NCBI GenBank assembly: GCA_016845245.1
Contig: JAERSY010000025.1
Location: 1 to 62,046, forward strand
Length of the DNA: 62,046 nt
Direction of reading: 5' to 3'
DNA from: Phycisphaerae bacterium
Lineage (GTDB): Bacteria > Planctomycetota > Phycisphaerae > Phycisphaerales > SM1A02
Below are positions 1 through 62,046 of this stretch, piece by piece (positions within the stretch are counted from its first letter, which is position 1; every line of letters begins with the position of its first letter). Under the pieces are notes generated by a model. That model was not told the origin of the DNA. It worked only from the letters and a program-made list of their open reading frames with translations, and made no database searches. Position numbers and translations under genes: made by a program.

Positions 1-497
1 GTTGCAACTGCGAATTCAAGGCCTTCGCCAACAATCGAGATGATGCGTTCATTCGTGTTTGAATCGCCATGACCACTATGCGTCAGCGTATGAAGATGGA
101 AATCACCACTTACCCATCCGTCTGTATCAACCTCATGTTTGAGTGTTGCGTGCCATTCATACTCTTTCCCTTTCTCGAAAGTCATCGTTGTGGTATCGAT
201 AGACCATTCAATGCCATGTGACGCCATCAGGTCCCACGTACTTGCAGGGACTGTAATCTCGCCTTCACCATGCAGTGTGTAAAAAACGTGATTCCTAATC
301 GCAAGCGCCTTTGGATCAGCATCTGGATTTGTAAACAACTTCATTGGGGTCATGAGCTCATCCGTCAGCGTGATGCGTGCAGGGATTGGCTGACCGCTAG
401 CATCGGTGACTTTATACTTCAACGTCGCAAACGGTTTTGCTTCATCTGCAGCTGGTGCTGGCGCGAAACCAATAATCAATATTAATAAAGAATGCAT
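1..497 (-). CDS. CehA/McbA-type PHP metallohydrolase, N-terminal part (runs off the left edge)
   Basis: The reading frame is open on the minus strand from ATG at 497 to the window edge, about 165 codons. A GAGGAAG ribosome site lies about 8 bases upstream. It begins with a short hydrophobic signal-like stretch (MHSLLILIIGFAPAPAA), followed by a beta-rich region resembling a carboxypeptidase regulatory-like fold (residues about 25-60). Near residue 138 comes GDFHLHTLTHSGHGDS, the first metal-binding motif (HxH) of PHP-type phosphoesterases in the CehA/McbA group. These are secreted or periplasmic metal-dependent hydrolases of unclear substrate. The catalytic core lies outside the window. It is divergent from the ABC gene with only 30 bases between starts. 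The family call is fairly safe, the substrate unknown. Confidence 0.7.
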   Translation of the reverse strand, partial: MHSLLILIIGFAPAPAADEAKPFATLKYKVTDASGQPIPARITLTDELMTPMKLFTNPDADPKALAIRNHVFYTLHGEGEITVPASTWDLMASHGIEWSIDTTTMTFEKGKEYEWHATLKHEVDTDGWVSGDFHLHTLTHSGHGDSNTNERIISIVGEGLEFAVA

Positions 498-527
498 GGT
501 GGTTCTTCCTCGTTATGATGCTGTTCT

Positions 528-1142
528 ATGTCGCTTACTGTAACCCAACTTTCAAAGAGTTTTGAAACTGGAATTGAGATATTTCAAGATATCTCCTTTG
601 GGATTGATAAAGGTGAGATCGCTGTCGTGCGTGGTCCATCAGGCACAGGAAAAACAACGCTATTGCATTGCATTGTTGGTTTGTTGAAACCAACCATTGG
701 CGAGGTTTTTGTCAATCAACAAAATGTGACGTCAATGTCGCCCAGTTCTAGATCAATTGGCATCATGATGCAGCAGCAACCGCTTTACGAACACTTAAGC
801 GTCAAACGCAATTTGGTCATGGCGTTAAACAAAACAAAAAGCAGTGCAGTGGAAGAAGTGGTTCAGCGTTTTTGTTTGGAAGATAAAACAAATGAATTAG
901 TTTCTAACTTAAGTGGGGGAGAGCGAAGGCGAGTGGCGTTTTGTCGAGCTGTCATTAACGCACCAGATGTTCTATTGCTCGACGAACCCTTTGTTTCACT
1001 TAATGAAGAACTTGTTCAATTGCTTGTGACTTACATTGAAGCGTTACACGCAAAGCAATCATGCTCCATTCTCATTGCGACACATCGAAACGACATTGAT
1101 GCACTTGCAACTCAAACGATCCAACTAAAAAATCACCCTTGA
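528..1142 (+). CDS. ABC transporter ATP-binding protein (LolD/MacB-like), no permease nearby
   Basis: A 204-residue single nucleotide-binding domain. It shows Walker A GPSGTGKT (about residue 37), a Q-loop region (MMQQQP), the signature LSGGERRRVAF, Walker B VLLLDEP and the H-loop (ATHR) near the C-terminus. The size and the LSGGERRR signature resemble small exporters' ATPases of the LolD/MacB/FtsE group. No membrane subunit is visible in the window, so the partner and cargo are unknown. It could pair with a permease encoded elsewhere. No clear ribosome site precedes the ATG. A hairpin overlaps the stop codon (see the terminator). Confidence 0.8.
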   Translation: MSLTVTQLSKSFETGIEIFQDISFGIDKGEIAVVRGPSGTGKTTLLHCIVGLLKPTIGEVFVNQQNVTSMSPSSRSIGIMMQQQPLYEHLSVKRNLVMALNKTKSSAVEEVVQRFCLEDKTNELVSNLSGGERRRVAFCRAVINAPDVLLLDEPFVSLNEELVQLLVTYIEALHAKQSCSILIATHRNDIDALATQTIQLKNHP

Positions 1143-1185
1143 ATCCGAAGATCCAAGGGTGATGGAAGAGAAGAGAAGAGAAGGA
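1132..1185 (+). terminator. Terminator-like hairpin over the ABC gene stop, followed by a GA tract
   Basis: ATCACCCTTG (1132-1141) pairs perfectly with CAAGGGTGAT (1154-1163) and overlaps the stop codon at 1140-1142. Instead of a T run, it is followed at once by a purine tract made of GAAGA-type repeats (1164-1185). The same order, hairpin then GA tract, recurs at three other places in the window. That it ends transcription is inferred from its position. Confidence 0.55.
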
Positions 1186-1491
1186 ACGCAACGAGCACTC
1201 TTTCGAGCAATGGTTGCACGCTAGCGTTCCACAACTTCGCCTTTAAGGTTATCGGCAGTTCCACAAGTTTTTGGACAGAGATGCCTTCAATTTTCCGCTT
1301 TTTTTTAGGGATGAGATACAACCTGAGATGCCCCAAAAACTTGCGCAACGCATATTTTTTTGGGGTTTTTATCGGCACCTTCCGAATTGTTTTAAGTCTT
1401 TGAAAGCAAGGCAGTTGCCGATTTGACGTAGAACAATTCACAAAAAATGCAGGGGGTGTGACTTGATGTTGTCAGGGGCAAGATTGCCGAT
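1183..1491. other. 357-base non-coding stretch with many perfect inverted repeats; candidate structured RNA or attenuator
   Basis: No convincing gene lies between 1143 and 1499. Perfect or near-perfect arms are visible. GGAACGCAAC (1183-1192) pairs with GTTG (1213-1216) plus GCGTTCC (1224-1230). CAAGTTTTTGG (1264-1274) pairs with CCAAAAACTTG (1333-1343). CCCCAAAAA (1331-1339) pairs with TTTTTGGGG (1357-1365), followed by five T. ATCGGCA (1251-1257 and 1371-1377) pairs with TGCCGAT (1416-1422 and 1485-1491). GAATTGTT (1384-1391) pairs with AACAATTC (1432-1439). The second and third pairs share bases and exclude each other, as in a terminator/antiterminator. The helices 1371-1377/1416-1422 and 1384-1391/1432-1439 interleave like a pseudoknot. 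The strand is uncertain; the T run favours plus, ahead of the addB-like gene. I saw none of the conserved cores of RNase P RNA, tmRNA or SRP RNA. Confidence 0.45.
1331..1370 (+). terminator. Possible intrinsic terminator or attenuator inside the 1143-1499 leader
   Basis: The arms CCCCAAAAA (1331-1339) and TTTTTGGGG (1357-1365) form nine pairs around a 17-base loop. The run TTTTT (1366-1370) follows directly. The upstream segment 1264-1274 can pair with 1333-1343 instead, which would break this hairpin. It lies 130 bases before the addB-like start, so premature termination control is possible but unproven. Confidence 0.4.
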
Positions 1492-1499
1492 TTGGTAGT

Positions 1500-4328
1500 G
1501 TGCACGCACGAATGAAAGCGCAGACGCAACACTATCTGGGATGGCATAAACCATTCATGGCGACGTGCGCCAAGTGGTTACTTGAAAACAAGTTGCAGGC
1601 GGGGAGTGTCGCCAATCCAAAGCTGAGGGTTATTGCACAAAGTGGTTCTGCTGCAAGGCAGTTACGCTCGAATTTGCTCCATTTTGCGATTGAACGTGGT
1701 GATGGACTTACGGTGCCAGTAATTGAGACTCCGTATCAATTTGCACTTTCTTGTATACAAAGCACAGTGAGCGTTGCTGATGAGCTCATCGTAAAACTAC
1801 TCATCGCTGACACGTTACAACAACTCAGCGAGCAAGATGTATCAAAGATTTTTGGACATCAATTAACGAAAGACTGGAACAGTTACGCTGAACAGTTGTA
1901 TGCATCTCTTCGATTTTGCACATGGGCTGGAGTGCAGTTTGATCCTGCATCATGGAATGCGGAAGCGAGTTCGCTTGTAACTGCAGACGCGATCGATCGT
2001 TTGAATTTGATTGATTCCGTGATTGAACATGTGTCTACTGAACTAAATGCACGCGGTTACAAATTAGAACATCACGCAATTCAAGAAGCGTTACTTGTAC
2101 AAAACGACGAGATTGAAGACTTGGTTCTTGTTGGGACAACGGATTTGCAACCAATGTTTGTGCAAGCGTTGCAAAACTATGTTGAATCACTCAACTCACT
2201 CGATGTCTTGACAAGAGCACCAAAAGAATGTGAAATGGGTTTCAATGCATTCGGTGTCATTGATGCAGAGTACTGGCAAGAACGAAAAATCGATATCCCT
2301 GAAGAGTGCATCCACGTTGCAGGCGCGCCAAGTCATCAATCTGCATCGTTGCTCCGTGCAATAAACAATGAAGAGGGCATTCCCATCGACCAGCTTGTTG
2401 TCAGCGTGACGGATGAAGCAAACGCGATCGTCATCAAACAACAAATCGAAGATTATGGCATCCAAACACGCATGGCGAGTGGCCAAGATGTTACACGCAC
2501 GCTCCCATTTCTACTCCTTCAAACGTGCATTCAATGGTTATCCACTCGGAGTGTTGATGCATTCGCGTCCCTTGTTCGTCACCCAGACATCATTGATGTA
2601 TTGGGTATTCACGAAGTTGATATAGCTTCATTCGACGAATGGAGAATGGAATACTTGCCCGAGTTCCTTAAGGCATCAGCACTCAGAGTGTTGAAAAAAG
2701 ATGAAAAGAGATATGAACGTGCGGCTCATTTGTACGGAACGGTATATGAGCTATTCAATGAATACAAGTTGTATCAATCCTTAGACACAACACGTCAAAA
2801 CGTCCAAAACATACGTGACTTTTTGTTGCGACTCTTCGGCGAAGTCAATCTTCGCTCGGAAGCTCCATTGTTAGAAGTCTTTAGAACAATGTTCAACACA
2901 CTTGAACTGCTCGAAGAGGCAGATGAGTTGTTCATGGGCAATTCGCAATCACTTTCTCCAGTGGAGTTGATTCAGTACACGGTCGATCAACTTCGAAAGC
3001 TGTCGCTCCCAGAGTATCCAAACGAACATGCCGTAGAGATTGTTGGTTGGCTCGAAGCGATGAATGTGGATGACCCCTTCTTGTTTGTTGTCGGAATGAA
3101 CTCAGAATCAATCCATGATGAACGTATCACGCCTTTCTTTCCAAATCAAGTAAAGCATGCCCTTGGCGTTGACTCAATTGAACTTCGTCTCGCTCGTGAT
3201 GCCCACGCAATTGAAGCAATGTGTTCTTCTCGAACTGAAGAAGGCGCGATTCATTTTATCGTTGCCCGCAAAGGGCTTGATGGAGATCCATTAACACCAT
3301 CTTCTCTGCTTCTAAAAAGTGCAGATACAACACAACTTGCAAAGCGAGCGCTTTCTCTCACCACAGCTGGAGATGGAGAAGCACCTTCACTTCCAAAATC
3401 GTTGATCGAACTCAAAGAAGGGGAAGGCATTCCATTGCCACGACCGAATGACTACTCTTTTGAACAGCCAACAAAAGTCAGCGTCACGGCATTCAAGGAT
3501 TATCTGAGTTGTCCATATCGATATTGGCTCAAGCATGTTCTAAAGTTAAAAACATCTGAAGATGCGCTTCCTGAGTTAGACCACAAAGATTTCGGCATTC
3601 TGTTTCACCTGATACTCCAAGAGTTCAGCGATTCAGATGAACGAACGCTTTGGAAGGACCCGAGCGAGATTGAAAGTTATCTCGTAGACAAACTTGATCA
3701 CCAGTTGCTGATGCGGTTTGGAACGCCGAAACACCAATCTGGGTTAATCCAGTTTCAACGTGAAGTTGCGATTGCACGATTTGCACTCTTCTCACAACAA
3801 CAATCGACTGCTGTTAGAGAAGGATGGCGGATGCTTGCATCTGAAGTGAATGCGAGATTCAGTGAGACCGTCGACGGCAAACCAATCGCTGTGCATGGAA
3901 AGATTGACCGTATCGAACAACACCATGATGGAAGGTTGAGAGTGCTTGATTACAAAACTGGTTCGGCAAAGCCAGCACAAACGCATATCAAGCACAAACA
4001 ATGGGTCGACTTGCAATTGCCCTTGTATCGCCGCCTGCTCCAACATATTGAAGAGATCAAAGGCGAAGTAAGCGAGTGCACCAACATCGAACTTGGGTAC
4101 TTTAACATTGCATCCAACGCATCTAACTCAGGCATTCACTTGCTCAAGATCTCTGATGCGTTAGAAGCTGAGATTGAACCAACGATACTTCACTGTTTAA
4201 GGGGAATTGTGAATTGCAATTTTGGAGATGCGCCTACAGCAGTTGCTCCAAAGTATTCAGAAGAATTCAGTTGGATTTGCCAAGACAGCAATGTGTTTGG
4301 TGATGGGGGGCAAAGTGAGTACGAATAA
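1500..4328 (+). CDS. AddB/RexB-like PD-(D/E)XK nuclease subunit of a helicase-nuclease
   Basis: A 942-residue protein whose C-terminal quarter is a RecB-type nuclease domain: SVTAFKDYLSCPYRYW (about residue 660), then LRVLDYKTGSAK with the catalytic D...K and QLPLYRRLL further on. The N-terminal two thirds resemble the inactivated helicase part of AddB/RexB, with no Walker A. It directly precedes and overlaps an AddA-like helicase, so the two probably form the double-strand-break resection complex that feeds RecA. The C-terminal cysteines are not spaced in the CxxCx5C pattern of the AddB iron-sulphur cluster. The start is uncertain: GTG at 1500 or ATG at 1512, neither with a clear ribosome site. 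The long leader upstream may regulate it. Confidence 0.72.
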   Translation: MHARMKAQTQHYLGWHKPFMATCAKWLLENKLQAGSVANPKLRVIAQSGSAARQLRSNLLHFAIERGDGLTVPVIETPYQFALSCIQSTVSVADELIVKLLIADTLQQLSEQDVSKIFGHQLTKDWNSYAEQLYASLRFCTWAGVQFDPASWNAEASSLVTADAIDRLNLIDSVIEHVSTELNARGYKLEHHAIQEALLVQNDEIEDLVLVGTTDLQPMFVQALQNYVESLNSLDVLTRAPKECEMGFNAFGVIDAEYWQERKIDIPEECIHVAGAPSHQSASLLRAINNEEGIPIDQLVVSVTDEANAIVIKQQIEDYGIQTRMASGQDVTRTLPFLLLQTCIQWLSTRSVDAFASLVRHPDIIDVLGIHEVDIASFDEWRMEYLPEFLKASALRVLKKDEKRYERAAHLYGTVYELFNEYKLYQSLDTTRQNVQNIRDFLLRLFGEVNLRSEAPLLEVFRTMFNTLELLEEADELFMGNSQSLSPVELIQYTVDQLRKLSLPEYPNEHAVEIVGWLEAMNVDDPFLFVVGMNSESIHDERITPFFPNQVKHALGVDSIELRLARDAHAIEAMCSSRTEEGAIHFIVARKGLDGDPLTPSSLLLKSADTTQLAKRALSLTTAGDGEAPSLPKSLIELKEGEGIPLPRPNDYSFEQPTKVSVTAFKDYLSCPYRYWLKHVLKLKTSEDALPELDHKDFGILFHLILQEFSDSDERTLWKDPSEIESYLVDKLDHQLLMRFGTPKHQSGLIQFQREVAIARFALFSQQQSTAVREGWRMLASEVNARFSETVDGKPIAVHGKIDRIEQHHDGRLRVLDYKTGSAKPAQTHIKHKQWVDLQLPLYRRLLQHIEEIKGEVSECTNIELGYFNIASNASNSGIHLLKISDALEAEIEPTILHCLRGIVNCNFGDAPTAVAPKYSEEFSWICQDSNVFGDGGQSEYE

Positions 4329-7300
4329 CTTCAATCGATTTGAAATCATCGAAGCGCTTGCTGGATCAGGGAAGACGTACAAACTTGCGATGCGTTACAT
4401 CCGGTTGCTCGCGATGGGCGCAAATCCTGATTCAATTCTTGCGACGACGTTCAGCAAAAAAGCCGCAGGTGAAATCAGAGACAGAGTCATCGGCCTTCTC
4501 GCAAGTGCGATGACAAGCGAGGCAGCAAAACAAGAGTTACTTCAAAGCGTGCCAGAACTTAGCGAAACAGAGATTCCGCAGGCGCTTCGTTTGTTAACAT
4601 CAAATCTGCATCGATTGCGGATTGGGACCATTGATAGTTTTTTCGTTAGAACCGCAAAAGTATTTCAAGACACGCTCGGAGTGCGAAGTGACTGGACAAT
4701 TTTAGATGTCCCAAGCGAAGCGTTATTGTTCCGAGATGCTGTCTGTGAACTTACGAATGGTCATCGAGACCTCACAAATCTTGCACGAGCATTTCAGTGG
4801 GGGCTAGGAGGTTCGAGAGTTCCCGTTATCGATTCTCTAAAGGAGATGTACAACAGTGCATACAATTCAATTAGAGAATCGGGTGAATCTGCATGGCTTT
4901 GGGGAACTCGAATGGCGGTCAAGGGTGAACAAGAAGCAATCGATGGGTTAGGGCGATTACAGTCAATTGAAGACTGCGATAAGCGTCAATTGAAATCGAT
5001 TGAAAAATGTGTTCTCCAGTTTGAATCGAAACAATGGAAAGAATTGCTTACATCAGGCATTACTTCAAAAGTGTTTGATGAATCATTCTCCTATTACAAC
5101 AAACCACTTACGGATGAAGTGATTGAAGCAGTAACGCCGGTTGTTGAATTCGCTGCACAACATTTTCGAAATGAGTTAATCACGAGAAATGAAGGCGTGT
5201 TTCATGTCAATCGTGAGTTAAACGATGCAGTGTCTTCGCTCAAGCACACACAAGGAAAATATTCGTTTGATGATATTGCGTTTTATCTTGGGTATTGCAA
5301 AGTCGTTGAAAACCTTATTGAGTTGCAGTACCGCTTAGACATGCAGATTAATCATTTGCTTATTGATGAGTTTCAGGATACTTCAGTGACGCAGTTCCAA
5401 GTGTTGCATCCCCTCATCTCAGAAATTTATCAATCTGAGAGCGACCGTTCACTCTTCTTTGTTGGTGATGTAAAACAAAGTCTTTATAGTTTTAGAGGCG
5501 GAGAACCGGGACTTCTACGAAATCTAAAGTCACGTTTCCCTGATTGCGTGAAGGAACAACTCGGAGAAAGTTGGCGGTGCTCTCCGCCGGTCCTTGATGC
5601 GGTGAATACATTTTTCTTAAACGCACAAACCGTTCAGAAGTTTGCGGAGTTTTCTTCAGATGCGGTCTTGGAATGGCAAAATGATTTTATTGTGCATGAA
5701 TCGGCGAAGAAAGAACAACTTGGTTACGCGTGTATTCAAACGACTCGCTCCGATGACGAATCTGACCAAGTCTCATTGATGGTTGAAAAAGCAAAAGAGA
5801 TCGCAATTGAGATTCATAAAAAAGCGCCGAAGGCAACGATTGGCATTCTCGTCAACAAGAACACGAAACAGCAAATCCAGCGGATTGTGCATGAGCTTCG
5901 CAATGATGAAGAACATCCAGTGTTAGCGTCTGAACATCGAGGCAATCCTCTGACAGACTCGCCTGCTGTCACGGTGCTCATGTCACTCATTTTGATGGCT
6001 GACCATCCGGGGCACACTGTCGCTCGATTCCACGTGTGTTCTTCTCCGATTGCTGAAGCCCATTCGCTTTCATTTGCAAATGAATCGGGATGCCAGAACT
6101 TTGGCAAACAGTTAAGACTTTCTTTGTTGAAAAATGGTTACGAAGCTGTGCTGAAAGAGTTTGCTCAACTGCTTGTTCCTTTGTCGACTGAACGAGATCG
6201 ACTCAGAATGTGGCAACTCATCGAACAAGCGTCACAAATCGAATCGACAATGATGTTACGCCCCTCTGCATTTGTCAATCATGTGCTAAACACGAGCATT
6301 CCAGACCCTGCGTCATCAAAAGTGCAGGTGATGACGATTCATGCTTCAAAAGGACTTTCGTTTGATGCAGTCATCATGTGTGACTTGCAACAACAAATTT
6401 CGAACACGCCAAATGTCTTAAGTGCAAAAGATAATCCGTTTGACCCTCCAACGCTTGCTGGGTTGAACTGCGGTGAAGAGGGCGAGCGAGTCTTAGATGA
6501 ATATGCAGTGTTAAGGAATGCCCATAAAGATGAAGTTGTCAACGATGCACTCTGCACGCTGTATGTTGGGATGACGCGAGCGAAACACGCGTTACATATG
6601 GTGGTGCCAGTTCGTTCCAGAACTCATTATAAAACGCTCGACTGCGCAATCCTTGAAGGATTTGACGTGCAATCGTCCGCTGAAGAAGATGCTATTCTTT
6701 GGGAAGCAGATGGCAGCACGACCGATTGGATCCGTGAAGTGCCAACAGAAGAGCCAATTTGTTTCGAACCATTGCCTACGTCGTTGAACATTGAAAAACC
6801 AAGCGGTTTAGGAAGTATGAAGGGGAGGGGAATCCCTACACGGTCGCCATCAAGCTTAGAAGGGGGCGGTGAACGTAACATTCAATCTCGATTTGGCCGA
6901 AGTGACTCCAAATCTTTTGATCAGGGCTTGCTACACCACCATTGGTTTGAGCAGATTGAATGGCTGGATGCGCCAATTGAAGAAGCGTGGTTTGATGCAA
7001 ACACGCCCCAATCGATTTCGCGTCGAATGGGGGATCCGAGAGTAGGCAGTGCCAAACAATTGTTCTTAGAATCAATTGAATGCTATGTAATGAAAGAATT
7101 GTTGACAAAACCAACAGGCGAGTATGAAGTTTTTCAAGAGTATCCATTCTTGGTTAGATTGACCAAGGGAACATCACTGGGCTCGCTCCATATTGAAGCG
7201 ACGACTGACATGTCAGGGACGATTGACCGGCTCGTTATTGAAAGAGATGCAGACGGGAATCCAGTTTCCGTTGAAATCATCGATTGGAAAAGTGACCTCA

Positions 7301-7464
7301 TCGAAGAATCAAGCATCGAAGAGAAAATTGCACATTATGAACCGCAACTCGCAACGTATGTTCTTGCCATGTCTCTCATATTAGGAATTGAAAAGAGTGC
7401 TATTCAAGCAAAACTCGTGTTCTTGCGTGGAAGCAAAGTCGTTAATCTGACTTTTGATGATTAA
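4315..7464 (+). CDS. AddA-like UvrD/REP helicase with C-terminal RecB-type nuclease
   Basis: A superfamily 1A helicase of about 1,049 residues. It has Walker A AGSGKT in the first 25 residues, motif Ia TTFSKKAAGEIRDRV, motif II LLIDEFQDTS, motif III GDVKQSLYSFRGG, motif V VQVMTIHASKGLSFD and motif VI LYVGMTRAKHAL. The C-terminus carries a RecB nuclease motif (GTIDRLVI...VEIIDWKSD...QLATYV). Domain order and size match AddA. I place the start at GTG 4315, just after GGGGGG at 4305-4310, so it overlaps the preceding gene by 14 bases. The frame is open further upstream to 4222, which would overlap by over 100 bases. It is expected to unwind and degrade DNA ends with the upstream product. Its last 23 bases overlap the convergent MFS gene. 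Confidence 0.8.
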   Translation: MSTNNFNRFEIIEALAGSGKTYKLAMRYIRLLAMGANPDSILATTFSKKAAGEIRDRVIGLLASAMTSEAAKQELLQSVPELSETEIPQALRLLTSNLHRLRIGTIDSFFVRTAKVFQDTLGVRSDWTILDVPSEALLFRDAVCELTNGHRDLTNLARAFQWGLGGSRVPVIDSLKEMYNSAYNSIRESGESAWLWGTRMAVKGEQEAIDGLGRLQSIEDCDKRQLKSIEKCVLQFESKQWKELLTSGITSKVFDESFSYYNKPLTDEVIEAVTPVVEFAAQHFRNELITRNEGVFHVNRELNDAVSSLKHTQGKYSFDDIAFYLGYCKVVENLIELQYRLDMQINHLLIDEFQDTSVTQFQVLHPLISEIYQSESDRSLFFVGDVKQSLYSFRGGEPGLLRNLKSRFPDCVKEQLGESWRCSPPVLDAVNTFFLNAQTVQKFAEFSSDAVLEWQNDFIVHESAKKEQLGYACIQTTRSDDESDQVSLMVEKAKEIAIEIHKKAPKATIGILVNKNTKQQIQRIVHELRNDEEHPVLASEHRGNPLTDSPAVTVLMSLILMADHPGHTVARFHVCSSPIAEAHSLSFANESGCQNFGKQLRLSLLKNGYEAVLKEFAQLLVPLSTERDRLRMWQLIEQASQIESTMMLRPSAFVNHVLNTSIPDPASSKVQVMTIHASKGLSFDAVIMCDLQQQISNTPNVLSAKDNPFDPPTLAGLNCGEEGERVLDEYAVLRNAHKDEVVNDALCTLYVGMTRAKHALHMVVPVRSRTHYKTLDCAILEGFDVQSSAEEDAILWEADGSTTDWIREVPTEEPICFEPLPTSLNIEKPSGLGSMKGRGIPTRSPSSLEGGGERNIQSRFGRSDSKSFDQGLLHHHWFEQIEWLDAPIEEAWFDANTPQSISRRMGDPRVGSAKQLFLESIECYVMKELLTKPTGEYEVFQEYPFLVRLTKGTSLGSLHIEATTDMSGTIDRLVIERDADGNPVSVEIIDWKSDLIEESSIEEKIAHYEPQLATYVLAMSLILGIEKSAIQAKLVFLRGSKVVNLTFDD

Positions 7465-8668
7465 CTTGTTCGATGTTCACAAACATCGCAGTTAACGCGA
7501 AAATAACAAACAACCCAACGCCAATCCACATGCCGATGTTCAGCATGTTAGATATCACTTCCCAAGATTCTTCCGTTGCCTTACTTGCAAACAGCACAAG
7601 CGTGAGTGCAAAGCCCAGCCGACCGACAAGACTCATGAGAGACAAAAATGTTGCGCGACGTTCGGCGGGGAGGGCAGGCGTTATTGCCGCGTTCAGCGGA
7701 GCGGTTCCCAATGCTCTTGGACAACTTCTTAATGTCGTGAGTATCGCAATAGGAATGCTCATAAAGAAATGCATGACAGCCATCATCACAATTTGTAATC
7801 CCGCAGCAGAGAATAGAGTGTACTTTGTTCCAATGGCATCTCTAATTTTGATGCTTCTTCCAGCAATCCATGATGCAATGAGCGTCGTTGCAGTGAGGTG
7901 TACGCTTGTCCAAACAGGCGCGTATCGAGCGGCATTTAACTGTTCGCACAACGTCTCGATGTATGGTTGATAAAACTCATATGGAATGTGGTTAATGATG
8001 AGCAGAAACACAGCGAAACCAAACAGCCAAGAAAGTTTAGTGCTTTTTAAAAGTAACACGCAGGCAACAACCTGTTTGTGAAAAGAGAGTTTCTTTGATT
8101 CAACTTTCTCTTGAATGGGTTCCCTAAACGAAAGTGTCATGAAGATGAGAACGATTCCAGCAAATGCTGAAAGTGCGTACGCGCCTCGATAGTCTAAGAG
8201 CGCGATGAGTCCACCGACGCCGCCGCCAATTGCAGTGCCTAAAAAACTAAACCGCGTCGCAGTTCCTTCTCGTTGAGCGTATTCATCTTGTTTACCACTT
8301 GCTTCGCAGGATTCATAAAGAAAGCTGGTGTCAGTTCCGCTGTTAAATGCAATTCCAGCGGCGAGTAAAAATTGAGCAATCGCAAACATTCCAAACTCGT
8401 TTGCAAACACGAACAAACTGTACGCCAGTGTTAAGAATATCGAAGCAGTAACGAGCGTTTTTTTGCGCCCAAAGTTGTCACTAAACCAACCAGAAGGAAC
8501 TTCCATTGACACGACAGAGAAAAAGTAGACTGATTGAAGGAGTAACACTTCTTCAAGCGGAAGGTAAGTGTTAAAAAACAAGAAATAGATTGGCAACCAG
8601 AAGTACGCGTGAAACACGCCAACATACCAAGGGTAAACTTTTAAATTCTGATTGAGTGAGCGGCTCAT
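7442..8668 (-). CDS. Major facilitator superfamily transporter, substrate unknown
   Basis: A 408-residue, strongly hydrophobic protein with about 12 predicted membrane spans. The loop SDNFGRKKTLV between spans 2 and 3 is the MFS signature (D-x-x-GRK). The layout resembles drug or sugar efflux-type MFS proteins. Nothing nearby suggests a substrate. The stop codon lies 23 bases inside the 3' end of the oppositely oriented helicase gene. It lies 10 bases downstream of crcB on the same strand, so the two may be co-transcribed. Confidence 0.75.
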   Translation of the reverse strand: MSRSLNQNLKVYPWYVGVFHAYFWLPIYFLFFNTYLPLEEVLLLQSVYFFSVVSMEVPSGWFSDNFGRKKTLVTASIFLTLAYSLFVFANEFGMFAIAQFLLAAGIAFNSGTDTSFLYESCEASGKQDEYAQREGTATRFSFLGTAIGGGVGGLIALLDYRGAYALSAFAGIVLIFMTLSFREPIQEKVESKKLSFHKQVVACVLLLKSTKLSWLFGFAVFLLIINHIPYEFYQPYIETLCEQLNAARYAPVWTSVHLTATTLIASWIAGRSIKIRDAIGTKYTLFSAAGLQIVMMAVMHFFMSIPIAILTTLRSCPRALGTAPLNAAITPALPAERRATFLSLMSLVGRLGFALTLVLFASKATEESWEVISNMLNIGMWIGVGLFVIFALTAMFVNIEQVNHQKSD

Positions 8669-8678
8669 TTCTATTACA

Positions 8679-9071
8679 TTAGACCTTGATAAATGTGCCA
8701 GTTACTGAATAAGCAAAAAATGCACCAAGCACGCCAAGCACATTACTGAGTGAAACGTACATTCCAAGCGCGAACAATTTTTGATGTTGGAACAGCGTGA
8801 CGCTATCTAACGCAAAAGTAGAGTACGTAGTAAAGCCGCCTAACAGTCCAATCATAAGAAATGAACGAACAAACTCCTTGTTTGACGCAAGAGGACCAAG
8901 GCAAAGTGCAGCGAACACACCAATGAGCACACAACCGACAACATTGACGATGAGCGTTGTTGTCGGAAATGATGTTTGGGCATCAGCTTGAATAAAGTTT
9001 GCAATGATGGCTCTGAGTACAGCCCCAATTGAACCACCAATAGCGACATAGAAAAGTGTTTGAACATCCAT
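8679..9071 (-). CDS. crcB: Fluoride channel CrcB/Fluc
   Basis: A 130-residue membrane protein with four hydrophobic spans. The N-terminus YVAIGGSIGAVLRAI, the motif NVVGCVLIG and the downstream GLLGGFTTYSTFALDS are all diagnostic of CrcB. It forms dimeric channels that expel fluoride from the cytoplasm. The length matches the family (about 125). The ATG is three bases past the end of the tRNA-Arg gene on the same strand, so there is no room for a normal leader. It must be translated from a tRNA-containing or processed transcript, or leaderless. I saw no fluoride riboswitch. Confidence 0.9.
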   Translation of the reverse strand: MDVQTLFYVAIGGSIGAVLRAIIANFIQADAQTSFPTTTLIVNVVGCVLIGVFAALCLGPLASNKEFVRSFLMIGLLGGFTTYSTFALDSVTLFQHQKLFALGMYVSLSNVLGVLGAFFAYSVTGTFIKV

Positions 9072-9073
9072 AA

Positions 9074-9147
9074 CACGCCCGGCAGGATTCGAACCTGCGA
9101 CCTTCGCTTTAGGAAAGCGATGCTCTATCCAACTGAGCTACGAGCGC
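9074..9147 (-). tRNA. tRNA-Arg (anticodon CCT)
   Basis: A 74-base cloverleaf on the minus strand. The acceptor arm GCGCTCG pairs with CGGGCGT (one G-U pair). The D arm starts TAGCTCAGTTGGATAGAG. The anticodon loop is TTCCTAA with anticodon CCT, which reads AGG. The T arm is GCAGGTTCGAATCCTGC. CCA is not encoded. It sits directly upstream of crcB on the same strand. Confidence 0.96.
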
Positions 9148-9175
9148 AACAAGTTGGCATTGTACTCTGTCGTCT

Positions 9176-10189
9176 TTAAAGTTCTTCTTCTCTGAGCCGT
9201 GTGACGATTTCTCTGACGGCTTTCATGACTCTTGATTTTGCATGTCTGACGGACTCGGGCGTCATCTCTAATCGCTCTGCAGCGCGTTCTGCACTCATGC
9301 CACGTCTTCCGTAAAGTTCAAAGGCCTCCCAAGTTTTTGGTTCAAACTTCGGCCTTGCTTCGGTCATGGCTTCTGAAAGTAAATGTTCAGCCCATTCTCG
9401 ATCAAAAACTGCTTCAAGGTCATCTCTTCCATCTTCTGCGACTTGCATTCCATGCGTATCTAGATTCGCTTCTCTTCGTTTTCGATAGCGCTGACGAATG
9501 GCATTCAGAGTAATTCTTTTCAGATAACCCCGAAACCGCCCCTTGCTTGGGTCATATTCAAATTGGTCAGCAACTTTGAAGAAGTTAAACAGCACATTCT
9601 GCATCACATCATCAGCTTCACCACTCGGCAATCCTGCATTGCGAGCAAATCCACAGATAATGGGGCCATATCTGTCGACAAAAATGCCCCAGCCCATCTC
9701 TCGGTTGACAGTTTCATCTGATTTGAGTTGAAGGAGGAGGTCCATGTTTGTTTCATAACGGCCGTTGACTGTGCGTACGAGCGTTGGGATATCGTCGCCC
9801 TTCTCAGGTGTGGCAGGGCAGTTATCGATTTCGTTCACCATTTGGCTGTCTAAGTTGTCAGTTTGGCCGGGCAACCTGACAAGAAACTTCCACGGTCCAA
9901 TCTGAATGAGGTCATCAGAATGAATAAGGACTTCCTCGCCTTGCTCCATTCGAATCGTGTTGAGGTACGTGCCAGAACGACTTTTTAAATCAGATAACAC
10001 CCAGTTGTTGTCTTTGCATTCAACTTTGGCATGGTGCCTTGAGACATAGCGATTTGCGAGTTGATGTGTGCTCGATGGTGAACGTCCAAGAATGCACTCT
10101 TGGTCTATTGGGACTTCAATAAGTGGCAACCGCTTTCCATGAATCTGGAAAAGCACTAATCCTTCAGAATGTTGATTGTGTTCATTCAC
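9176..10189 (-). CDS. FHA domain fused to ECF-type sigma-70 factor
   Basis: A 337-residue protein. Residues about 10-110 form a forkhead-associated domain, a phosphothreonine reader: LGRSPSSTHQLANRYVSRHH with the GR..S..H core, then SRSGTYLN. Residues about 160-250 match sigma region 2 (FVDRYGPIICGFARNAG, EADDVMQNVLF, FRGYLKRITLNAI). The last 60 residues match region 4 (MSAERAAERLEMTPESVRHAKSRV). Such fusions are known in planctomycetes. They suggest a sigma factor gated by Ser/Thr phosphorylation, perhaps by a kinase like the one at 24.8 kb. The GTG start is supported by GAGGAGA about 8 bases upstream. It is divergent from paaN. Confidence 0.85.
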   Translation of the reverse strand: MNEHNQHSEGLVLFQIHGKRLPLIEVPIDQECILGRSPSSTHQLANRYVSRHHAKVECKDNNWVLSDLKSRSGTYLNTIRMEQGEEVLIHSDDLIQIGPWKFLVRLPGQTDNLDSQMVNEIDNCPATPEKGDDIPTLVRTVNGRYETNMDLLLQLKSDETVNREMGWGIFVDRYGPIICGFARNAGLPSGEADDVMQNVLFNFFKVADQFEYDPSKGRFRGYLKRITLNAIRQRYRKRREANLDTHGMQVAEDGRDDLEAVFDREWAEHLLSEAMTEARPKFEPKTWEAFELYGRRGMSAERAAERLEMTPESVRHAKSRVMKAVREIVTRLREEEL

Positions 10190-10306
10190 CAGGAATCTCC
10201 TCGACGCAACATCGCAATCTGTATTGTAAGTGATAGGAAGGGGTTATATGAAATCAAAAGCGCTTTTGAGTTACCCACATCTCAATTTCTGAATCAAGAA
10301 TCAAGG

Positions 10307-10312
10307 TACAAT
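10307..10312 (+). promoter_or_regulatory. Possible -10 element for paaN
   Basis: TACAAT lies 40 bases ahead of the paaN start in the 163-base divergent gap between the sigma-factor gene and paaN. No good -35 is seen 17 bases upstream. A near-identical context (TCAAG then TACAAT) occurs before the TPR gene at 32549, which makes a shared promoter type plausible. Confidence 0.3.
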
Positions 10313-10352
10313 GCGTACTTAACACACATTTAACTAGTTATCGGAGTCCAAA

Positions 10353-12035
10353 ATGACTGCTTGTTTTTTTGAGAGACATCAAGAAAAAATCGAATCCGCA
10401 ATCAACGCCATTCAAGATAGAGGCTTCTATTCTGCGTACCCTGAAGTTCCAAGCGGAAAAATTTATGGTGAGAACGCGAAGTCTGACGGGAAAGCTTTCT
10501 TTGACTCAGTGATTGGTTCGGAGTTCTCGCTATCCCAATCGACCAACGGCAATTGGATTGGAGACGAATCGTCTCCTTATGGCATTAACTTAGGTGTGTC
10601 CTACCCAGATGTTGACATCGATGACTTAATGACCTCGATGAATGCCGCATGCCAAGCATGGAAAAAAAGTTCTGTTGAGACAAGAGTTGGTTGCGCGTTA
10701 GAAATCTTAGATCGGTTAAACAAAAAAAGCTTCGATATGGCTTTTGCAGTCATGCATACAACTGGTCAAGGATTCATGATGGCGTTCCAAGCAGGCGGAC
10801 CGCACGCTCAAGATAGGGGGCTCGAAGCAATTGCATATGCTTACAAAGCAATGCTCGACTGCCCATCTGAAGCGACTTGGAAGAAACAAGTCGGTAAAGA
10901 TGACTTCGTCACATTGGACAAGCAGTTTAGGGTCGTGCCGAGAGGCATCGGACTCGTTATTGGCTGCTCAACGTTCCCGACGTGGAACTCCTATCCGGGA
11001 TTGTTCGCTAGTTTAGTGACAGGTAATGGAGTGATTGTGAAGCCCCATCCTAAAGCGATATTGCCATCTGCGATGACCGTTCGTGTTTGTCAAGAAGTGT
11101 TGCAAGAAGCGGGTTTCGACGCGAATGTTGTGACGCTTGTTGCAGACACAGAAGATGCGCCAAAAACAGAGGCCCTCGTGAAGCATGACGCTGTTTCCAT
11201 CATTGATTACACAGGCGGCTCCGCATTCGGAGAATGGGTTGAGGCAAACTCAGGCGATGCAATTGTGTACACCGAAAAGTCAGGCATCAACAGCATCATC
11301 ATTGACAGTGTTGAGTCGATGAGACCTGTTTCTGGGAACCTTGGTTTCTCACTCTGTTTGTATTCGGGACAAATGTGCACAACACCACAAAACATTTTTG
11401 TACCAAAAGATGGCATTCAAACGGCTGAAGGCCCAATGTCATTCGATGACGTCGCCCAGTCAATTGTAAAGTCAGTCGATTGGATGCTCAGTGATCAAGG
11501 AAGAGCAAACGAAGTTCTTGGCGCTGTCCAAAATCCAGCAACGGCAGAGAGAGCTGATGGTGTTCAAGGTGACGTCCTTAGAGCTGGAGATGGAATTGAG
11601 CACGCGATGTTCCCAGAAGCTAGAACCCGCTCAATCAAAATTGTGAAAACAAACGCCTCAGACCTCGATGCAATTGCGACGGAATGTTTCGGTCCTGTTG
11701 TCTTTATCGTTGAAACAGAATCAACAGATGATTCGATTCAACTTGCATCTTCTATTGCACGAGAACATGGCGCAATCAGTTGTGGTCTTTACAGTACTGA
11801 TGATGATGTGATTGAAAACGCGTTAGACGCAATGACTTCAGCAGGGGTGCCAGTTTCATGTAACCTTGTAGGAAACATTTGGGTCAATCAATCAGCAGCG
11901 TTCAGTGATTTCCATGTGAGTGGTGCTAATCCTTCTGGGAACGCGACGCTCACTGATGCTGCATTTATTGCTGGTCGGTTTAACGTTGTTCAATGCAGGA
12001 CATGTATTCCTGCGCCTCAGAAGGTAGAAGCATAA
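10353..12035 (+). CDS. paaN: Phenylacetic acid degradation aldehyde dehydrogenase PaaN
   Basis: A 560-residue protein of the PaaN branch of aldehyde dehydrogenases, longer than ordinary ALDHs. It shows the NAD-binding [15 protein letters not shown] region and the catalytic-cysteine context [11 protein letters not shown] (about residue 345), with a PaaN-like N-terminus ([22 protein letters not shown]). It should oxidise the semialdehyde released when the oxepin-CoA ring opens, the job of the ALDH half of E. coli PaaZ. There is no hydratase domain, so ring opening must rely on another hydratase. The ribosome site CGGAG lies 6 bases ahead of the ATG. The stop overlaps the paaY start (TAATG). Confidence 0.88.
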
Positions 12036-12628
12036 TGCCAATATATGAATATGAAGGCGTTCGCCCAGTTGTTGACCCCAAAGCATTTGTGCATCCAACG
12101 GCCGTCGTGATTGGCGATGTCATCATTGAAGAGAATTGCCTTGTTGGTCCATGCGCAGTCTTGCGTGGCGACATCGGCCGGCTCATCATGAAGAAGGGGA
12201 GCAACTTGCAAGACACATGTGTCGTTCACAGTTTCCCTGGCGAAGACACTGTCGTAGAAGAAGATGGGCACATCGGTCATGGAGCAGTCCTTCATGGATG
12301 CGTGATTGGGAAGAATGCAATGGTTGGGATGAACGCGGTCGTCATGGATGGAGCAGTGATTGGCGAGAACAGTTTTGTTGCAGCGATGGCGTTCGTTAAG
12401 GCTGGTACTGAAGTCCCTCAAAATGTGCTTGTGGCTGGATGTCCTGCCAAAGTGATTAAAGAACTCGGCGAAAAAGAGATTGCATGGAAACGTGAAGGGA
12501 CGCGAATCTATCAACATCTTGCCCGCAGACATGCAGAAACTGGCATTGAGTGTGAACCACTAACTGAAGTTGAGCCAGACCGTAAGCGCGTTCCATTAAC
12601 AGATCACGGTCCAAAACATGAGTTATGA
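12035..12628 (+). CDS. paaY: Gamma-carbonic-anhydrase-like hexapeptide protein PaaY
   Basis: A 197-residue left-handed beta-helix protein. Hexapeptide repeats run from [16 protein letters not shown] to [17 protein letters not shown]. The three zinc-ligand histidine positions of the gamma-CA fold are present (CVVHSFPG and [11 protein letters not shown]). PaaY is the thioesterase-like or maintenance protein linked to phenylacetate pathways. The ATG at 12035 shares bases with the paaN stop, and AAGGTAG precedes it, so the two are coupled. The frame is open 14 codons further upstream but that would overlap paaN by 43 bases. The last six bases overlap the convergent E3 gene. Confidence 0.85.
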
Positions 12629-13828
12629 AATCTGTTTAAGCGCTTCCCTTGCAGCAACACCGAGTAACTCGCAGCGTGTTGGATGTGGGCGAATCACTTG
12701 AGCAAGGTCGTAGAGAGTTGCACCCATTTCAAGTGCAAGAACGCCTTCTGAAATCAGCTCAACAGCGTCATCACCAACATAACCAACACCAAGGACGAGT
12801 CCAGAATCTGGGCAGTAACTAAGAAAAGTCGTGCCTTGTTGCATTCCTCGTAAAAGTGCTAGCCCTGATTGCCCCCAGCGAATGCCCACAACATGCTCAT
12901 TGAATTCACCACACTGCGCAATCTCTGGAGCGCCCCAGCAGACAATTGGAACAAACTGCGCATCAAGAACACTGTCTAAACCGCAAGCTGCTTCTGCAGC
13001 AATTGTTCCCTGCGCGATTGCAACAGCGGCGTCTGCGCAGGAATTTGTGCAATCGCCAACAGCAAAAATTCTCGATTGTGATGTTTGGCATGCATCATTG
13101 ATTTCAATACCATCACCATCAAATGTTACGTCAGCGTTTTCTAACTGAAGTTCGCTGAGTTGTGCACTGCGTTCCGTTGCAAGAATCACTTGGTCAAACT
13201 CATGTAACTCAGGCAGCTCCTCAACAATTGTCACACTTTTTTTCAAGCTCCGTTCAAGAAGTTTAACGATTCGCTTGTCGAACGCGGGTAAAAGTTGTCC
13301 TTGTGTGCACAAGGTGACATCTTCATTCTTCAAAAAGTTTGCAGCTTCAACGCCTTCAGCAGTTCCTCCAATAATGAGGAGTTTCCCAGCAGGCGGATTC
13401 TCTTGGTAGATGTCTTCCACTTGAATGCAGTGTTCACAAATCGTTTCTCTTGGGCTGGTACCAGTTGCAATAATCGCTTTCCGAAACTTCACGATTGAAA
13501 CGTGTACGCCTGTAATCTGCACCTTTTTCGTAGATTCAAAGTGTGCATTTCCGATGAGACGGTCAATTCCAAGCGATGTGCATTTTTGCTCAAGGCCTTT
13601 TTTTAATGAGTCTTGAAGTCGAGAAACTTCTTCAACATCTTGACCGTAATGCGCGCCTTTTGAAGGGATGCACGCTTGGTGTAAACACCTTCCGCCAAGA
13701 CTTTCATGTGGGTCAACGATTGCAACATTTTTTCCAAGTTCTGCAGCCCGAAATGCAGCGGTGTATCCAGCAGGACCTCCGCCAATGACGAGGACATCAA
13801 CTTCTTGGCTGAATTGCCCGACGACCAT
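12623..13828 (-). CDS. Short dihydrolipoamide dehydrogenase (E3)-like flavoprotein
   Basis: 401 residues, against about 465 for usual E3. The FAD motif [19 protein letters not shown] is followed by the redox-active disulphide [11 protein letters not shown] second Rossmann motif ([16 protein letters not shown]) and FAVGDCTNS (second FAD contact) follow, and the C-terminal HPTRCE keeps the catalytic His-Glu pair. The shortening falls after CIPSK and in the NAD domain. As the last gene of the operon, 3 bases after E2, it should re-oxidise the lipoyl arms of that complex. It is not a PaaE reductase: no ferredoxin domain is visible. Whether the short form is fully active cannot be told from sequence. 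Confidence 0.78.
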
Positions 13829-13831
13829 TCG

Positions 13832-15070
13832 TTACACCACAAACCGCATTGGGTGTTCAAGGTCATTCATCAAGTGCTCAATAAACGGAATCTCTCTTCC
13901 ACCATCAATGAGTCGGTGATCAATCGAGTGACTTAATGGAAGAATCAGGCGTGGCACAATCTCATCATCGACAACCCATGGCATTTTTCTTGCTCTGCCT
14001 ACTGCTAGGCAAGCAACAGTGCCCTGTTGAATAATGGGTGTTGAGTATCTTGTGCGGCCGACAGCGCCTGCATTTGAGATTGTGTACGTTGCACCGCGAG
14101 TGTCAGCAATTGAGAAACTTGCACTTCGTGCGTTCTCGATGATTTGTTCAAGTTGGGTTGAAATCTCACCAACACTTAACGTGTCAGCATCTCGAATGAC
14201 TGGTGCAATAAGGCCACGTTCAGAATCAACGCCAATCGCAACGTTGACGTATTGTCTAAACAAGACATCGCCAGTTTCACTATCGATTGCAGCGTTCAAG
14301 ATTGGGTATTTCTTTAACGCTCGACAAACAGCTTTAATCACAAATGGCAAGAGTGTTAACTTGAGCGTTGGCTGATCGGGGTCATGGAACGTTTTTCGCA
14401 ATTCGTCAATCGCAGTGATGTCAACATCATTGCAATCCGTCACATGTGGCACTGTTTCCCAAGCTAAACTCATCGCTTTTGAAATTGATTTTCTTGCTTG
14501 AGACATTGGTTGGCGAATCACTGCGCCATACTCATCTTGCTCTTGAAGACCCTCAATTGATTGTTCAACTTTAATCGCTGGTCGCTGTACTGGTTCAACC
14601 TTCGTAATCGATTGCTTCGGTGTTTGCGAGGCATTTTCAATATCTTGTCGGGTGATTCGTCCGCCGGACCCAGTTCCACGAACACTACTTAAATCAATAC
14701 CAAGTGTTCTTGCAAGTTTACGGTTAGACGGTGATGTGCGTACCTTTGGCGAGCTTACTCTCGGTTCTTGATCCAGTGTGTTGTCGACTACCGTTGTTTC
14801 TTTCACGGGCTCTTTAGGTGTTGGACTTGGCTCATGATTGCCAGCGTCGAATGTCACCATGACATCGCCGACATGGACGAGTTGTTTGTCTTGAACATGG
14901 ACCTTTACGACTTTGCCTGTGCAAGGGGAGGGAATTTCAACGGCTGCTTTGTCAGTTTCAACTTCCATAAGCAATTCATCTTCATGAATAGACTGTCCCT
15001 CTACGACGTGAACCGTGAGAATCTGTCCCTCGTGAATGCCTTCACCTAAATCTGGAAGTTTGAAATCCAT
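13832..15070 (-). CDS. 2-oxoacid dehydrogenase dihydrolipoyl acyltransferase (E2)
   Basis: A 412-residue protein with the standard order. The lipoyl domain spans residues 1-77, with the lipoylated lysine in VETDKAAVEI. A Pro/Thr-rich linker follows, then the E3/E1-binding domain (SNRKLARTLGIDLSSVRGTG, about residues 120-155) and the catalytic acyltransferase core ending in HSIDHRLIDGG with the active-site H and D. The ATG at 15070 gives the classic start MDFKLPDLGEG. The frame extends 9 codons upstream into the E1beta stop. It transfers the acyl group from E1 to CoA. It lies 10 bases after E1beta. Confidence 0.87.
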   Translation of the reverse strand: MDFKLPDLGEGIHEGQILTVHVVEGQSIHEDELLMEVETDKAAVEIPSPCTGKVVKVHVQDKQLVHVGDVMVTFDAGNHEPSPTPKEPVKETTVVDNTLDQEPRVSSPKVRTSPSNRKLARTLGIDLSSVRGTGSGGRITRQDIENASQTPKQSITKVEPVQRPAIKVEQSIEGLQEQDEYGAVIRQPMSQARKSISKAMSLAWETVPHVTDCNDVDITAIDELRKTFHDPDQPTLKLTLLPFVIKAVCRALKKYPILNAAIDSETGDVLFRQYVNVAIGVDSERGLIAPVIRDADTLSVGEISTQLEQIIENARSASFSIADTRGATYTISNAGAVGRTRYSTPIIQQGTVACLAVGRARKMPWVVDDEIVPRLILPLSHSIDHRLIDGGREIPFIEHLMNDLEHPMRFVV

Positions 15071-15080
15071 TTGTTTTATT

Positions 15081-16064
15081 TTATTCCCAAGCCACAATGC
15101 TTTTTACAGTTGAAACAATTTCTTCGCACTCAGGCAAGTAATGTTCTTCAACTTGGAAGTAAGGGAAGACGGTGTCAAAACCAGTGATTCGCTTGATTGG
15201 TGCTTCTAAGTACTCAAAACACGTTTCGTTGATGCGTGCGATGAGTTCTGCAGCAATGCCACACGTTCGTTGACCTTCATTAACAATCAGGCAGCGTCCA
15301 GTTTTTTGTACCGACGTTGCAATGGTTTCAGTATCAATTGGAGATACTGAAAGCAAGTCAATCACTTCCACTGATACATTGTGGTCTTCTTCTAAATCTT
15401 GAGCAGCTTCTACACACGTGCGAAGCGTTGCGCCGTAAGAAATGATGGTGATGTCTGTGCCTTCAATTGCAACGTTTGCTTTCCCGATTTCAAGTAACTC
15501 TGGGGCATCAGGCACTTCTTCTCTAAATGCACGGTAGATTGCTTTGGGCTCATAAAAGATGACGGGGTCGTCCGAACGAATGGCTGCTGCGAGAAGTGCG
15601 CGAGCATTTCGTGGTCCAGAAGGAATGACGACTTGAAGCCCCGGAGTATGTGCCCAGTACGCTTCCCTTGATTCACTGTGATGTTCAACAGCCCGAATGT
15701 TGCCGCCATATGGCGTGCGAAGCACCATTGGAACGGTGTACTTGCCTTGTGTTCTGTTGTGCAACCTCGCCATGTTTTGTTCGATTTGGTCGAACGCCTG
15801 CATCGTGAAACCAGAAAACTGAATCTCAACAACAGGTCTTAGTCCATAGACTGCCATCCCGACTGCAGTTCCGACAATGCCGCACTCTGCAAGTGGAGTG
15901 TCGAGCACTCGATTCTCGCCAAACTGCGATTGCAAATCTTTTGTGACTCTGAATACGCCACCATTTACACCAATATCTTCACCCATCTGGACGACGTTTG
16001 AATCTCTGTCCATCTCTTGGGCGAGTGCAAGGTTTAACGCTTCAACCATTGTGAGTTTACTCAT
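15081..16064 (-). CDS. 2-oxoacid dehydrogenase E1 component, beta subunit
   Basis: A 327-residue protein of the PdhB/BkdB type. Features are VQMGEDIGVNGGVFRVTKDL, DTPLAECGIVGTAVGMA, EIQFSGFTMQAFDQ and YEPKAIYRAFREEVP, then the C-terminal transketolase domain. With the alpha subunit it forms the thiamine-diphosphate heterotetramer that decarboxylates a 2-oxoacid. AAAGGAG sits 8 bases before its ATG, inside the alpha gene, and the two genes overlap by 8 bases. The substrate (pyruvate or branched-chain oxoacids) cannot be fixed from motifs alone. Confidence 0.87.
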   Translation of the reverse strand: MSKLTMVEALNLALAQEMDRDSNVVQMGEDIGVNGGVFRVTKDLQSQFGENRVLDTPLAECGIVGTAVGMAVYGLRPVVEIQFSGFTMQAFDQIEQNMARLHNRTQGKYTVPMVLRTPYGGNIRAVEHHSESREAYWAHTPGLQVVIPSGPRNARALLAAAIRSDDPVIFYEPKAIYRAFREEVPDAPELLEIGKANVAIEGTDITIISYGATLRTCVEAAQDLEEDHNVSVEVIDLLSVSPIDTETIATSVQKTGRCLIVNEGQRTCGIAAELIARINETCFEYLEAPIKRITGFDTVFPYFQVEEHYLPECEEIVSTVKSIVAWE

Positions 16065-17223
16065 CGGTGACTCCTTTATTTGAGAGTCGCTTCAAGTATT
16101 CTCGTTTTTGTTCTTTCAGTTCCTCCGGCAGTTCAGTGAACATGTAGTCGAAAATCTCAGTTGCATCAGCGGGGTCCATTGCGTAAAACTTCTCACGCGC
16201 TTGAATGACTTCGTCATCGCATGCTTGTTCAATCGATTCAATATCTGACTGCTCAATGACGCCCTTACGCTTCAAATACAACTCAAATCGGAGGAGGGGG
16301 CACCGGTTTTCCCACTCTTCTACGGCTTCGTCTTTTCTGTAGACCGTCGGGTCATCTGCAGTTGTATGTAAACTCATTCGATATGTGACTGCTTCGATGA
16401 GCGTTGGGCCGCTACCATTTCGAGCTCTAGTCGTTGCTTCTTCTGTTGCTTTAATCATTGCAAACAAATCGTTGCCGTCGACTCGTATGCTTGGAACATC
16501 AAATGCGATACCGCGCTTCGCAAAGTGTTCGCTGCTTGCTTGTTTTTCAATTGGTGTTGAAATCGCCCATCCGTTGTTTTCACAAACGAAGACTACTGGC
16601 GCTTTGTATACAGCTGCAAAGTTTAATGCTTCGCTAACGGCTCCTTGGGAGCTCGCACCATCTCCATAATTCACAACGACACAGTGCGGGTCTTTTTTGT
16701 ATGTCATTCCCATGCCAATGCCAACAGCAGGGAGCACATGCGAGCCAATGACGATTGAAAACGGCAAGTCGTTGACATTTTTGGGTGGGGGGAATCCATC
16801 GTGGAAACCAGCCCACAATCGCATGAGGTGTTCCATCGGCCAACCACGAATAAGTTGCGCGCCAAATGAACGGTAGGAAGGCGAGTACCAATCGTCCTTG
16901 AGAAGGGGATAGACTTGTCCAACAATACATGCTTCTTGACCGAGGTTTGGAGCAAACGTCCCCATTCGACCCTGCCTTTGCATGGTGAGCATCCGCTTGT
17001 CAAAAGCTCGTGCTCGAACCATTGCGGTATACATTTCAATGAGTTCGTCGTTTGAATAGTTTGGTTCTAAACCGCTATCGACTTCGCCATGCTCATTGAG
17101 AATTTGAAGGACTTCAATCTGTCCAAGTTCTATTGGGGTCGTGTTCATCGCTGATGGGGTTGTAGACGAGGCAATCTCACGCCCTTCGTTTGTAGTGCTG
17201 TGAGATGGATTTTCGGTTGCCAT
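16057..17223 (-). CDS. 2-oxoacid dehydrogenase E1 component, alpha subunit
   Basis: 388 residues. The thiamine-diphosphate/Mg motif is GDGASSQGAVSEALNFA...CENNGW. Around it are QGRMGTFAPNLGQEA, the phosphorylation-loop-like YRMSLHTTADDPT and EEWENRCPLLRFE. These read closest to the PdhA-type of Gram-positive pyruvate dehydrogenase, but branched-chain enzymes share them. The first 35 residues are Ser/Thr-rich and poorly conserved, so the true start may be later. It lies 34 bases after paaD and appears to be in the same transcript. Confidence 0.83.
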   Translation of the reverse strand: MATENPSHSTTNEGREIASSTTPSAMNTTPIELGQIEVLQILNEHGEVDSGLEPNYSNDELIEMYTAMVRARAFDKRMLTMQRQGRMGTFAPNLGQEACIVGQVYPLLKDDWYSPSYRSFGAQLIRGWPMEHLMRLWAGFHDGFPPPKNVNDLPFSIVIGSHVLPAVGIGMGMTYKKDPHCVVVNYGDGASSQGAVSEALNFAAVYKAPVVFVCENNGWAISTPIEKQASSEHFAKRGIAFDVPSIRVDGNDLFAMIKATEEATTRARNGSGPTLIEAVTYRMSLHTTADDPTVYRKDEAVEEWENRCPLLRFELYLKRKGVIEQSDIESIEQACDDEVIQAREKFYAMDPADATEIFDYMFTELPEELKEQKREYLKRLSNKGVTDE

Positions 17224-17257
17224 AGCACCGTATCATACCATCCACAGCGCTTCGATT

Positions 17258-17758
17258 CTACACTTGTTTCATTCGTTCAAATGGCTGTCTACACGCATTG
17301 CAATAGTGTATTGAGCGGCATCTCGTGGGGCCAAAAGCGCTTGTGTACGTCGTGTCTTCAGAGTCGCACCACGGACAACGAATCGCTGAGGTTTGGAGTT
17401 CGACCAGTGAAGATGAACTTCCGCCCTCGCCGCAACAAGAGCCATCAGGCACTGCAATACCCATTTTTGCGAGGTCGCTGATGCCTTGCTCAGTCATTCG
17501 GTCTGTGCTCCATGGCGGGTCGTAGATGAAGTCAACAGTGACATTGTCAATGCCATCAACGTCACCAACTTTCTTTTTGACTTCTTCTGCAATCGCTGGG
17601 AGTGCCAAACACCCAACAAACGTTGGTAGCAAATCCACGTGTACAGCCCGCTCGCTTAACTCGACGGTTTCGACAATGCCCAAGTCCACGATACTAATTG
17701 GCATTTCTGGATCTGGAATGGTCAGCAAGACATCGATAATGGCTTGCTTACTTACCAT
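17258..17758 (-). CDS. paaD: Phenylacetyl-CoA epoxidase accessory protein PaaD
   Basis: A 166-residue MIP18/DUF59-family protein. It has the N-terminal domain IPDPEMPISIVDLGIVETV, the conserved PTFVGCLALPAI and FIYDPPWSTDRMTEQG, and a C-terminal CPWCDS...CNACRQPF zinc-ribbon-like segment with four cysteines. PaaD is needed for maturation of the multicomponent epoxidase. The start overlaps the end of paaC by 7 bases, indicating translational coupling. Confidence 0.9.
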   Translation of the reverse strand: MVSKQAIIDVLLTIPDPEMPISIVDLGIVETVELSERAVHVDLLPTFVGCLALPAIAEEVKKKVGDVDGIDNVTVDFIYDPPWSTDRMTEQGISDLAKMGIAVPDGSCCGEGGSSSSLVELQTSAIRCPWCDSEDTTYTSAFGPTRCRSIHYCNACRQPFERMKQV

Positions 17759-18528
17759 GATGCTGCGGGGTCTTCCTTATACACAGCTTGCAATTCGGTC
17801 AGTGAATCAGCAAAGTCATCAGAGTGGACGCCACTTCGTCCGCCTTCATTCTCGCTAGCAGTGTTTTCAAAGTCTACAGAGATGTCAACAAGTGACAGCT
17901 GTTCAGCAATTCTTGCTTGCCACGCATCAAAAATATCTTCGGTGACGTTCACAACATCTTGTTCGATCAGTAAATCGAAACCGTATGGCGTTTCAAACAT
18001 GCTTGATGCAGCATCTGCATATTCATTTAACGCATTCGTGATTCGTTCTTTTGATTCAGGAGTTCCTGTTGCGAGTTGTTTAACCCAATCATTGATGTGG
18101 TTCACTTGAATTTGCTGTTCGACTACAAGCCGTTTGCAAAGCGCGGCCAGTTCACTCCATGAACTATTCGAAAGTCGTTCAAATCGAAGTAAGTCAAAGT
18201 TGCTGCAGTAAAACTGACGTGCAATTGCATTTGCCCAGTCAAACTGGTCATCTTTGGTCACGATGTTAGAACACAAATAAGCATCAGGTTTTCGCCCAAA
18301 TGCAATGTTGTCTGCAGTTTCGTCCATGAGGTTGCCTGCAAGTTCGTAGAGTGCACTTGCATGGGCAATGTCATCTTGGGCTAGGGATGAGAATGCGATG
18401 TCAGCTTCAAGGATTGGAGCAATTCCAGTCCAGTTACTGTTTCGGTGTCCCAAAAACAATTTGTCATCTGCAATAGATAAACATAAGTTTATGACTGCTT
18501 GCTGAGTTGCTTCATCGATTGTGCTCAT
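17752..18528 (-). CDS. paaC: Phenylacetyl-CoA epoxidase structural subunit PaaC
   Basis: 258 residues, the usual size. It is an all-alpha ferritin-like protein without the full diiron ligand set: LCLSIADDKLFLGHRNSNW, EADIAFSSLAQDDIAHASALYELAG, and a helix around NDWVKQLATGTPESKERI. PaaC is the inactive partner that pairs with PaaA in the epoxidase. It starts 2 bases after paaB and overlaps paaD. Confidence 0.88.
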   Translation of the reverse strand: MSTIDEATQQAVINLCLSIADDKLFLGHRNSNWTGIAPILEADIAFSSLAQDDIAHASALYELAGNLMDETADNIAFGRKPDAYLCSNIVTKDDQFDWANAIARQFYCSNFDLLRFERLSNSSWSELAALCKRLVVEQQIQVNHINDWVKQLATGTPESKERITNALNEYADAASSMFETPYGFDLLIEQDVVNVTEDIFDAWQARIAEQLSLVDISVDFENTASENEGGRSGVHSDDFADSLTELQAVYKEDPAASW

Positions 18529-18530
18529 GA

Positions 18531-19109
18531 TTAAAACGTGTCTTTCAAATCTTCTTTTTGGTAATCGTCAACTTCTTTAGAAGCGCGAATGGCATCCCAT
18601 TTTTGACGCACAATTTTGCTGTACCCTTTTGCGAGTCGATACGATTGGTCTGTCGTCCGCCAAATCATGTCTTCATCGCCATCGATTGCATGCATTGCTT
18701 GATGTGGAAGCGACCAAATGGTGTAAAACTCCTTGTCGCCGACAAACTCCGTCTTGCACTTCGTTTCAGCATCTTCACGGCTAGAAGCGTTGGCTTGACC
18801 GACGTGGACGTGTCTGTCGCCCGCATTCCACTGCACAAACAACTCATAAGTATCTTCACAAGCATCTGTAGATTTGAAATCATCTCGTAATCCAATCCAC
18901 ATTGAACAACAGACTTGGTCTTGGCCATAATGCTCTCTTGCGAAGTTCGCTGCCATCTGCGCGTTTGGCGCACTTAATGAACCTGCATGCGTATGCGCGT
19001 CGGTTTCCTTCTTTTTTGTAAAGACTTCCCAAACGGGGAATGCGTGTACTTCTTGAGTATTTAGCTCGTCAGTTACGATTGGCGGTTTGATTCTAGGGTT
19101 CGTAATCAT
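18531..19109 (-). CDS. paaB: PaaB-like epoxidase subunit with two tandem PaaB domains
   Basis: 192 residues, twice the usual PaaB (about 95). Residues 25-80 read as a PaaB domain (PVWEVFTKKKETDAHTHAG...AREHYGQDQ). Residues about 90-145 read as a second one (YELFVQWNAGDRHVHVGQA...FYTIWSLPHQAMH). Only the second keeps the C-terminal FYTI part. The remaining 45 residues (IWRTTDQSYRLAKGYSKIV) are not part of known short PaaB as far as I can see. PaaB bridges PaaAC heterodimers in the epoxidase, so a duplicated form could change subunit stoichiometry. It sits between paaA and paaC with 2-base gaps. Confidence 0.8.
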   Translation of the reverse strand: MITNPRIKPPIVTDELNTQEVHAFPVWEVFTKKKETDAHTHAGSLSAPNAQMAANFAREHYGQDQVCCSMWIGLRDDFKSTDACEDTYELFVQWNAGDRHVHVGQANASSREDAETKCKTEFVGDKEFYTIWSLPHQAMHAIDGDEDMIWRTTDQSYRLAKGYSKIVRQKWDAIRASKEVDDYQKEDLKDTF

Positions 19110-19111
19110 GC

Positions 19112-20128
19112 TTAGTTCTGAGAAGTTGTTTGTCCGTTAAGAATTGCGTTCCGGACCCATTCGCCTTGTTCGTACGAGAATCTTCTTAGCGCGACTCTTT
19201 CATCATTGCATGGACCATTGCCGCGAATGACTCTATAAAACTCATCCCAGTCTGGCTGAGTGAATCCCCAGTTTCCTGTTTCTTCATCGAGTTTCAGCAA
19301 TGGGTCGGGCGTTGCTTTCGTGACCATCCCGTGTTCATCCTTTTCGCAAACATTAATGACAAGTCCAGTTGCCATCGCTGCTGGTGCAAATCGGTTGACA
19401 AATTTTTGTCTCAGTTCATCATTTGTCGCGGTTTTCATTCGCCATTTCATTGCTGGCCGTTCAAGTTCATCAGGTCTGTCATGTGGACCAAAGAATGCGA
19501 TTGACGGTCCCCACCATCGATCAAAAGCATCTTGAGCCATCTTTTTCTGATGTTCAGTGCCACTCATAAGTGTGAGCACCATGTCTTCACCATGTTTAAA
19601 GTGGAATGCCTCTTCCATATTGATGCGTCTCATTGTTCGGATGTACGGACCGAATGAGCCGTGTGCAAGAGTGCCTTGATTCAAAATTGCAGCGCCATCG
19701 ATAAGCCACGCAATCATGCAAATATCTGCCCATGTGGGGCAGGGGTAATTGAAGCAATTGTGATATTTGGTTTTACCTGTGATGAGGTCACGAAGCATTG
19801 CGTTACGAGATTTGCCTAAATCTTGGGCAACTTCATAAAGCATTTGTCCATGTCCTACTTCATCTTGCACTTTCGCAGTAAGTGCGAGTTTTCTCTTTAG
19901 ATTTGGAGCTCGAGTAATCCATTCACCTTCAGGTAAAGCTCCAACGATTTCACTGTTCGCATGGTGTTCCGCCATACGGAGCATCAATGAACGATAGTCT
20001 TCTGGCATCCAATCGTTTGGCTCGATTAATCCGCCAGCTTGAACATGTGCTTCAAATGCAGCTAACTTTTCAGGGTCTTCGCCCGAGCCATCTTTCACTT
20101 TTACTTCAACGTTTGCGCTTGCACTCAC
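19112..20128 (-). CDS. paaA: Phenylacetyl-CoA 1,2-epoxidase catalytic subunit PaaA
   Basis: A 338-residue diiron monooxygenase subunit. EPNDWMPEDYRSLMLRMAEH and SEIVGALPEGEWITRAP are PaaA hallmarks. The diiron ligands appear as KVQDEVGHG (ExxH) and MEEAFHFKHGE (EExxH). It adds one oxygen atom across the 1,2 bond of phenylacetyl-CoA. The start is GTG at 20128, overlapping the thiolase stop by 4 bases. Electrons normally come from PaaE, which is absent from this window. Confidence 0.92.
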   Translation of the reverse strand: MSASANVEVKVKDGSGEDPEKLAAFEAHVQAGGLIEPNDWMPEDYRSLMLRMAEHHANSEIVGALPEGEWITRAPNLKRKLALTAKVQDEVGHGQMLYEVAQDLGKSRNAMLRDLITGKTKYHNCFNYPCPTWADICMIAWLIDGAAILNQGTLAHGSFGPYIRTMRRINMEEAFHFKHGEDMVLTLMSGTEHQKKMAQDAFDRWWGPSIAFFGPHDRPDELERPAMKWRMKTATNDELRQKFVNRFAPAAMATGLVINVCEKDEHGMVTKATPDPLLKLDEETGNWGFTQPDWDEFYRVIRGNGPCNDERVALRRFSYEQGEWVRNAILNGQTTSQN

Positions 20129-21336
20129 GATGCTTCTCCTTCAATCAGTGTGGCGAGTCCTTGTCCAACACCTACACAAAGTGTAGCAATCCCCTTGCTG
20201 AGATTCATCCTATTTATCTCATGAATTAGTGTGACGACGAGTCTAGCCCCGCTACAGCCCAGTGGGTGCCCCATCGCAATTGCACCGCCATGCACATTTA
20301 CTTTTTCTTTATCAAGTTTTAACTCTTGGATGCAAGCAAGTGATTGTGCTGCGAACGCTTCATTCAGTTCAAAACGGTCGATGTCATCAACAGTTAAGCC
20401 AGTTCGTTCAAGAAGTTTCTGAGTCGCGCTGACTGGGCCAATGCCCATGATTGCTGGGTCGACACCGGCGGCTGCCGAAGGTCCGACATACCCCATGATG
20501 TGTAGACCAAGTGATTTCGCAAGTTCTGCTTCGACGAGAACAAGTGCAGCAGCGCCATCATTGACACCAGAACTGTTCCCAGCTGTCACTGTTGCATCTT
20601 CTGCTGAAGAAAACACTGTTCGAAGCGTCCCAAGTTTCTCAACTGAAACTTCGGGTCTTGGGTGTTCATCAGTATCAACGACGATTGGGTCGCCTTTTCG
20701 TTGAGGGACTTCAACAGGAACGATTTCGTCTTTCCAGAGTCCCTTTTCATTTGCGTTGTTCCATCGCTGTTGGCTCGTCCATGCAAATGTGTCTTGATCA
20801 CCGCGGGAAATGTTCCAGCGACGTGCCACGTTCTCAGCGGTCTCGCCCATCGAATAGGGTTCATACAAAGCGGAGAGTTTCGGGTTCGTGAATCGCCACC
20901 CAATTGTCGTGTCGTACACTTCGCATTTACGGTCAAAGGCAGTCGCGCCCTTTGCCATGACAAATGGCGCGCGGCTCATTGATTCAACGCCGCCTGCAAC
21001 GATGACGTCTGCACAATTGCCTTCAATCATTCTTGCTGCAACATTGATTGCTTCTAATCCTGAAGCACAAAGGCGGTTGACGGTTGAGCCCGCAACTGTC
21101 TCGGGTAACCCCGCAAGAAGTGCAGCCATGCGAGCAACATTTCGGTTATCTTCGCCTGCCTGGTTTGCGGCACCAAAATAGACTTCATCAATCGATTCAG
21201 GATTCACATTCGACTGTGAAACCGCTTCCTTGATTGCTAGGGCAGCGAGGTCATCTGGCCTGATTGAGCTTAATGCGCCGCCATATCGCCCAATTGGGGT
21301 TCTGACAGCAGATACGATTGCAACTTTTCGTGACAT
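20125..21336 (-). CDS. paaJ: Acetyl-CoA C-acyltransferase (thiolase), PaaJ-like
   Basis: A 403-residue thiolase. The active-site cysteine sits in [12 protein letters not shown], with [20 protein letters not shown] (His) and CVGVGQGLA (second Cys) near the C-terminus. In this operon it should cleave 3-oxo-5,6-dehydrosuberyl-CoA and 3-oxoadipyl-CoA, the PaaJ role, although general beta-oxidation cannot be excluded. I chose ATG 21336 ([14 protein letters not shown]). A GTG six codons upstream is possible. Confidence 0.85.
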
Positions 21337-21377
21337 CTTGGATATTGTACCCACGATTTGCCATTGGGATTGTGTTG

Positions 21378-22610
21378 TTATGGGGTTGCGAGTGACACTG
21401 AGGGTGGGGCTTCAAAACGCCCATCATCAACTGTTTGGTTGAGTGCAACAAGCAATTCTAAGACCTTCTCCATCCCAATGCGTTCGGTCCACTCAAATGG
21501 ACCATTTGGATAGTTCGTGCCAAGTTTCATTGCAGTGTCAATATCCTGTTCTGACGCGACCCCTTCGCTTTTCGCCCATAGTGCTTCGTTAATGATGCTG
21601 ACGAGCACTCTCGAGAAAATGTACTTTGCAAGGGGGGTGCCTGACGTGCATGTTGCTTCCAAACAAAATGAGTTAATTGCGTTTGAAAGAACATCAGAGA
21701 GTTCTAACTCGCAAGAATCTTGGATGATTGCAGGCGTTGCATTTCCGTTGTCATCGTGTGCATATGCGCCGCGACCCGTTTTCTTCCCTAAATGATTTTT
21801 TTCAACTAAGGAAGTTTGAAGATGACTTGGAGCAAGGCGACTTGGCTTATCGAGCCGTTCCCAAACACTTTGTGTTGTTGCGACGTTGATGTCTTGCCCA
21901 ATAAGATCAGTCAACATAAAGGGTCCCATTCGGAACTCGCCAAGTAATTGAAGGGCTTCATCAACCTCATTTACGGTAGCGTATCCATCTTCAACGATTC
22001 GCCATGACTCTAAGTAATACGGTCTTGCAACACGGTTGACGATGAATCCCGGCGTATCTGATGCTTGTACAACTTTTTTACCCCACGCTTCTGCGAGAAG
22101 GGCTGCACGTTGCACAGATTGTTCTGATGTGTGTTCGCCTTTTACAACTTCAACAAGTGGCATGATTGGAGCAGGGTTAAAAAAGTGTAGTCCCACAACT
22201 CGGTCAGCAACGTCGCTCGCGCTTCCTAACTCGCTAACTGAGAGTGATGACGTGTTCGTTGCAAGTACGGCACTTGGCGCAATACTTCCAAGTTGTTTCA
22301 ATAGAGCACTCTTAATGTCAAAAGCTTCAACAATTGCTTCAACAATGAGGTCGCAGTCGTGCAATTCATCGAGCGATGCAACAGCTACTAAACTTGATTT
22401 ACTTAACTCAGCTTGTTCTTCTGTGATTCTTTCTTTTTCAACGAGCCGGTCGAACCGTTTGCCAACACTTTGAATCGCTTGGTTCACTCGTTCTGAATCT
22501 GTATCAAAAAGTTTGACTTTCCAGCCCGCTGCTGCTGCAGTTTGGGCAATGCCTGCGCCCATCGTTCCTGTGCCGATGACTCCGATTGGATTGCTTGCTT
22601 GTGACATCAT
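21378..22610 (-). CDS. paaH: 3-hydroxyacyl-CoA dehydrogenase, PaaH-like
   Basis: 410 residues. The N-terminal NAD-binding motif is IGVIGTGTMGAGIAQTAAAAG, followed by the catalytic region VGLHFFNPAPIMPLVEVVKG and DTPGFIVNRVARPYYLE. There are two C-terminal HCDH dimerisation segments (FRMGPFMLTDLIGQDINVAT and a second near LGTNYPNGPFEW). It oxidises 3-hydroxyadipyl-CoA to 3-oxoadipyl-CoA in the pathway. It is somewhat shorter than E. coli PaaH (about 475). It lies between thiolase and paaG in the same orientation. Confidence 0.85.
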   Translation of the reverse strand: MMSQASNPIGVIGTGTMGAGIAQTAAAAGWKVKLFDTDSERVNQAIQSVGKRFDRLVEKERITEEQAELSKSSLVAVASLDELHDCDLIVEAIVEAFDIKSALLKQLGSIAPSAVLATNTSSLSVSELGSASDVADRVVGLHFFNPAPIMPLVEVVKGEHTSEQSVQRAALLAEAWGKKVVQASDTPGFIVNRVARPYYLESWRIVEDGYATVNEVDEALQLLGEFRMGPFMLTDLIGQDINVATTQSVWERLDKPSRLAPSHLQTSLVEKNHLGKKTGRGAYAHDDNGNATPAIIQDSCELELSDVLSNAINSFCLEATCTSGTPLAKYIFSRVLVSIINEALWAKSEGVASEQDIDTAMKLGTNYPNGPFEWTERIGMEKVLELLVALNQTVDDGRFEAPPSVSLATP

Positions 22611-22647
22611 ATCTATCTAAACATACGCCTTTGAAACCATAAGAGAT

Positions 22648-23454
22648 TCACTCATGCGTAAAGTTCGGTTTCCTCTTTTCAATAAATGAGACGACGCCCT
22701 CAAAGTGGTCGTGTGTTCTGCCGGCAGTTTCTTGAGCGAACGCTTCTTGAATGAGCTGTTCGTCTAAATCATTTGTAAATGTCTGGTTAAGAAGTCGTTT
22801 TGTCAATGCAATCGCTCGATGTGGAAGGGATGCCACTCTTCCCGCAAGCTTACTCACTGCATCATCTAACTCATCAGCTGAAACCACTTGATTCACTAAT
22901 CCAATTGTGAGTGCTTCCTCAGCATCGACCTTTCTCCCTGTGAGGCACATTTCCATTGCTCTGCCAATGCCGACGAGTCGAGGTAAGGTCCATGTTGAGC
23001 CAGAGTCTGGGACGAGCCCGACATTGACGAAGACTTCAATAAACGAAGCGTGTTCTGATGCAACTCTTAAATCGCAAGCAAGTGCAAGCGAACAACCAGC
23101 ACCTGCGGCGACACCATTTACTGCAGCAATGACTGGTTTTTCCATTCGGTGAATACATTTGATGATGGGGTCATACCGCTTTTTCAAGTCTTCACCAAGA
23201 TGTGGTTCGTGTCCCGGAACATATTTTTCCTTGAGGTCAGCGAGGTCTTGACCAGAACTAAATGCTCTGCCACTTCCTTTGATGACAACGACGCGAACGT
23301 CCGTACTCTTTGAACATTCTTTCAACGCTGCAAGGAGCTCGGTAGTTAACGCATTGTTAAATGCATTTAACACATCAGTTCGCATGAGTGTGATGGTGCA
23401 GATTCCACCTTCACTTGTGACATCGATTGTTTCGAATTGTGTTGCTGTCGTCAT
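22648..23454 (-). CDS. paaG: Ring-1,2-epoxyphenylacetyl-CoA isomerase PaaG
   Basis: A 268-residue crotonase-fold enzyme. The oxyanion-hole loops are AFSSGQDLADLK and AAVNGVAAGAGCSLALACDL. The catalytic aspartate is in VGLVPDSGSTWTLPR, the PaaG pattern rather than the Glu pattern of hydratases. It isomerises the epoxide to oxepin-CoA and later shifts double bonds. It starts one base after paaF ends. Confidence 0.88.
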   Translation of the reverse strand: MTTATQFETIDVTSEGGICTITLMRTDVLNAFNNALTTELLAALKECSKSTDVRVVVIKGSGRAFSSGQDLADLKEKYVPGHEPHLGEDLKKRYDPIIKCIHRMEKPVIAAVNGVAAGAGCSLALACDLRVASEHASFIEVFVNVGLVPDSGSTWTLPRLVGIGRAMEMCLTGRKVDAEEALTIGLVNQVVSADELDDAVSKLAGRVASLPHRAIALTKRLLNQTFTNDLDEQLIQEAFAQETAGRTHDHFEGVVSFIEKRKPNFTHE

Positions 23455-23455
23455 G

Positions 23456-24229
23456 TTACTTCCCAGTAAATTGAGGTCTTCGTTTTTCTAAAAATGCAGT
23501 CATGCCCTCTGCCTGATCTTCGGTGTCGAACAAATCATAAAATAGTTGTCGTTCAGCATGGAGTCCATCAGATAATGACTGCTCGTTTGCGTTGAGGACT
23601 GAGGCCTTTGCTGCACGAAGCGCAACAGGACCTTTCGTTGCAACTTGCTTCGCAACAAAGAGTGCTTCTTCAAACCAAAACTCTTTTGGAACAACTCTGC
23701 TGATGAGTCCTGAAGCGAGCGCTTCTTTTGCTGAAAGAAATCGTCCACTTAACACGACATCCATAGCGAGCGCTTTGCCAACAGCATGGGTCAGCCGTTG
23801 AGTCCCGCCAGCGCCGGGCATGACACCGATGTTAATTTCGGGCTGTCCAAACTTTGCATTCTCTGATGCAACAATGATGTCGCAGTGCATCATTAACTCA
23901 CACCCGCCGCCAAGAGCAAACCCACTGACTGCAGCAACAATTGGTTTTTTGATTGCTTTGATTCGTTCCCACGTGGCAAACTGATTTCGCTTTCGCATTT
24001 CGTCTGAAGAAGCGGTAGCCATGTCCCCAATGTCTGCGCCAGCTGCCCAAGCGCGCTGACTGCCTGCTAGCAAGACGACATGAATATTGTCATCGTTGTC
24101 ATAACCTTCAAGGAGCGCTGCCAAGTCTTCCATTAAGGGAAGGTTCAGCGCATTCAGTACTTTTGGTCGGTTTATCCTGATGATTGCGACATGGCCATCG
24201 AGTTCAGTGAGTAAGTGTTGCTCTGACAT
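23456..24229 (-). CDS. paaF: Enoyl-CoA hydratase, PaaF-like
   Basis: A 257-residue crotonase-fold protein with NRPKVLNALNLPLMEDL, the first oxyanion loop AWAAGADIGDMA and the catalytic loops FALGGGCELMMHCD and NIGVMPGAGGTQRL. The last two hold the Glu pair of a true hydratase. Its role is hydration of 2,3-dehydroadipyl-CoA. Position in the operon and resemblance to E. coli PaaF support the name. A generic enoyl-CoA hydratase is the alternative. Confidence 0.85.
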   Translation of the reverse strand: MSEQHLLTELDGHVAIIRINRPKVLNALNLPLMEDLAALLEGYDNDDNIHVVLLAGSQRAWAAGADIGDMATASSDEMRKRNQFATWERIKAIKKPIVAAVSGFALGGGCELMMHCDIIVASENAKFGQPEINIGVMPGAGGTQRLTHAVGKALAMDVVLSGRFLSAKEALASGLISRVVPKEFWFEEALFVAKQVATKGPVALRAAKASVLNANEQSLSDGLHAERQLFYDLFDTEDQAEGMTAFLEKRRPQFTGK

Positions 24230-24238
24230 AAATGTGTC

Positions 24239-24697
24239 CTAAGAATGTTCCTCTTCTGCGTGTTGAATAAGACCTTTAATTTTATCAGAGGGAAGAACTC
24301 GTTGAACTTGTGTACCGGTCGCAATCAGAGATTCACCAACTTTTGCTTCTAAATCGCAGACCACTGTGGTCGAATCGAGTGACGTAATCGTTGCAGTCAC
24401 GCTAACAGTTTGCCCTATTGGTGCTGGTTTGAGATGTTTCACACTGAGTTCCGAGCCAATGCCTTGCTCGTCCATTTCGAGGTGTGGTTCTAGCGCGTAC
24501 CTTGAGGCGAGTTCAAACTGATGAGCCAAATCCCACGTTGAACATACGGGATGAATCTGTTTTCCATGAAAAACGGGAGCCATCGCTTCTGTGACTTCAA
24601 AGTCAATGATTGATGTGTTTCCGACTGCAATTGTTGGTTTCATATGAATGAAGGGTACCACTTTTTGAAGTAACGTCCGAAAAGTCGCGTGGTCCAT
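24239..24697 (-). CDS. Hotdog-fold acyl-CoA thioesterase (FlK-like), first gene of the paa operon
   Basis: 152 residues with a single hotdog domain. HPVCSTWDLAHQFELASRYAL and the following IGSELSVKHLKPAPIGQTV resemble the fluoroacetyl-CoA thioesterase-like family (catalytic Thr/Ser, Glu, His). It is not a standard PaaI by motif but fills its position. It may hydrolyse stalled CoA thioesters. It is the promoter-proximal gene, with about 150 bases separating it from the divergent kinase gene, so the operon promoter should lie at 24698-24850. No operator was recognised there. Confidence 0.72.
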   Translation of the reverse strand: MDHATFRTLLQKVVPFIHMKPTIAVGNTSIIDFEVTEAMAPVFHGKQIHPVCSTWDLAHQFELASRYALEPHLEMDEQGIGSELSVKHLKPAPIGQTVSVTATITSLDSTTVVCDLEAKVGESLIATGTQVQRVLPSDKIKGLIQHAEEEHS

Positions 24698-24850
24698 TTG
24701 AATGACTTATGAGGGCAACATAGAGCAATTCTCGCGGGTTTTTATCTCAAAAATGATTTTTAGTATGCGGAAAGAGAACTTCATGTTATTGTAAACAAGC
24801 AGACTACACTGCCAAATGTGTTGAACGACCAAAGGGGATTTGTTCTAGAA

Positions 24851-27109
24851 ATGTCAACAAACGATTTTCCAACTGATCCAAACGCCGAAACTATCGGTTT
24901 GCCAACGGATGAATCAGGCAAAGGGACCGTTCCTGAGCCCGGCAAGTTTGTGACGCAGGGAATGCCTTCCGAAATCGGTCGGTATCGCATCCTCGGCATC
25001 ATCGCTTCCGGCGGCATGGGTGTTGTCTACGAGGCGATGCAAGAAGCACCGCGACGTCGTGTTGCTTTAAAGATTATTAAAGCAGGCGCTGCGAGTGACA
25101 TGGCGCTGCACCGATTCCATTTTGAAGCACAGACGCTTGCAAAACTCAGCCACCCAAACATTGCGCAAATTTATGAAGCGGGCACGTGGGAAAGCGAAAA
25201 TGGTGAAGTTCCATTCTTCGCAATGGAATACATCACAGGGCGGCAAAGTCTTACCGATTACGCAAAAAAACGCGATATGAGTTTGCGGGACCGGCTCGAA
25301 CTGTTTGGCAAAGTTTGCGACGCAGTCCATCATGGTCACCAAAAAGGTGTCATCCATAGAGACTTGAAACCAGACAACATTCTCGTTGATAACAATGGTG
25401 ACCCAAAGATTATTGACTTTGGTGTCGCGCGTGCAACGGATGCAGACTTAGCTGTCACCACAATGGAAACAACAATGGGCCAACTCATCGGTACGCTTCA
25501 GTACATGAGCCCCGAACAATGTGACGCGGATCCTGACCGAATTGACATTCGTTCAGACGTCTACGCGCTCGGCGTCATCTTGTTCCAGTTGCTATCAGAA
25601 CACTTACCGTACGATTTAAGGCGTTTAGCAATTCACGAAGCTGTACGCATTATTAAAGATGAACGTCCGCTCACGATGAGCACAGTCAATCTTTCGCTTA
25701 AGGGCGACATTGAAACAATCGTCATTAAGGCGATGGAGAAAGAAAGAGAACGTCGGTATCAATCTGCTGCTGAGTTTAGCCAAGACATCTGTCACTTCTT
25801 AAACAATGAACCAATCATTGCAAGGCCGTTATCAATCAGTTATCAACTGCGACTCTTTACGAAAAAGTACAAACGTACTTGTGTCGCAGTCATCGTCTCT
25901 GCACTTTCTATAGTTTTAGGTCTCATTGGAACAACATGGGGCATGGTTGAAGCGAACCATCAACGTAACATTGCCAATGAACAGCGAATCATCGCTGAAG
26001 ATAGATATGAAATGGCAATGGAAATGCTCAGAGAAAATGTGGGTGATTTTTATGCTGGAATCGTCAAACTCAATGCTGCCACGGATGTGCGGAAAAATGT
26101 CATTGACAAAACAATCGCATATGCAGACAGACTTGAATCCACAGAAGGTCCACAAGATGACATCATGGCGGTTCAAGCCCTTACGCATAGTTTGTATGGC
26201 TCGTACTATTGGAGTTTGCGTGGCGCAAATCTCGGAGATCAAGCAAAAGCGCGCGATCACTACAACAAGGCACTTGAACTAAACACCGAGTTAGTAAATC
26301 GCGGTGTAAACAAACAGAAACAAGCACTCGCTGTCACGCAATATAAATTGAGTGATATCGAACGTGCTAATGAAGAGTATGCAAAATGCCTCATCTTGTT
26401 AGACAAAGCAGATGCCTCAATTGATGAGTTTCTTGTAGAGTTTCCAGAAAGCATCAAAGCACCCCGCGTAAAGAATGCAATTGATATGACGCGCGTTGAC
26501 GTTCTGATCAAAATGGGCGAAAACGAGAAAGCGCAAGAAGCAATTGACGAACTCATTGAAGAGCGTCGGTACATGGCAAACGCATCTCCACGAGATTTAA
26601 AACTCCAACGTGATTACGCAAACATTTTGCAACGTGGCGGAAAGATTAATGTCAATCTAGAATCATTTGACAAAGCCATTGAGTATTACACGCTTGCACA
26701 TGATGTGTTTGAGTCACTGATTGAAAAAGATCCTGAGAATGGCAGAGCGCCAAGAGATCATGCATGGTCACTCTACTTCCTAGGTGAAGCGCAACTCGGC
26801 GACCGTCAGGTTGACGAAGCATTCACATCGTTTGACAAGGGGCTCTTTATAATCAGAGACAGGTGCGCTGCGTATCCAGCTGATGCAGATGCTCGAAATG
26901 ATGTGGGTCTCTATCTCGGTCAGTACATGTACTTCTGTGAAAATGAGGACCAGCGGGACAGGGCGAAAGAAAGCACAAAGAGCATTCTTTTAGTGCTTCA
27001 ACCGATTGTCGAGGGAAATCCAACAAATTACGCGCTTGCAGAAGTGTATGCAGCCGTTGAACAGCATCACGATAATGTGAACACCTCTGCGGCTGTCGAC
27101 AGCGAATAA
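24851..27109 (+). CDS. Membrane Ser/Thr protein kinase with TPR-like C-terminal region
   Basis: 752 residues from ATG 24851, which follows AAAGGGGA at 24831-24838. GTG at 24818 is an alternative. The kinase domain covers about residues 43-310: glycine loop IIASGGMGVVYEA, VAIP-type lysine in VALKII, catalytic HRDLKPDNIL, DFGVARAT and activation-segment GTLQYMSPEQ. One membrane helix follows (VAVIVSALSIVLGLIGTTW), then about 380 residues of helical repeats resembling TPRs (for example ARDHYNKALELNTELV, KAIEYYTLAHDVFESL). The C-terminal part would be outside the cytoplasm and may sense a ligand. This architecture is abundant in planctomycetes. The target is unknown; the FHA-sigma protein is one candidate. 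Confidence 0.87.
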   Translation: MSTNDFPTDPNAETIGLPTDESGKGTVPEPGKFVTQGMPSEIGRYRILGIIASGGMGVVYEAMQEAPRRRVALKIIKAGAASDMALHRFHFEAQTLAKLSHPNIAQIYEAGTWESENGEVPFFAMEYITGRQSLTDYAKKRDMSLRDRLELFGKVCDAVHHGHQKGVIHRDLKPDNILVDNNGDPKIIDFGVARATDADLAVTTMETTMGQLIGTLQYMSPEQCDADPDRIDIRSDVYALGVILFQLLSEHLPYDLRRLAIHEAVRIIKDERPLTMSTVNLSLKGDIETIVIKAMEKERERRYQSAAEFSQDICHFLNNEPIIARPLSISYQLRLFTKKYKRTCVAVIVSALSIVLGLIGTTWGMVEANHQRNIANEQRIIAEDRYEMAMEMLRENVGDFYAGIVKLNAATDVRKNVIDKTIAYADRLESTEGPQDDIMAVQALTHSLYGSYYWSLRGANLGDQAKARDHYNKALELNTELVNRGVNKQKQALAVTQYKLSDIERANEEYAKCLILLDKADASIDEFLVEFPESIKAPRVKNAIDMTRVDVLIKMGENEKAQEAIDELIEERRYMANASPRDLKLQRDYANILQRGGKINVNLESFDKAIEYYTLAHDVFESLIEKDPENGRAPRDHAWSLYFLGEAQLGDRQVDEAFTSFDKGLFIIRDRCAAYPADADARNDVGLYLGQYMYFCENEDQRDRAKESTKSILLVLQPIVEGNPTNYALAEVYAAVEQHHDNVNTSAAVDSE

Positions 27110-27267
27110 ACCCCTTTTTTAACCCAATAACGACGCTTTGCTAATTTTTTAGCTTTTTGCGTTCACATTGTTGAGGGTTGAGCATAGAAGGAGTTAGAAC
27201 AGCAAATATTTAACTATTAATGAACTTTCAACGCAGGACCGCGTAACACTCTTAACTCTTAATAACT

Positions 27268-27348
27268 ATCTCTCCTTAAGAACTCTCTCTCCCTCTCTCC
27301 GATTTCCTCCCTTGTGGAGCACACCCCCTAGCAAACGCTAGGGGGTGT
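27268..27348 (-). terminator. Strong terminator hairpin after the APC permease gene, then a GA tract
   Basis: ACACCCCCTAGC (27321-27332) pairs perfectly with GCTAGGGGGTGT (27337-27348) around an AAAC loop. Read on the minus strand, it begins 4 bases after the permease stop. It is followed within 11 bases by a purine tract of GGAG/GAGAGA repeats down to about 27268. From the kinase side it may also act as terminator, 210 bases after that stop. The intervening 27110-27267 holds nothing I recognise. Confidence 0.75.
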
Positions 27349-27352
27349 TCGT

Positions 27353-29506
27353 TTATGTCAAGTTAAATTGTTGTTTGAGTGCGCGAATCCCTCGCTCATC
27401 ACCAATGATAGTGAGTTGGTCGCCTTCTTCTAAAATCGTACTTCCTCTCGGAACAACCATGTGGCCTCGTCTATGAATGAGTACGACAAGGCAACCATCG
27501 GGGAATCCCAAGCTGTGGATTGGTGCATCAATCAGTGAGCCCGCAGGCGTTCCAGATTGAATGAGAAGTGAGACAAAGTGGTCATCGCGAAGCAAGATTT
27601 CTTTGAGTTCTTGACCTGTCTTTGCATCAAGCCACGTCGACATGAAGTTTTCTTGTTCGACATGTCCTGCAAGTTGAGCGAGCAGGCGTAAATGTTGTGA
27701 TGGGTCATCATCTGGGCTCACGAGGAAGAAAATTGCATGGATGCTATCTTTTTCACGTTGCTGACCAAACGCATTTGTCATGTCAATGGTAATGCCGTCT
27801 CGACTGCGCACGAGAACCATGAGCGGTTGTTGGATGCCTGCAACTCGAAGGTGCGGCAAAGCGACGCCGCCCGTTACTGGAGTTGCGCCGACTTTTGTGC
27901 CATGAAGGAAACCCTCTTCAAGCGATTGTGCAGTCACGGGAACAAGTGATGAGAGTTCTGACGATGCTTGATTCACGATGGACTCAAATGTTGCATCTGG
28001 AGATGCCTCGACAAACTGCGCTGTCGCGATAATCTCATCGAATGGATCGTGCTTTCGTAATCCTTTCTCTTTGAGGATGCCCCTGAGTTCAATATCAAGT
28101 GCAGCAAATCGTTTTCTTCCTAATCGTTCAAAGATGTGATAAATGGCGCCATAACGATCAACTCTTTTCTGCCCATAGATGAAATACCAAATGACGCTTG
28201 CAACGACTATCCCTGTGGAGAAAATGACCGGCAACCACCCCATGATAAAGATGATTGCGATACATGATGAAGCCCCAATCAGTTGCAACCACGGATAAAA
28301 CGGTGTTTTGAATCCAGGGTCATAAGAATCGAGCTTCGTCTCTCTCATGACAATGACAGATAAACAGAGCAGTGCGAACATGAGAAGTTGGAACGCACTT
28401 GCGAGCTTCGCAATTTTTAGTGGGTCAAGGAAGATGATGCACAGGCCAATAAGTGTTGAAGAAAGAATGATGCCAACTCTCGGCGTTCCCCTCTTATCAA
28501 CTTGGTTCAAGAAGCGAGGAAGGAGGTGGTCCTTACTCATTGCAAGTGGATACCGAGAAGCGCTCAGTATTCCCGCGTTCGCAACCGCCAAGAATCCGAG
28601 AATCCCTGCGAATCCCATAATGTAGAGGCCTGTGTTTGAACCAGTAATCTGTGCAGCGACAGTTGCAACGGGTGTGTAATTTGTGAGCGTGCCCGCTTCG
28701 TCTGTTGTGATAAACCCTTGTTCCCCATTTCCAACACCACTGACGCCAACCATGACGGTTAAGCCAACAACGTAAATAATGACAGCCATGCCAATTGAAA
28801 TGAACAGGCCGAGCGGGAGATTTCGCTCTGGATTTTTTATCTCGCCAGCAACACTAATGACCTTCGTAATGCCTGCATAACTTAGGAAGACCAAACCAGC
28901 TGCAGCTAAGAAGTTGCCGGAGCCGCTTGGGCTAGTGAAGAAGTTATCAAAGTGATGTGCTTTTGCTTCGTAATTATTCAGAATGTCCATGCTGCCAGTT
29001 GCGAGGAACCAGAACAGCAAGAGTAATAGAACTGAAACAAAGACAATTTGCATCATCGCAGTTTTCTTCGCGCCAAGGATGTTTAAGCCCGTGAACAGGG
29101 CGAGCAGTACCAGTGCGATGAGTGTAAACCAAGAATCGCCCATGCCACTCGGTAAAAAAATCTGGAGATACGCACTCATGCCAACAAGTGCAAAGCCCGC
29201 TTTCAAGAGCAATGCAAGCCAAATGCCACAACCTCCAATGGTGCCCACCATCGGTCCTAGACTGCGGTCAAGGAAGTAGTAAACGCCGCCTGATTTAGGC
29301 ATTGCTGTGCCCAGTTCAATCTTGCAGAGCATCGGTGGTATGAGGAGCAATCCAGCGATGAGATAAGACAAAATGACTGCTGGGCCCGCCATCTGGGTCG
29401 CTAAACTCGGCAACAAGAAGAAGCCACTGCTGAGCACTGCGCCGGTAGATAATGCAAAAACTCCGATTAATCCGAGTTCTTTCTTAGTCTTTGTCAGCAG
29501 GTTCAT
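27353..29506 (-). CDS. APC amino-acid permease fused to PTS EIIA-like and RCK_C domains
   Basis: 717 residues. Residues about 1-420 are an APC-superfamily transporter with about 12 spans (GVFALSTGAVLSSGFFLLPS, AMPKSGGVYYFLDRSLG, SYAGITKVISVAGEIKNPERNLP). Residues about 480-630 resemble a PTS EIIA type-2 domain with the candidate phospho-histidine in GGVALPHLRV. Residues about 645-717 are an RCK_C/TrkA-C-like ligand-binding domain (GSLIDAPIHSLGFPDGCLVV...EEGDQLTIIG). The two soluble domains suggest transport gated by phosphorylation state and a small ligand. GAGGAG lies 6 bases before the ATG. The substrate is unknown. Confidence 0.82.
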   Translation of the reverse strand: MNLLTKTKKELGLIGVFALSTGAVLSSGFFLLPSLATQMAGPAVILSYLIAGLLLIPPMLCKIELGTAMPKSGGVYYFLDRSLGPMVGTIGGCGIWLALLLKAGFALVGMSAYLQIFLPSGMGDSWFTLIALVLLALFTGLNILGAKKTAMMQIVFVSVLLLLLFWFLATGSMDILNNYEAKAHHFDNFFTSPSGSGNFLAAAGLVFLSYAGITKVISVAGEIKNPERNLPLGLFISIGMAVIIYVVGLTVMVGVSGVGNGEQGFITTDEAGTLTNYTPVATVAAQITGSNTGLYIMGFAGILGFLAVANAGILSASRYPLAMSKDHLLPRFLNQVDKRGTPRVGIILSSTLIGLCIIFLDPLKIAKLASAFQLLMFALLCLSVIVMRETKLDSYDPGFKTPFYPWLQLIGASSCIAIIFIMGWLPVIFSTGIVVASVIWYFIYGQKRVDRYGAIYHIFERLGRKRFAALDIELRGILKEKGLRKHDPFDEIIATAQFVEASPDATFESIVNQASSELSSLVPVTAQSLEEGFLHGTKVGATPVTGGVALPHLRVAGIQQPLMVLVRSRDGITIDMTNAFGQQREKDSIHAIFFLVSPDDDPSQHLRLLAQLAGHVEQENFMSTWLDAKTGQELKEILLRDDHFVSLLIQSGTPAGSLIDAPIHSLGFPDGCLVVLIHRRGHMVVPRGSTILEEGDQLTIIGDERGIRALKQQFNLT

Positions 29507-29558
29507 AGAGACTCCTCACTCACATTATGCAAATTTTGGTCAACTGTGCGCTGTTTTG

Positions 29559-31001
29559 TTACGGTTGGGGCTCTGTCATTGCCATAAAGTCGAGATGTTC
29601 ATCAAGTTCTTCTTCACTCAATAACCCTTCTCTTAGGACGCATTCTCGAATTGTTTCACCACTCGCAAATGCATCTTTGGCTAACTTTGCGGCTTTGTCG
29701 TACCCAATGACTGGCGCGAGCGCTGTCCCAACCATCAGCGATTGTTCCACGAGACCTTCCGCAATCTCTTTGTTCACTTCTAACCCTTGAATGAGTTTTT
29801 CATCAAGCATGAGGCATGTGTGTGCAAGTAAGACAACGGACTCAATCAAACGTTCAGCAATGAGTGGCATACAAAGATTCAGTTCTAGTAACGAACCGAT
29901 GCCACCACTTGCAGCAGACGTAATCGCAGCGTCATTTCCGACGACTTGGCAATAGACCTGCATTGCAGATTCGCTGATCACGGGATTCACTTTGCCCGGC
30001 ATGATTGATGAACCGGGTTGGACCGCTGGAAGAGCGAGTTGAAAGAGACCGCAACGTGGGCCTGAGCCAAGCCATCGAATGTCGTTAGCTATTTTTGAAA
30101 TGCTAGTCGCGATTGTTTTTAACTCACCATGTGCTTCAACAACACAGTCCCTTGTCGCTTGTGCTTCAAAGTGGTTGTCTGCTTCTTGGAATTTGATCTT
30201 TGTCGCTTTGGACAACTCGCGGCAAACAAGTGAGGCAAATTTTGGATGGGTGTTGATGCCTGTGCCAACGGCCGTTCCGCCAATTGGCATGTTTTCGGCC
30301 ATCCTCATCATGGCTCGTTCGGCACGCTTAATGCCGTACTCAACTGATGCAGCGTACCCAGAAAAAATCTGGCCAAGTCGAATTGGTGTTGCGTCCATTA
30401 AGTGTGTGCGGCCGACGGTGACAATCTTGTCCCACTTTTTTGATTTCTGTTTTAGGCTTTTATGTAACACTTTCAGTGCAGGAATGAGTTGCATGCGAAT
30501 TTCAACGCATGCAGCAATCTGCATCGCAGTGGGGAAGGTGTCATTGGATGACTGCCCCATATTGACATGGTCGTTTGGATGAATAGGATCTTTTGCGCCA
30601 ATCTTATTGCCTGCTGCCTTGCAAGCGATGTTCGACACGACTTCATTCATGTTCATGTTTGTTGAAGTGCCTGAACCAGTTTGGAAGACGTCAATTGGGA
30701 AATGACGCATCATGCCATCATGTCTTGATTCATCCTCAAGGGCGATCAACACTTCATCGCAAGCATCCACAATAAAGTCCCGCCGTTGGGGATCGAGTAA
30801 CTTCAATCTGTTGTTTGCAATTGCTGCGCTTCGTTTCAGTAATGCGAATGCAGAGATGACTGGTGCGGGCAGGGGCCTGCCGGAGATTGGGAAATTCAAC
30901 ACCGCCCGCTGGGTTGTTGCGCCATATAGCGCTATTGATGGGACTTCCATTGTGCCCATTGAGTCGGATTCAACTCTCATTCGTTTTTTTTTCTTTGCCA
31001 T
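29559..31001 (-). CDS. fumC: Class II fumarate hydratase
   Basis: A 480-residue protein with the full class II signature GSSIMPGKVNP. The fumarase-type FQTGSGTSTNMNMNEV, the HPNDHVNMGQSSNDTFPTAM region and GRTHLMDATPIRLGQ are also present. It interconverts fumarate and malate in the citric acid cycle. Aspartase is the closest alternative, but the substrate-loop sequences fit fumarase. The N-terminus has a Lys-rich start (MAKKKKRMRVE). It lies 2 bases after the lipoprotein gene stop, so the pair is probably one transcript. Confidence 0.92.
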   Translation of the reverse strand: MAKKKKRMRVESDSMGTMEVPSIALYGATTQRAVLNFPISGRPLPAPVISAFALLKRSAAIANNRLKLLDPQRRDFIVDACDEVLIALEDESRHDGMMRHFPIDVFQTGSGTSTNMNMNEVVSNIACKAAGNKIGAKDPIHPNDHVNMGQSSNDTFPTAMQIAACVEIRMQLIPALKVLHKSLKQKSKKWDKIVTVGRTHLMDATPIRLGQIFSGYAASVEYGIKRAERAMMRMAENMPIGGTAVGTGINTHPKFASLVCRELSKATKIKFQEADNHFEAQATRDCVVEAHGELKTIATSISKIANDIRWLGSGPRCGLFQLALPAVQPGSSIMPGKVNPVISESAMQVYCQVVGNDAAITSAASGGIGSLLELNLCMPLIAERLIESVVLLAHTCLMLDEKLIQGLEVNKEIAEGLVEQSLMVGTALAPVIGYDKAAKLAKDAFASGETIRECVLREGLLSEEELDEHLDFMAMTEPQP

Positions 31002-31003
31002 TG

Positions 31004-32455
31004 TTAGGAGTTACTTTCTTCACTAGTTTCTGAGGAATTTGGGTGCGGGGCAAAACCAAGTAAATCTAATTGGCTTTCATTCAAACTTGATTCAAAGCGG
31101 CTCTTGATCTGTTGAAGCATGACATCTGCAACTGCCTTGTTAGATTCCTTGAGTTCAAGCCAAGCATCAATCCATGGCTCTGCAGTAGGCATCGCATCAG
31201 CTGCCGTATCCCAAGCGGAAGCGAAAATGGCTGCGCGGAATCGTAAAGCGAGCATGTCTTCATCTACGAGCGATTCGCCAAATGTGTCGAGCAGTTGGAG
31301 TGCGCTGACAGCGTCACCAGTTTCAATAAGAAGTGGAACAGTGCGCTTAGCAATTGTTCTTCGTTCAGGCAGTGGCCGGGATTGTGATTGTTCCCAAACG
31401 GACTGCAACAATGCTAAACGGAGTTCATTTCTACCACTTCGCTGAAGCATGTCGTCGGCTCGCAACAATTCACTCGTTGAGAGGTTCAGTCCAATGCTAT
31501 TGACGGCAGCATCCCAATCGGCATCTGAAGGTCGTTGTAACTGCATCAGCGATTTAAATGCGTCGATTGTTGCTTGTTGTTGAAGCGCTCTAAGTGCAAG
31601 TTTATAGAAGTCATTGTCGTGCGCGAAACCAATCAGTGGTGTTGCATATCCTGCTTCTGCGAAACCTTTTGCAACGGCTAACTGAGTTGCTCGGTTTTGA
31701 CTGTGAAGGTAACTCGCAAGTTCCTCGCGGCTCGCTTCACTTCCAACCATTGCTTCAATCGTGAGTAATTCTGGAGTGGTGTCCGTTTTTCGGATTTGAT
31801 TCACAAGTTGATAAAGGGAACGTGCCCGCTCTTCCGAAATCTGATGTGCTTTGAGTAACTCAATTAACGCAAGAGAAGCAGGCGGGATAGACCCCTTTAA
31901 CATCTTGTCAACGATGACATCGTAAGAACCGCTGTAAGGGTGACGTTGGAAAAACATGAGCTCTGCGTTTGCAATGTCAACGTTTGTTTCTTCTGCGAGT
32001 GCAAGCGTGACATACTCTTCCAAGCCAGAAAACTCAATCTCAGGAAGCAATTTTGCGACTGCAAAACGAACGTTTTCATTCGAGTCTTTAAGTAAGTTCA
32101 CTGTGAGTTGTAGCTCTTCGATCGTTGCCTCATTGTCCCGAAGTAATACAGCAACACGTTCTATTCCGAACATCCTGATTTCTGGGAGTGGATCTGAAAG
32201 GACGCTCGGCAACTTTTCATGTTGTTGTTCGATTGAGATGAGCGGCCAGTACGTTTCGTACGTATCTAACAGTCGTTTGCGATAGTTCTCAGTTGGTTTC
32301 GCAACTGGGGCTGGTGTTACCGTAACAGTTGGTTTATTCTCAATCGTGAATGGGAACGATGAACTGTCTTGATGAGGGGATGGTTGTGGTGATTCACATC
32401 CTGAAATCAGACTCATTGAGCAGGTAAAAAGTGCAAGCGTAAGCAGATTATTCAT
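31004..32455 (-). CDS. Lipoprotein with HEAT-like helical repeats
   Basis: 483 residues from ATG 32455; ATG 32467 in the same frame is an alternative. The N-terminus MNNLLTLALFTCSMSLISGC carries a lipobox (LISG-C), so it is probably a membrane-anchored lipoprotein. Residues about 60-300 show repeated helical pairs like HEAT repeats (DPLPEIRMFGIERVAVLL, DSNENVRFAVAKLLPEI, NRATQLAVAKGFAEAG). No catalytic motif is seen. The function is unknown; such repeats usually serve as protein-binding scaffolds. It sits upstream of fumC in the same direction. Confidence 0.65.
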   Translation of the reverse strand: MNNLLTLALFTCSMSLISGCESPQPSPHQDSSSFPFTIENKPTVTVTPAPVAKPTENYRKRLLDTYETYWPLISIEQQHEKLPSVLSDPLPEIRMFGIERVAVLLRDNEATIEELQLTVNLLKDSNENVRFAVAKLLPEIEFSGLEEYVTLALAEETNVDIANAELMFFQRHPYSGSYDVIVDKMLKGSIPPASLALIELLKAHQISEERARSLYQLVNQIRKTDTTPELLTIEAMVGSEASREELASYLHSQNRATQLAVAKGFAEAGYATPLIGFAHDNDFYKLALRALQQQATIDAFKSLMQLQRPSDADWDAAVNSIGLNLSTSELLRADDMLQRSGRNELRLALLQSVWEQSQSRPLPERRTIAKRTVPLLIETGDAVSALQLLDTFGESLVDEDMLALRFRAAIFASAWDTAADAMPTAEPWIDAWLELKESNKAVADVMLQQIKSRFESSLNESQLDLLGFAPHPNSSETSEESNS

Positions 32456-32548
32456 TCGGATATACATGTGTTCGACCGTATCACTATTGTATTCTAATAA
32501 GCGTACTCAGACGGTCGCTATTCGCTTTTCTGATGACTCAGTTTCAAG

Positions 32549-32554
32549 TACAAT
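32549..32554 (+). promoter_or_regulatory. Possible -10 element for the TPR gene
   Basis: TACAAT is preceded by TCAAG, 25 bases before the TPR gene start, in the 123-base divergent gap with the lipoprotein gene. No recognisable -35 was found. It matches the element proposed before paaN. Confidence 0.3.
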
Positions 32555-32578
32555 ATGCGTTCTACATGAGACTTACAC

Positions 32579-33934
32579 ATGGATAATTGGCAAGACGCAG
32601 AACAACATGTTGACAAGGCACTAGAGTTGTACGAACGGGGTCGTTGGGCTGAAGCTGAGCATGAACTTAGGCAGGCCCTTGAGATTGATCCAGACCAAGG
32701 CGATTGGCATTTCAATCTCGGGCTAACTCTAGAACGAACTGGGCGTGATGCTGAGGCACTCGCGTGCTTTGAGCAAGCAGCTCGATTACTTCCTGAGGCA
32801 ATTGACCCAAAACTCGCTGTTGGTGCAACGAGCTTAAGACTTGGACGATTCAGCGAAGCAGAAAAGTGTTTAGAGACCGCGCTATCGATGAAGCAAACGC
32901 TTGAACAAGCGTGGGCGATGCTCATTGATGCTCAATCTGCACTTGGAAAGTTTGATGAAGCAGAAACGTCCTTCTATCTCGCGCAAGACGCGCTCCCTGA
33001 TCAATCAGCATCTGTACTCGTTGCAATGAGTTGCAGTTTGTCGGCACAAGACAAGGTTGAACGCGCCATTTGGTGTGCAAGAGAAGCGATAAAGATTGAC
33101 TCCTCTGTAGTTGGTGGGCGTTTGCAACTTGCAAGTGCACTTGTAAGTTCAGGTCAAGGGCAACAAGCTTCCCAGATATTGCTACAAGAGTTAAGAGAAG
33201 ATCCGGGGAATGTACAAGCACTCCTTTTACATGCTGATGTTCTCGCTGGAACAGGCAGAACTTCTGAAGCGATTGTGAAACTGCACCGCGTGCTCGAACT
33301 CGAGCCCGCGAACATCGACGCGCACATTCGTGCAGGCAATATCGCAATGGAATCACAACGGTGGGAAGAAGCATTTATCGCTTGGGGCCTCGTGCGACGT
33401 TTACACCCATCCCATCCAACTGCGACGCTCCATCTCGCCCAATCACTCTTGGCAATGCATCGTTACGAAGCAGCAAAACCACTTCTTCAAGAGTATACCG
33501 AGCAACTCGACGAGTCAGTTTCAATTGAACATAAACGTCAAGTTGCGGAGTTATTGTTAGCAAGCGGAAATGCGACTCAAGCGATTCAACTGATTGAACC
33601 AATTGTCGCAAGTGAGTTAGAAGAAGCGCAGTTACTCGAATTTCAACGATTGCTTGCACTTTCTTACTTTGCAAATGAACAACTTGAAGAGGGGATATCG
33701 ACGAGCAGAAAAGTGCTTCGAAAAGATCCTCGTTGCCTCGCTTCAATTCACAATCTTGCACTCGCTTCAATCAAGAACAAACGGTACAGAATGGCGTGGG
33801 GATGGGTCAACAAAGGGTTAGCCGTTGATCCAACGGATGAGGAACTCCGCAGACTTCGTTCTAAACTCGTTTGGAAATGGATTGGACAAACGATTCGCCG
33901 CTTTCTATTCAGGGCGAATGCATCTCACAAGTAG
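32579..33934 (+). CDS. Tetratricopeptide-repeat protein
   Basis: 451 residues made almost wholly of TPR units, for example VDKALELYERGRWAEAEHEL, GDWHFNLGLTLERTGRDAEA, AKCLETAL-type helices and NLALASIKNKRYRMAWGWV. There is no signal peptide or membrane segment, so it is probably cytoplasmic. No enzyme domain is present. TPR arrays usually act as protein-protein scaffolds; the partner is unknown. It is convergent with rpsR, with only 27 bases between the stops and no clear terminator there. Confidence 0.78.
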   Translation: MDNWQDAEQHVDKALELYERGRWAEAEHELRQALEIDPDQGDWHFNLGLTLERTGRDAEALACFEQAARLLPEAIDPKLAVGATSLRLGRFSEAEKCLETALSMKQTLEQAWAMLIDAQSALGKFDEAETSFYLAQDALPDQSASVLVAMSCSLSAQDKVERAIWCAREAIKIDSSVVGGRLQLASALVSSGQGQQASQILLQELREDPGNVQALLLHADVLAGTGRTSEAIVKLHRVLELEPANIDAHIRAGNIAMESQRWEEAFIAWGLVRRLHPSHPTATLHLAQSLLAMHRYEAAKPLLQEYTEQLDESVSIEHKRQVAELLLASGNATQAIQLIEPIVASELEEAQLLEFQRLLALSYFANEQLEEGISTSRKVLRKDPRCLASIHNLALASIKNKRYRMAWGWVNKGLAVDPTDEELRRLRSKLVWKWIGQTIRRFLFRANASHK

Positions 33935-33961
33935 AAACAAAAATTCAGAATGACGTTCGGT

Positions 33962-34198
33962 TTAAAGCGTACCTGATGTGAATGGCAAGAGTGCCATGTA
34001 TCGCGCACGTTTAATTGCTTGAGCAACCATGCGTTGCTGTTTCGCAGTTGTACCGAGTCGCTTTCGTGAGTAGATTTTCCCGTTTGGTGTCATTAAACGA
34101 CGCAAATCATCGACAGATTTGTAGTCAATGTAATACTTGCCGTCTTTATCAGTCTTGAGGTAAGACTTTGAAGGATTTCTACCGTATTCGCCAGTCAT
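33962..34198 (-). CDS. rpsR: Ribosomal protein bS18
   Basis: A 78-residue protein. DYKSVDDLRRLMTPNGKIYSRKRLGTTAKQQRMVAQAIKRARYMALLPF is the conserved bS18 core, cited here only as a landmark at residues 25-73. No zinc-binding cysteines are present, so it is the zinc-free form. The ATG at 34198 follows AAAGGACC at proper spacing. The frame also opens upstream at a TTG. It stands alone, away from the usual rpsF-ssb-rplI partners. Confidence 0.93.
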   Translation of the reverse strand: MTGEYGRNPSKSYLKTDKDGKYYIDYKSVDDLRRLMTPNGKIYSRKRLGTTAKQQRMVAQAIKRARYMALLPFTSGTL

Positions 34199-34314
34199 AA
34201 AAAGGTCCTTTCGTCGTGGATACAAGAAGTAGCCCTAGCAGTTACATCGCGAGGGCGACGAGAAGCGAGATATCTTAACAGAGCACTCATTTTGAGGCAA
34301 GTCTTTGCTCCCTC

Positions 34315-34962
34315 ATGTATGCTCTGCATATGGCTCCAATCATCGGAATCACCGCTGACATCATAAAAAACAAGCACTGCGCTGGCGAGGCATACAGCCG
34401 AGCAATTCACATAGCGGGCGGAATGCCCGTCATATTGCCGCCTGAAGTCGGATGTATCGATGCATATGTTGACCGGTGTGACGGATTTGTGTTTACAGGT
34501 GGTGATGATCCCATCATGGAAGCGTATGGCATCCAAACACACCCAAAGGCAACCAAGGTTCATGAGCACCGCCAAGAATTTGAATTGGCTTTGTTGACGA
34601 AGCTCCAAGAATGTCCTGAAGTGCCCATCTTTGGCATATGTCTGGGGATGCAATTCATGGGATTGCAAGCAGGAGCAACGCTTATTCAACATCTTGATGG
34701 CGATGTGCTGTCAATCCATCAAAAAGGCGAACACAACATTGTTGGGGATTTAGGCGATGGTGTTGTGCATACACACCACCACCAAGCACTTTCTGATTCT
34801 GGTTCACTTGATGTGATTGCGCGGAGTGAAGATGGAGTCATTGAGGCAGTCGCAGATAAATCGAAGCCGTGGTACATCGGTGTTCAGTGGCATCCTGAGC
34901 GAACCGAACATGCAATTTTAGGGCAAGCGCTTTTCAACGATTTTGTTGCTGCTGCGACTTAG
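34315..34962 (+). CDS. Class I glutamine amidotransferase-like hydrolase (PuuD family)
   Basis: 215 residues. The nucleophile elbow GICLGMQ holds the cysteine, and GVQWHPERT holds the catalytic His-x-Glu. GDDP in VFTGGDDPIMEAYG and the overall pattern match gamma-glutamyl-gamma-aminobutyrate hydrolase (PuuD, peptidase C26). It may hydrolyse gamma-glutamyl compounds; the true substrate is unknown. ATG 34330 (MAPIIGITAD) is an equally good start. The 3' end overlaps the open frame before ygfZ but not the chosen ygfZ start. Confidence 0.8.
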   Translation: MYALHMAPIIGITADIIKNKHCAGEAYSRAIHIAGGMPVILPPEVGCIDAYVDRCDGFVFTGGDDPIMEAYGIQTHPKATKVHEHRQEFELALLTKLQECPEVPIFGICLGMQFMGLQAGATLIQHLDGDVLSIHQKGEHNIVGDLGDGVVHTHHHQALSDSGSLDVIARSEDGVIEAVADKSKPWYIGVQWHPERTEHAILGQALFNDFVAAAT

Positions 34963-34978
34963 GTACTATACGCACAAT

Positions 34979-36109
34979 ATGGCATTCCCTTCACCACTCC
35001 AAGCAGAACTAGAAGCGTATCAAATCACACTCCCTAAAGTTGACGAAGGTGCTGAACGCAGTGGAGCAGCTGAAGGAAGTCACCAAGAATCGATGCTTGC
35101 TGAGTTTTTGCCTTGGGGAGAGTCTGGGTGTGTTGTGCTTGCGACTGCAGGAATTGTCGAGTTGGAATACGCATCAATTCAGAAGGGGAGTTGCGTCTTT
35201 GATGCAAGTTGCAGGGGAACAATTGAAGTAACAGGCGAAGATCGCGTTGAATTCATGAACAGAATCTCAACACAGCAGTTTGAGAAAATCAATGTCGGAG
35301 ATTCAACAATTGCATTCGTCGTAAACAGACAAGGCAAAATTATTTCGGACGTCGTTGTGCATGTTCTCGAAGAACGGCTCGTGATTGACGCAGATATTCA
35401 TGCGATAGAGGATTTGTTAAACCATTTCAATGAATACATCGTGATGGAAGATGTTGTTGTCAAAGATTGCACACAAACATCGCACTGGCTTTGGTGCTTG
35501 GGACCAGATGCTGATGGCGTAACAGTGTCTTGTGGAGAGCGAATGACACTCCCCAATGAGTTTTTAGGCATACAGGGAGTAAGCATTTTGCTTCACGTTG
35601 ATGAGGTGGTTACTTGTTGGAAGTCGCTTATCGAACAAGGAATTCGTCCAGTAGGTTGGTACGCCTTAAACATGTCAAGAGTTGAGCGGGGCGCTGCAAT
35701 GTTTTTGATTGACTTTGACCAATCAAATCTTCCGCACGAATCGAATCTCATACCCTCGCGTGTTCGATTTGATAAGGGGTGTTATCTCGGTCAAGAGATT
35801 GTTGCTCGGATGGAGAGTTTAGGGAAACCGAAACAAAAACTCGTTCAGTTACACATTGAAGATGATGACGCACTTCCAATCGCGGGTTCTCAATTGTGGA
35901 AAGATGAGACTTGTAGTGGGACGCCCGTCGGCGTTGTTACATCAAGCACGCTCAGTCCACTACGAAGTGGTAAAAGTGCTGTCGTTGCGATGGTCTCTAA
36001 AAAGTGTTTCTCAGATGGAACAGAGTTGTTTGTATACATTGGTTCTGAAGTCTACAAGACGAAGGTGATGCCACTCACAGCAGATTTGGAAGTGAGTCAT
36101 GACTCATAA
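34979..36109 (+). CDS. ygfZ: Folate-binding YgfZ/GcvT-like protein
   Basis: 376 residues from ATG 34979, 16 bases after the amidotransferase stop. The domain FDASCRGTIEVTGEDRVEFMN resembles the GcvT aminomethyltransferase fold. The YgfZ signature KGCYLGQE with its conserved cysteine appears at about residue 262. YgfZ/IBA57 proteins bind folate and help assemble or repair iron-sulphur clusters in certain enzymes such as MiaB, which is encoded 6 kb away. It overlaps the downstream HMG-CoA lyase gene by 11 bases. Confidence 0.82.
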   Translation: MAFPSPLQAELEAYQITLPKVDEGAERSGAAEGSHQESMLAEFLPWGESGCVVLATAGIVELEYASIQKGSCVFDASCRGTIEVTGEDRVEFMNRISTQQFEKINVGDSTIAFVVNRQGKIISDVVVHVLEERLVIDADIHAIEDLLNHFNEYIVMEDVVVKDCTQTSHWLWCLGPDADGVTVSCGERMTLPNEFLGIQGVSILLHVDEVVTCWKSLIEQGIRPVGWYALNMSRVERGAAMFLIDFDQSNLPHESNLIPSRVRFDKGCYLGQEIVARMESLGKPKQKLVQLHIEDDDALPIAGSQLWKDETCSGTPVGVVTSSTLSPLRSGKSAVVAMVSKKCFSDGTELFVYIGSEVYKTKVMPLTADLEVSHDS

Positions 36110-36962
36110 TCAAACAATTGAGATTACTGAAATGGGTCCCAGAGACGGGCTCCAGAACATTGCGACAATCATTCCAACGCAGGATAAGGTTGCACTCATC
36201 GATAAGTTGTCACAATGTGGCTTGAAGCGGATTGAGGCAACTGCATTCGTGCATCCATCATGGGTGCCACAACTCAGCGACGCTGAAGAAGTGCTTGGTG
36301 CTATAAAACGAAAAACAGGTGTTCAATACACAGCGCTAGTGCCAAACATGCATGGCTGGGAACGATCACTTGCGACTTCAATCGATGAAATCGGTGTGCT
36401 AACAGCAGCAAGTGATGCGTTCTGCGAGAAGAATCTAAACACGACGATTGAGGGCTCAGTAAAACGGCTTCAGCCATTAGTTGAACTCGCTCATGAACAC
36501 AAGCAAACAGTTCGTTGCTACATCAGTTGCGCAGTTCAGTGCCCATTTGGAGGTCCAACGCAGCAGGCAATCTTAAGAGAACTCACTCAAACACTTATTG
36601 ATTTTGGAGTCGATGATATTGATTACGGCGACACCATCGGTGTTGCCGAACCAGATGACATTCTTCGATTGCTTGATGGCATTGATGGACTCATTGAGCC
36701 AGATTCATTGACACTGCATTTGCACAACACAAATGGCCTTGCAGTTGACTGTGCTAGAGTCGCGATTCAAAATGGCGTTCGTCGATTTGACGCATCAGTG
36801 GGAGGACTAGGTGGTTGTCCCTATGCTCCAGGGGCTGAAGGAAATGTGTCGACAGAATCCCTCCATCAGCTTTCGGCAGAGATGGGTTTTGATACAGGTA
36901 TTTCTGTTGACGTATTGCTTGAAGCGAAGCGTTTCATAATTCAAAAGATTCAATCGTGTTAA
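36099..36962 (+). CDS. mvaB: Hydroxymethylglutaryl-CoA lyase
   Basis: 287 residues of a DRE-TIM-type metallolyase. EMGPRDGLQN near the N-terminus binds metal and substrate, LHLHNTNG supplies metal-ligand histidines, and SVGGLGGCPYAPGAEGN is the HMG-CoA lyase signature with the catalytic cysteine. It cleaves HMG-CoA to acetoacetate and acetyl-CoA, the last step of leucine degradation. No other leucine-pathway gene is nearby, although the 2-oxoacid dehydrogenase at 12.6-17.2 kb could supply branched-chain acyl-CoA. It overlaps ygfZ by 11 bases and the convergent phosphoesterase by 4. Confidence 0.9.
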   Translation: MTHNQTIEITEMGPRDGLQNIATIIPTQDKVALIDKLSQCGLKRIEATAFVHPSWVPQLSDAEEVLGAIKRKTGVQYTALVPNMHGWERSLATSIDEIGVLTAASDAFCEKNLNTTIEGSVKRLQPLVELAHEHKQTVRCYISCAVQCPFGGPTQQAILRELTQTLIDFGVDDIDYGDTIGVAEPDDILRLLDGIDGLIEPDSLTLHLHNTNGLAVDCARVAIQNGVRRFDASVGGLGGCPYAPGAEGNVSTESLHQLSAEMGFDTGISVDVLLEAKRFIIQKIQSC

Positions 36963-37750
36963 ACCTGAATCTCTGCAATTGTCTTTGAGCGGGTAAAGCA
37001 TCCCTTTGTCTTTTTGATTCGCTTAACAATGACGCTTCGTTGTTCGTCATCAAGTAACACAGCCAGCGGCGCGCTGGGAAATGAACACTTCCCAAAACAA
37101 CCTGTGTTGATGATGACAACACCATCGCGGTGCCAAACGCCTTGTCTATGCGTATGTCCCGTGATACACACAGTGGTGTTTGGTGAATACTTTTTGAGAA
37201 ACTCATGCGTACGTCTCGGAAATGTCATCCAACTTTTTAGTATGTGAAACACAGAAGATGGCGCCATTGCCAAAAGTCGAAGTGTACTTGGCATTTTTGA
37301 CTCAATCGCATCAGTGCCTACCTGCAGAGCAGTCTCGGTGACAAGTGATAACACTGAATCGAGCGAGTCTGGAGAAGGTCTCGTTTTCATGTAAGAAGAG
37401 ATAAGTGGTGCTCGCCAGCTCCACGGGGCAATGCCTTCAAGGATGGCGTGCCCATGCATGATGAGTACGCGCTTGTCCATTCGCTCCATATAATCTGTTT
37501 GGCTTATGTCGGGGTCATGATTTCCTGTCACCAAGACGACTTCAACGCCCGTTTCATTTGCAAGTGCAATAAGTTCTTCTGTCATTGCGACCGAATAACC
37601 TCGTAACTTTTTAGACAATGTCTCTGCTGTATCGCCATTTAGAATTAATGTGTTGACGTCATCTAACAACGGCAAGAGCGCTTGAGGAGAATTTGCGCTC
37701 GAACTTGAGTTTGCAAAGTGAATGTCTGAGAGGATGAGCGTTTTACTCAT
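36959..37750 (-). CDS. Calcineurin-like metallophosphoesterase
   Basis: 263 residues with the complete metal-binding set: SDIHFA, LNGDTAE, VTGNHDPD, MHGHAI and ITGHTHRQG. This is a cytoplasmic dinuclear metallophosphoesterase related to LpxH/YfcE-like enzymes, substrate unknown. It lies 8 bases downstream of the diguanylate cyclase on the same strand. Its last 4 bases overlap the HMG-CoA lyase gene. Confidence 0.8.
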   Translation of the reverse strand: MSKTLILSDIHFANSSSSANSPQALLPLLDDVNTLILNGDTAETLSKKLRGYSVAMTEELIALANETGVEVVLVTGNHDPDISQTDYMERMDKRVLIMHGHAILEGIAPWSWRAPLISSYMKTRPSPDSLDSVLSLVTETALQVGTDAIESKMPSTLRLLAMAPSSVFHILKSWMTFPRRTHEFLKKYSPNTTVCITGHTHRQGVWHRDGVVIINTGCFGKCSFPSAPLAVLLDDEQRSVIVKRIKKTKGCFTRSKTIAEIQV

Positions 37751-37758
37751 GCGAGCAA

Positions 37759-39009
37759 TTATTCTTTGGAGTTTGGATTACCAATGGTAATCGAGTTTTT
37801 CCCTTGGCTTTTTGATTGCAACAGTCGTTCATCAGCTTTGTGCAATATGGCGTCAACGTCAACACCATCCCATGGAAACGTCGCTAGTCCTCCTGAAATC
37901 GACAAAACTCCGGTTGCTTCTTCACCGAGTTTAGGGAAATGTGCTTTTGAAACTTGCTCTCTAAACCGTTTCGCCAAAATTTCAACTGTGGTTGGGTGAT
38001 TTGAACCCGGCTCGCGTGGAGGTTCTGGATCGCAAAAGAGGACTGCAAACTCATCTCCACCAATTCGGCAGACATGATCGCCTTTTCGAATAATCGTGCG
38101 AAGGAGTTTGACGACTTCTCTAATGATTTCATCTCCGGCATCATGCCCCCAGGTATCGTTGTAATGTTTGAAATCATCGATATCAAAAATCATGACCGTG
38201 AGTGGTCGCCTCGACTCTTTAGCGAGATTCAGTTCTCGATTGAAACACGTTTTAAGAAACCGTCTGTTCCAAGCTCCAGATAACTCATCTTGATATGCAA
38301 GTAGTTTTAAATCACGCTGTTTTCGATGTAACTCCAGCCAGCATGAAGCCCATCTCCCCCAACGTTGTAAGTCACTTGTTGACCCGCCAATTGCTGCAAG
38401 GCACCCATGTTCTTGGTGACCATAACGAAGCGACGTCGTTAATGCAGTATCAGGCGCACAGGATTCATCGTCGATGATTTCACAATAGGTCCAGCCGGTT
38501 TGCTCTTGTAACACACGCAGAAGCGTGTTCCTAAAGTCTGTCGGTTGGTGCATGAGCGTTCGGACTAAATCAATATCTCCGAGTTGTGATGTTGATTTTG
38601 AAAATGAGACTTCATCGGCGATGCCTAAGACCGCATCTAAATCGATTTCATCGCTCAAATTAAACTCTGCGGGCAATGAAGACGCGTTTTCAATCGCGGA
38701 GTGTAATCGTTCGGCTGTTACATCTTGACCAACAGATACGTCGGCGTCCGCTTGCTGATGATTCCCTGAATAAACAATGATTGCAGATGGGTCAATGCTC
38801 CGAATTGCATCGATCGATACACGCGCATTGTTATGAACCACTCGCTCGTCTAAGACGATGGTTTTGATTGGCGAGTTTGATGTGCTTGTAGACACTTCGC
38901 CAATCGCATCGAAAATGTTTCTTACAGTTTTCGAAGGTGAAAAGCCATCGAGAAGTTGTTCGTTAAAACTCCCTGCAAACAATGTGACTCCTCGTTCTTG
39001 CCTGCTCAT
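37759..39009 (-). CDS. Diguanylate cyclase (GGDEF) with receiver-like N-terminus
   Basis: 416 residues. The C-terminal GGDEF domain is intact: FDIDDFKHYNDTWGHDAGDE and RIGGDEFAVLF. RKGD five residues before GGDEF forms the inhibitory I-site (RxxD), so the enzyme should make c-di-GMP and be feedback-inhibited. The first 115 residues look like a degenerate response-receiver fold (IKTIVLDERV, PSAIIVYSGN) without a clear phospho-aspartate pocket. The middle section (about 150-240) has no assigned domain. The start overlaps the stop of the upstream small gene (ATGA), pointing to a functional pair. Confidence 0.82.
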   Translation of the reverse strand: MSRQERGVTLFAGSFNEQLLDGFSPSKTVRNIFDAIGEVSTSTSNSPIKTIVLDERVVHNNARVSIDAIRSIDPSAIIVYSGNHQQADADVSVGQDVTAERLHSAIENASSLPAEFNLSDEIDLDAVLGIADEVSFSKSTSQLGDIDLVRTLMHQPTDFRNTLLRVLQEQTGWTYCEIIDDESCAPDTALTTSLRYGHQEHGCLAAIGGSTSDLQRWGRWASCWLELHRKQRDLKLLAYQDELSGAWNRRFLKTCFNRELNLAKESRRPLTVMIFDIDDFKHYNDTWGHDAGDEIIREVVKLLRTIIRKGDHVCRIGGDEFAVLFCDPEPPREPGSNHPTTVEILAKRFREQVSKAHFPKLGEEATGVLSISGGLATFPWDGVDVDAILHKADERLLQSKSQGKNSITIGNPNSKE

Positions 39010-39491
39010 GAATCGTCCCCTTCTTGCTTGCGAGTGCCATCAAGTAACATCGATAACTCATCTGCGTCGATGGCTTCGGTTTCAACAACAGGAACATCTA
39101 ACTGATCAACAACATGATCGACGTGTTCAATTGGCGTCAGTTGCCCTTCTCGCAATTCTAAAATTGAAACATGAGGGAGATATTTTTGCATTGCTTGGAT
39201 GAACTGTTCAATTTGTTCAGTCCGCTCCACATGAATGAGTACGCAAGTCAACGCTGGTTTACAGTCTTTCCAAGCAGTATCTTGAAGCATCAGTTGGTGC
39301 ATCAAACAGAGTTCTGACATTGCAATGATTGGATCATGCACCAACAACCCTTCCATGTTGTACTTGCTTAACATGTTTGTTGCGACGTCCCGCTGATGTT
39401 CATCAACAAGAACGATGCTCTTTGGATTTGGCTTTTGAATTGACATAGCAACACGCCATGCGCAGTAACCTCGCACGTCTTTCCTAAGCAT
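39006..39491 (-). CDS. Small receiver-like protein coupled to the diguanylate cyclase
   Basis: About 161 residues from ATG 39491; TTG 39518 and ATG 39446 are alternatives, and the ribosome site is unclear. Hydrophobic strands SIVLVDE and LTCVLIHV alternating with helices suggest a receiver-like alpha/beta fold. I cannot identify the acidic triad, so it is probably non-phosphorylatable. The C-terminus is acidic. It is wedged between murG and the GGDEF gene and overlaps the latter by 4 bases. The function is unknown; a partner or input subunit of the cyclase is the simplest idea. Confidence 0.5.
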   Translation of the reverse strand: MLRKDVRGYCAWRVAMSIQKPNPKSIVLVDEHQRDVATNMLSKYNMEGLLVHDPIIAMSELCLMHQLMLQDTAWKDCKPALTCVLIHVERTEQIEQFIQAMQKYLPHVSILELREGQLTPIEHVDHVVDQLDVPVVETEAIDADELSMLLDGTRKQEGDDS

Positions 39492-39532
39492 ACTCCCGAT
39501 AGACCCTGAAACCAACAATTTCTTGTGAAAAA

Positions 39533-40663
39533 CTAACGCTTTGCGGCCTGAGATTGCATAGCGTGGACTATTTTTTCAAGCAGTTCAGCACATGTCACGC
39601 TTCCATTAATGGATTCAAGTTGGATGAGCGACTCTTTCATCGTTTTGCGGTCTTGGTCACTTTGCATGAGATGCAAAAGCCGTTTCCCTGCACACGCCAC
39701 ATTTTCGTCCAAAGACTTGTAGTCTGTTTCAATGTAGACGCCGCCAACGTGTTCAATTGGCACAGCGTTAAATCGCTGGTGTTCGTCCCTGTGGTATGGA
39801 TAAGGCATCACTATTGCCGGTACGTTATGAAAAGCAAGTTCAGCAATTGTATTTGCACCGCCTCGTGTGACTGCTACATCTGCAACGGACCATGCCAGTG
39901 ACATAGATTGAAGAAAATTGATGATGACTGACTTGACTGGGATTGCAGACCATTCTTTTTTAATCACTTCTTCGTGTTGGCTGCCTGCGAGAAGGAGGAC
40001 TTGCCACCCTTCAAACTGTTGTGGGCAATCTCCAGCAAGTTTAGTGATGAGTTCATTGATGGTGCTTGCACCTTGTGAAGCGCCAGTGACTAGTAGCGTT
40101 TTTAACTCAGGCGACAGTCCCAGCGCTAATGCCGCTTCAGTTTTAGCAACGCGTTCAGCGCTTGCATTCCGGAGTGGGGGTTGGACGATGACAGCATCGT
40201 TCCATGAGCAGGGCACTGTAGAAACCAAAGTTGTCGCCCACCTGCGAGCCAGAGCGTTTGCTTTTCCCGGTGGTGAGTCAAGGTTCAAGAGTAATGAAGG
40301 AATGCGTAATTGCTTCGCTGCAAAAAGCGCTGGTGCAGCAACGAATCCGCCCGTTGAGACGACACCATCAATTGAATGCTCTTTGATGATTGATTTTGTT
40401 TTCTTTACCGCATCTCTAAAACCCCGACCAAAGTTGAACACACCTCTTGGCGAGAAAAGCAGGGGCTTTGCTGGGAGCACCACTTCATCAAATGGTGTTC
40501 CGCGGATCATTTGATAATCGATGTCTCGTCCGGAGTGACCAAGCAATACTCGATGATGGCGATGTGTGAGTTGTTCAGCGATGCCTATCGCGGGAGCAAG
40601 GTGTCCACCACTACCTCCTCCAGCTATGAGAATGTTAAGCGTGCTGTGCGAATTGGAGTTCAT
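39533..40663 (-). CDS. murG: UDP-GlcNAc--lipid-II GlcNAc transferase MurG
   Basis: 376 residues from ATG 40663 (MNSNSHSTLNILIAGGG). The GT28 features are the N-terminal IAGGGSGGHLAPAIGIAEQL, GVVSTGGFVAAPALFAAK, TGASQGASTINEL and the C-terminal RGGANTIAELAFHNVPAIVMPYP. It adds GlcNAc to lipid I at the inner membrane to form lipid II. Its presence shows that this lineage keeps the peptidoglycan pathway, which was once doubted for planctomycetes. It overlaps the end of ftsW by 29 bases. The frame extends 20 codons further upstream. Confidence 0.92.
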   Translation of the reverse strand: MNSNSHSTLNILIAGGGSGGHLAPAIGIAEQLTHRHHRVLLGHSGRDIDYQMIRGTPFDEVVLPAKPLLFSPRGVFNFGRGFRDAVKKTKSIIKEHSIDGVVSTGGFVAAPALFAAKQLRIPSLLLNLDSPPGKANALARRWATTLVSTVPCSWNDAVIVQPPLRNASAERVAKTEAALALGLSPELKTLLVTGASQGASTINELITKLAGDCPQQFEGWQVLLLAGSQHEEVIKKEWSAIPVKSVIINFLQSMSLAWSVADVAVTRGGANTIAELAFHNVPAIVMPYPYHRDEHQRFNAVPIEHVGGVYIETDYKSLDENVACAGKRLLHLMQSDQDRKTMKESLIQLESINGSVTCAELLEKIVHAMQSQAAKR

Positions 40664-41786
40664 GGTGATCTTCGCTTGGGATTGTAACTTTACTCTGTTT
40701 GTCGATGGCATCAATGAGCCCAATACAAAATGCGGTTAAAAGCCATCCAGTGCCACCATTACTTAAGAGCGGTAGAGCAATTCCCTTCGTTGGTATCAGT
40801 GCAGTGACGACTAAAATGTTCATCGTCGCTTGAGTGCCAACAGTGAGTAACACCCCAAACACAAGCAACTTGTTGAACATTGTTTGTGCATGCTTAATCA
40901 CATAAATGCCTACAATCATCATCGACACATATAAGATGACGACGAACAATGCGCCGACCAACCCAAGTTCTTCGCAAATCACTGAAAAGATGAAATCTGT
41001 GGTGTCTTCAGGCAAGTACCCAAATTTATGAATACCATTGCCAAGCCCGAGTCCTGAGCCGCCACCCGCAGAAATTGCGTGCATGGATTGCAAAATCTGA
41101 AAGCTTGTTGATTCGGGATTCTCATATGGATTCATATAAGCCATTAAACGTTGAATTCGGTAAGGACTGCTAAAAACAGCCACGTACAATCCGCCTAGAG
41201 CCAGTGGAATGAGTGCAAGGAAGTGAACGAGTTTTGCGCCAGCAACAAACAACACGCCGCAACCAACAATAAAGAGTAGCACTGCAGTCCCCAAATCTTC
41301 AAGTGCGATGCAAGCACAAAGAACACCTAAGCATGCGATTGGAGGAAAGAAACCTTTGATAAAGAGCTTTAATTGCTCTGTGTGCGTTGAGGTCCACCAC
41401 GCTGCGGCAATGACCAGAGTCCATTTTGCCACCTCACTTGGCTGAAATGAAAAACTGCCGATTGCAATCCAACGATGAGCACCATTGACTTCATGGCCGA
41501 TTCCAGGCACATACACACAGAGTAGCAACACACAAGTGCACAACAATCCAAAGATTGAAAGGGGAATTTTGCAAATCGTATGTTTCAACCGTTCAACGGG
41601 AAACATGCTTCCAGCAAGGAGGGCAATGCACGCAGCAAAACCAAGCAGTGTTGGCCTACTTGTGAGTAAATCATAAAAATCCATACTACCACTCGAAGCA
41701 ACACGCATCGATGCAGAATTGACCATGATGACTCCGAGCATCAATAATGTCGTTGAGATGAGGAGAATGCCTTGCCCAGCACGCAT
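40635..41786 (-). CDS. ftsW: Lipid II polymerase FtsW (SEDS family)
   Basis: A 383-residue, ten-span SEDS protein. Key segments are NGAHRWIAIGSFSFQPSEVAKW, VLLFIVGCGVLFVAGA, ISAGGGSGLGLGNGIHKFGYLPEDTTDFIF and GIALPLLSNGGTGWL. It polymerises glycan strands at the septum together with a class B penicillin-binding protein. Adjacency to murG reproduces part of the dcw cluster, but murC, murD and ftsZ are not here. RodA is the alternative name; the pairing with murG favours FtsW. Confidence 0.88.
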   Translation of the reverse strand: MRAGQGILLISTTLLMLGVIMVNSASMRVASSGSMDFYDLLTSRPTLLGFAACIALLAGSMFPVERLKHTICKIPLSIFGLLCTCVLLLCVYVPGIGHEVNGAHRWIAIGSFSFQPSEVAKWTLVIAAAWWTSTHTEQLKLFIKGFFPPIACLGVLCACIALEDLGTAVLLFIVGCGVLFVAGAKLVHFLALIPLALGGLYVAVFSSPYRIQRLMAYMNPYENPESTSFQILQSMHAISAGGGSGLGLGNGIHKFGYLPEDTTDFIFSVICEELGLVGALFVVILYVSMMIVGIYVIKHAQTMFNKLLVFGVLLTVGTQATMNILVVTALIPTKGIALPLLSNGGTGWLLTAFCIGLIDAIDKQSKVTIPSEDHHELQFAQHA

Positions 41787-41863
41787 AGAGTGTACCTATC
41801 GTCAGTTCTTTTACAGTTGGCACACATTCTTCCATTGATTCGTTCATAATATGGTTCTTTAAC

Positions 41864-43414
41864 ATGAATTCAGACGCGCCTACCAAAACTATTTTCTTAG
41901 AGACATTTGGTTGTCAAATGAATGAGCTTGATAGCGAACTCGTTCAAGATCAACTCTCCACATTGGGGTTCTCCTTCCATGATTCGAGAAGTGATGCTGA
42001 TGTCGTGTTGTTTAACACGTGCTCAGTAAGGGAGCAGGCAGAAAACAAAGTGTTGAGTCGAATTGGAGAACTGAGTGTTGAAAAGAATGGGGGCAGAGAT
42101 GTCATCATTGGAATGCTTGGATGTTTGCCCGAGCGTGAGGGAGAAAACCTTCTTAGGAAGTATCCATCAATCGATTTCCTGTGCGGTCCATCGGAGCTCA
42201 ATCGGCTCCCATCACTTCTTGACAATGCTATTCAAGGGATTGCACTCCAGCGCTCAGACAGAGCAGCCCTTCAAGGGAACAAATCGCGGCGTTCTGCGGC
42301 ACTGTCAGCTGCGGAAGACAATTTGGAATTGCTTGACCTCTCGCGGTCATTTAATCCAGATTACCTTCAGACTGAGGGAAAGTCAGCGTACGTCCGGATC
42401 ACTCGCGGTTGTAACAAGTTTTGTACATACTGCGTCGTGCCAAACACACGCGGCGCAGAGGTCCATCGGCCACCCGATTCAATCATCGAAGAGTGCAGAG
42501 AACTTGTTGAAACGGGCGTCATTGAAGTGACGTTACTTGGCCAAACGGTCAATCATTATCGTTACACACATGGTGTCGCGCTCAACGAGGATGGAGTCGA
42601 AGTCCCACAGATTGGTCCGGGCCTTACTGCTTTCAGAAAACCAATCGATGATGATGTCCAAGTGACGACGTTTGCGAGTTTACTTCAACGAATCCATGAT
42701 GAAGTGCCTGAACTCAAGCGAATTCGATTCGTGACATCGTACCCACGAGATTTTGGCGAAGACATTCTTACTGTCATGAGAGACTGTCCCCGCATTTGTA
42801 ACTATCTTCATGTTCCAGCACAATCTGGCTCAAACCGTATTCTCAAACTTATGAATCGCGGCTATACCGTTGAAGAGTATCTTGAGTTTGTCGAACGGGC
42901 TCGGCGAATCATTCCAGATGTTGAAATTGCAGGGGACATCATTGTTGGGTTCCCAACTGAGACCGAAGAAGATTTCCAAATGACGGTTGAGCTCATCAAG
43001 CAAGTTCGATTCAAGAACAACTTTGTGTTTCATTATTCCCCAAGGCCGGGGACGGTCGCCATCGATCGCTTTGAAGACGATGTGCCAAGAGATGTGAAGC
43101 GAAGAAGATTGAATGAACTGCTTGCAATTGGCTCAACAATAAGCGGTGAGGTCCATCAGGAATATGTTGGGAAAACCGTAGATGTGTTTATCGAAAAAGT
43201 AAGTCCAAAAGAACATCAGAAGGGCGTTGAGTTGCGGTGGGAATCAACAAAAGTGCAGCTTTCAGGCCGCACAGCGGGCGATCTGATTTGTGTTTTTGAC
43301 GTTGAGCATGATGTTGCTGAATCGATGGTTGGCGAGATTGTTCAGGTCGAGATTACTGAAGCAGCGCCCCTCCTTCTTAAAGGATGCCTAGAAACCGCTC
43401 ATTTGGCAAAATAG
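41864..43414 (+). CDS. miaB: tRNA-2-methylthio-N6-dimethylallyladenosine synthase MiaB
   Basis: 516 residues. The N-terminal methylthiotransferase domain starts ETFGCQMNELDSE with cluster cysteines at FGC, NTCSV and GCLPER. The radical-SAM motif is RGCNKFCTYCVVPNTRGAE (CxxxCxxC), and a C-terminal TRAM domain begins near YVGKTVDVFIEK. It thiomethylates A37 of tRNAs reading UNN codons. About 30 residues around GVEVPQIGPGLTAF look like an insertion after LLGQTVNHY, making it longer than the usual 440-475. The terminator overlaps its stop codon. Confidence 0.92.
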   Translation: MNSDAPTKTIFLETFGCQMNELDSELVQDQLSTLGFSFHDSRSDADVVLFNTCSVREQAENKVLSRIGELSVEKNGGRDVIIGMLGCLPEREGENLLRKYPSIDFLCGPSELNRLPSLLDNAIQGIALQRSDRAALQGNKSRRSAALSAAEDNLELLDLSRSFNPDYLQTEGKSAYVRITRGCNKFCTYCVVPNTRGAEVHRPPDSIIEECRELVETGVIEVTLLGQTVNHYRYTHGVALNEDGVEVPQIGPGLTAFRKPIDDDVQVTTFASLLQRIHDEVPELKRIRFVTSYPRDFGEDILTVMRDCPRICNYLHVPAQSGSNRILKLMNRGYTVEEYLEFVERARRIIPDVEIAGDIIVGFPTETEEDFQMTVELIKQVRFKNNFVFHYSPRPGTVAIDRFEDDVPRDVKRRRLNELLAIGSTISGEVHQEYVGKTVDVFIEKVSPKEHQKGVELRWESTKVQLSGRTAGDLICVFDVEHDVAESMVGEIVQVEITEAAPLLLKGCLETAHLAK

Positions 43415-43437
43415 GCGGTTTAGTAGGCGTTTTTTTG
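43392..43437 (+). terminator. Terminator overlapping the miaB stop codon
   Basis: AAACCGC (43392-43398) pairs with GCGGTTT (43415-43421), so the hairpin spans the TAG stop. A run of seven T follows at 43431-43437. Confidence 0.6.
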
Positions 43438-43502
43438 CAATAACAATTGAAAAATATGAAGATTGTATTGACTCTGAACGCTCATCCGTTACCTTCATCA
43501 TG

Positions 43503-43552
43503 TTACCTAGACAGTGTTTAGGTAATTTTCTCAATAAGGAAGAGAAGAGAGA
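43503..43552 (+). promoter_or_regulatory. Leader hairpin plus GA tract in the 309-base gap before the first PEP-CTERM gene
   Basis: TTACCTA (43503-43509) pairs with TAGGTAA (43519-43525), followed by TTTTC and then the purine tract AAGGAAGAGAAGAGAGA (43536-43552). The rest of the 43415-43723 gap holds the miaB terminator, no gene, and the ribosome-site-like AGGAAGGAAAG just before 43724. Whether the hairpin is a terminator, an attenuator or a stabilising leader is not clear. Confidence 0.4.
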
Positions 43553-43723
43553 ATTTTGGATGTTAAGGGAACTAACCTCCTCGATTCACGAATATCAACC
43601 TGTTGGGGAACATGATTGATGCATTTCCGCCAAGTCAGCTCTGGATTGGAACGAATTCAATCACCAACGTACGTTTTTTAACTAGATCTAGTAATTAGGA
43701 AAGAAATAGAGGAAGGAAAGCAA

Positions 43724-44380
43724 ATGAATAACAAAACGCTTTCGCTCGCAATTGCAGCAACTTCACTGATCGCAGTACCTGCTATGGCTGACTACACTGG
43801 CCTTTCATTTGATGGAATGGACAATGGAGACGGCACATGGACAGCTCGCATCTTCGCGGACTTTTCAGCAGCTACTGATCAATTGAACGCTGTTTATGGC
43901 GACGCAATGAATGACTTGTATATCTCGTCATCAAACGGTTTCTACCAAAACGCATTTGGTAGCCACTCATCAGCTGGTATTAACCCAGCTCTCATCCCAG
44001 CATTCCCAAGTCTTGCATTAGACTCATGGGTAACAATCGGTCTTGAAGATCAAACAGGCAACTCAATGCTTGATATTGGTATCGATTGGGCTGGCTTTAA
44101 CGCTGGTGGCGACATCATGACTGACAACGGTTCATGGTTCGCAACTCCAGAAGATGACCAATGTCTCGCAGGTTCAGACCTTCGCGTCATGATTGGTCAA
44201 TTCACCATGATTGGTGCTGATTCCACAGTTAGTGGTGTTGTCAACTTTCAAGGTAAAGTTGGAGACTTTGAAACATTCGTAGCAACCGGTCAAGCTTTCG
44301 AATATTCAATGATTCCAGCTCCAGGTGCTCTTGCACTACTCGGTCTTGCAGGTGTTGCAAGCCGTCGTCGTCGAAAATAA
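43724..44380 (+). CDS. PEP-CTERM-type secreted protein, paralog 1
   Basis: 218 residues. Signal peptide MNNKTLSLAIAATSLIAVPAMA; mature beta-rich region; C-terminal sorting tail with PAPGALALLG, a hydrophobic stretch and RRRRK. Such tails are recognised by an exosortase (none in this window). Conserved blocks shared with the two following genes include NGFYQNAFGS, INPALIPAFPSLALDSW, VTIGLEDQTGN and DNGSWFATPEDDQ. The function is unknown. It has its own leader and a double terminator. Confidence 0.82.
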   Translation: MNNKTLSLAIAATSLIAVPAMADYTGLSFDGMDNGDGTWTARIFADFSAATDQLNAVYGDAMNDLYISSSNGFYQNAFGSHSSAGINPALIPAFPSLALDSWVTIGLEDQTGNSMLDIGIDWAGFNAGGDIMTDNGSWFATPEDDQCLAGSDLRVMIGQFTMIGADSTVSGVVNFQGKVGDFETFVATGQAFEYSMIPAPGALALLGLAGVASRRRRK

Positions 44381-44396
44381 GACGATAAAAGCAAAG

Positions 44397-44474
44397 GTTA
44401 ACCATTTGGTACCTGGTTAACATTTTTGTTCGACCTTCAAACCGCCGCAACCTCAACGTTGCGGCGGTTTTCTT
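44397..44474 (+). terminator. Two tandem terminators after PEP-CTERM paralog 1
   Basis: First hairpin: GTTAACCA (44397-44404) with TGGTTAAC (44414-44421), then ATTTTTGTT. Second: AAACCGCCGCAAC (44439-44451) with GTTGCGGCGGTTT (44458-44470), then TCTTTT. Beyond them, 44475-44763 of the 383-base gap has no gene I can support. A TTGACA near 44685 has no matching -10. Confidence 0.85.
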
Positions 44475-44763
44475 TTGCGCAGTTCTAGAATCTCGGCCAA
44501 ATGGAAGTGATTCGGCTCAAGTCTACGTCCCATAATTGTCGATGTCCTGATAGAGAAAGATGGTTTTACGCCCCCAACCCCTACAAACGGAACGAGAAGG
44601 CAAAGAGTTGATTCTAAGTGTTTGCCATCATTCACATTGTGTGCATAGTTGCAGCGTGGAAGCATTGTGCTTCGAGGCCTTGACAGTGGGAACGGTCAAT
44701 TGCTGACGAGCTTGTGTGACTATGTTTTTAGAAAACGAAAGAAAAGATATGAGGAAAAATCAG

Positions 44764-45444
44764 ATGAATACAAAATTGTTTTCAATCTCAGCAGCAGCAG
44801 TCGGATCATTGATTGCTGCAAGTGCAGCGACAGCTGACGTATCCGTTTCAGCAGATTTGGTGCACCTTGGCAACACTGGTGGAACAACAGCTCCAGCAGA
44901 TGTTGCGACTTACCGTCTCTATGCTAACCTCGATGCAGGTTGGCGTGTAGACGCTGTTTATGGCAACGCAGAAAGTAGCTTAGACATTACAGCAAATGGC
45001 TTGTTCTATCAAAACCCATTTGGTAGTGATACTGCGGCAGGCATCAACCCAGCGTTGATTTTTGCCTTCCCAAGTCTGGCACATGACTCTTGGGTCACTA
45101 TTGGTTTAGAAGACCAAACTGGTAACGCAATGAACAACATCGGTATCGATTTTGGTTCATTCAACTCAGCTGGTAGCTTAGTATCTGACAACGGTTCATG
45201 GTTTGTCACTCCAGATGACATCCAAGGTCAAGAAGTCGGCGGCCGCGTCCTTCTCGGTCAATTTTCAGTCGTTGGCGGCACAGGCGTTCTTGCTGATGAT
45301 ATGGCTGCAATGACAGTTAACCTTCAAGGTAAAGATGCAGATGGCAACACTTGGAACCTTATTGGTGGAAACGCGATTCCAGCTCCTGGTGCTCTAGCTC
45401 TGCTTGGTCTTGCAGGAATGAGTGCGAGACGTCGACGAAAATAA
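44764..45444 (+). CDS. PEP-CTERM-type secreted protein, paralog 2
   Basis: 226 residues from ATG 44764, which follows GAGGAAAAA; the frame is open 16 codons further upstream. Signal peptide MNTKLFSISAAAVGSLIAAS...ATA. The body repeats the blocks of paralog 1 (NGLFYQNPFGSD, INPALIFAFPSLAHDSW, VTIGLEDQTGN, DNGSWFVTPDD) and adds VLLGQFSVVGGTGVL. It ends IPAPGALALLG...RRRRK. It is presumably exported and anchored or released by an exosortase. The ligand or role is unknown. Confidence 0.82.
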   Translation: MNTKLFSISAAAVGSLIAASAATADVSVSADLVHLGNTGGTTAPADVATYRLYANLDAGWRVDAVYGNAESSLDITANGLFYQNPFGSDTAAGINPALIFAFPSLAHDSWVTIGLEDQTGNAMNNIGIDFGSFNSAGSLVSDNGSWFVTPDDIQGQEVGGRVLLGQFSVVGGTGVLADDMAAMTVNLQGKDADGNTWNLIGGNAIPAPGALALLGLAGMSARRRRK

Positions 45445-45469
45445 GTCGAGTTCGTACAACAGTACATTC

Positions 45470-45501
45470 AAAGCCCCTTGCAATTGCAAGGGGCTTTTTT
45501 T
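45470..45501 (+). terminator. Intrinsic terminator after PEP-CTERM paralog 2
   Basis: AAAGCCCCTTGCAA (45470-45483) is followed directly by its exact complement TTGCAAGGGGCTTT (45484-45497) and further T to 45501. This is a perfect 28-base palindrome. Confidence 0.92.
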
Positions 45502-45687
45502 GACTCACAAAGCGATGTAAGTGCATATGTCACAATAGGTAAAATAGAAAATATTGGGATTTTATGCGTATTTTTTCACCTTTTCATTGCCTATAGCGAG
45601 TTTCTCAATTACATTGCTCTTGGAAGCAATCAGTTTTCATTGATGGAAACTGATGGGAAGTTTTGGAGAATGAAAGTTCTCACGTAT

Positions 45688-45701
45688 GATTCGAACGAAT
45701 C
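45688..45701 (+). promoter_or_regulatory. Short inverted repeat ahead of PEP-CTERM paralog 3
   Basis: GATTCG and CGAATC flank AA, ending 25 bases before the start codon. It could be an operator half-site pair or a small leader hairpin. No matching copy was seen before the two other paralogs. Confidence 0.25.
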
Positions 45702-45726
45702 GAATCACGTAAGGAGAAGTGTTCTT

Positions 45727-46365
45727 ATGAAGAATACAAGTATTTTTGCTCTTGCAGCAGGAATGGGTTCAATGATTCTGGCATCAAGCGCTAGTGCTGA
45801 TGTTGCGGCATCTATGGTTTCAATGGGCGACAACGCTCAAGGCCATACATATCGCTTGTACATCACTGGTCTTGCTGATGGCGATCGAATTGACGCGGTA
45901 TATGGAAATGCTGGTAGTGTTTTAGACATTTCTGGCAACTTCTATGAAAATGCCTTTGGTGGTAGTACATCAATGGATATCAATCCAGCGTTGCTCGCAG
46001 TATTCCCAAGTCTCGCAAATGACTCTTGGGTTACAATCGGTCTTACAGATAATGTTGGCAATGCCCTCAACAATATTGGCATGAACTTCGATGCTGGTAG
46101 TTACAACACGGACAATGGTTCATGGTTTGTGACTCCAGACGATGCACAAGGCGAAGCTGTTGATGGCTCCGTTCTTATCGGTCAATTTACAGTTGTTGGT
46201 GGTACAGGCGTTGTTTCAGATGATTTCTCATCTGCAGTCGTCAACGTTCAAGGTACTATCGGTGGCGCAGTTGTCCAACATGAAGGTTTGAATGCAATTC
46301 CAGCACCTGGTGCTCTTGCACTACTCGGTGTTGCAGGTCTTGCAGCCAGACGTCGACGAAAGTAA
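45727..46365 (+). CDS. PEP-CTERM-type secreted protein, paralog 3
   Basis: 212 residues from ATG 45727, with AAGGAGAAG ending 8 bases upstream. The longer open frame from 45478 would start inside the previous terminator and is unlikely. Signal peptide MKNTSIFALAAGMGSMILAS..ASA. It shares the family blocks (NFYENAFGGS, INPALLAVFPSLANDSW, VTIGLTDNVGN, DNGSWFVTPDDAQG, LIGQFTVVGGTGVV) and the PAPGALALLG...RRRRK tail. It is closest to paralog 2 in the C-terminal half. The function is unknown. Confidence 0.82.
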   Translation: MKNTSIFALAAGMGSMILASSASADVAASMVSMGDNAQGHTYRLYITGLADGDRIDAVYGNAGSVLDISGNFYENAFGGSTSMDINPALLAVFPSLANDSWVTIGLTDNVGNALNNIGMNFDAGSYNTDNGSWFVTPDDAQGEAVDGSVLIGQFTVVGGTGVVSDDFSSAVVNVQGTIGGAVVQHEGLNAIPAPGALALLGVAGLAARRRRK

Positions 46366-46405
46366 TTTCATCGATAATTCATTACTCTGAAAATGAGTAC
46401 CTTAC

Positions 46406-46436
46406 ACAGCCCCCTTTTTAGGGGGCTGTTTCCTTT
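46406..46436. terminator. Bidirectional terminator between PEP-CTERM paralog 3 and the sulfotransferase gene
   Basis: ACAGCCCCC (46406-46414) pairs with GGGGGCTGT (46421-46429), with TTTCCTTTT after it on the plus strand. It lies between two converging genes, so it may serve both. Confidence 0.8.
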
Positions 46437-46443
46437 TAGGGTG

Positions 46444-47880
46444 TTAGGAAAGGTACTGATGGAGCGGTTCAAGCAACTCACCAAAACGCTCATGTCGTTT
46501 CAGCGAATCGCTGTACATCGGTTTTGCGACCTGGTCTTGACTGAGTGTTAACACAGTTCTGCCACTTTCCCAGAATCGCAAACACTGCTCGTTGTGAGGT
46601 AACCCGCAAAAGTCAAGAATGGTTTGCGTCCACTCATTTTGTTGTTGGACGAGTCCTTCGTAGGGCACCTCTAAGATGTCACTAAAACAAGTTGTCCAAA
46701 AACTCATGAGCGAGGCATACGCGGCATAAAACTGACCAATCGATTCAAGTGAACTTGCCCATGGATTGGAGTAGGGCGGTAACTTTTGAGCAAAACAAGA
46801 GAGTCCCATTGACATTGGATTACGCGTGCAATGAATCACCTTCGCATTTGGAAAGAGTTGTTTAATCAATCCCACAAATTGAAAATTGCCAAGTTGTTTG
46901 TCAACGACGATTTTCTCTTCGTTTGAGCTTTGCGTTTGATTGAGGTAACTCCCTGCAATCTCCGTCAGCCCATCCTCAGTGAGATTCTTCCAAGCGTCAA
47001 TTGACCCAACTGAAAATACGTCATTGATGAGTGTTGGCAAAACCTCAGATTCTCCAATGCCAGTCGCATCTGGATGAGCGTCAATGATTTGCTCAGTTAA
47101 TGTTGAACCCGAACGGAGCATCCCAACAATAAAGACCCTGTTTGACGCATCGATGTTTGCTTTAGGAAGTGTGTCCATTTCATTTGCTGGGTAGAGTGCT
47201 TTAAGTTGCTCATACTTTTTTCGTTCGTCTTCAACATCAAAGCCGAATGGAGAGAGCGCGTTGCCTTCGGTATATGCTTCAAAAGCGCTTTGATACTCGC
47301 CTGCAAGTTCCATTGCTTTGCCAAGTGTGAAGTAGAGTGTTCGCCTCGTCTCGTTGGGTTCATTTTCTGCGGGCAATCTGTCAAGTAAACACTTTGCTGC
47401 ATCAAACGGCGTATCAAGTGCCATCAATGTCTTTGCATATGCAATCAATATCGTTGTGTCAGCTTTCCCTGATTGCATCATTGGCTCTAACAAACTTAGC
47501 GCCTTGTTCGGTTCATTTAGCCGAAGCCATGTGTTTGCTTTTCCTGCAAGAACGCCATGGTGATTTGGATTAATCTTGAGCGCTTTGTCATACGAAGCAA
47601 TGGCTTTGCGAAAGTCGCCCCGGGTTGTCAGCATGTCTGCTTGAAGTCCAAAATAATCAGCACGCTTTTTGTTCTTCGCGATTGCTAGATTGATGGATCG
47701 CATCGCTTCGTCATGACGGCCGAGTGCATTGAGTGCTTGAGCGCGTAGTGCGAGCGCTAAATCGTCATTTCTTTTATCACTGAGTACTGCTTGGCAAAGG
47801 GAATCAGCGTCAGTTGCATTCCCTGAAGCAAGCGCTTGCATTGCTTGAACGAGACGTTGGTCTGGTTGTTTCGCCATCAT
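46444..47880 (-). CDS. TPR-sulfotransferase fusion
   Basis: 478 residues. Residues 1-210 hold TPR units (DLALALRAQALNALGRHDEA, DFRKAIASYDKALKINPNHHG). Residues about 245-470 form a sulfotransferase domain: the PAPS P-loop is FIVGMLRSGSTLTEQIID, followed by ESEVLP and VIHCTRNPMSMGLSCF (3'-phosphate binding). Such proteins transfer sulfate from PAPS to sugars, lipids or tyrosines; the acceptor is unknown. The start overlaps the rho stop by 4 bases (ATGA), an odd pairing that is probably just compaction. Confidence 0.82.
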   Translation of the reverse strand: MMAKQPDQRLVQAMQALASGNATDADSLCQAVLSDKRNDDLALALRAQALNALGRHDEAMRSINLAIAKNKKRADYFGLQADMLTTRGDFRKAIASYDKALKINPNHHGVLAGKANTWLRLNEPNKALSLLEPMMQSGKADTTILIAYAKTLMALDTPFDAAKCLLDRLPAENEPNETRRTLYFTLGKAMELAGEYQSAFEAYTEGNALSPFGFDVEDERKKYEQLKALYPANEMDTLPKANIDASNRVFIVGMLRSGSTLTEQIIDAHPDATGIGESEVLPTLINDVFSVGSIDAWKNLTEDGLTEIAGSYLNQTQSSNEEKIVVDKQLGNFQFVGLIKQLFPNAKVIHCTRNPMSMGLSCFAQKLPPYSNPWASSLESIGQFYAAYASLMSFWTTCFSDILEVPYEGLVQQQNEWTQTILDFCGLPHNEQCLRFWESGRTVLTLSQDQVAKPMYSDSLKRHERFGELLEPLHQYLS

Positions 47881-49067
47881 CCGCTAACGAGTTGTTCGTT
47901 TGTTTCAAATCGGTCTAATGCTTTAAGGAGTTGTTGAATTTGCACAGACGGTTTCATGTTGATGAGGCGCCTTCTGAGAGCGATGACAGTTTTGCATTCA
48001 TGCGCGTCCATCAGTAAATCTTCTTTTCGCGTTCCTGATGCTGCGAGGTTGATTGCAGGGAAGAGTCGAAGTTCGGCAATAGAACGGTCGAGAATCAACT
48101 CCATATTCCCTGTGCCTTTAAACTCTTCAAAAATGATTTGGTCAGCCCTAGAGCCAGTATCAACAAGGCAGCTTGCAATGATGGTCAACGAGCCCTCACC
48201 TTCAATGTTTCTCGCAGCACCAAACAATTGTTTTGGCACTTCAAGTGCTTTTGAATCAAGCCCGCCTGACATTGTTCGACCACTGCTTGCAAACTTTTTA
48301 GAATTGTTGAATGCTCTGCCGAGCCGCGTGAGCGAGTCGAGTAACACGACAACATCTTTTCCAGCTTCGAGCTTTCGTTTTGCTCGTTCAATTGCCATGA
48401 TGCCAAGTTCGATATGTTCATCAACGTTCTGATCATTGGATGATGCAAGGACTTCAGCAGGCACTGCGCGTTTAAACTCAGTGACTTCCTCAGGACGCTC
48501 ATCAATCAGCAGCGCAACGACTTCTACATCAGGATGATTGTGATGAATGCCTTGAGCGATGTTCTGAAGCAGTACAGTTTTGCCTGCTTTTGGAGGTGCA
48601 ACAATGAGTCCGCGAGTTCCAAATCCGATTGGGCAAAACAAATCAATGAGACGGCACGAAGGGGGGCAGCCCTTGTATTCAAGCGTCATGCGTGGCGCTG
48701 GGTCAATGACCGTCATTTCATCAAATGGTTTGTGAGAAGCGTACGCTGAAGGGTCAATGCCTTCAATAGCAGTCACTGATGCAACGACTGGCCTTACATT
48801 TCTCGGCTTTCCCTTCTTTTTGTTTTTTGATTTCTTTTGGATCACTTCAGCGGTCACGAGTTGTCCAGCTCGAAGTGCATACTCGTCTTTGAGTTTGATG
48901 GGAACGAAAGGGTCTTCATCAGACTTCACTGGACCGTTTTCCCATTTGCGCAGACGACCCTCATGTGGTGTTTCCCATTCAAGAACACCAATACACGTTT
49001 CTGATTGAATTTGATTAGACATTGGTTGAGTCGTAACCCTAATGTTGCAATGTTGTTGTTCCCCCAT
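47877..49067 (-). CDS. rho: Transcription termination factor Rho
   Basis: 396 residues. The RNA-binding OB-fold segment is short, with a basic insertion (KKSKNKKKGKPRN). Then comes the ATPase core: Walker A GLIVAPPKAGKTVLLQNIA, LLIDERPEEVTEFKR, Walker B region VVVLLDSLTRLGRAFN, Q-loop SGGLDSKALEVPKQLFGAARN and R-loop SRADQIIFEEFKGTGN. It lacks the N-terminal helical Rho_N domain of E. coli Rho and is slightly short (usual about 420). It terminates transcription at unstructured sites. AAGGTAGGC precedes the ATG at 49067. A later ATG at 49022 is possible. Confidence 0.92.
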   Translation of the reverse strand: MGEQQHCNIRVTTQPMSNQIQSETCIGVLEWETPHEGRLRKWENGPVKSDEDPFVPIKLKDEYALRAGQLVTAEVIQKKSKNKKKGKPRNVRPVVASVTAIEGIDPSAYASHKPFDEMTVIDPAPRMTLEYKGCPPSCRLIDLFCPIGFGTRGLIVAPPKAGKTVLLQNIAQGIHHNHPDVEVVALLIDERPEEVTEFKRAVPAEVLASSNDQNVDEHIELGIMAIERAKRKLEAGKDVVVLLDSLTRLGRAFNNSKKFASSGRTMSGGLDSKALEVPKQLFGAARNIEGEGSLTIIASCLVDTGSRADQIIFEEFKGTGNMELILDRSIAELRLFPAINLAASGTRKEDLLMDAHECKTVIALRRRLINMKPSVQIQQLLKALDRFETNEQLVSG

Positions 49068-49101
49068 GCCTACCTTAGATTATATCAAGGGGAGGCATAA
49101 C

Positions 49102-50070
49102 TCACAACGCGCACGCGAGTTCAGTTGCGACTCGCGCGTTTTGCGCCAAGAGTTCGATGTTTGCAGTGAGTGATTTGCCATGTGTCACTTTAACTAGATA
49201 ATCAAGCAAAAATGGTGTCCTCATCGTCTTGTCTTGCCCAGCATCACTGAATGCACGTTCGGCATCCTCCATGACAGCGCTCAGGGTGCCAGAAGATAAC
49301 GCGTTCCTTGAATTGAGTGGGACAGCTGCAAGGAGTGCTGATTGTTGATGGAGTTCATGCCAATGGTTCGTTGCGATTGTTGCGATGTCTTGCACACTTT
49401 GACAATGAAAAATTGGCATCCCATCCTCAGGCGTTCGCTCGATAAACGTTGGGAATGTAGAGGTGTTTAACCCAACAACCGGAACGCCGTTCGTTTCTAA
49501 CGCTTGAAGCGTTGCGGGAAGGTCAAGGATTGATTTTGCACCACTTGAGACGACGCATGTTGGCGTTGATGCAAGTGCGGTTATGTCTGCTGAAACGTCA
49601 AGTTCCTGATTCCAGTTTTGATGTACGCCGCCAATGCCACCTGTCGCAAAAACTCGAATAGGGTTTGGCAGGGATGGATGTTTGCACCCGAGCAATGTTG
49701 TCGCGACTGTCGTTCCAGCATGTTGACCGTGTGCCATCTTTGCGGCAATATCTGAGAGTGAACACTTCGTATTCGATTTGTCTTGTGTTAACGCCGCTAA
49801 TTCTTCTTGAGTTGCGCCAATCACCAACTCACCATGAAGCACGCACATCCATGCAGGAGTTGCACCGCCTTCGAGCACTACATCGGTCATCGTTTTTGCA
49901 AGTGCGAGGTGCACGGGCTCGCCATCAACAAGACCGTCAGGGATAGCACCGTATGAAGCGTTCCAATGTGTTTTGGGTAAGCCGGCAGTGAGTACTGCAG
50001 TTTCAAGTGCAACCACAGGTCGCTCATTTGAAAGCGCTGCGACAACATCGCTTGAAACACGAACGGTCAT
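49102..50070 (-). CDS. psuG: Pseudouridine-5'-phosphate glycosidase
   Basis: 322 residues of the PsuG family. VALETAVLTAGLP holds the conserved glutamate, and TKCSLSDIAAKMAHGQHAGTT the lysine region. RVFATGGIGGVHQ, CVVSSGAKSILDLPATLQALE and VVGLNTSTFPTFI are family hallmarks. It splits pseudouridine phosphate into uracil and ribose-5-phosphate. No psuK kinase or transporter is adjacent. The start overlaps the helicase stop by 4 bases. Confidence 0.87.
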   Translation of the reverse strand: MTVRVSSDVVAALSNERPVVALETAVLTAGLPKTHWNASYGAIPDGLVDGEPVHLALAKTMTDVVLEGGATPAWMCVLHGELVIGATQEELAALTQDKSNTKCSLSDIAAKMAHGQHAGTTVATTLLGCKHPSLPNPIRVFATGGIGGVHQNWNQELDVSADITALASTPTCVVSSGAKSILDLPATLQALETNGVPVVGLNTSTFPTFIERTPEDGMPIFHCQSVQDIATIATNHWHELHQQSALLAAVPLNSRNALSSGTLSAVMEDAERAFSDAGQDKTMRTPFLLDYLVKVTHGKSLTANIELLAQNARVATELACAL

Positions 50071-51431
50071 CTCTTTCGCGGCCTAATTCGCCCGCCCATT
50101 CGTTTGTTTGGAAGACCTGTTGGTACAACGCCTCCAGGGAAACTCCCCTTGTCTTTGCTTTCTTGGCTTGAAGGGATGTCTAGCTTAGAACGACTTTTTG
50201 CTTTTCTCGCTTCTTCAATCCGATCTTCATCGGCTTTACGCTTGGCTCTAATCTTTTTTGGCTCAGGACTCGGTTTGAACTCGACATATTGCTTTTCAAC
50301 AATTTCTACGTTTGTTAACGCTTCGATGTTGGTGAGCATATGCCCTTGTTCTGGAGTGACAAACATCAGCGCTTCGCCGCCTCTGCCAGCCCGAGCAGTT
50401 CGTCCAATCCTGTGCACATAAATTTCTGGATCTTCAGGAACGTCATAATTAATGACATGTGTCACGCCATCTACATCGATGCCTCTTGCTGCGAGGTCGG
50501 ATGCAATAAGAGTTTGCAAGTTTCCTTTTCTAAGCGCAGTCATCACTTTGTTACGCTTTGATTGTTGCATGTCGCCATGGATCGCTGCGGTTTCTACATC
50601 TTTACTCGTTAAGAACTTTGCAAGTTTATCTACGGTCGCTTTTGTTTTACAAAAAATGAGCGTCATGTCTGGCTTGTCATTTGAGAGCACGTGGTAAAGA
50701 AGTTTTTGTTTATCCCACGGCTGTACAGTGACATATTCTTGAGAAACCTGAGCAACCGTCAAACTGCCGGATGAATCCGTGACATCAATGTTCTTCGGAT
50801 TGCTCATGTATTTTTTTGCGAGTCGTTTAATCTCATCTGAAATTGTCGCTGAAACAAAAATCGTTTGATGCTTCTGTTTCAAATGGCCAAGAATCTTTCG
50901 GATGTCTTCTCTAAACCCAATATCGAGCATCCTGTCCACTTCATCAAGGATTGCTAACTTGATGTTGTTGTATGGCAAGTGCCCGCGTTGGTGTAAGTCC
51001 ATGACTCTGCCCGGAGTTCCGACAATGATTTGCGGTCGTTTTTCTAACTTGGTGATTTGTGTTCCAATTTTTTGGCCACCATAGATTGGAACAACCATAT
51101 GTTTAGTGAATTTGCCGAGCGATTCCATCTCTTTTGCAACTTGAATAGCAAGTTCTCTTGTTGGAACAAGAATGAGTCCGCCGTATGCATCTTCTTCTTG
51201 AATGAGATGGAGAGCAGGAAGTCCAAACGCAGCAGTTTTACCAGAGCCGGTTCGAGATTGTCCTAAAATGTCATGCCCTTCAAGCGACTCTGGAATGAGT
51301 GCAGACTGGATGACTGTCGGATGGCTGAAGCCCTCTGCCTCAACACCTTTGAGAATCATCTCGTTTAGTCCAAGCGATTTGAAGGTCGCCTTGGTGTCAA
51401 AAATATCTAAATCTACGTTCTTACTGGTCAT
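50067..51431 (-). CDS. DEAD-box family RNA helicase with a DEVD motif II
   Basis: 454 residues. It has a Q-motif (FSHPTVIQSALIP), motif I GQSRTGSGKTAAF, Ia PTRELAIQV, Ib TPGRVMDL, motif II LAILDEVDRMLDIGF (DEVD, not DEAD), motif III SATIS, motif V ASDLAARGIDVDGV and motif VI HRIGRTARAGRGG. The C-terminal 70 residues are Lys/Arg-rich and end in GGRIRPRKR, as in RhlE-like proteins. It remodels RNA or ribosome-assembly intermediates. AGGACA lies 7 bases before the ATG. It is divergent from alr. Confidence 0.88.
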   Translation of the reverse strand: MTSKNVDLDIFDTKATFKSLGLNEMILKGVEAEGFSHPTVIQSALIPESLEGHDILGQSRTGSGKTAAFGLPALHLIQEEDAYGGLILVPTRELAIQVAKEMESLGKFTKHMVVPIYGGQKIGTQITKLEKRPQIIVGTPGRVMDLHQRGHLPYNNIKLAILDEVDRMLDIGFREDIRKILGHLKQKHQTIFVSATISDEIKRLAKKYMSNPKNIDVTDSSGSLTVAQVSQEYVTVQPWDKQKLLYHVLSNDKPDMTLIFCKTKATVDKLAKFLTSKDVETAAIHGDMQQSKRNKVMTALRKGNLQTLIASDLAARGIDVDGVTHVINYDVPEDPEIYVHRIGRTARAGRGGEALMFVTPEQGHMLTNIEALTNVEIVEKQYVEFKPSPEPKKIRAKRKADEDRIEEARKAKSRSKLDIPSSQESKDKGSFPGGVVPTGLPNKRMGGRIRPRKR

Positions 51432-51517
51432 AAGTGTCCTGGGGGGTCATGGTAAAATTGGCTTGCTGACGATAGTATCAATGAGGACGAACTTTTTATC
51501 TACACAGTATTGCACGG

Positions 51518-52726
51518 ATGCAAACAGAACGAACACTACAACAATGCCAACTACACGTTGATTTACATGCAATAGAATCAAATTGTACCGTAATCCGTAA
51601 TCATATTGGAACGCAATGTGGCTTTTGTGCTGTCGTGAAAGCTGATGGATATGGCCTTGGAGCAGCGAGAGTTGCTTCGCGGTTGAGCCGTCATGCCGAT
51701 TTGCTCGCTGTATACAGTCCTGATGAAGCAGGGGAGCTGCTCGCAAGGGGAATCACCACTCGCATCTTAGTCCTCGCACCGGTGTACTCAATTGACCGAT
51801 TCCACTCAGTCTATCGCGGGCTTTCCTCGGGTTCCGTGCACTTAACAGTTCATTCCATCGAACATATTGAAGCGCTCGGCAATTGCGCAAAACGATTTGG
51901 GTTCAAGATTCCGGTCCATCTCAAGATTGATACGGGTCTTCATCGGGGTGGTTGTGAAGAAGAACATGTGGGGTTGATTTTAAAGGCGATTCACAATCAT
52001 GCAAAGTTAGAGTTAAAAGGTGTGCTGACGCATTTTGCATCAGCGGTCCATGATGCAGAAAAAACTAGAATGCAACACGAGTTGTTTGCAAGGTTGCTAA
52101 CTGAAAACCAACATCTCATTCCAGAAGATTGTTTGCTACATGAAGCAAACACTGCAGCAATGGTTAATTGGAATGAAACACATTTGAACATGGTGCGCGT
52201 GGGTCTCGCGTGGACTGGTAGTGTTCCAAATGGCGTGAAGCCGCTTGACGGATTAAAGTCAGTTGTGAAATGGTGTTCATCCTTGGCGCACGTTCGTGCG
52301 GTAAAGAGGGGGGAATCGGTTGGCTATTCTGGTCGCTGGACTGCAAGGCGTGATTCATTGATTGGCATTGTTCCTGTTGGCTATGCTGCTGGCTACCCAA
52401 TGGGTGTTGGTCAAGAAGGCGATACTGAAGGCGCGTATGTCAAAGTCGCTGGAATGCAAGAAGGCGACGCTCCAGTGATTGGTGCAGTTTGCATGGATCA
52501 AATTGCAATTGATATCACTGAGTTTCCAAATGCGTCTGTTGGGACGGCAGTAGAGCTCATCAGTTCAGATGTATCAAGTAGGGCGTCAATCGCTTCACTT
52601 GCAAAAGTTGCGGGCGTCGTGCCACACGCAATCATGAGCAGAATCTCACCATCAGTGAAGCGTGTGTACAAACAATCACTCTTTGTTGATTCTAAACCAC
52701 TTCAACAAACAACTTCCATCATATAA
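51518..52726 (+). CDS. alr: Alanine racemase
   Basis: 402 residues. The PLP lysine is in FCAVVKADGYGLG near the N-terminus. KIDTGLHRGG and the catalytic tyrosine region SVGYSGRWTARR also fit, and GAVCMDQIAID completes the fold-III plus C-terminal beta domain pattern. It makes D-alanine for peptidoglycan, consistent with murG and ftsW in the same window. A strong hairpin begins at the stop codon. Confidence 0.9.
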   Translation: MQTERTLQQCQLHVDLHAIESNCTVIRNHIGTQCGFCAVVKADGYGLGAARVASRLSRHADLLAVYSPDEAGELLARGITTRILVLAPVYSIDRFHSVYRGLSSGSVHLTVHSIEHIEALGNCAKRFGFKIPVHLKIDTGLHRGGCEEEHVGLILKAIHNHAKLELKGVLTHFASAVHDAEKTRMQHELFARLLTENQHLIPEDCLLHEANTAAMVNWNETHLNMVRVGLAWTGSVPNGVKPLDGLKSVVKWCSSLAHVRAVKRGESVGYSGRWTARRDSLIGIVPVGYAAGYPMGVGQEGDTEGAYVKVAGMQEGDAPVIGAVCMDQIAIDITEFPNASVGTAVELISSDVSSRASIASLAKVAGVVPHAIMSRISPSVKRVYKQSLFVDSKPLQQTTSII

Positions 52727-52785
52727 AACGCGTCCCGTCATCGAGATGACGGGACGAAGCGTTTTGGAGAGAGAGGAGAGAGAGA
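52725..52785 (+). terminator. Long hairpin at the alr stop codon, followed by a GA tract
   Basis: CGTCCCGTCAT (52731-52741) pairs with ATGACGGGACG (52746-52756). An outer helix AAAACG (52725-52730) pairs with CGTTTT (52760-52765) across a small bulge. A GGAGAGAGAGGAGAGAGAGA purine tract follows (52766-52785) in place of a T run. It lies directly upstream of the structured element at 52786. Confidence 0.7.
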
Positions 52786-52898
52786 GTTTGGTACGGATGT
52801 CGTCGAACCCAAGAAACGCTTCGTGCAGGTGGGTCGGCCCGTAGGCGGTCCCTATAAAACGTCTTCGTTACTTGGGTTCGAGAACACTCGTTCCAAAC
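52786..52898. ncRNA. Candidate structured non-coding RNA: one long, interrupted hairpin
   Basis: The whole 113-base segment folds on paper into a single rod. GTTTGG-t-ACG (52786-52795) pairs with CGT-t-CCAAAC (52889-52898). A symmetric 7x7 internal loop follows (52796-52802 / 52882-52888). Then TCGAACCCAAG (52803-52813) pairs perfectly with CTTGGGTTCGA (52871-52881), and AACG (52815-52818) with CGTT (52866-52869). A larger asymmetric loop follows, then the apical hairpin 52831-52852 (GGG..GCC-CGTA-GGC..CCC). A rod with an open bubble recalls 6S RNA, but I see no decisive 6S sequence signature, and the strand is open. No reading frame or tRNA-like or SRP-like core explains it. The flanks, 52899-52975, hold nothing else I recognise. 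Confidence 0.5.
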
Positions 52899-52975
52899 CT
52901 TCTATCGGCAACTCTACAAAGTGAATGCATGATTCTCATAAAAAAGTGATGAATGACCGATAACTCGCCCTCATA

Positions 52976-53012
52976 AACGGAATTCGATTAAAATCATGGT
53001 TTTAACTCCGTT
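52976..53012 (+). promoter_or_regulatory. Interrupted palindrome abutting the mqnA ribosome site
   Basis: Outer arms AACGG (52976-52980) and CCGTT (53008-53012), inner arms TTAAAA (52988-52993) and TTTTAA (53000-53005). The 3' outer arm touches TTAGGAG (53012-53017), the likely ribosome site of mqnA. It could be an operator or a leader hairpin that masks the site. Both are inference. Confidence 0.4.
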
Positions 53013-53030
53013 AGGAGTGTTTTTAGTACC

Positions 53031-53870
53031 ATGCAACCAATGACTCAACTCGCTGAACGACAAGATTTAAGACTTGGTGTTGTAAATTTTATGAATACAA
53101 CGCCGCTTATTTTTGGCTTAGAACAAAATGCTGGAATCGAACTCGTTCCGAACGTGCCAAGTGAACTCGCAACACTGATCGAGGGTGGAGCGGTCGATTT
53201 TGCGTTGTCATCCTCTATCGATTATCAAAAGAGTACGTGTCCTGTCTCTGTGTTACCTGTAAGCACATTAAGCAGTAACGGTGAAACGTTCACTGTCAAA
53301 GTTTGTTCACGAATCCCTCTAGACCAAGTGACTGAAGTGTATTGCGACTCAGACAGCCACACTTCAGTGGTGCTTCTGCAAATCTTGATGCAGAAGCAAT
53401 TCGGAAACACTATTAAAGTGGTCCCTGTCGATGTGAAGGGATTACATCCTATTCATGATGAGTGGCCCGATACGGTTCTTATGATTGGGGATAAAGTTGT
53501 AACCAACAATGTTACTCAAACACATCCGTACGAAGCCGATTTGGGTGAAGCATGGAAAACGTTAACTGGTCTGCCATTTGTGTTTGCTGTTTGGATTGGG
53601 CATGCTAACTTGCCGTTACACAAAGTACAGCAAGCAGCGACTTTGTTTGACAGACAGTTAAGATGTAACAAACAACGAATTGAGCAAGTTGTTTCAAACA
53701 CATCTGACTCGCGAGGATGGAATCGGTCGACGGCACTCACGTACCTTACGGAACACATGGATTACTCTTGGACTCAAGAGCATGAAACTTCGCTCAATCT
53801 CTTTTACCAATACGCCTGCGAGTTAGGACTCATTACACAACAGAAACCGCTTACATTGTTTCAGTTCTAA
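53031..53870 (+). CDS. mqnA: Chorismate dehydratase MqnA (futalosine pathway)
   Basis: 279 residues with the periplasmic-binding-protein-like MqnA fold. LGVVNFMNTTPLIFGL, VPSELATLIEGGAVDFALSSSIDY and the mid-protein VTEVYCDSDSHTSVVL and VLMIGDKVV match the family. It converts chorismate to 3-[(1-carboxyvinyl)oxy]benzoate, the first step of futalosine-type menaquinone synthesis. The other mqn genes are not in the window. TTAGGAG is 13 bases upstream of the ATG, so ATG 53040 (MTQLAER) is a possible alternative. The next gene starts one base after its stop. Confidence 0.88.
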   Translation: MQPMTQLAERQDLRLGVVNFMNTTPLIFGLEQNAGIELVPNVPSELATLIEGGAVDFALSSSIDYQKSTCPVSVLPVSTLSSNGETFTVKVCSRIPLDQVTEVYCDSDSHTSVVLLQILMQKQFGNTIKVVPVDVKGLHPIHDEWPDTVLMIGDKVVTNNVTQTHPYEADLGEAWKTLTGLPFVFAVWIGHANLPLHKVQQAATLFDRQLRCNKQRIEQVVSNTSDSRGWNRSTALTYLTEHMDYSWTQEHETSLNLFYQYACELGLITQQKPLTLFQF

Positions 53871-53871
53871 C

Positions 53872-55443
53872 ATGCCTGTTGCCCCTCGCTTTCTAACAAC
53901 GCAGTTACAAAGTCTTGCTGAACAAATTGCAAGGGCTCCCCTCCACGTCAAAGCGCAACAGTTAACTCAACTAGAAACTCTGCTGTTTGATTTAGAAGAT
54001 GAACGACTTTATCCGTTTGATTATGTTGTGTTTAGAGTCACCGGCTTGCGTTTAGAGATCAGTGAACAATCAAACATGATTGGGAGCGCGTTGAAAAATG
54101 ATCTCGTTGCAGCCATCGCTATTGTCAGTCGAACGATGGACATGAAAGCGGGTGTAGGCCTTTCACTTATTGAAGTTGCCGAAGCATTGGGCGTGTCTCA
54201 GCGTACGGTCAATCGACTTCGTCATGAAGGTTTACCATTTCTCTGGGTTGTTGATAATGAAGGGAATCGGCGGTTGCAATGCAAGGAAACCCATTTAGAC
54301 TTGTTCAAAGAATCGAGAAAAAGGCGAATACAACAGGCCTCCGCGTTTTCAAGATTGACTGCAAGCGAAAAGAAAAACATCGTTGAGTTCGCATTGAGCT
54401 ACAAAGGTCAGGGCAAAACTATAAACGAAGTTGCCAGTGACTTGAAGAGCGAGAGTGGCAGGGGGCTTGAAACCATCAGGGCTATCTTAAAAGGTAATGA
54501 GCAAGTTTCTAGCGAATTGCCGTTAAGCAAGCCGCTTACTAGGCAAGATGCAAGAGACATTGAAGCAGCCATTCAAAGTGGTGCATCTTGGAATGCTCTG
54601 GCGACGGAATATAAAAGGACGAAGAATGCGATGCGTGGCGCAATTGCACGGTTGCGTCGTGACCGTTTAAAGCGTTTGTCAATTCCAACAATCGAATTGC
54701 CTGTCTTTTCGATGAAGGATGCTCGTGAAGTGTTGTTAAGCCCTGAAGTGGTCAGGTCATGCCTGCCGCCGTTAACACAACTAAACATCTTTGAACTAGA
54801 AGAATCAGCGACGGCGATTCCAGTTCAAGATGAAACCGCGATTGTTGCGGCGATGTATGTCTTAAGAAGGAGTGCAAAAGAACACCTCTCTTCAATCCAA
54901 TACACGCCAACAGAAGGCGAGTTAGACGCAATTGAGACAGATTTGAGGTGGGCATGGTTATTGCAGCAAACGCTGATGTTGTCCGCGTTGCCAGCAGCAC
55001 TTTCAGTTGCAACGCAACACGCAGGAAGGGCACTCACGGAGTTGCCGGTTAGCGATATTGAGTTTTACGTAGGAAAAGCGTTGGCGATTACAGAACAGGT
55101 TTGCTCAACAATTGATCCAAAATCTAATCAAACAGTTGCGAAGTTGACAGCGCTAACAGTTGACCGCGCAATTTCTAACATTGACATCGTAAAGGCCCCA
55201 ACGAAGGCAACTGCAAAGCCAAGCCCGGATGCTCAGTTCAGGTCATTGCATGAGCATTCGCAATGGTCTGTTTTGGTCCCAACAATGACATTAAGCGATG
55301 CTGAACAATGTTCACAATTACATAGTGAAGTATTCAAACAGAAGTTCGGTTGGTGTGGATATCCGAAACGAACCGTTGAATTGGCTTCAGTGCTAGACGA
55401 ATCGTACAACGCCATTGCTAGGGCGTTAAAAGTGTTGCATTAA
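53872..55443 (+). CDS. Large uncharacterised protein with several helix-turn-helix-like segments
   Basis: 523 residues, no family recognised with certainty. Segments that look like helix-turn-helix units are LIEVAEALGVSQRTVNRLRHEG (about residue 103; a MerR/excisionase-type start), TINEVASDLKSESGRG (about 184), ASWNALATEYKRTKNAMRGAI (about 240) and the C-terminal RTVELASVLDESYNAIARAL, which resembles a sigma region 4 helix pair. The N-terminal 70 residues and the middle (about 290-420) are helical without motifs. No signal peptide is present. It is tightly linked to mqnA (one-base gap). A DNA-binding regulator or sigma-like factor is likely, target unknown. Confidence 0.55.
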   Translation: MPVAPRFLTTQLQSLAEQIARAPLHVKAQQLTQLETLLFDLEDERLYPFDYVVFRVTGLRLEISEQSNMIGSALKNDLVAAIAIVSRTMDMKAGVGLSLIEVAEALGVSQRTVNRLRHEGLPFLWVVDNEGNRRLQCKETHLDLFKESRKRRIQQASAFSRLTASEKKNIVEFALSYKGQGKTINEVASDLKSESGRGLETIRAILKGNEQVSSELPLSKPLTRQDARDIEAAIQSGASWNALATEYKRTKNAMRGAIARLRRDRLKRLSIPTIELPVFSMKDAREVLLSPEVVRSCLPPLTQLNIFELEESATAIPVQDETAIVAAMYVLRRSAKEHLSSIQYTPTEGELDAIETDLRWAWLLQQTLMLSALPAALSVATQHAGRALTELPVSDIEFYVGKALAITEQVCSTIDPKSNQTVAKLTALTVDRAISNIDIVKAPTKATAKPSPDAQFRSLHEHSQWSVLVPTMTLSDAEQCSQLHSEVFKQKFGWCGYPKRTVELASVLDESYNAIARALKVLH

Positions 55444-55444
55444 A

Positions 55445-55477
55445 AAAGACCTCTCCACGAATCGTAGAGAGGTCTTT
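55445..55477. terminator. Bidirectional terminator between the HTH-like gene and rpsI
   Basis: AAAGACCTCTC (55445-55455) pairs with GAGAGGTCTTT (55467-55477) in the 54-base gap between two converging genes. A and T runs at the ends suit both strands. Confidence 0.85.
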
Positions 55478-55497
55478 GAATAGCGAATTGAATCTGA

Positions 55498-56004
55498 TTA
55501 ACGCTTTGAGAACTGGAATCGTCGACGTGCGCCAGGTTGACCAGGTTTTTTCCGTTCAACTTGACGTGGGTCACGAGTCAGGTAACCGTTTTCACGAAGC
55601 ATTGACTCAAGTGAAGGATCGTACTTCGAAAGCGCACGTCCAAGGCCGAGGATGATCGCGCCTGCTTGTCCAGTGTATCCACCACCGTTTGTTTTCACAT
55701 GAACACTCATTGACCCTTTAGCGTTTGATTTCTCAAGCACTGTCAAAATGTCTTTGTGATCTCTTGATTCGGTAAAGTATTGCTTCAAGTCTTTATTGTT
55801 GACTGTGAATGCGCCATCTCCAGGACGGATACGCACGCGAGCAACAGCTGCTTTACGACGTCCAGTACCCCACCACCAATGTCCATCAGTAGGGGTGCTT
55901 GTTGGAGCGCTTTTTGTTGTTGTTTCAGGGGAAGGTGTTGCAACTGTTTCTTCAGTTGCGACGACTTCTTCGGTTGTTTCAGGTTGTGTGTTTTCTTCTG
56001 TCAT
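55498..56004 (-). CDS. rpsI: Ribosomal protein bS9-family (uS9) with N-terminal extension
   Basis: 168 residues. The conserved core begins WWGTGRRKAAVARVRIRPG (about residue 43) and ends DPRQVERKKPGQPGARRRFQFSKR-type, here with the usual terminal KR. GGYTGQAGAIILGLGRAL is the family signature. The first 40 residues are a Thr/Glu/Pro-rich extension (TEENTQPETTEEVVATEE) absent from E. coli. It is the partner of uL13 in the classical rplM-rpsI operon. Confidence 0.95.
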   Translation of the reverse strand: MTEENTQPETTEEVVATEETVATPSPETTTKSAPTSTPTDGHWWWGTGRRKAAVARVRIRPGDGAFTVNNKDLKQYFTESRDHKDILTVLEKSNAKGSMSVHVKTNGGGYTGQAGAIILGLGRALSKYDPSLESMLRENGYLTRDPRQVERKKPGQPGARRRFQFSKR

Positions 56005-56049
56005 GTGTTCGTAGACTCTTGGAGTCCCTCTTGAGAACTGTAAGTTATG

Positions 56050-56072
56050 GAGTTGCCGACCATCGGTAACTC
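56050..56072 (-). promoter_or_regulatory. Hairpin in the rplM-rpsI intergenic gap
   Basis: GAGTTGCCGA (56050-56059) and TCGGTAACTC (56063-56072) form ten pairs (one G-U) with a three-base loop. It lies between uL13 and uS9 in the same transcript. It may attenuate, stabilise or mark a processing site. Confidence 0.45.
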
Positions 56073-56082
56073 TCTGCTGAAA

Positions 56083-56517
56083 TTAGCACGCAAGTGCTTC
56101 TGGTTTCTGATTTGTGTGTGGGTGCTCAGGACCTCTGTAAACTTTAAGTCTTCTGAACATATCTCTTCCAAGTCTTGTTTTTGGAAGCATTCTTCGAACA
56201 GCTTCTTCGATGATTCGTTCAGGATGAGATTCAATCAAGTCACTGTATTTGTGAGCTTTCAAACCGCCAGGGTAACCACTGTAAACAAGCTGTGCTTTTT
56301 GCTGCAACTTCTTGCCTGTCATGTTTACCTTTTCAGCATTTGTGACAACAACAAAGTCGCCAGTGAGGACATGTGGTGTCCATTCTGGGCGGTGTTTACC
56401 CATAAGGTGTGTAGCAATCGTTGTTGCCATACGACCGAGCGTTTGTCCATCAGCGTCTACGTGACGCCATGCTGGTTCAATTTCACCTTGTTTAGCAAAT
56501 GTAGTTTGACGTGGCAT
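56083..56517 (-). CDS. rplM: Ribosomal protein uL13
   Basis: 144 residues from ATG 56517 ([12 protein letters not shown]), with AGGAAAAGAG just upstream. The frame extends 8 codons further. [44 protein letters not shown] and the C-terminal [17 protein letters not shown] are standard uL13. It is the first gene of the rplM-rpsI pair. Confidence 0.95.
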
Positions 56518-56609
56518 ATCTCTTTTCCTTCGAGGACCCATACAAATTAAAGGTCGAATTGGAGAATTTACCTAAAATCGCCCTCTATGTCAACCTGTAT
56601 GATGCCTCG

Positions 56610-58040
56610 ATGCAATCAGAAGAACAACCAATAACACCATTATCTACTCAAAAACGAGGATTTGTGAAATGTGCGTGGGTCGCAATCGCTGGCTTAGTCG
56701 CAGTCATTTTTATCCTTCAAACCCTACCCGCCGTTGAAGAGGAAGAGGGTGGTGGGGCAGACGCTGCGGGATTGGTTGTGATGGAACTGCAAGCAAAGTA
56801 CATGGTGGGTGTTTCGGAGTTGTCAGGAGAACCATTACTCGTTGCGACTCAAGCGGCTCCTTTAGACATTGGAACTGTTGAACAACGACAGCGATACATG
56901 GCGTTAATGCTCGCATTTGGTGATGATGAAGCTGCAAGCAACTCAGCAAAAAAAATGAGAGATGAACTCGCGACTCATGACATGTCGCTCACTGAGCCGC
57001 AAGAAGCATCACAACAATTGTTAGATGTGTTGATTGCTGGTGGCGTCTTGTCAAAAGAACAAGAAGCAGAATTCAAGGCATCAATGGGCTGGTTTGGAAC
57101 ACTTCTCTTTGCGGATGAGACTGAACGGGACGCAATCGAGAAATCTGAGGCAACAAAAGTTCTCGTTGTCGGACTTGGCATCTTAGGCATCGTGATGTTT
57201 GGGCTCTTTGGTTTTGCGTTATTGATTTACTTCTTTACACGCTCAATGAGAGGCAAACTAGTCAGCAAACTGAATGCGGAAAATAGCAGGCAGGGCGTCT
57301 ATGCAGAACTCTTTTTTGTTTGGTTGATGTTGTTTCTCGTTCTCATGACATTTGCTGGCGTCATCGGATTAACTGAGAGCGTAAAAGAGCAACCCATTCT
57401 TGGTCTTGTGATTACCCTTTGCGCATTTTTTGGGAGTTTAGTTGCACTTGCTTGGGCGCTGATTCGAGGCCTCTCGTGGTCAGAGTTGAAAGAGGACATC
57501 GGTCTTCATTCAGGCACGGGTATGATTCGTGAAACGTTGTGGGGCGTGCTTGGCTACAGCATGACACTTCCATTTATGGCTGTTGGTATTGTGTGCACGC
57601 TCATCCTTGTCGCGATTCAGTCCTTGTTTATCTCAATGGGAGATGGCGATCCTTTTTATGGAACTGGCGGAGGCTCACATCCAATCATCGTCGAAGTTGC
57701 AAATGGTGGTGTTGGCATCAAGATTGGCCTTTTAATGCTTGCTGCAGTGGCTGCGCCAATTGTTGAAGAAATCATGTTTAGAGGCGTGCTCTACAGGCAA
57801 CTCAGAATGTCCTCTTCCCGCCTGTCAGGATTTTTCAGCGTTGTGTTTTCAGTTGGCTTAACGTCATTCGTGTTTGCAGCCATACACCCTCAAGGTTGGA
57901 TTGGCATTCCCGCACTGATGAGCATCGCAATTGGCATGAATCTTCTTCGCGAATACAGGGGCTCACTCATTGCGCCCATGGTGATTCACGCGACAAGTAA
58001 CGGCATTGTCATGACCATGATGATGATCTTTATGAGTTGA
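56610..58040 (+). CDS. CPBP-family intramembrane protease
   Basis: 476 residues from ATG 56610. The longer frame from 56511 would overlap the rplM start and is unlikely. After one N-terminal helix (AWVAIAGLVAVIFILQ) comes a soluble helical region (about 50-190). Several spans follow, then the CPBP/Abi motifs near the C-terminus: EEIMFRGVLYRQL (EExxxR), FVFAAIHPQG (FxxxH) and MVIHATSNG (HxxxN). These are Rce1-like membrane proteases. The substrate is unknown. No ribosome site is evident. Its end overlaps the convergent mrp gene by 11 bases. Confidence 0.8.
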   Translation: MQSEEQPITPLSTQKRGFVKCAWVAIAGLVAVIFILQTLPAVEEEEGGGADAAGLVVMELQAKYMVGVSELSGEPLLVATQAAPLDIGTVEQRQRYMALMLAFGDDEAASNSAKKMRDELATHDMSLTEPQEASQQLLDVLIAGGVLSKEQEAEFKASMGWFGTLLFADETERDAIEKSEATKVLVVGLGILGIVMFGLFGFALLIYFFTRSMRGKLVSKLNAENSRQGVYAELFFVWLMLFLVLMTFAGVIGLTESVKEQPILGLVITLCAFFGSLVALAWALIRGLSWSELKEDIGLHSGTGMIRETLWGVLGYSMTLPFMAVGIVCTLILVAIQSLFISMGDGDPFYGTGGGSHPIIVEVANGGVGIKIGLLMLAAVAAPIVEEIMFRGVLYRQLRMSSSRLSGFFSVVFSVGLTSFVFAAIHPQGWIGIPALMSIAIGMNLLREYRGSLIAPMVIHATSNGIVMTMMMIFMS

Positions 58041-59121
58041 TTGAAAGCGTCGGCTTGTTCGGCTCAGTTTGCTCTGCGACTTTGATGACGTTTTGAACAA
58101 AGGTGTCAAGTGATGCAGTCACGGTGTCATCAATCTCCCAATAATCAAGCGGCGAACCCGAATCTGCAGCGACACGCATCTTGGGGTGAATCGGCAAGCT
58201 TCCTAAGAATTCGATGTTCATCGAAGCAGCAAGTGTTTCACCGCCGCCTTTTCCAAACAGATCATACTCCTTGCCATCATCGCAAATAAAGTAAGACATG
58301 TTTTCTACGAGTCCAAGAACTGGAACACCAAGTTGTTGGAACATTCGTACGGCTCTTCTTGCATCGTCTTGTGCAACAACTTGAGGCGTGCACACAATAA
58401 TCGCGCCAGTCAACGGTAACAATTGAGCAAGGGAGAGTGGAACATCACCAGTCCCGGGAGGCAAATCAACAACCAATTGGTCGAGCGTTCCCCATTTCGT
58501 TTGTGTTGCAAGTTGGTTAAACGCACTGTGGGCTCTTGGTCCTCTCCAGATCAGTGCTCGTTCGGGTTCAACGAGTTTTCCAATCGTCATTGCCTTGATG
58601 CCACACACTTCAAAAGGCAGTAGCATTTGCTCTTCACTTTTTGATTCTTCAGTTCCAAGGCCAAGCATTGTTGTCATTGAAGGTCCGTAGATGTCACCGT
58701 CTAATAGTCCAGTCTTATAGCCAAGCCGTCCAAGTCCAACTGAAAGGAGCGTTGAAATCGTTGACTTGCCAACTCCACCTTTGCCTGCACCAACTGCAAT
58801 CACCTTGCCTACATCTGGTAAAGGGTTACCAGTCTCAGCAACTTGTTCATTCGCTTTCTTAGTTGGCTCTGCGAATGTGACTGTCACTTTTCCGATGTTC
58901 GATTGGTGCTCTTGTCCAGCATTTCGAAGTGCGAACTCTATTTGTTCAGCAAGTGCGTCTTTGACAGATTGCTGCTCTGAGAGCAACTCAATGAGCAATG
59001 TGATGGCGTCACCTTCAGTTTGAATATCTTTGATAAGACCAGCAGTGACGATGTCTTTACCTGTTGCTGCATCGATGACAGATGCGAGTGCTGAGCGTAA
59101 TTGTGAGGGTTGTAGGGTCAT
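58030..59121 (-). CDS. Mrp/NBP35-family iron-sulphur carrier ATPase
   Basis: 363 residues from ATG 59121 (MTLQPSQLRSAL). The N-terminal 90 residues form a MIP18/DUF59-like domain. The P-loop ATPase core has VGAGKGGVGKSTIS, LLDGDIYGPS and VVDLPPGTGDVPLSL. The C-terminal CxxC typical of many Mrp proteins is not obvious: the region reads MSYFICDDGKEYDLFGKGGG, with a single cysteine. It is probably involved in iron-sulphur cluster transfer. The frame extends 22 codons further upstream. Confidence 0.88.
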   Translation of the reverse strand: MTLQPSQLRSALASVIDAATGKDIVTAGLIKDIQTEGDAITLLIELLSEQQSVKDALAEQIEFALRNAGQEHQSNIGKVTVTFAEPTKKANEQVAETGNPLPDVGKVIAVGAGKGGVGKSTISTLLSVGLGRLGYKTGLLDGDIYGPSMTTMLGLGTEESKSEEQMLLPFEVCGIKAMTIGKLVEPERALIWRGPRAHSAFNQLATQTKWGTLDQLVVDLPPGTGDVPLSLAQLLPLTGAIIVCTPQVVAQDDARRAVRMFQQLGVPVLGLVENMSYFICDDGKEYDLFGKGGGETLAASMNIEFLGSLPIHPKMRVAADSGSPLDYWEIDDTVTASLDTFVQNVIKVAEQTEPNKPTLSINS

Positions 59122-59199
59122 TTTTTGCCTTTTTGGATGAGTTGTGGCATTATATAGACACAGCACTCGTTTCACGAGAATACGCAAGGAGGTATTGCC

Positions 59200-59913
59200 A
59201 TGATCATCCGAATTTCAGCAACAGTCGTTTTAATGAGTAGCGTTGCATTAGCACAAGAGGTCCCAGACGATTTGCTTTCAGGACCAACGCTTGAAACCGA
59301 AGAAGTCACTCAGCAACAAATGATGGACCGCCGCATGCAGGAGTCTAGCAGTAAGACAAAACTAGGGACTCGCATAAAGGTTGGCTTGTGGCTAAAAGCG
59401 ATGGAGTCGATGGAGTTAGACTCAAGGCAAAAGAGTGTCTTTAGAGAGACGATGGCGGAGTATCGTGCTGCACAAAAAGCATTCCAAGAAGAGTTTGGTG
59501 ATGAGATTTCAGCGTTACGCAAAGAACAAGAGTCAATGAAATCTGAAGGAATGGAACCAACAAAAGAGAGCAGAATTCAAATCGTTGAAATGATGAAAAT
59601 GTCTCCAGACGTCGGCGAGTATCAAGATAAGGTTTGGGCAACGCTTACAGCTTCACAGCAAGAAACATTTACTAAAAGTTATCAATCCCTCATGGATGAA
59701 GAGATTGAGCGTCGAGATAAACGAAGTGGTAAATCCAAAGATAAACAGAGCGACTCAATGAAAGACGGGTTCTCTGCAAAGGATTCAAAGTTTAGAGACA
59801 AAGAAGTTGCGCCTGAGGATGATCACATTGTGCGAAATGGTGATGCGCTTGATGCCACAGCGATGAAACGCATTAAGTTTCTAAGAAAACTTCAACAGCT
59901 TAAAGATGACTAA
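59200..59913 (+). CDS. Secreted, highly charged Spy/CpxP-like protein
   Basis: 237 residues. Signal peptide MIIRISATVVLMSSVALA; the mature protein is helical and rich in Lys, Glu, Gln and Met. ATLTASQQETFTKSYQ contains an LTxxQ motif of the Spy/CpxP periplasmic group, and an earlier MELDSRQKSVFRETMAEY is a similar segment. That makes a stress-related periplasmic chaperone-like role possible. The family match is weak. AAGGAGG precedes the ATG. It overlaps the next, convergent gene by 4 bases. Confidence 0.55.
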   Translation: MIIRISATVVLMSSVALAQEVPDDLLSGPTLETEEVTQQQMMDRRMQESSSKTKLGTRIKVGLWLKAMESMELDSRQKSVFRETMAEYRAAQKAFQEEFGDEISALRKEQESMKSEGMEPTKESRIQIVEMMKMSPDVGEYQDKVWATLTASQQETFTKSYQSLMDEEIERRDKRSGKSKDKQSDSMKDGFSAKDSKFRDKEVAPEDDHIVRNGDALDATAMKRIKFLRKLQQLKDD

Positions 59914-61007
59914 TCTGTAACACGACCTGAAGGTACTCGCTCAGTAGGGGCGAGTTCAGGTTTTTGTTTATTGCCGTTCTTTATGGGTTTGGTTTGCGGG
60001 GAGTCAAGTGTATCACTAGAGTTCACTGTTTTGTGTAACCCATATTTTCGATGTGGTTTGTGTTCATTACCCGTTCTAACCACTTCGCTTTCCATAGACT
60101 TCTTCCACGCATTTGATAATGCGATGAGTAACTCAAAATACTTTGTGTGTCTCTTGTCGAGCTCAGTCCATTGTTCTACCGGCGTATATCCGTAAGCATC
60201 CCAAAGAATGAGCCCTTGCACTTTGTACACATCGCCCGCTTCATTCGTCCATGATGCTTGAAGTGCAGCGTTGACATGGTGGAGAAAATCATCTTCGGGG
60301 ACAAAGATTGAGCGGTCACCATCCTCACCACAATACCGAGGTGAAACAAAGACATAAACGGGCCGATTCCCACCTGCTTGTTTGAGAGTAGTTTCAATGT
60401 GTTGTTGAACCTTGCCATACAATTTTGCGTCTTTGTTACAGTCGTACACTTCTGGGAAAATCGCTGGACTGTCGTTAAGAATTGGCATAATACTGTGGCC
60501 TTGGCTGAGCCAATCTGAGTTCGTATGCCTTCCAGAAGGTAATCCCCAATAGCCCCACTGTGCATCTGGTCTTAAACTTCTTGCAATCTCAAGGCCTTCC
60601 CTATAGACGGTACAAATTTCATGTAACCTCGCCTGCGTAATTGTCTTGGCCCTAAGTTCAAGCCACCAAGGCGCTTCATAATCAAGAACGACTGGTCCCT
60701 CATAACCCACCGGTATGTTCCGACTGACCCATCTTGAAAACTGTTCAATGTTTTCTGGTGTGATATCGCCACTTGCGTTCGTATCAACACCTCCGTGGTA
60801 CGCCATAGGGACTCGAGTGATGCCTTGAGCATTCGTGTATGCAATCGTCTCAATCCCTTGGTTTGGTTTGGTCCATTTAATCCCATTGTAAATCTCTGGC
60901 TTCCATCCAGCTGGTTCGGGTTCAGCAATCCGAAGCGCTCCAAACATGAAAGTTAGGATGAGATATAAACTTACCACGTGTTTAGTTCTACCATATTGAA
61001 GTATCAA
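59910..61007 (-). CDS. Secreted protein with hyaluronidase (GH56)-like motifs
   Basis: 365 residues. The annotated start is a TTG at 61007; GTG at 60977 just before a hydrophobic stretch (VVSLYLILTFMFGALRIA) is also plausible. The protein then shows GPVVLDYEAPWW (about residue 105), like the GH56 catalytic Asp-x-Glu strand. REGLEIARSLRPDAQWGYWGLPSG resembles the GH56 block around WGYYGFP, and DSPAIFPEVYDCN and RPVYVFVSPRY follow in the expected order. The C-terminal 60 residues are Lys/Pro/Thr-rich and variable. A TIM-barrel glycoside hydrolase is inferred by eye, not confirmed. Confidence 0.5.
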   Translation of the reverse strand: MILQYGRTKHVVSLYLILTFMFGALRIAEPEPAGWKPEIYNGIKWTKPNQGIETIAYTNAQGITRVPMAYHGGVDTNASGDITPENIEQFSRWVSRNIPVGYEGPVVLDYEAPWWLELRAKTITQARLHEICTVYREGLEIARSLRPDAQWGYWGLPSGRHTNSDWLSQGHSIMPILNDSPAIFPEVYDCNKDAKLYGKVQQHIETTLKQAGGNRPVYVFVSPRYCGEDGDRSIFVPEDDFLHHVNAALQASWTNEAGDVYKVQGLILWDAYGYTPVEQWTELDKRHTKYFELLIALSNAWKKSMESEVVRTGNEHKPHRKYGLHKTVNSSDTLDSPQTKPIKNGNKQKPELAPTERVPSGRVTD

Positions 61008-61049
61008 GTGCAGGATGCCGATGAAAATACATTCAAAAGTTGATTTTTA

Positions 61050-62046
61050 ATGGATCGCGTAGACATTTACATTCAAATTGTGATGGAGCAACCAATTTTG
61101 CTTGCACCCATTGTTGCATTCATTTTTGCGTATGCACTTGTCCCATCACATCGAAGACTGTTTGTCTCACTTTTGATTTTGGTTCCTTGGCTCACAGTTG
61201 CTCGTTCGCCTGGAATGGGGCCGCTTGCATCCGCAGCAAAACTCACTTCTGGAATCGCATATATGCTCATCGCGTTTGCTGCATGGTCACATCCGGGACC
61301 TAAGCGGCAGTTGCCAGGTTTGGTGTGGCTCTTCGTCATCATTGCAATCATTGCAATACCGTATGTCATCACGACGCAAGAGCGTATGCTTGCAATCATC
61401 TTGCGTATGCAATGGGTGACCGTGACACTTGCAGGCGTTCTCACAGCCCAAACAATTGTTAGTTACTCCGATTTAAATCGAATCACGCAAGCGCTCACTT
61501 GGGGCTGTATCTTTGCGCTCATCATTCCATTTTCTAGTCTCATTCTGTTTCCTGCAGAATCCTTTTTGAGGGGGATGGGGCGGTTCCAACCGTGGGAAGC
61601 AAACTCAAACCAAATTGGGATGTTGTTTGCGCTCGCCGTGCCACTTTTTGCTTATGCGGCCATTAGTTGGAAAAGTTCGTTGAAACCATTGTTCTTGAGC
61701 GCAGTTGTGCTAACGATTGGGATGGCATTGCTTACTGCAAGTAGGCAAACCATGCTTGCAATCGTTCTTGTCATGTTGCCAATCGCACTCGCGTTAACAA
61801 AACGCCCCATCATTACAGTCTTTGCTTTAATCTTGGGCGCAGTTGGGCTCTCAATCGTGTTCTCACTTGGAGATTCTGCAGACTTTGAACGATATGGTTC
61901 TCTTGAAACAGGTCGGCTCGACATTTGGGGCGCATACTTTTCTGAAGTATTCCCGCGCAGACCAGTGACAGGTCTACTGTTTACGAAGGGCGAATCTTAT
62001 TTTAAAGCGCTTGTTGAAGTTGGGCAGCATCCCCACAATGCGTGGT
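61050..62046 (+). CDS. O-antigen ligase-like membrane protein, N-terminal part (runs off the right edge)
   Basis: The frame is open from ATG 61050 to the window end, about 332 codons. It is a polytopic protein with about nine hydrophobic spans. ASRQTMLAIVLVMLP and the stretch ETGRLDIWGAYFSEV followed by GQHPHNAW match the periplasmic loop of Wzy_C/WaaL-type O-antigen ligases and polymerases. It probably joins or polymerises surface sugars. It is divergent from the GH56-like gene with a 42-base gap. Confidence 0.72.
   Translation, partial: MDRVDIYIQIVMEQPILLAPIVAFIFAYALVPSHRRLFVSLLILVPWLTVARSPGMGPLASAAKLTSGIAYMLIAFAAWSHPGPKRQLPGLVWLFVIIAIIAIPYVITTQERMLAIILRMQWVTVTLAGVLTAQTIVSYSDLNRITQALTWGCIFALIIPFSSLILFPAESFLRGMGRFQPWEANSNQIGMLFALAVPLFAYAAISWKSSLKPLFLSAVVLTIGMALLTASRQTMLAIVLVMLPIALALTKRPIITVFALILGAVGLSIVFSLGDSADFERYGSLETGRLDIWGAYFSEVFPRRPVTGLLFTKGESYFKALVEVGQHPHNAW

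Follow-up and report, generated by a model that had tools for sequence, protein, structure and literature searches.

A probable truncated 6S RNA paralog beside mqnA in Phycisphaerales

What is the rod-shaped element in the spacer between alr and mqnA in a Phycisphaerae bacterium? The window considered here is the whole analysed stretch of DNA, 62,046 nucleotides of one contig, in which a first-pass annotation had noted a fold of 113 bases and left it as either a divergent 6S RNA or a new class. Two genes flank the site: alr (alanine racemase; 51518-52726, plus strand) matches TIGR00492 (257 bits), PF01168 and PF00842, and mqnA (menaquinone biosynthesis; 53031-53870, plus strand) matches PF02621 (143 bits, cut-off 26), while a search of the mqnA product against NCBIfam gave no match. 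The analysis below indicates that the minus strand from ~52899 to 52725 very probably encodes a truncated paralog of 6S RNA, here called mini-6S.

The rod (52786-52898, minus strand) had been described as folding nearly end to end, and it is far more stable than shuffled sequences on both strands, at -53.8 kcal/mol (z -6.3) for the plus strand and -51.5 kcal/mol (z -6.8) for the minus strand, a stability reached by none of 200 shuffles for each strand. The predicted helices differ from those first listed, and the symmetric 7x7 loop proposed between the outer pairs and the inner eleven appears in neither fold. On the minus strand the rod runs through helices of 6, 3, 5, 11 and 4 bp, each separated from the next by a 1x1 mismatch, and beyond the 4-bp helix through internal loops to an apical hairpin. 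The 5' strand of the 11-bp helix beside the bubble (TCGAACCCAAG, 52871-52881, minus strand) pairs with its 3' strand (CTTGGGTTCGA, 52803-52813, minus strand), a pairing present in the fold and accompanied by compensatory changes across genera. Then come, all on the minus strand, the 5' strand of the central bubble (52853-52870), with 18 nt including 4 nt able to pair (~15 nt in most genera other than the window's); a 22-nt apical arm, GGGACCGCC-TACG-GGCCGACCC (52831-52852), which recurs among the exact matches given below; and the 3' strand of the bubble (52814-52830), starting with the ACCT of the 6S signature CCCACCT, a block also found in full-length 6S. The apical loop is YNCG, a stable tetraloop type, on the minus strand in 13 genus sequences, and is variable in other genera. 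Past the rod lie a pyrimidine-rich linker with CT repeats on the RNA strand (52766-52785, minus strand), single-stranded in the fold, and a predicted intrinsic terminator hairpin (52725-52765, minus strand) with a T run downstream. Folded together, the rod, linker and terminator hairpin (52721-52899) give z -7.6 and a gene of ~175 nt.

The rod was originally described on the plus strand. The terminators of relatives, the upstream motif and the strand-specific similarity to 6S place it on the other, so that the RNA is most likely transcribed from the minus strand, from ~52899 to 52725, with its own terminator; we infer both the strand and the ends from these sequence features. Ten of the 13 genus loci have 5-9 T on the minus strand, 61-68 nt past the end of the model match; the window's own terminator has only four. 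Across genera, runs of at least 5 T occur within 110 nt downstream in 16/43 loci, compared with 8/43 on the other strand at the other end. In some loci (L121, L134 and L136) the T run abuts the rod, and there the rod itself can act as the terminator. The hairpin at 52725-52765 may also serve alr on the opposite strand.

Comparison with relatives, which had been proposed as a check, shows that the helices are conserved with compensatory changes. In a BLAST search of 60 relatives, each of the 12 other genus members has a match to the spacer DNA (E 4.3e-22 or better), and G034, from another genus of the family, matches through the apical hairpin (E 3e-6). The exact core, with 0 mismatches, is present outside the genus in seven of 101 family genomes searched (G034, G066, G076, G079, G103, G105 and G125). 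A search of genome contigs with MqnA found no relative. A core-pattern search of public species genomes returned 22 stretches, ten of which were folded, seven of these with the rod; the three that fold without it (L064, L065 and L076) were dropped as chance matches. The 19 kept are Phycisphaerales, Phycisphaerae or Planctomycetota metagenome-assembled genomes, comprising the seven folded stretches and twelve genus mates. Of 181 family genomes, covariance model R1 (from 21 sequences) finds the RNA in 43 and R2 (from 30) in 44, counts that include the model sequences, and the R2 carriers span 21 of the 45 genera of the family. In the window R2 matches 52795-52889 on the minus strand (72.6 bits, E 1.1e-12), the window sequence being one of the 30 from which the model was built. 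With strict filters, R1 found no carrier outside the family in 400 order genomes, and the sole R2 match in 397 class genomes (G501, E 3.2e-7) was judged a false match to GGGAGC repeats.

In alignment A2, 15 of 27 pairs have changes on both sides; seven arm pairs lack covariation support there because they are invariant. In alignment A4 the figure is 21 of 32 pairs, reached by 0 of 500 shuffles, with 89.7% of cells paired (77.2% when shuffled, at most 50.1% with partners slid) and a covariation score of 0.41 (at most 0.18 with partners slid). Between the window's genus and the others, the helix beside the bubble changes from C-G to U-A and from A-U to G-C; a flip of CCC/GGG to GGG/CCC, considered for this helix, proved wrong. 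The arm carries a C.C mismatch (A4 columns 48 and 61) in 27/30 rows and C.U or U.C in the rest, and its loop and adjoining pair change. One locus (L138, in G067) has tandem RNA copies, at 4041-4145 and 4315-4409, beside alr. The rod is a real, conserved structured RNA.

An Rfam search of the rod, also suggested at the outset as a way to unmask a known but unannotated RNA, gave no clear match to a known family. At the gathering threshold, the whole window contains only tRNA and the rod has no match; at E up to 10, the region 52650-53100 gives six sub-threshold matches, neither 6S nor SRP and none credible. The Rfam 6S model (RF00013) has no match in the window's own genome. It matches 95/198 genomes of the class, 50 of them above the cut-off, and at E<=0.1 matches 36/181 genomes of the family, 0 above the cut-off. 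All 36 of these family genomes score under the gathering cut-off, so the model underdetects 6S in this family, and a missing match in a family genome says little.

The likeness to 6S shows at diagnostic positions. The first-pass annotation had recognized a 6S-like shape and had identified no defining sequence block; a signature, GGG-A...A-CCC-AC(C/U)U, is shared by the rod and the full-length 6S of the family and order, together with a predicted bubble of like size. The base of the arm follows the same plan in both: GGG/CCC pairs are followed by a mismatch and a short helix of GC pairs, and CCC leads on into AC(C/U)U. The position next to GGG/CCC is an A.A mismatch in 17/30 rows and a standard pair (U-A, A-U, G-U or G-C) in 10/28 distinct sequences. 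CCCAC(C/T)T is found in 40/43 loci, the exceptions differing at one position (ACCACCT in L128 and L131, CCCGCCT in L154). Both arm ends are common to the two forms, being GGGATCGC...GCGAACCCACCT in full-length 6S of the family and GGGACCGC...GCCGACCCACYT in mini-6S, and the helix that reads CTCGAACCC/GGGTTCGA in the window is GCTCGAACC/GGGGTTCGAGC in several 6S of the order. The Rfam 6S consensus aCCCACCUggaAcagCaGGuUC agrees with the window's 3' strand at 15/22 positions and, for L121, a locus selected as a favorable example, at 17/22. The predicted bubble measures ~15/13 nt, compared with 16/13 in the Rfam consensus; up to four additional arm-side pairs are possible in most genera outside the window's, and would shrink it.

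These positions were examined more formally in three ways. A 3'-strand profile made from 20 full-length 6S (13 family, 7 order), with mini-6S left out, was applied to 27 of the 43 carrier loci. The rod comes out among the five best positions in 15/27 loci when the right strand is scored (median rank 4) and in 0/27 when the wrong one is (median rank 81), although the wrong strand does better in 4/27 (L068, L120, L127 and L130); in the window the rod ranks first of 29,954 positions (45001-60000, both strands). A combined 5' and 3' profile also puts the window's rod first, but reaches the top 8 in only 9/27 loci (wrong strand, 0/27). The covariance model R3, built from 8 arm-deleted 6S, gives, when default filters are used, no match in the window and a single weak one in 44 sources, at the L135 RNA. 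With filters off and 28 carrier loci searched, R3 yields 28 matches at E<=10, of which 11 lie on the RNA in the right strand and register and 0 on the RNA's wrong strand; these 11 on-target matches score 8.2-12.3 bits (best E 0.84), none significant alone, the two best matches are off target, and the window's locus is outside the 11. Another arm-deleted alignment (A6, 23 sequences) was discarded owing to a misaligned GGG. At 20 arm-base positions, with the GGG and CCC anchors chosen by the analyst, the 30 mini-6S rows are identical to 15 family full-length 6S at 14.6 positions on average, compared with 6.9 +/- 1.7 and a maximum of 13.8 for shuffles (ten rows, 2,000 shuffles), 8 of the 30 rows falling under that maximum. 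Taken together, these results make homology of mini-6S to 6S RNA likely, a judgment lowered very slightly by the pairs that can form within the bubble in other genera. Of the two options first raised, a divergent 6S is favored over a new class, by diagnostic positions and not by shape alone, and the form is a truncated one.

Other identities for the rod can be weighed against this one. An unrelated structured RNA could have come to resemble 6S by convergence or chance, for instance a rod that binds another protein through its arm mismatches. Such an RNA would account for the missing Rfam match, the weak R3 scores, the partly pairable bubble in most other genera, and an arm under its own constraint, which keeps its C.C (27/30) or C.U/U.C mismatch as the loop varies; it would leave unexplained why the shared positions are those conserved in 6S, mostly in a strand-specific manner, and why both arm ends are shared with the family's full-length 6S, and we regard it as unlikely. 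The length of ~113 nt and the single match in most genomes would suit signal recognition particle RNA or another housekeeping RNA, an identity with practically no chance of being right. SRP RNA (RF00169) is already present on another contig of the window's genome (G000:C129:5401-5493, 41.4 bits, cut-off 40), which refutes SRP RNA identity for the rod, and in 52/61 family genomes; the rod locus has no RF00169 match.

A cis-acting leader or riboswitch of mqnA is suggested by the genomic place. Among 39 carrier loci tested, alr and mqnA are both present in 29, just mqnA in 8 and just alr in 2, the single-flank loci arising partly because contigs end; outside the genus the RNA is upstream of mqnA and co-directional with it in all 29 loci with mqnA on the fetched stretch. 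In the window's genus, however, the RNA is reversed and points away from mqnA in 8/8 loci tested, having apparently flipped its orientation there, and the T run right behind the rod in L121, L134 and L136 also argues against a leader. Sixty genomes bear MqnA without the RNA, and in 13 of 20 inspected alr lies directly upstream of mqnA with no RNA between them (the other 7 gave no match for alr upstream of mqnA). Since the alr-mqnA spacer exists without the RNA and orientation varies between genera, the RNA is a separate unit. By eye, mqnA in several loci, from many genera, has a TATACT/TATGAT-like box so close to its ATG (a few bases) that its mRNA might be leaderless, which also speaks against a leader; overall this role for the rod is very improbable. 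MqnA is detected in 103/181 family genomes, including 43 of the 44 RNA carriers, the exception being G067. The alr-mqnA site was also considered as a location of 6S elsewhere, and alr or mqnA occurs in 0/16 6S regions from the family, order and class.

If the rod is a 6S RNA, as favored here, the main difference from the known form is its arm. From GGG to CCC the arm has 20-24 nt in 30/30 mini-6S, whereas the range is 71-93 nt in full-length 6S, as measured in 15 from the 36 family genomes with an Rfam 6S match; the long apical arm with its '-35'-like region is missing in all 30 aligned mini-6S. In nine carriers out of 44 (G022, G024, G032, G066, G067, G075, G076, G091 and G103), the Rfam 6S model gives a further match below its cut-off elsewhere in the genome, from which mini-6S is probably a second 6S. 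Three of these matches are weak (G024, G032 and G075, E 0.005-0.04), and the other six, all inspected, have the full-length form with GGGATCG...CCCAC(C/T)T. Replacement of 6S everywhere was dropped given these matches in carriers. In the window's genus, with an Rfam 6S match in 0/13 genomes, mini-6S might be the only 6S, the full-length form having been replaced. The nine carriers with a second match all belong to other genera, and with Rfam 6S matches in only 36/181 family genomes the miss says little; replacement in this genus is therefore a possibility that we consider doubtful.

The upstream region of mini-6S offers a further distinction from full-length 6S. In the window, a proximal CCGATA (52903-52908, minus strand) lies at the RNA 5' end and a distal CCGATAA (52957-52962, plus strand) farther upstream. 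Across loci, CCGAT occurs within 60 nt upstream in 35/43 (1.8 expected), 14-23 nt before the model start in 32 of these 35, and CGATAA/TTATCG occurs 30-140 nt upstream in 32/43 (1.8 expected), with 26 at -72 to -80. The two CCGATA(A) elements are thus near-fixed, one at about -20 and the other, inverted in the window's genus, at about -75, and perhaps form an operator pair or an unusual promoter. Their use as a housekeeping -10 was set aside, other boxes being seen by eye upstream of the family's full-length 6S. Of 15 full-length 6S genes listed, 1 shows the motif upstream (L228, CCGAT only), from which the two RNAs are probably under different control. The CCGATA-marked promoter region suggests that mini-6S is made under other conditions.

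6S RNA blocks RNA polymerase. 6S RNAs are described as two helical arms separated by a bubble; the bubble mimics an open promoter, a '-35'-like region sits in the apical arm, and the closing-side helix corresponds to the downstream duplex, which is unwound during synthesis of the product RNA (pRNA) (PMC8876501). The engineered Bacillus subtilis 6S78, which has the bubble and two short helices without the '-35' arm, is 50% bound in vitro at ~1 uM, versus a Kd of ~100 nM (about ten-fold weaker), and still templates pRNA and is released (PMC8876501). Mini-6S would likewise retain the parts that polymerase reads as an open-promoter mimic, namely the long downstream (closing) helix, the central bubble, whose 3' strand ACC/UU is conserved, and the GGG/CCC pairs and mismatch at the foot of the apical arm, and would have lost the rest of the apical arm, the stand-in for the promoter '-35' side. 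Binding of polymerase by mini-6S is inferred by analogy: the RNA may dock in the polymerase active site, where it could either block the enzyme or serve, through its 5' bubble strand and closing helix, as template for a short product RNA, and then be released. Without the '-35' arm, it would hold the housekeeping holoenzyme less tightly than full-length 6S does, or would use another form of polymerase. A tentative extension, which we think has a minority chance of being correct, is that a '-35-less' second 6S with its own CCGATA-controlled promoter acts on a different form of polymerase (an alternative-sigma holoenzyme or core) from that bound by full-length 6S, giving two-channel control.

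Compared with known systems, mini-6S shares with 6S RNA (SsrS, RF00013) the rod, probably the central bubble, and GGG-A...A-CCC-ACCU at the arm base and 3' bubble strand; in the window's genus the sequence of the flanking helix is likewise shared with 6S of the order. It differs in its short arm, in falling below Rfam detection, and in the absence of the wide first internal loop of Rfam 6S. With 6S78 it shares the bubble, two short helices and lack of a '-35' arm; 6S78 is a 78-nt laboratory construct, whereas mini-6S is natural and has a longer closing helix. The 6S-2 RNA of B. subtilis, a paralog of ordinary length, similarly accompanies a main 6S; mini-6S differs in lacking the arm and in its place (alr-mqnA). 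Ms1 RNA (~300 nt) resembles mini-6S in being a 6S-related RNA aimed at polymerase, putatively so for mini-6S. 6S-2 is described as a second 6S paralog (PMC8876501), and Ms1 of Actinobacteria as a 6S-related RNA that binds core polymerase and was sought by synteny (PMC9130861). Mini-6S may bind either core or holoenzyme.

Among the open-access papers listed for 6S RNA in Planctomycetes or Phycisphaerae, none concerns 6S variants, though such an RNA may already have been described elsewhere. On 6S RNAs that are short, minimal, atypical, truncated or second copies, only the B. subtilis construct paper was relevant among the matches listed; 'short 6S RNA', in one paper, refers to transcripts derived from 6S. 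In the planctomycetes Pirellula, Rhodopirellula and Thermogutta, 6S is reported to be absent (PMC5673643). Surveys based on Rfam can miss 6S in the family studied here, with 0/181 genomes above the cut-off. Marine Phycisphaerales look to carry, beside mqnA, a cut-down and probably second copy of 6S without most of the arm that mimics the upstream promoter. If this is true, a natural form lacking most of the apical arm has been kept in 21 genera, mirroring the in vitro truncations of B. subtilis 6S; bubble and closing helix can then suffice, and mini-6S would make it testable which form of polymerase the '-35' arm selects.
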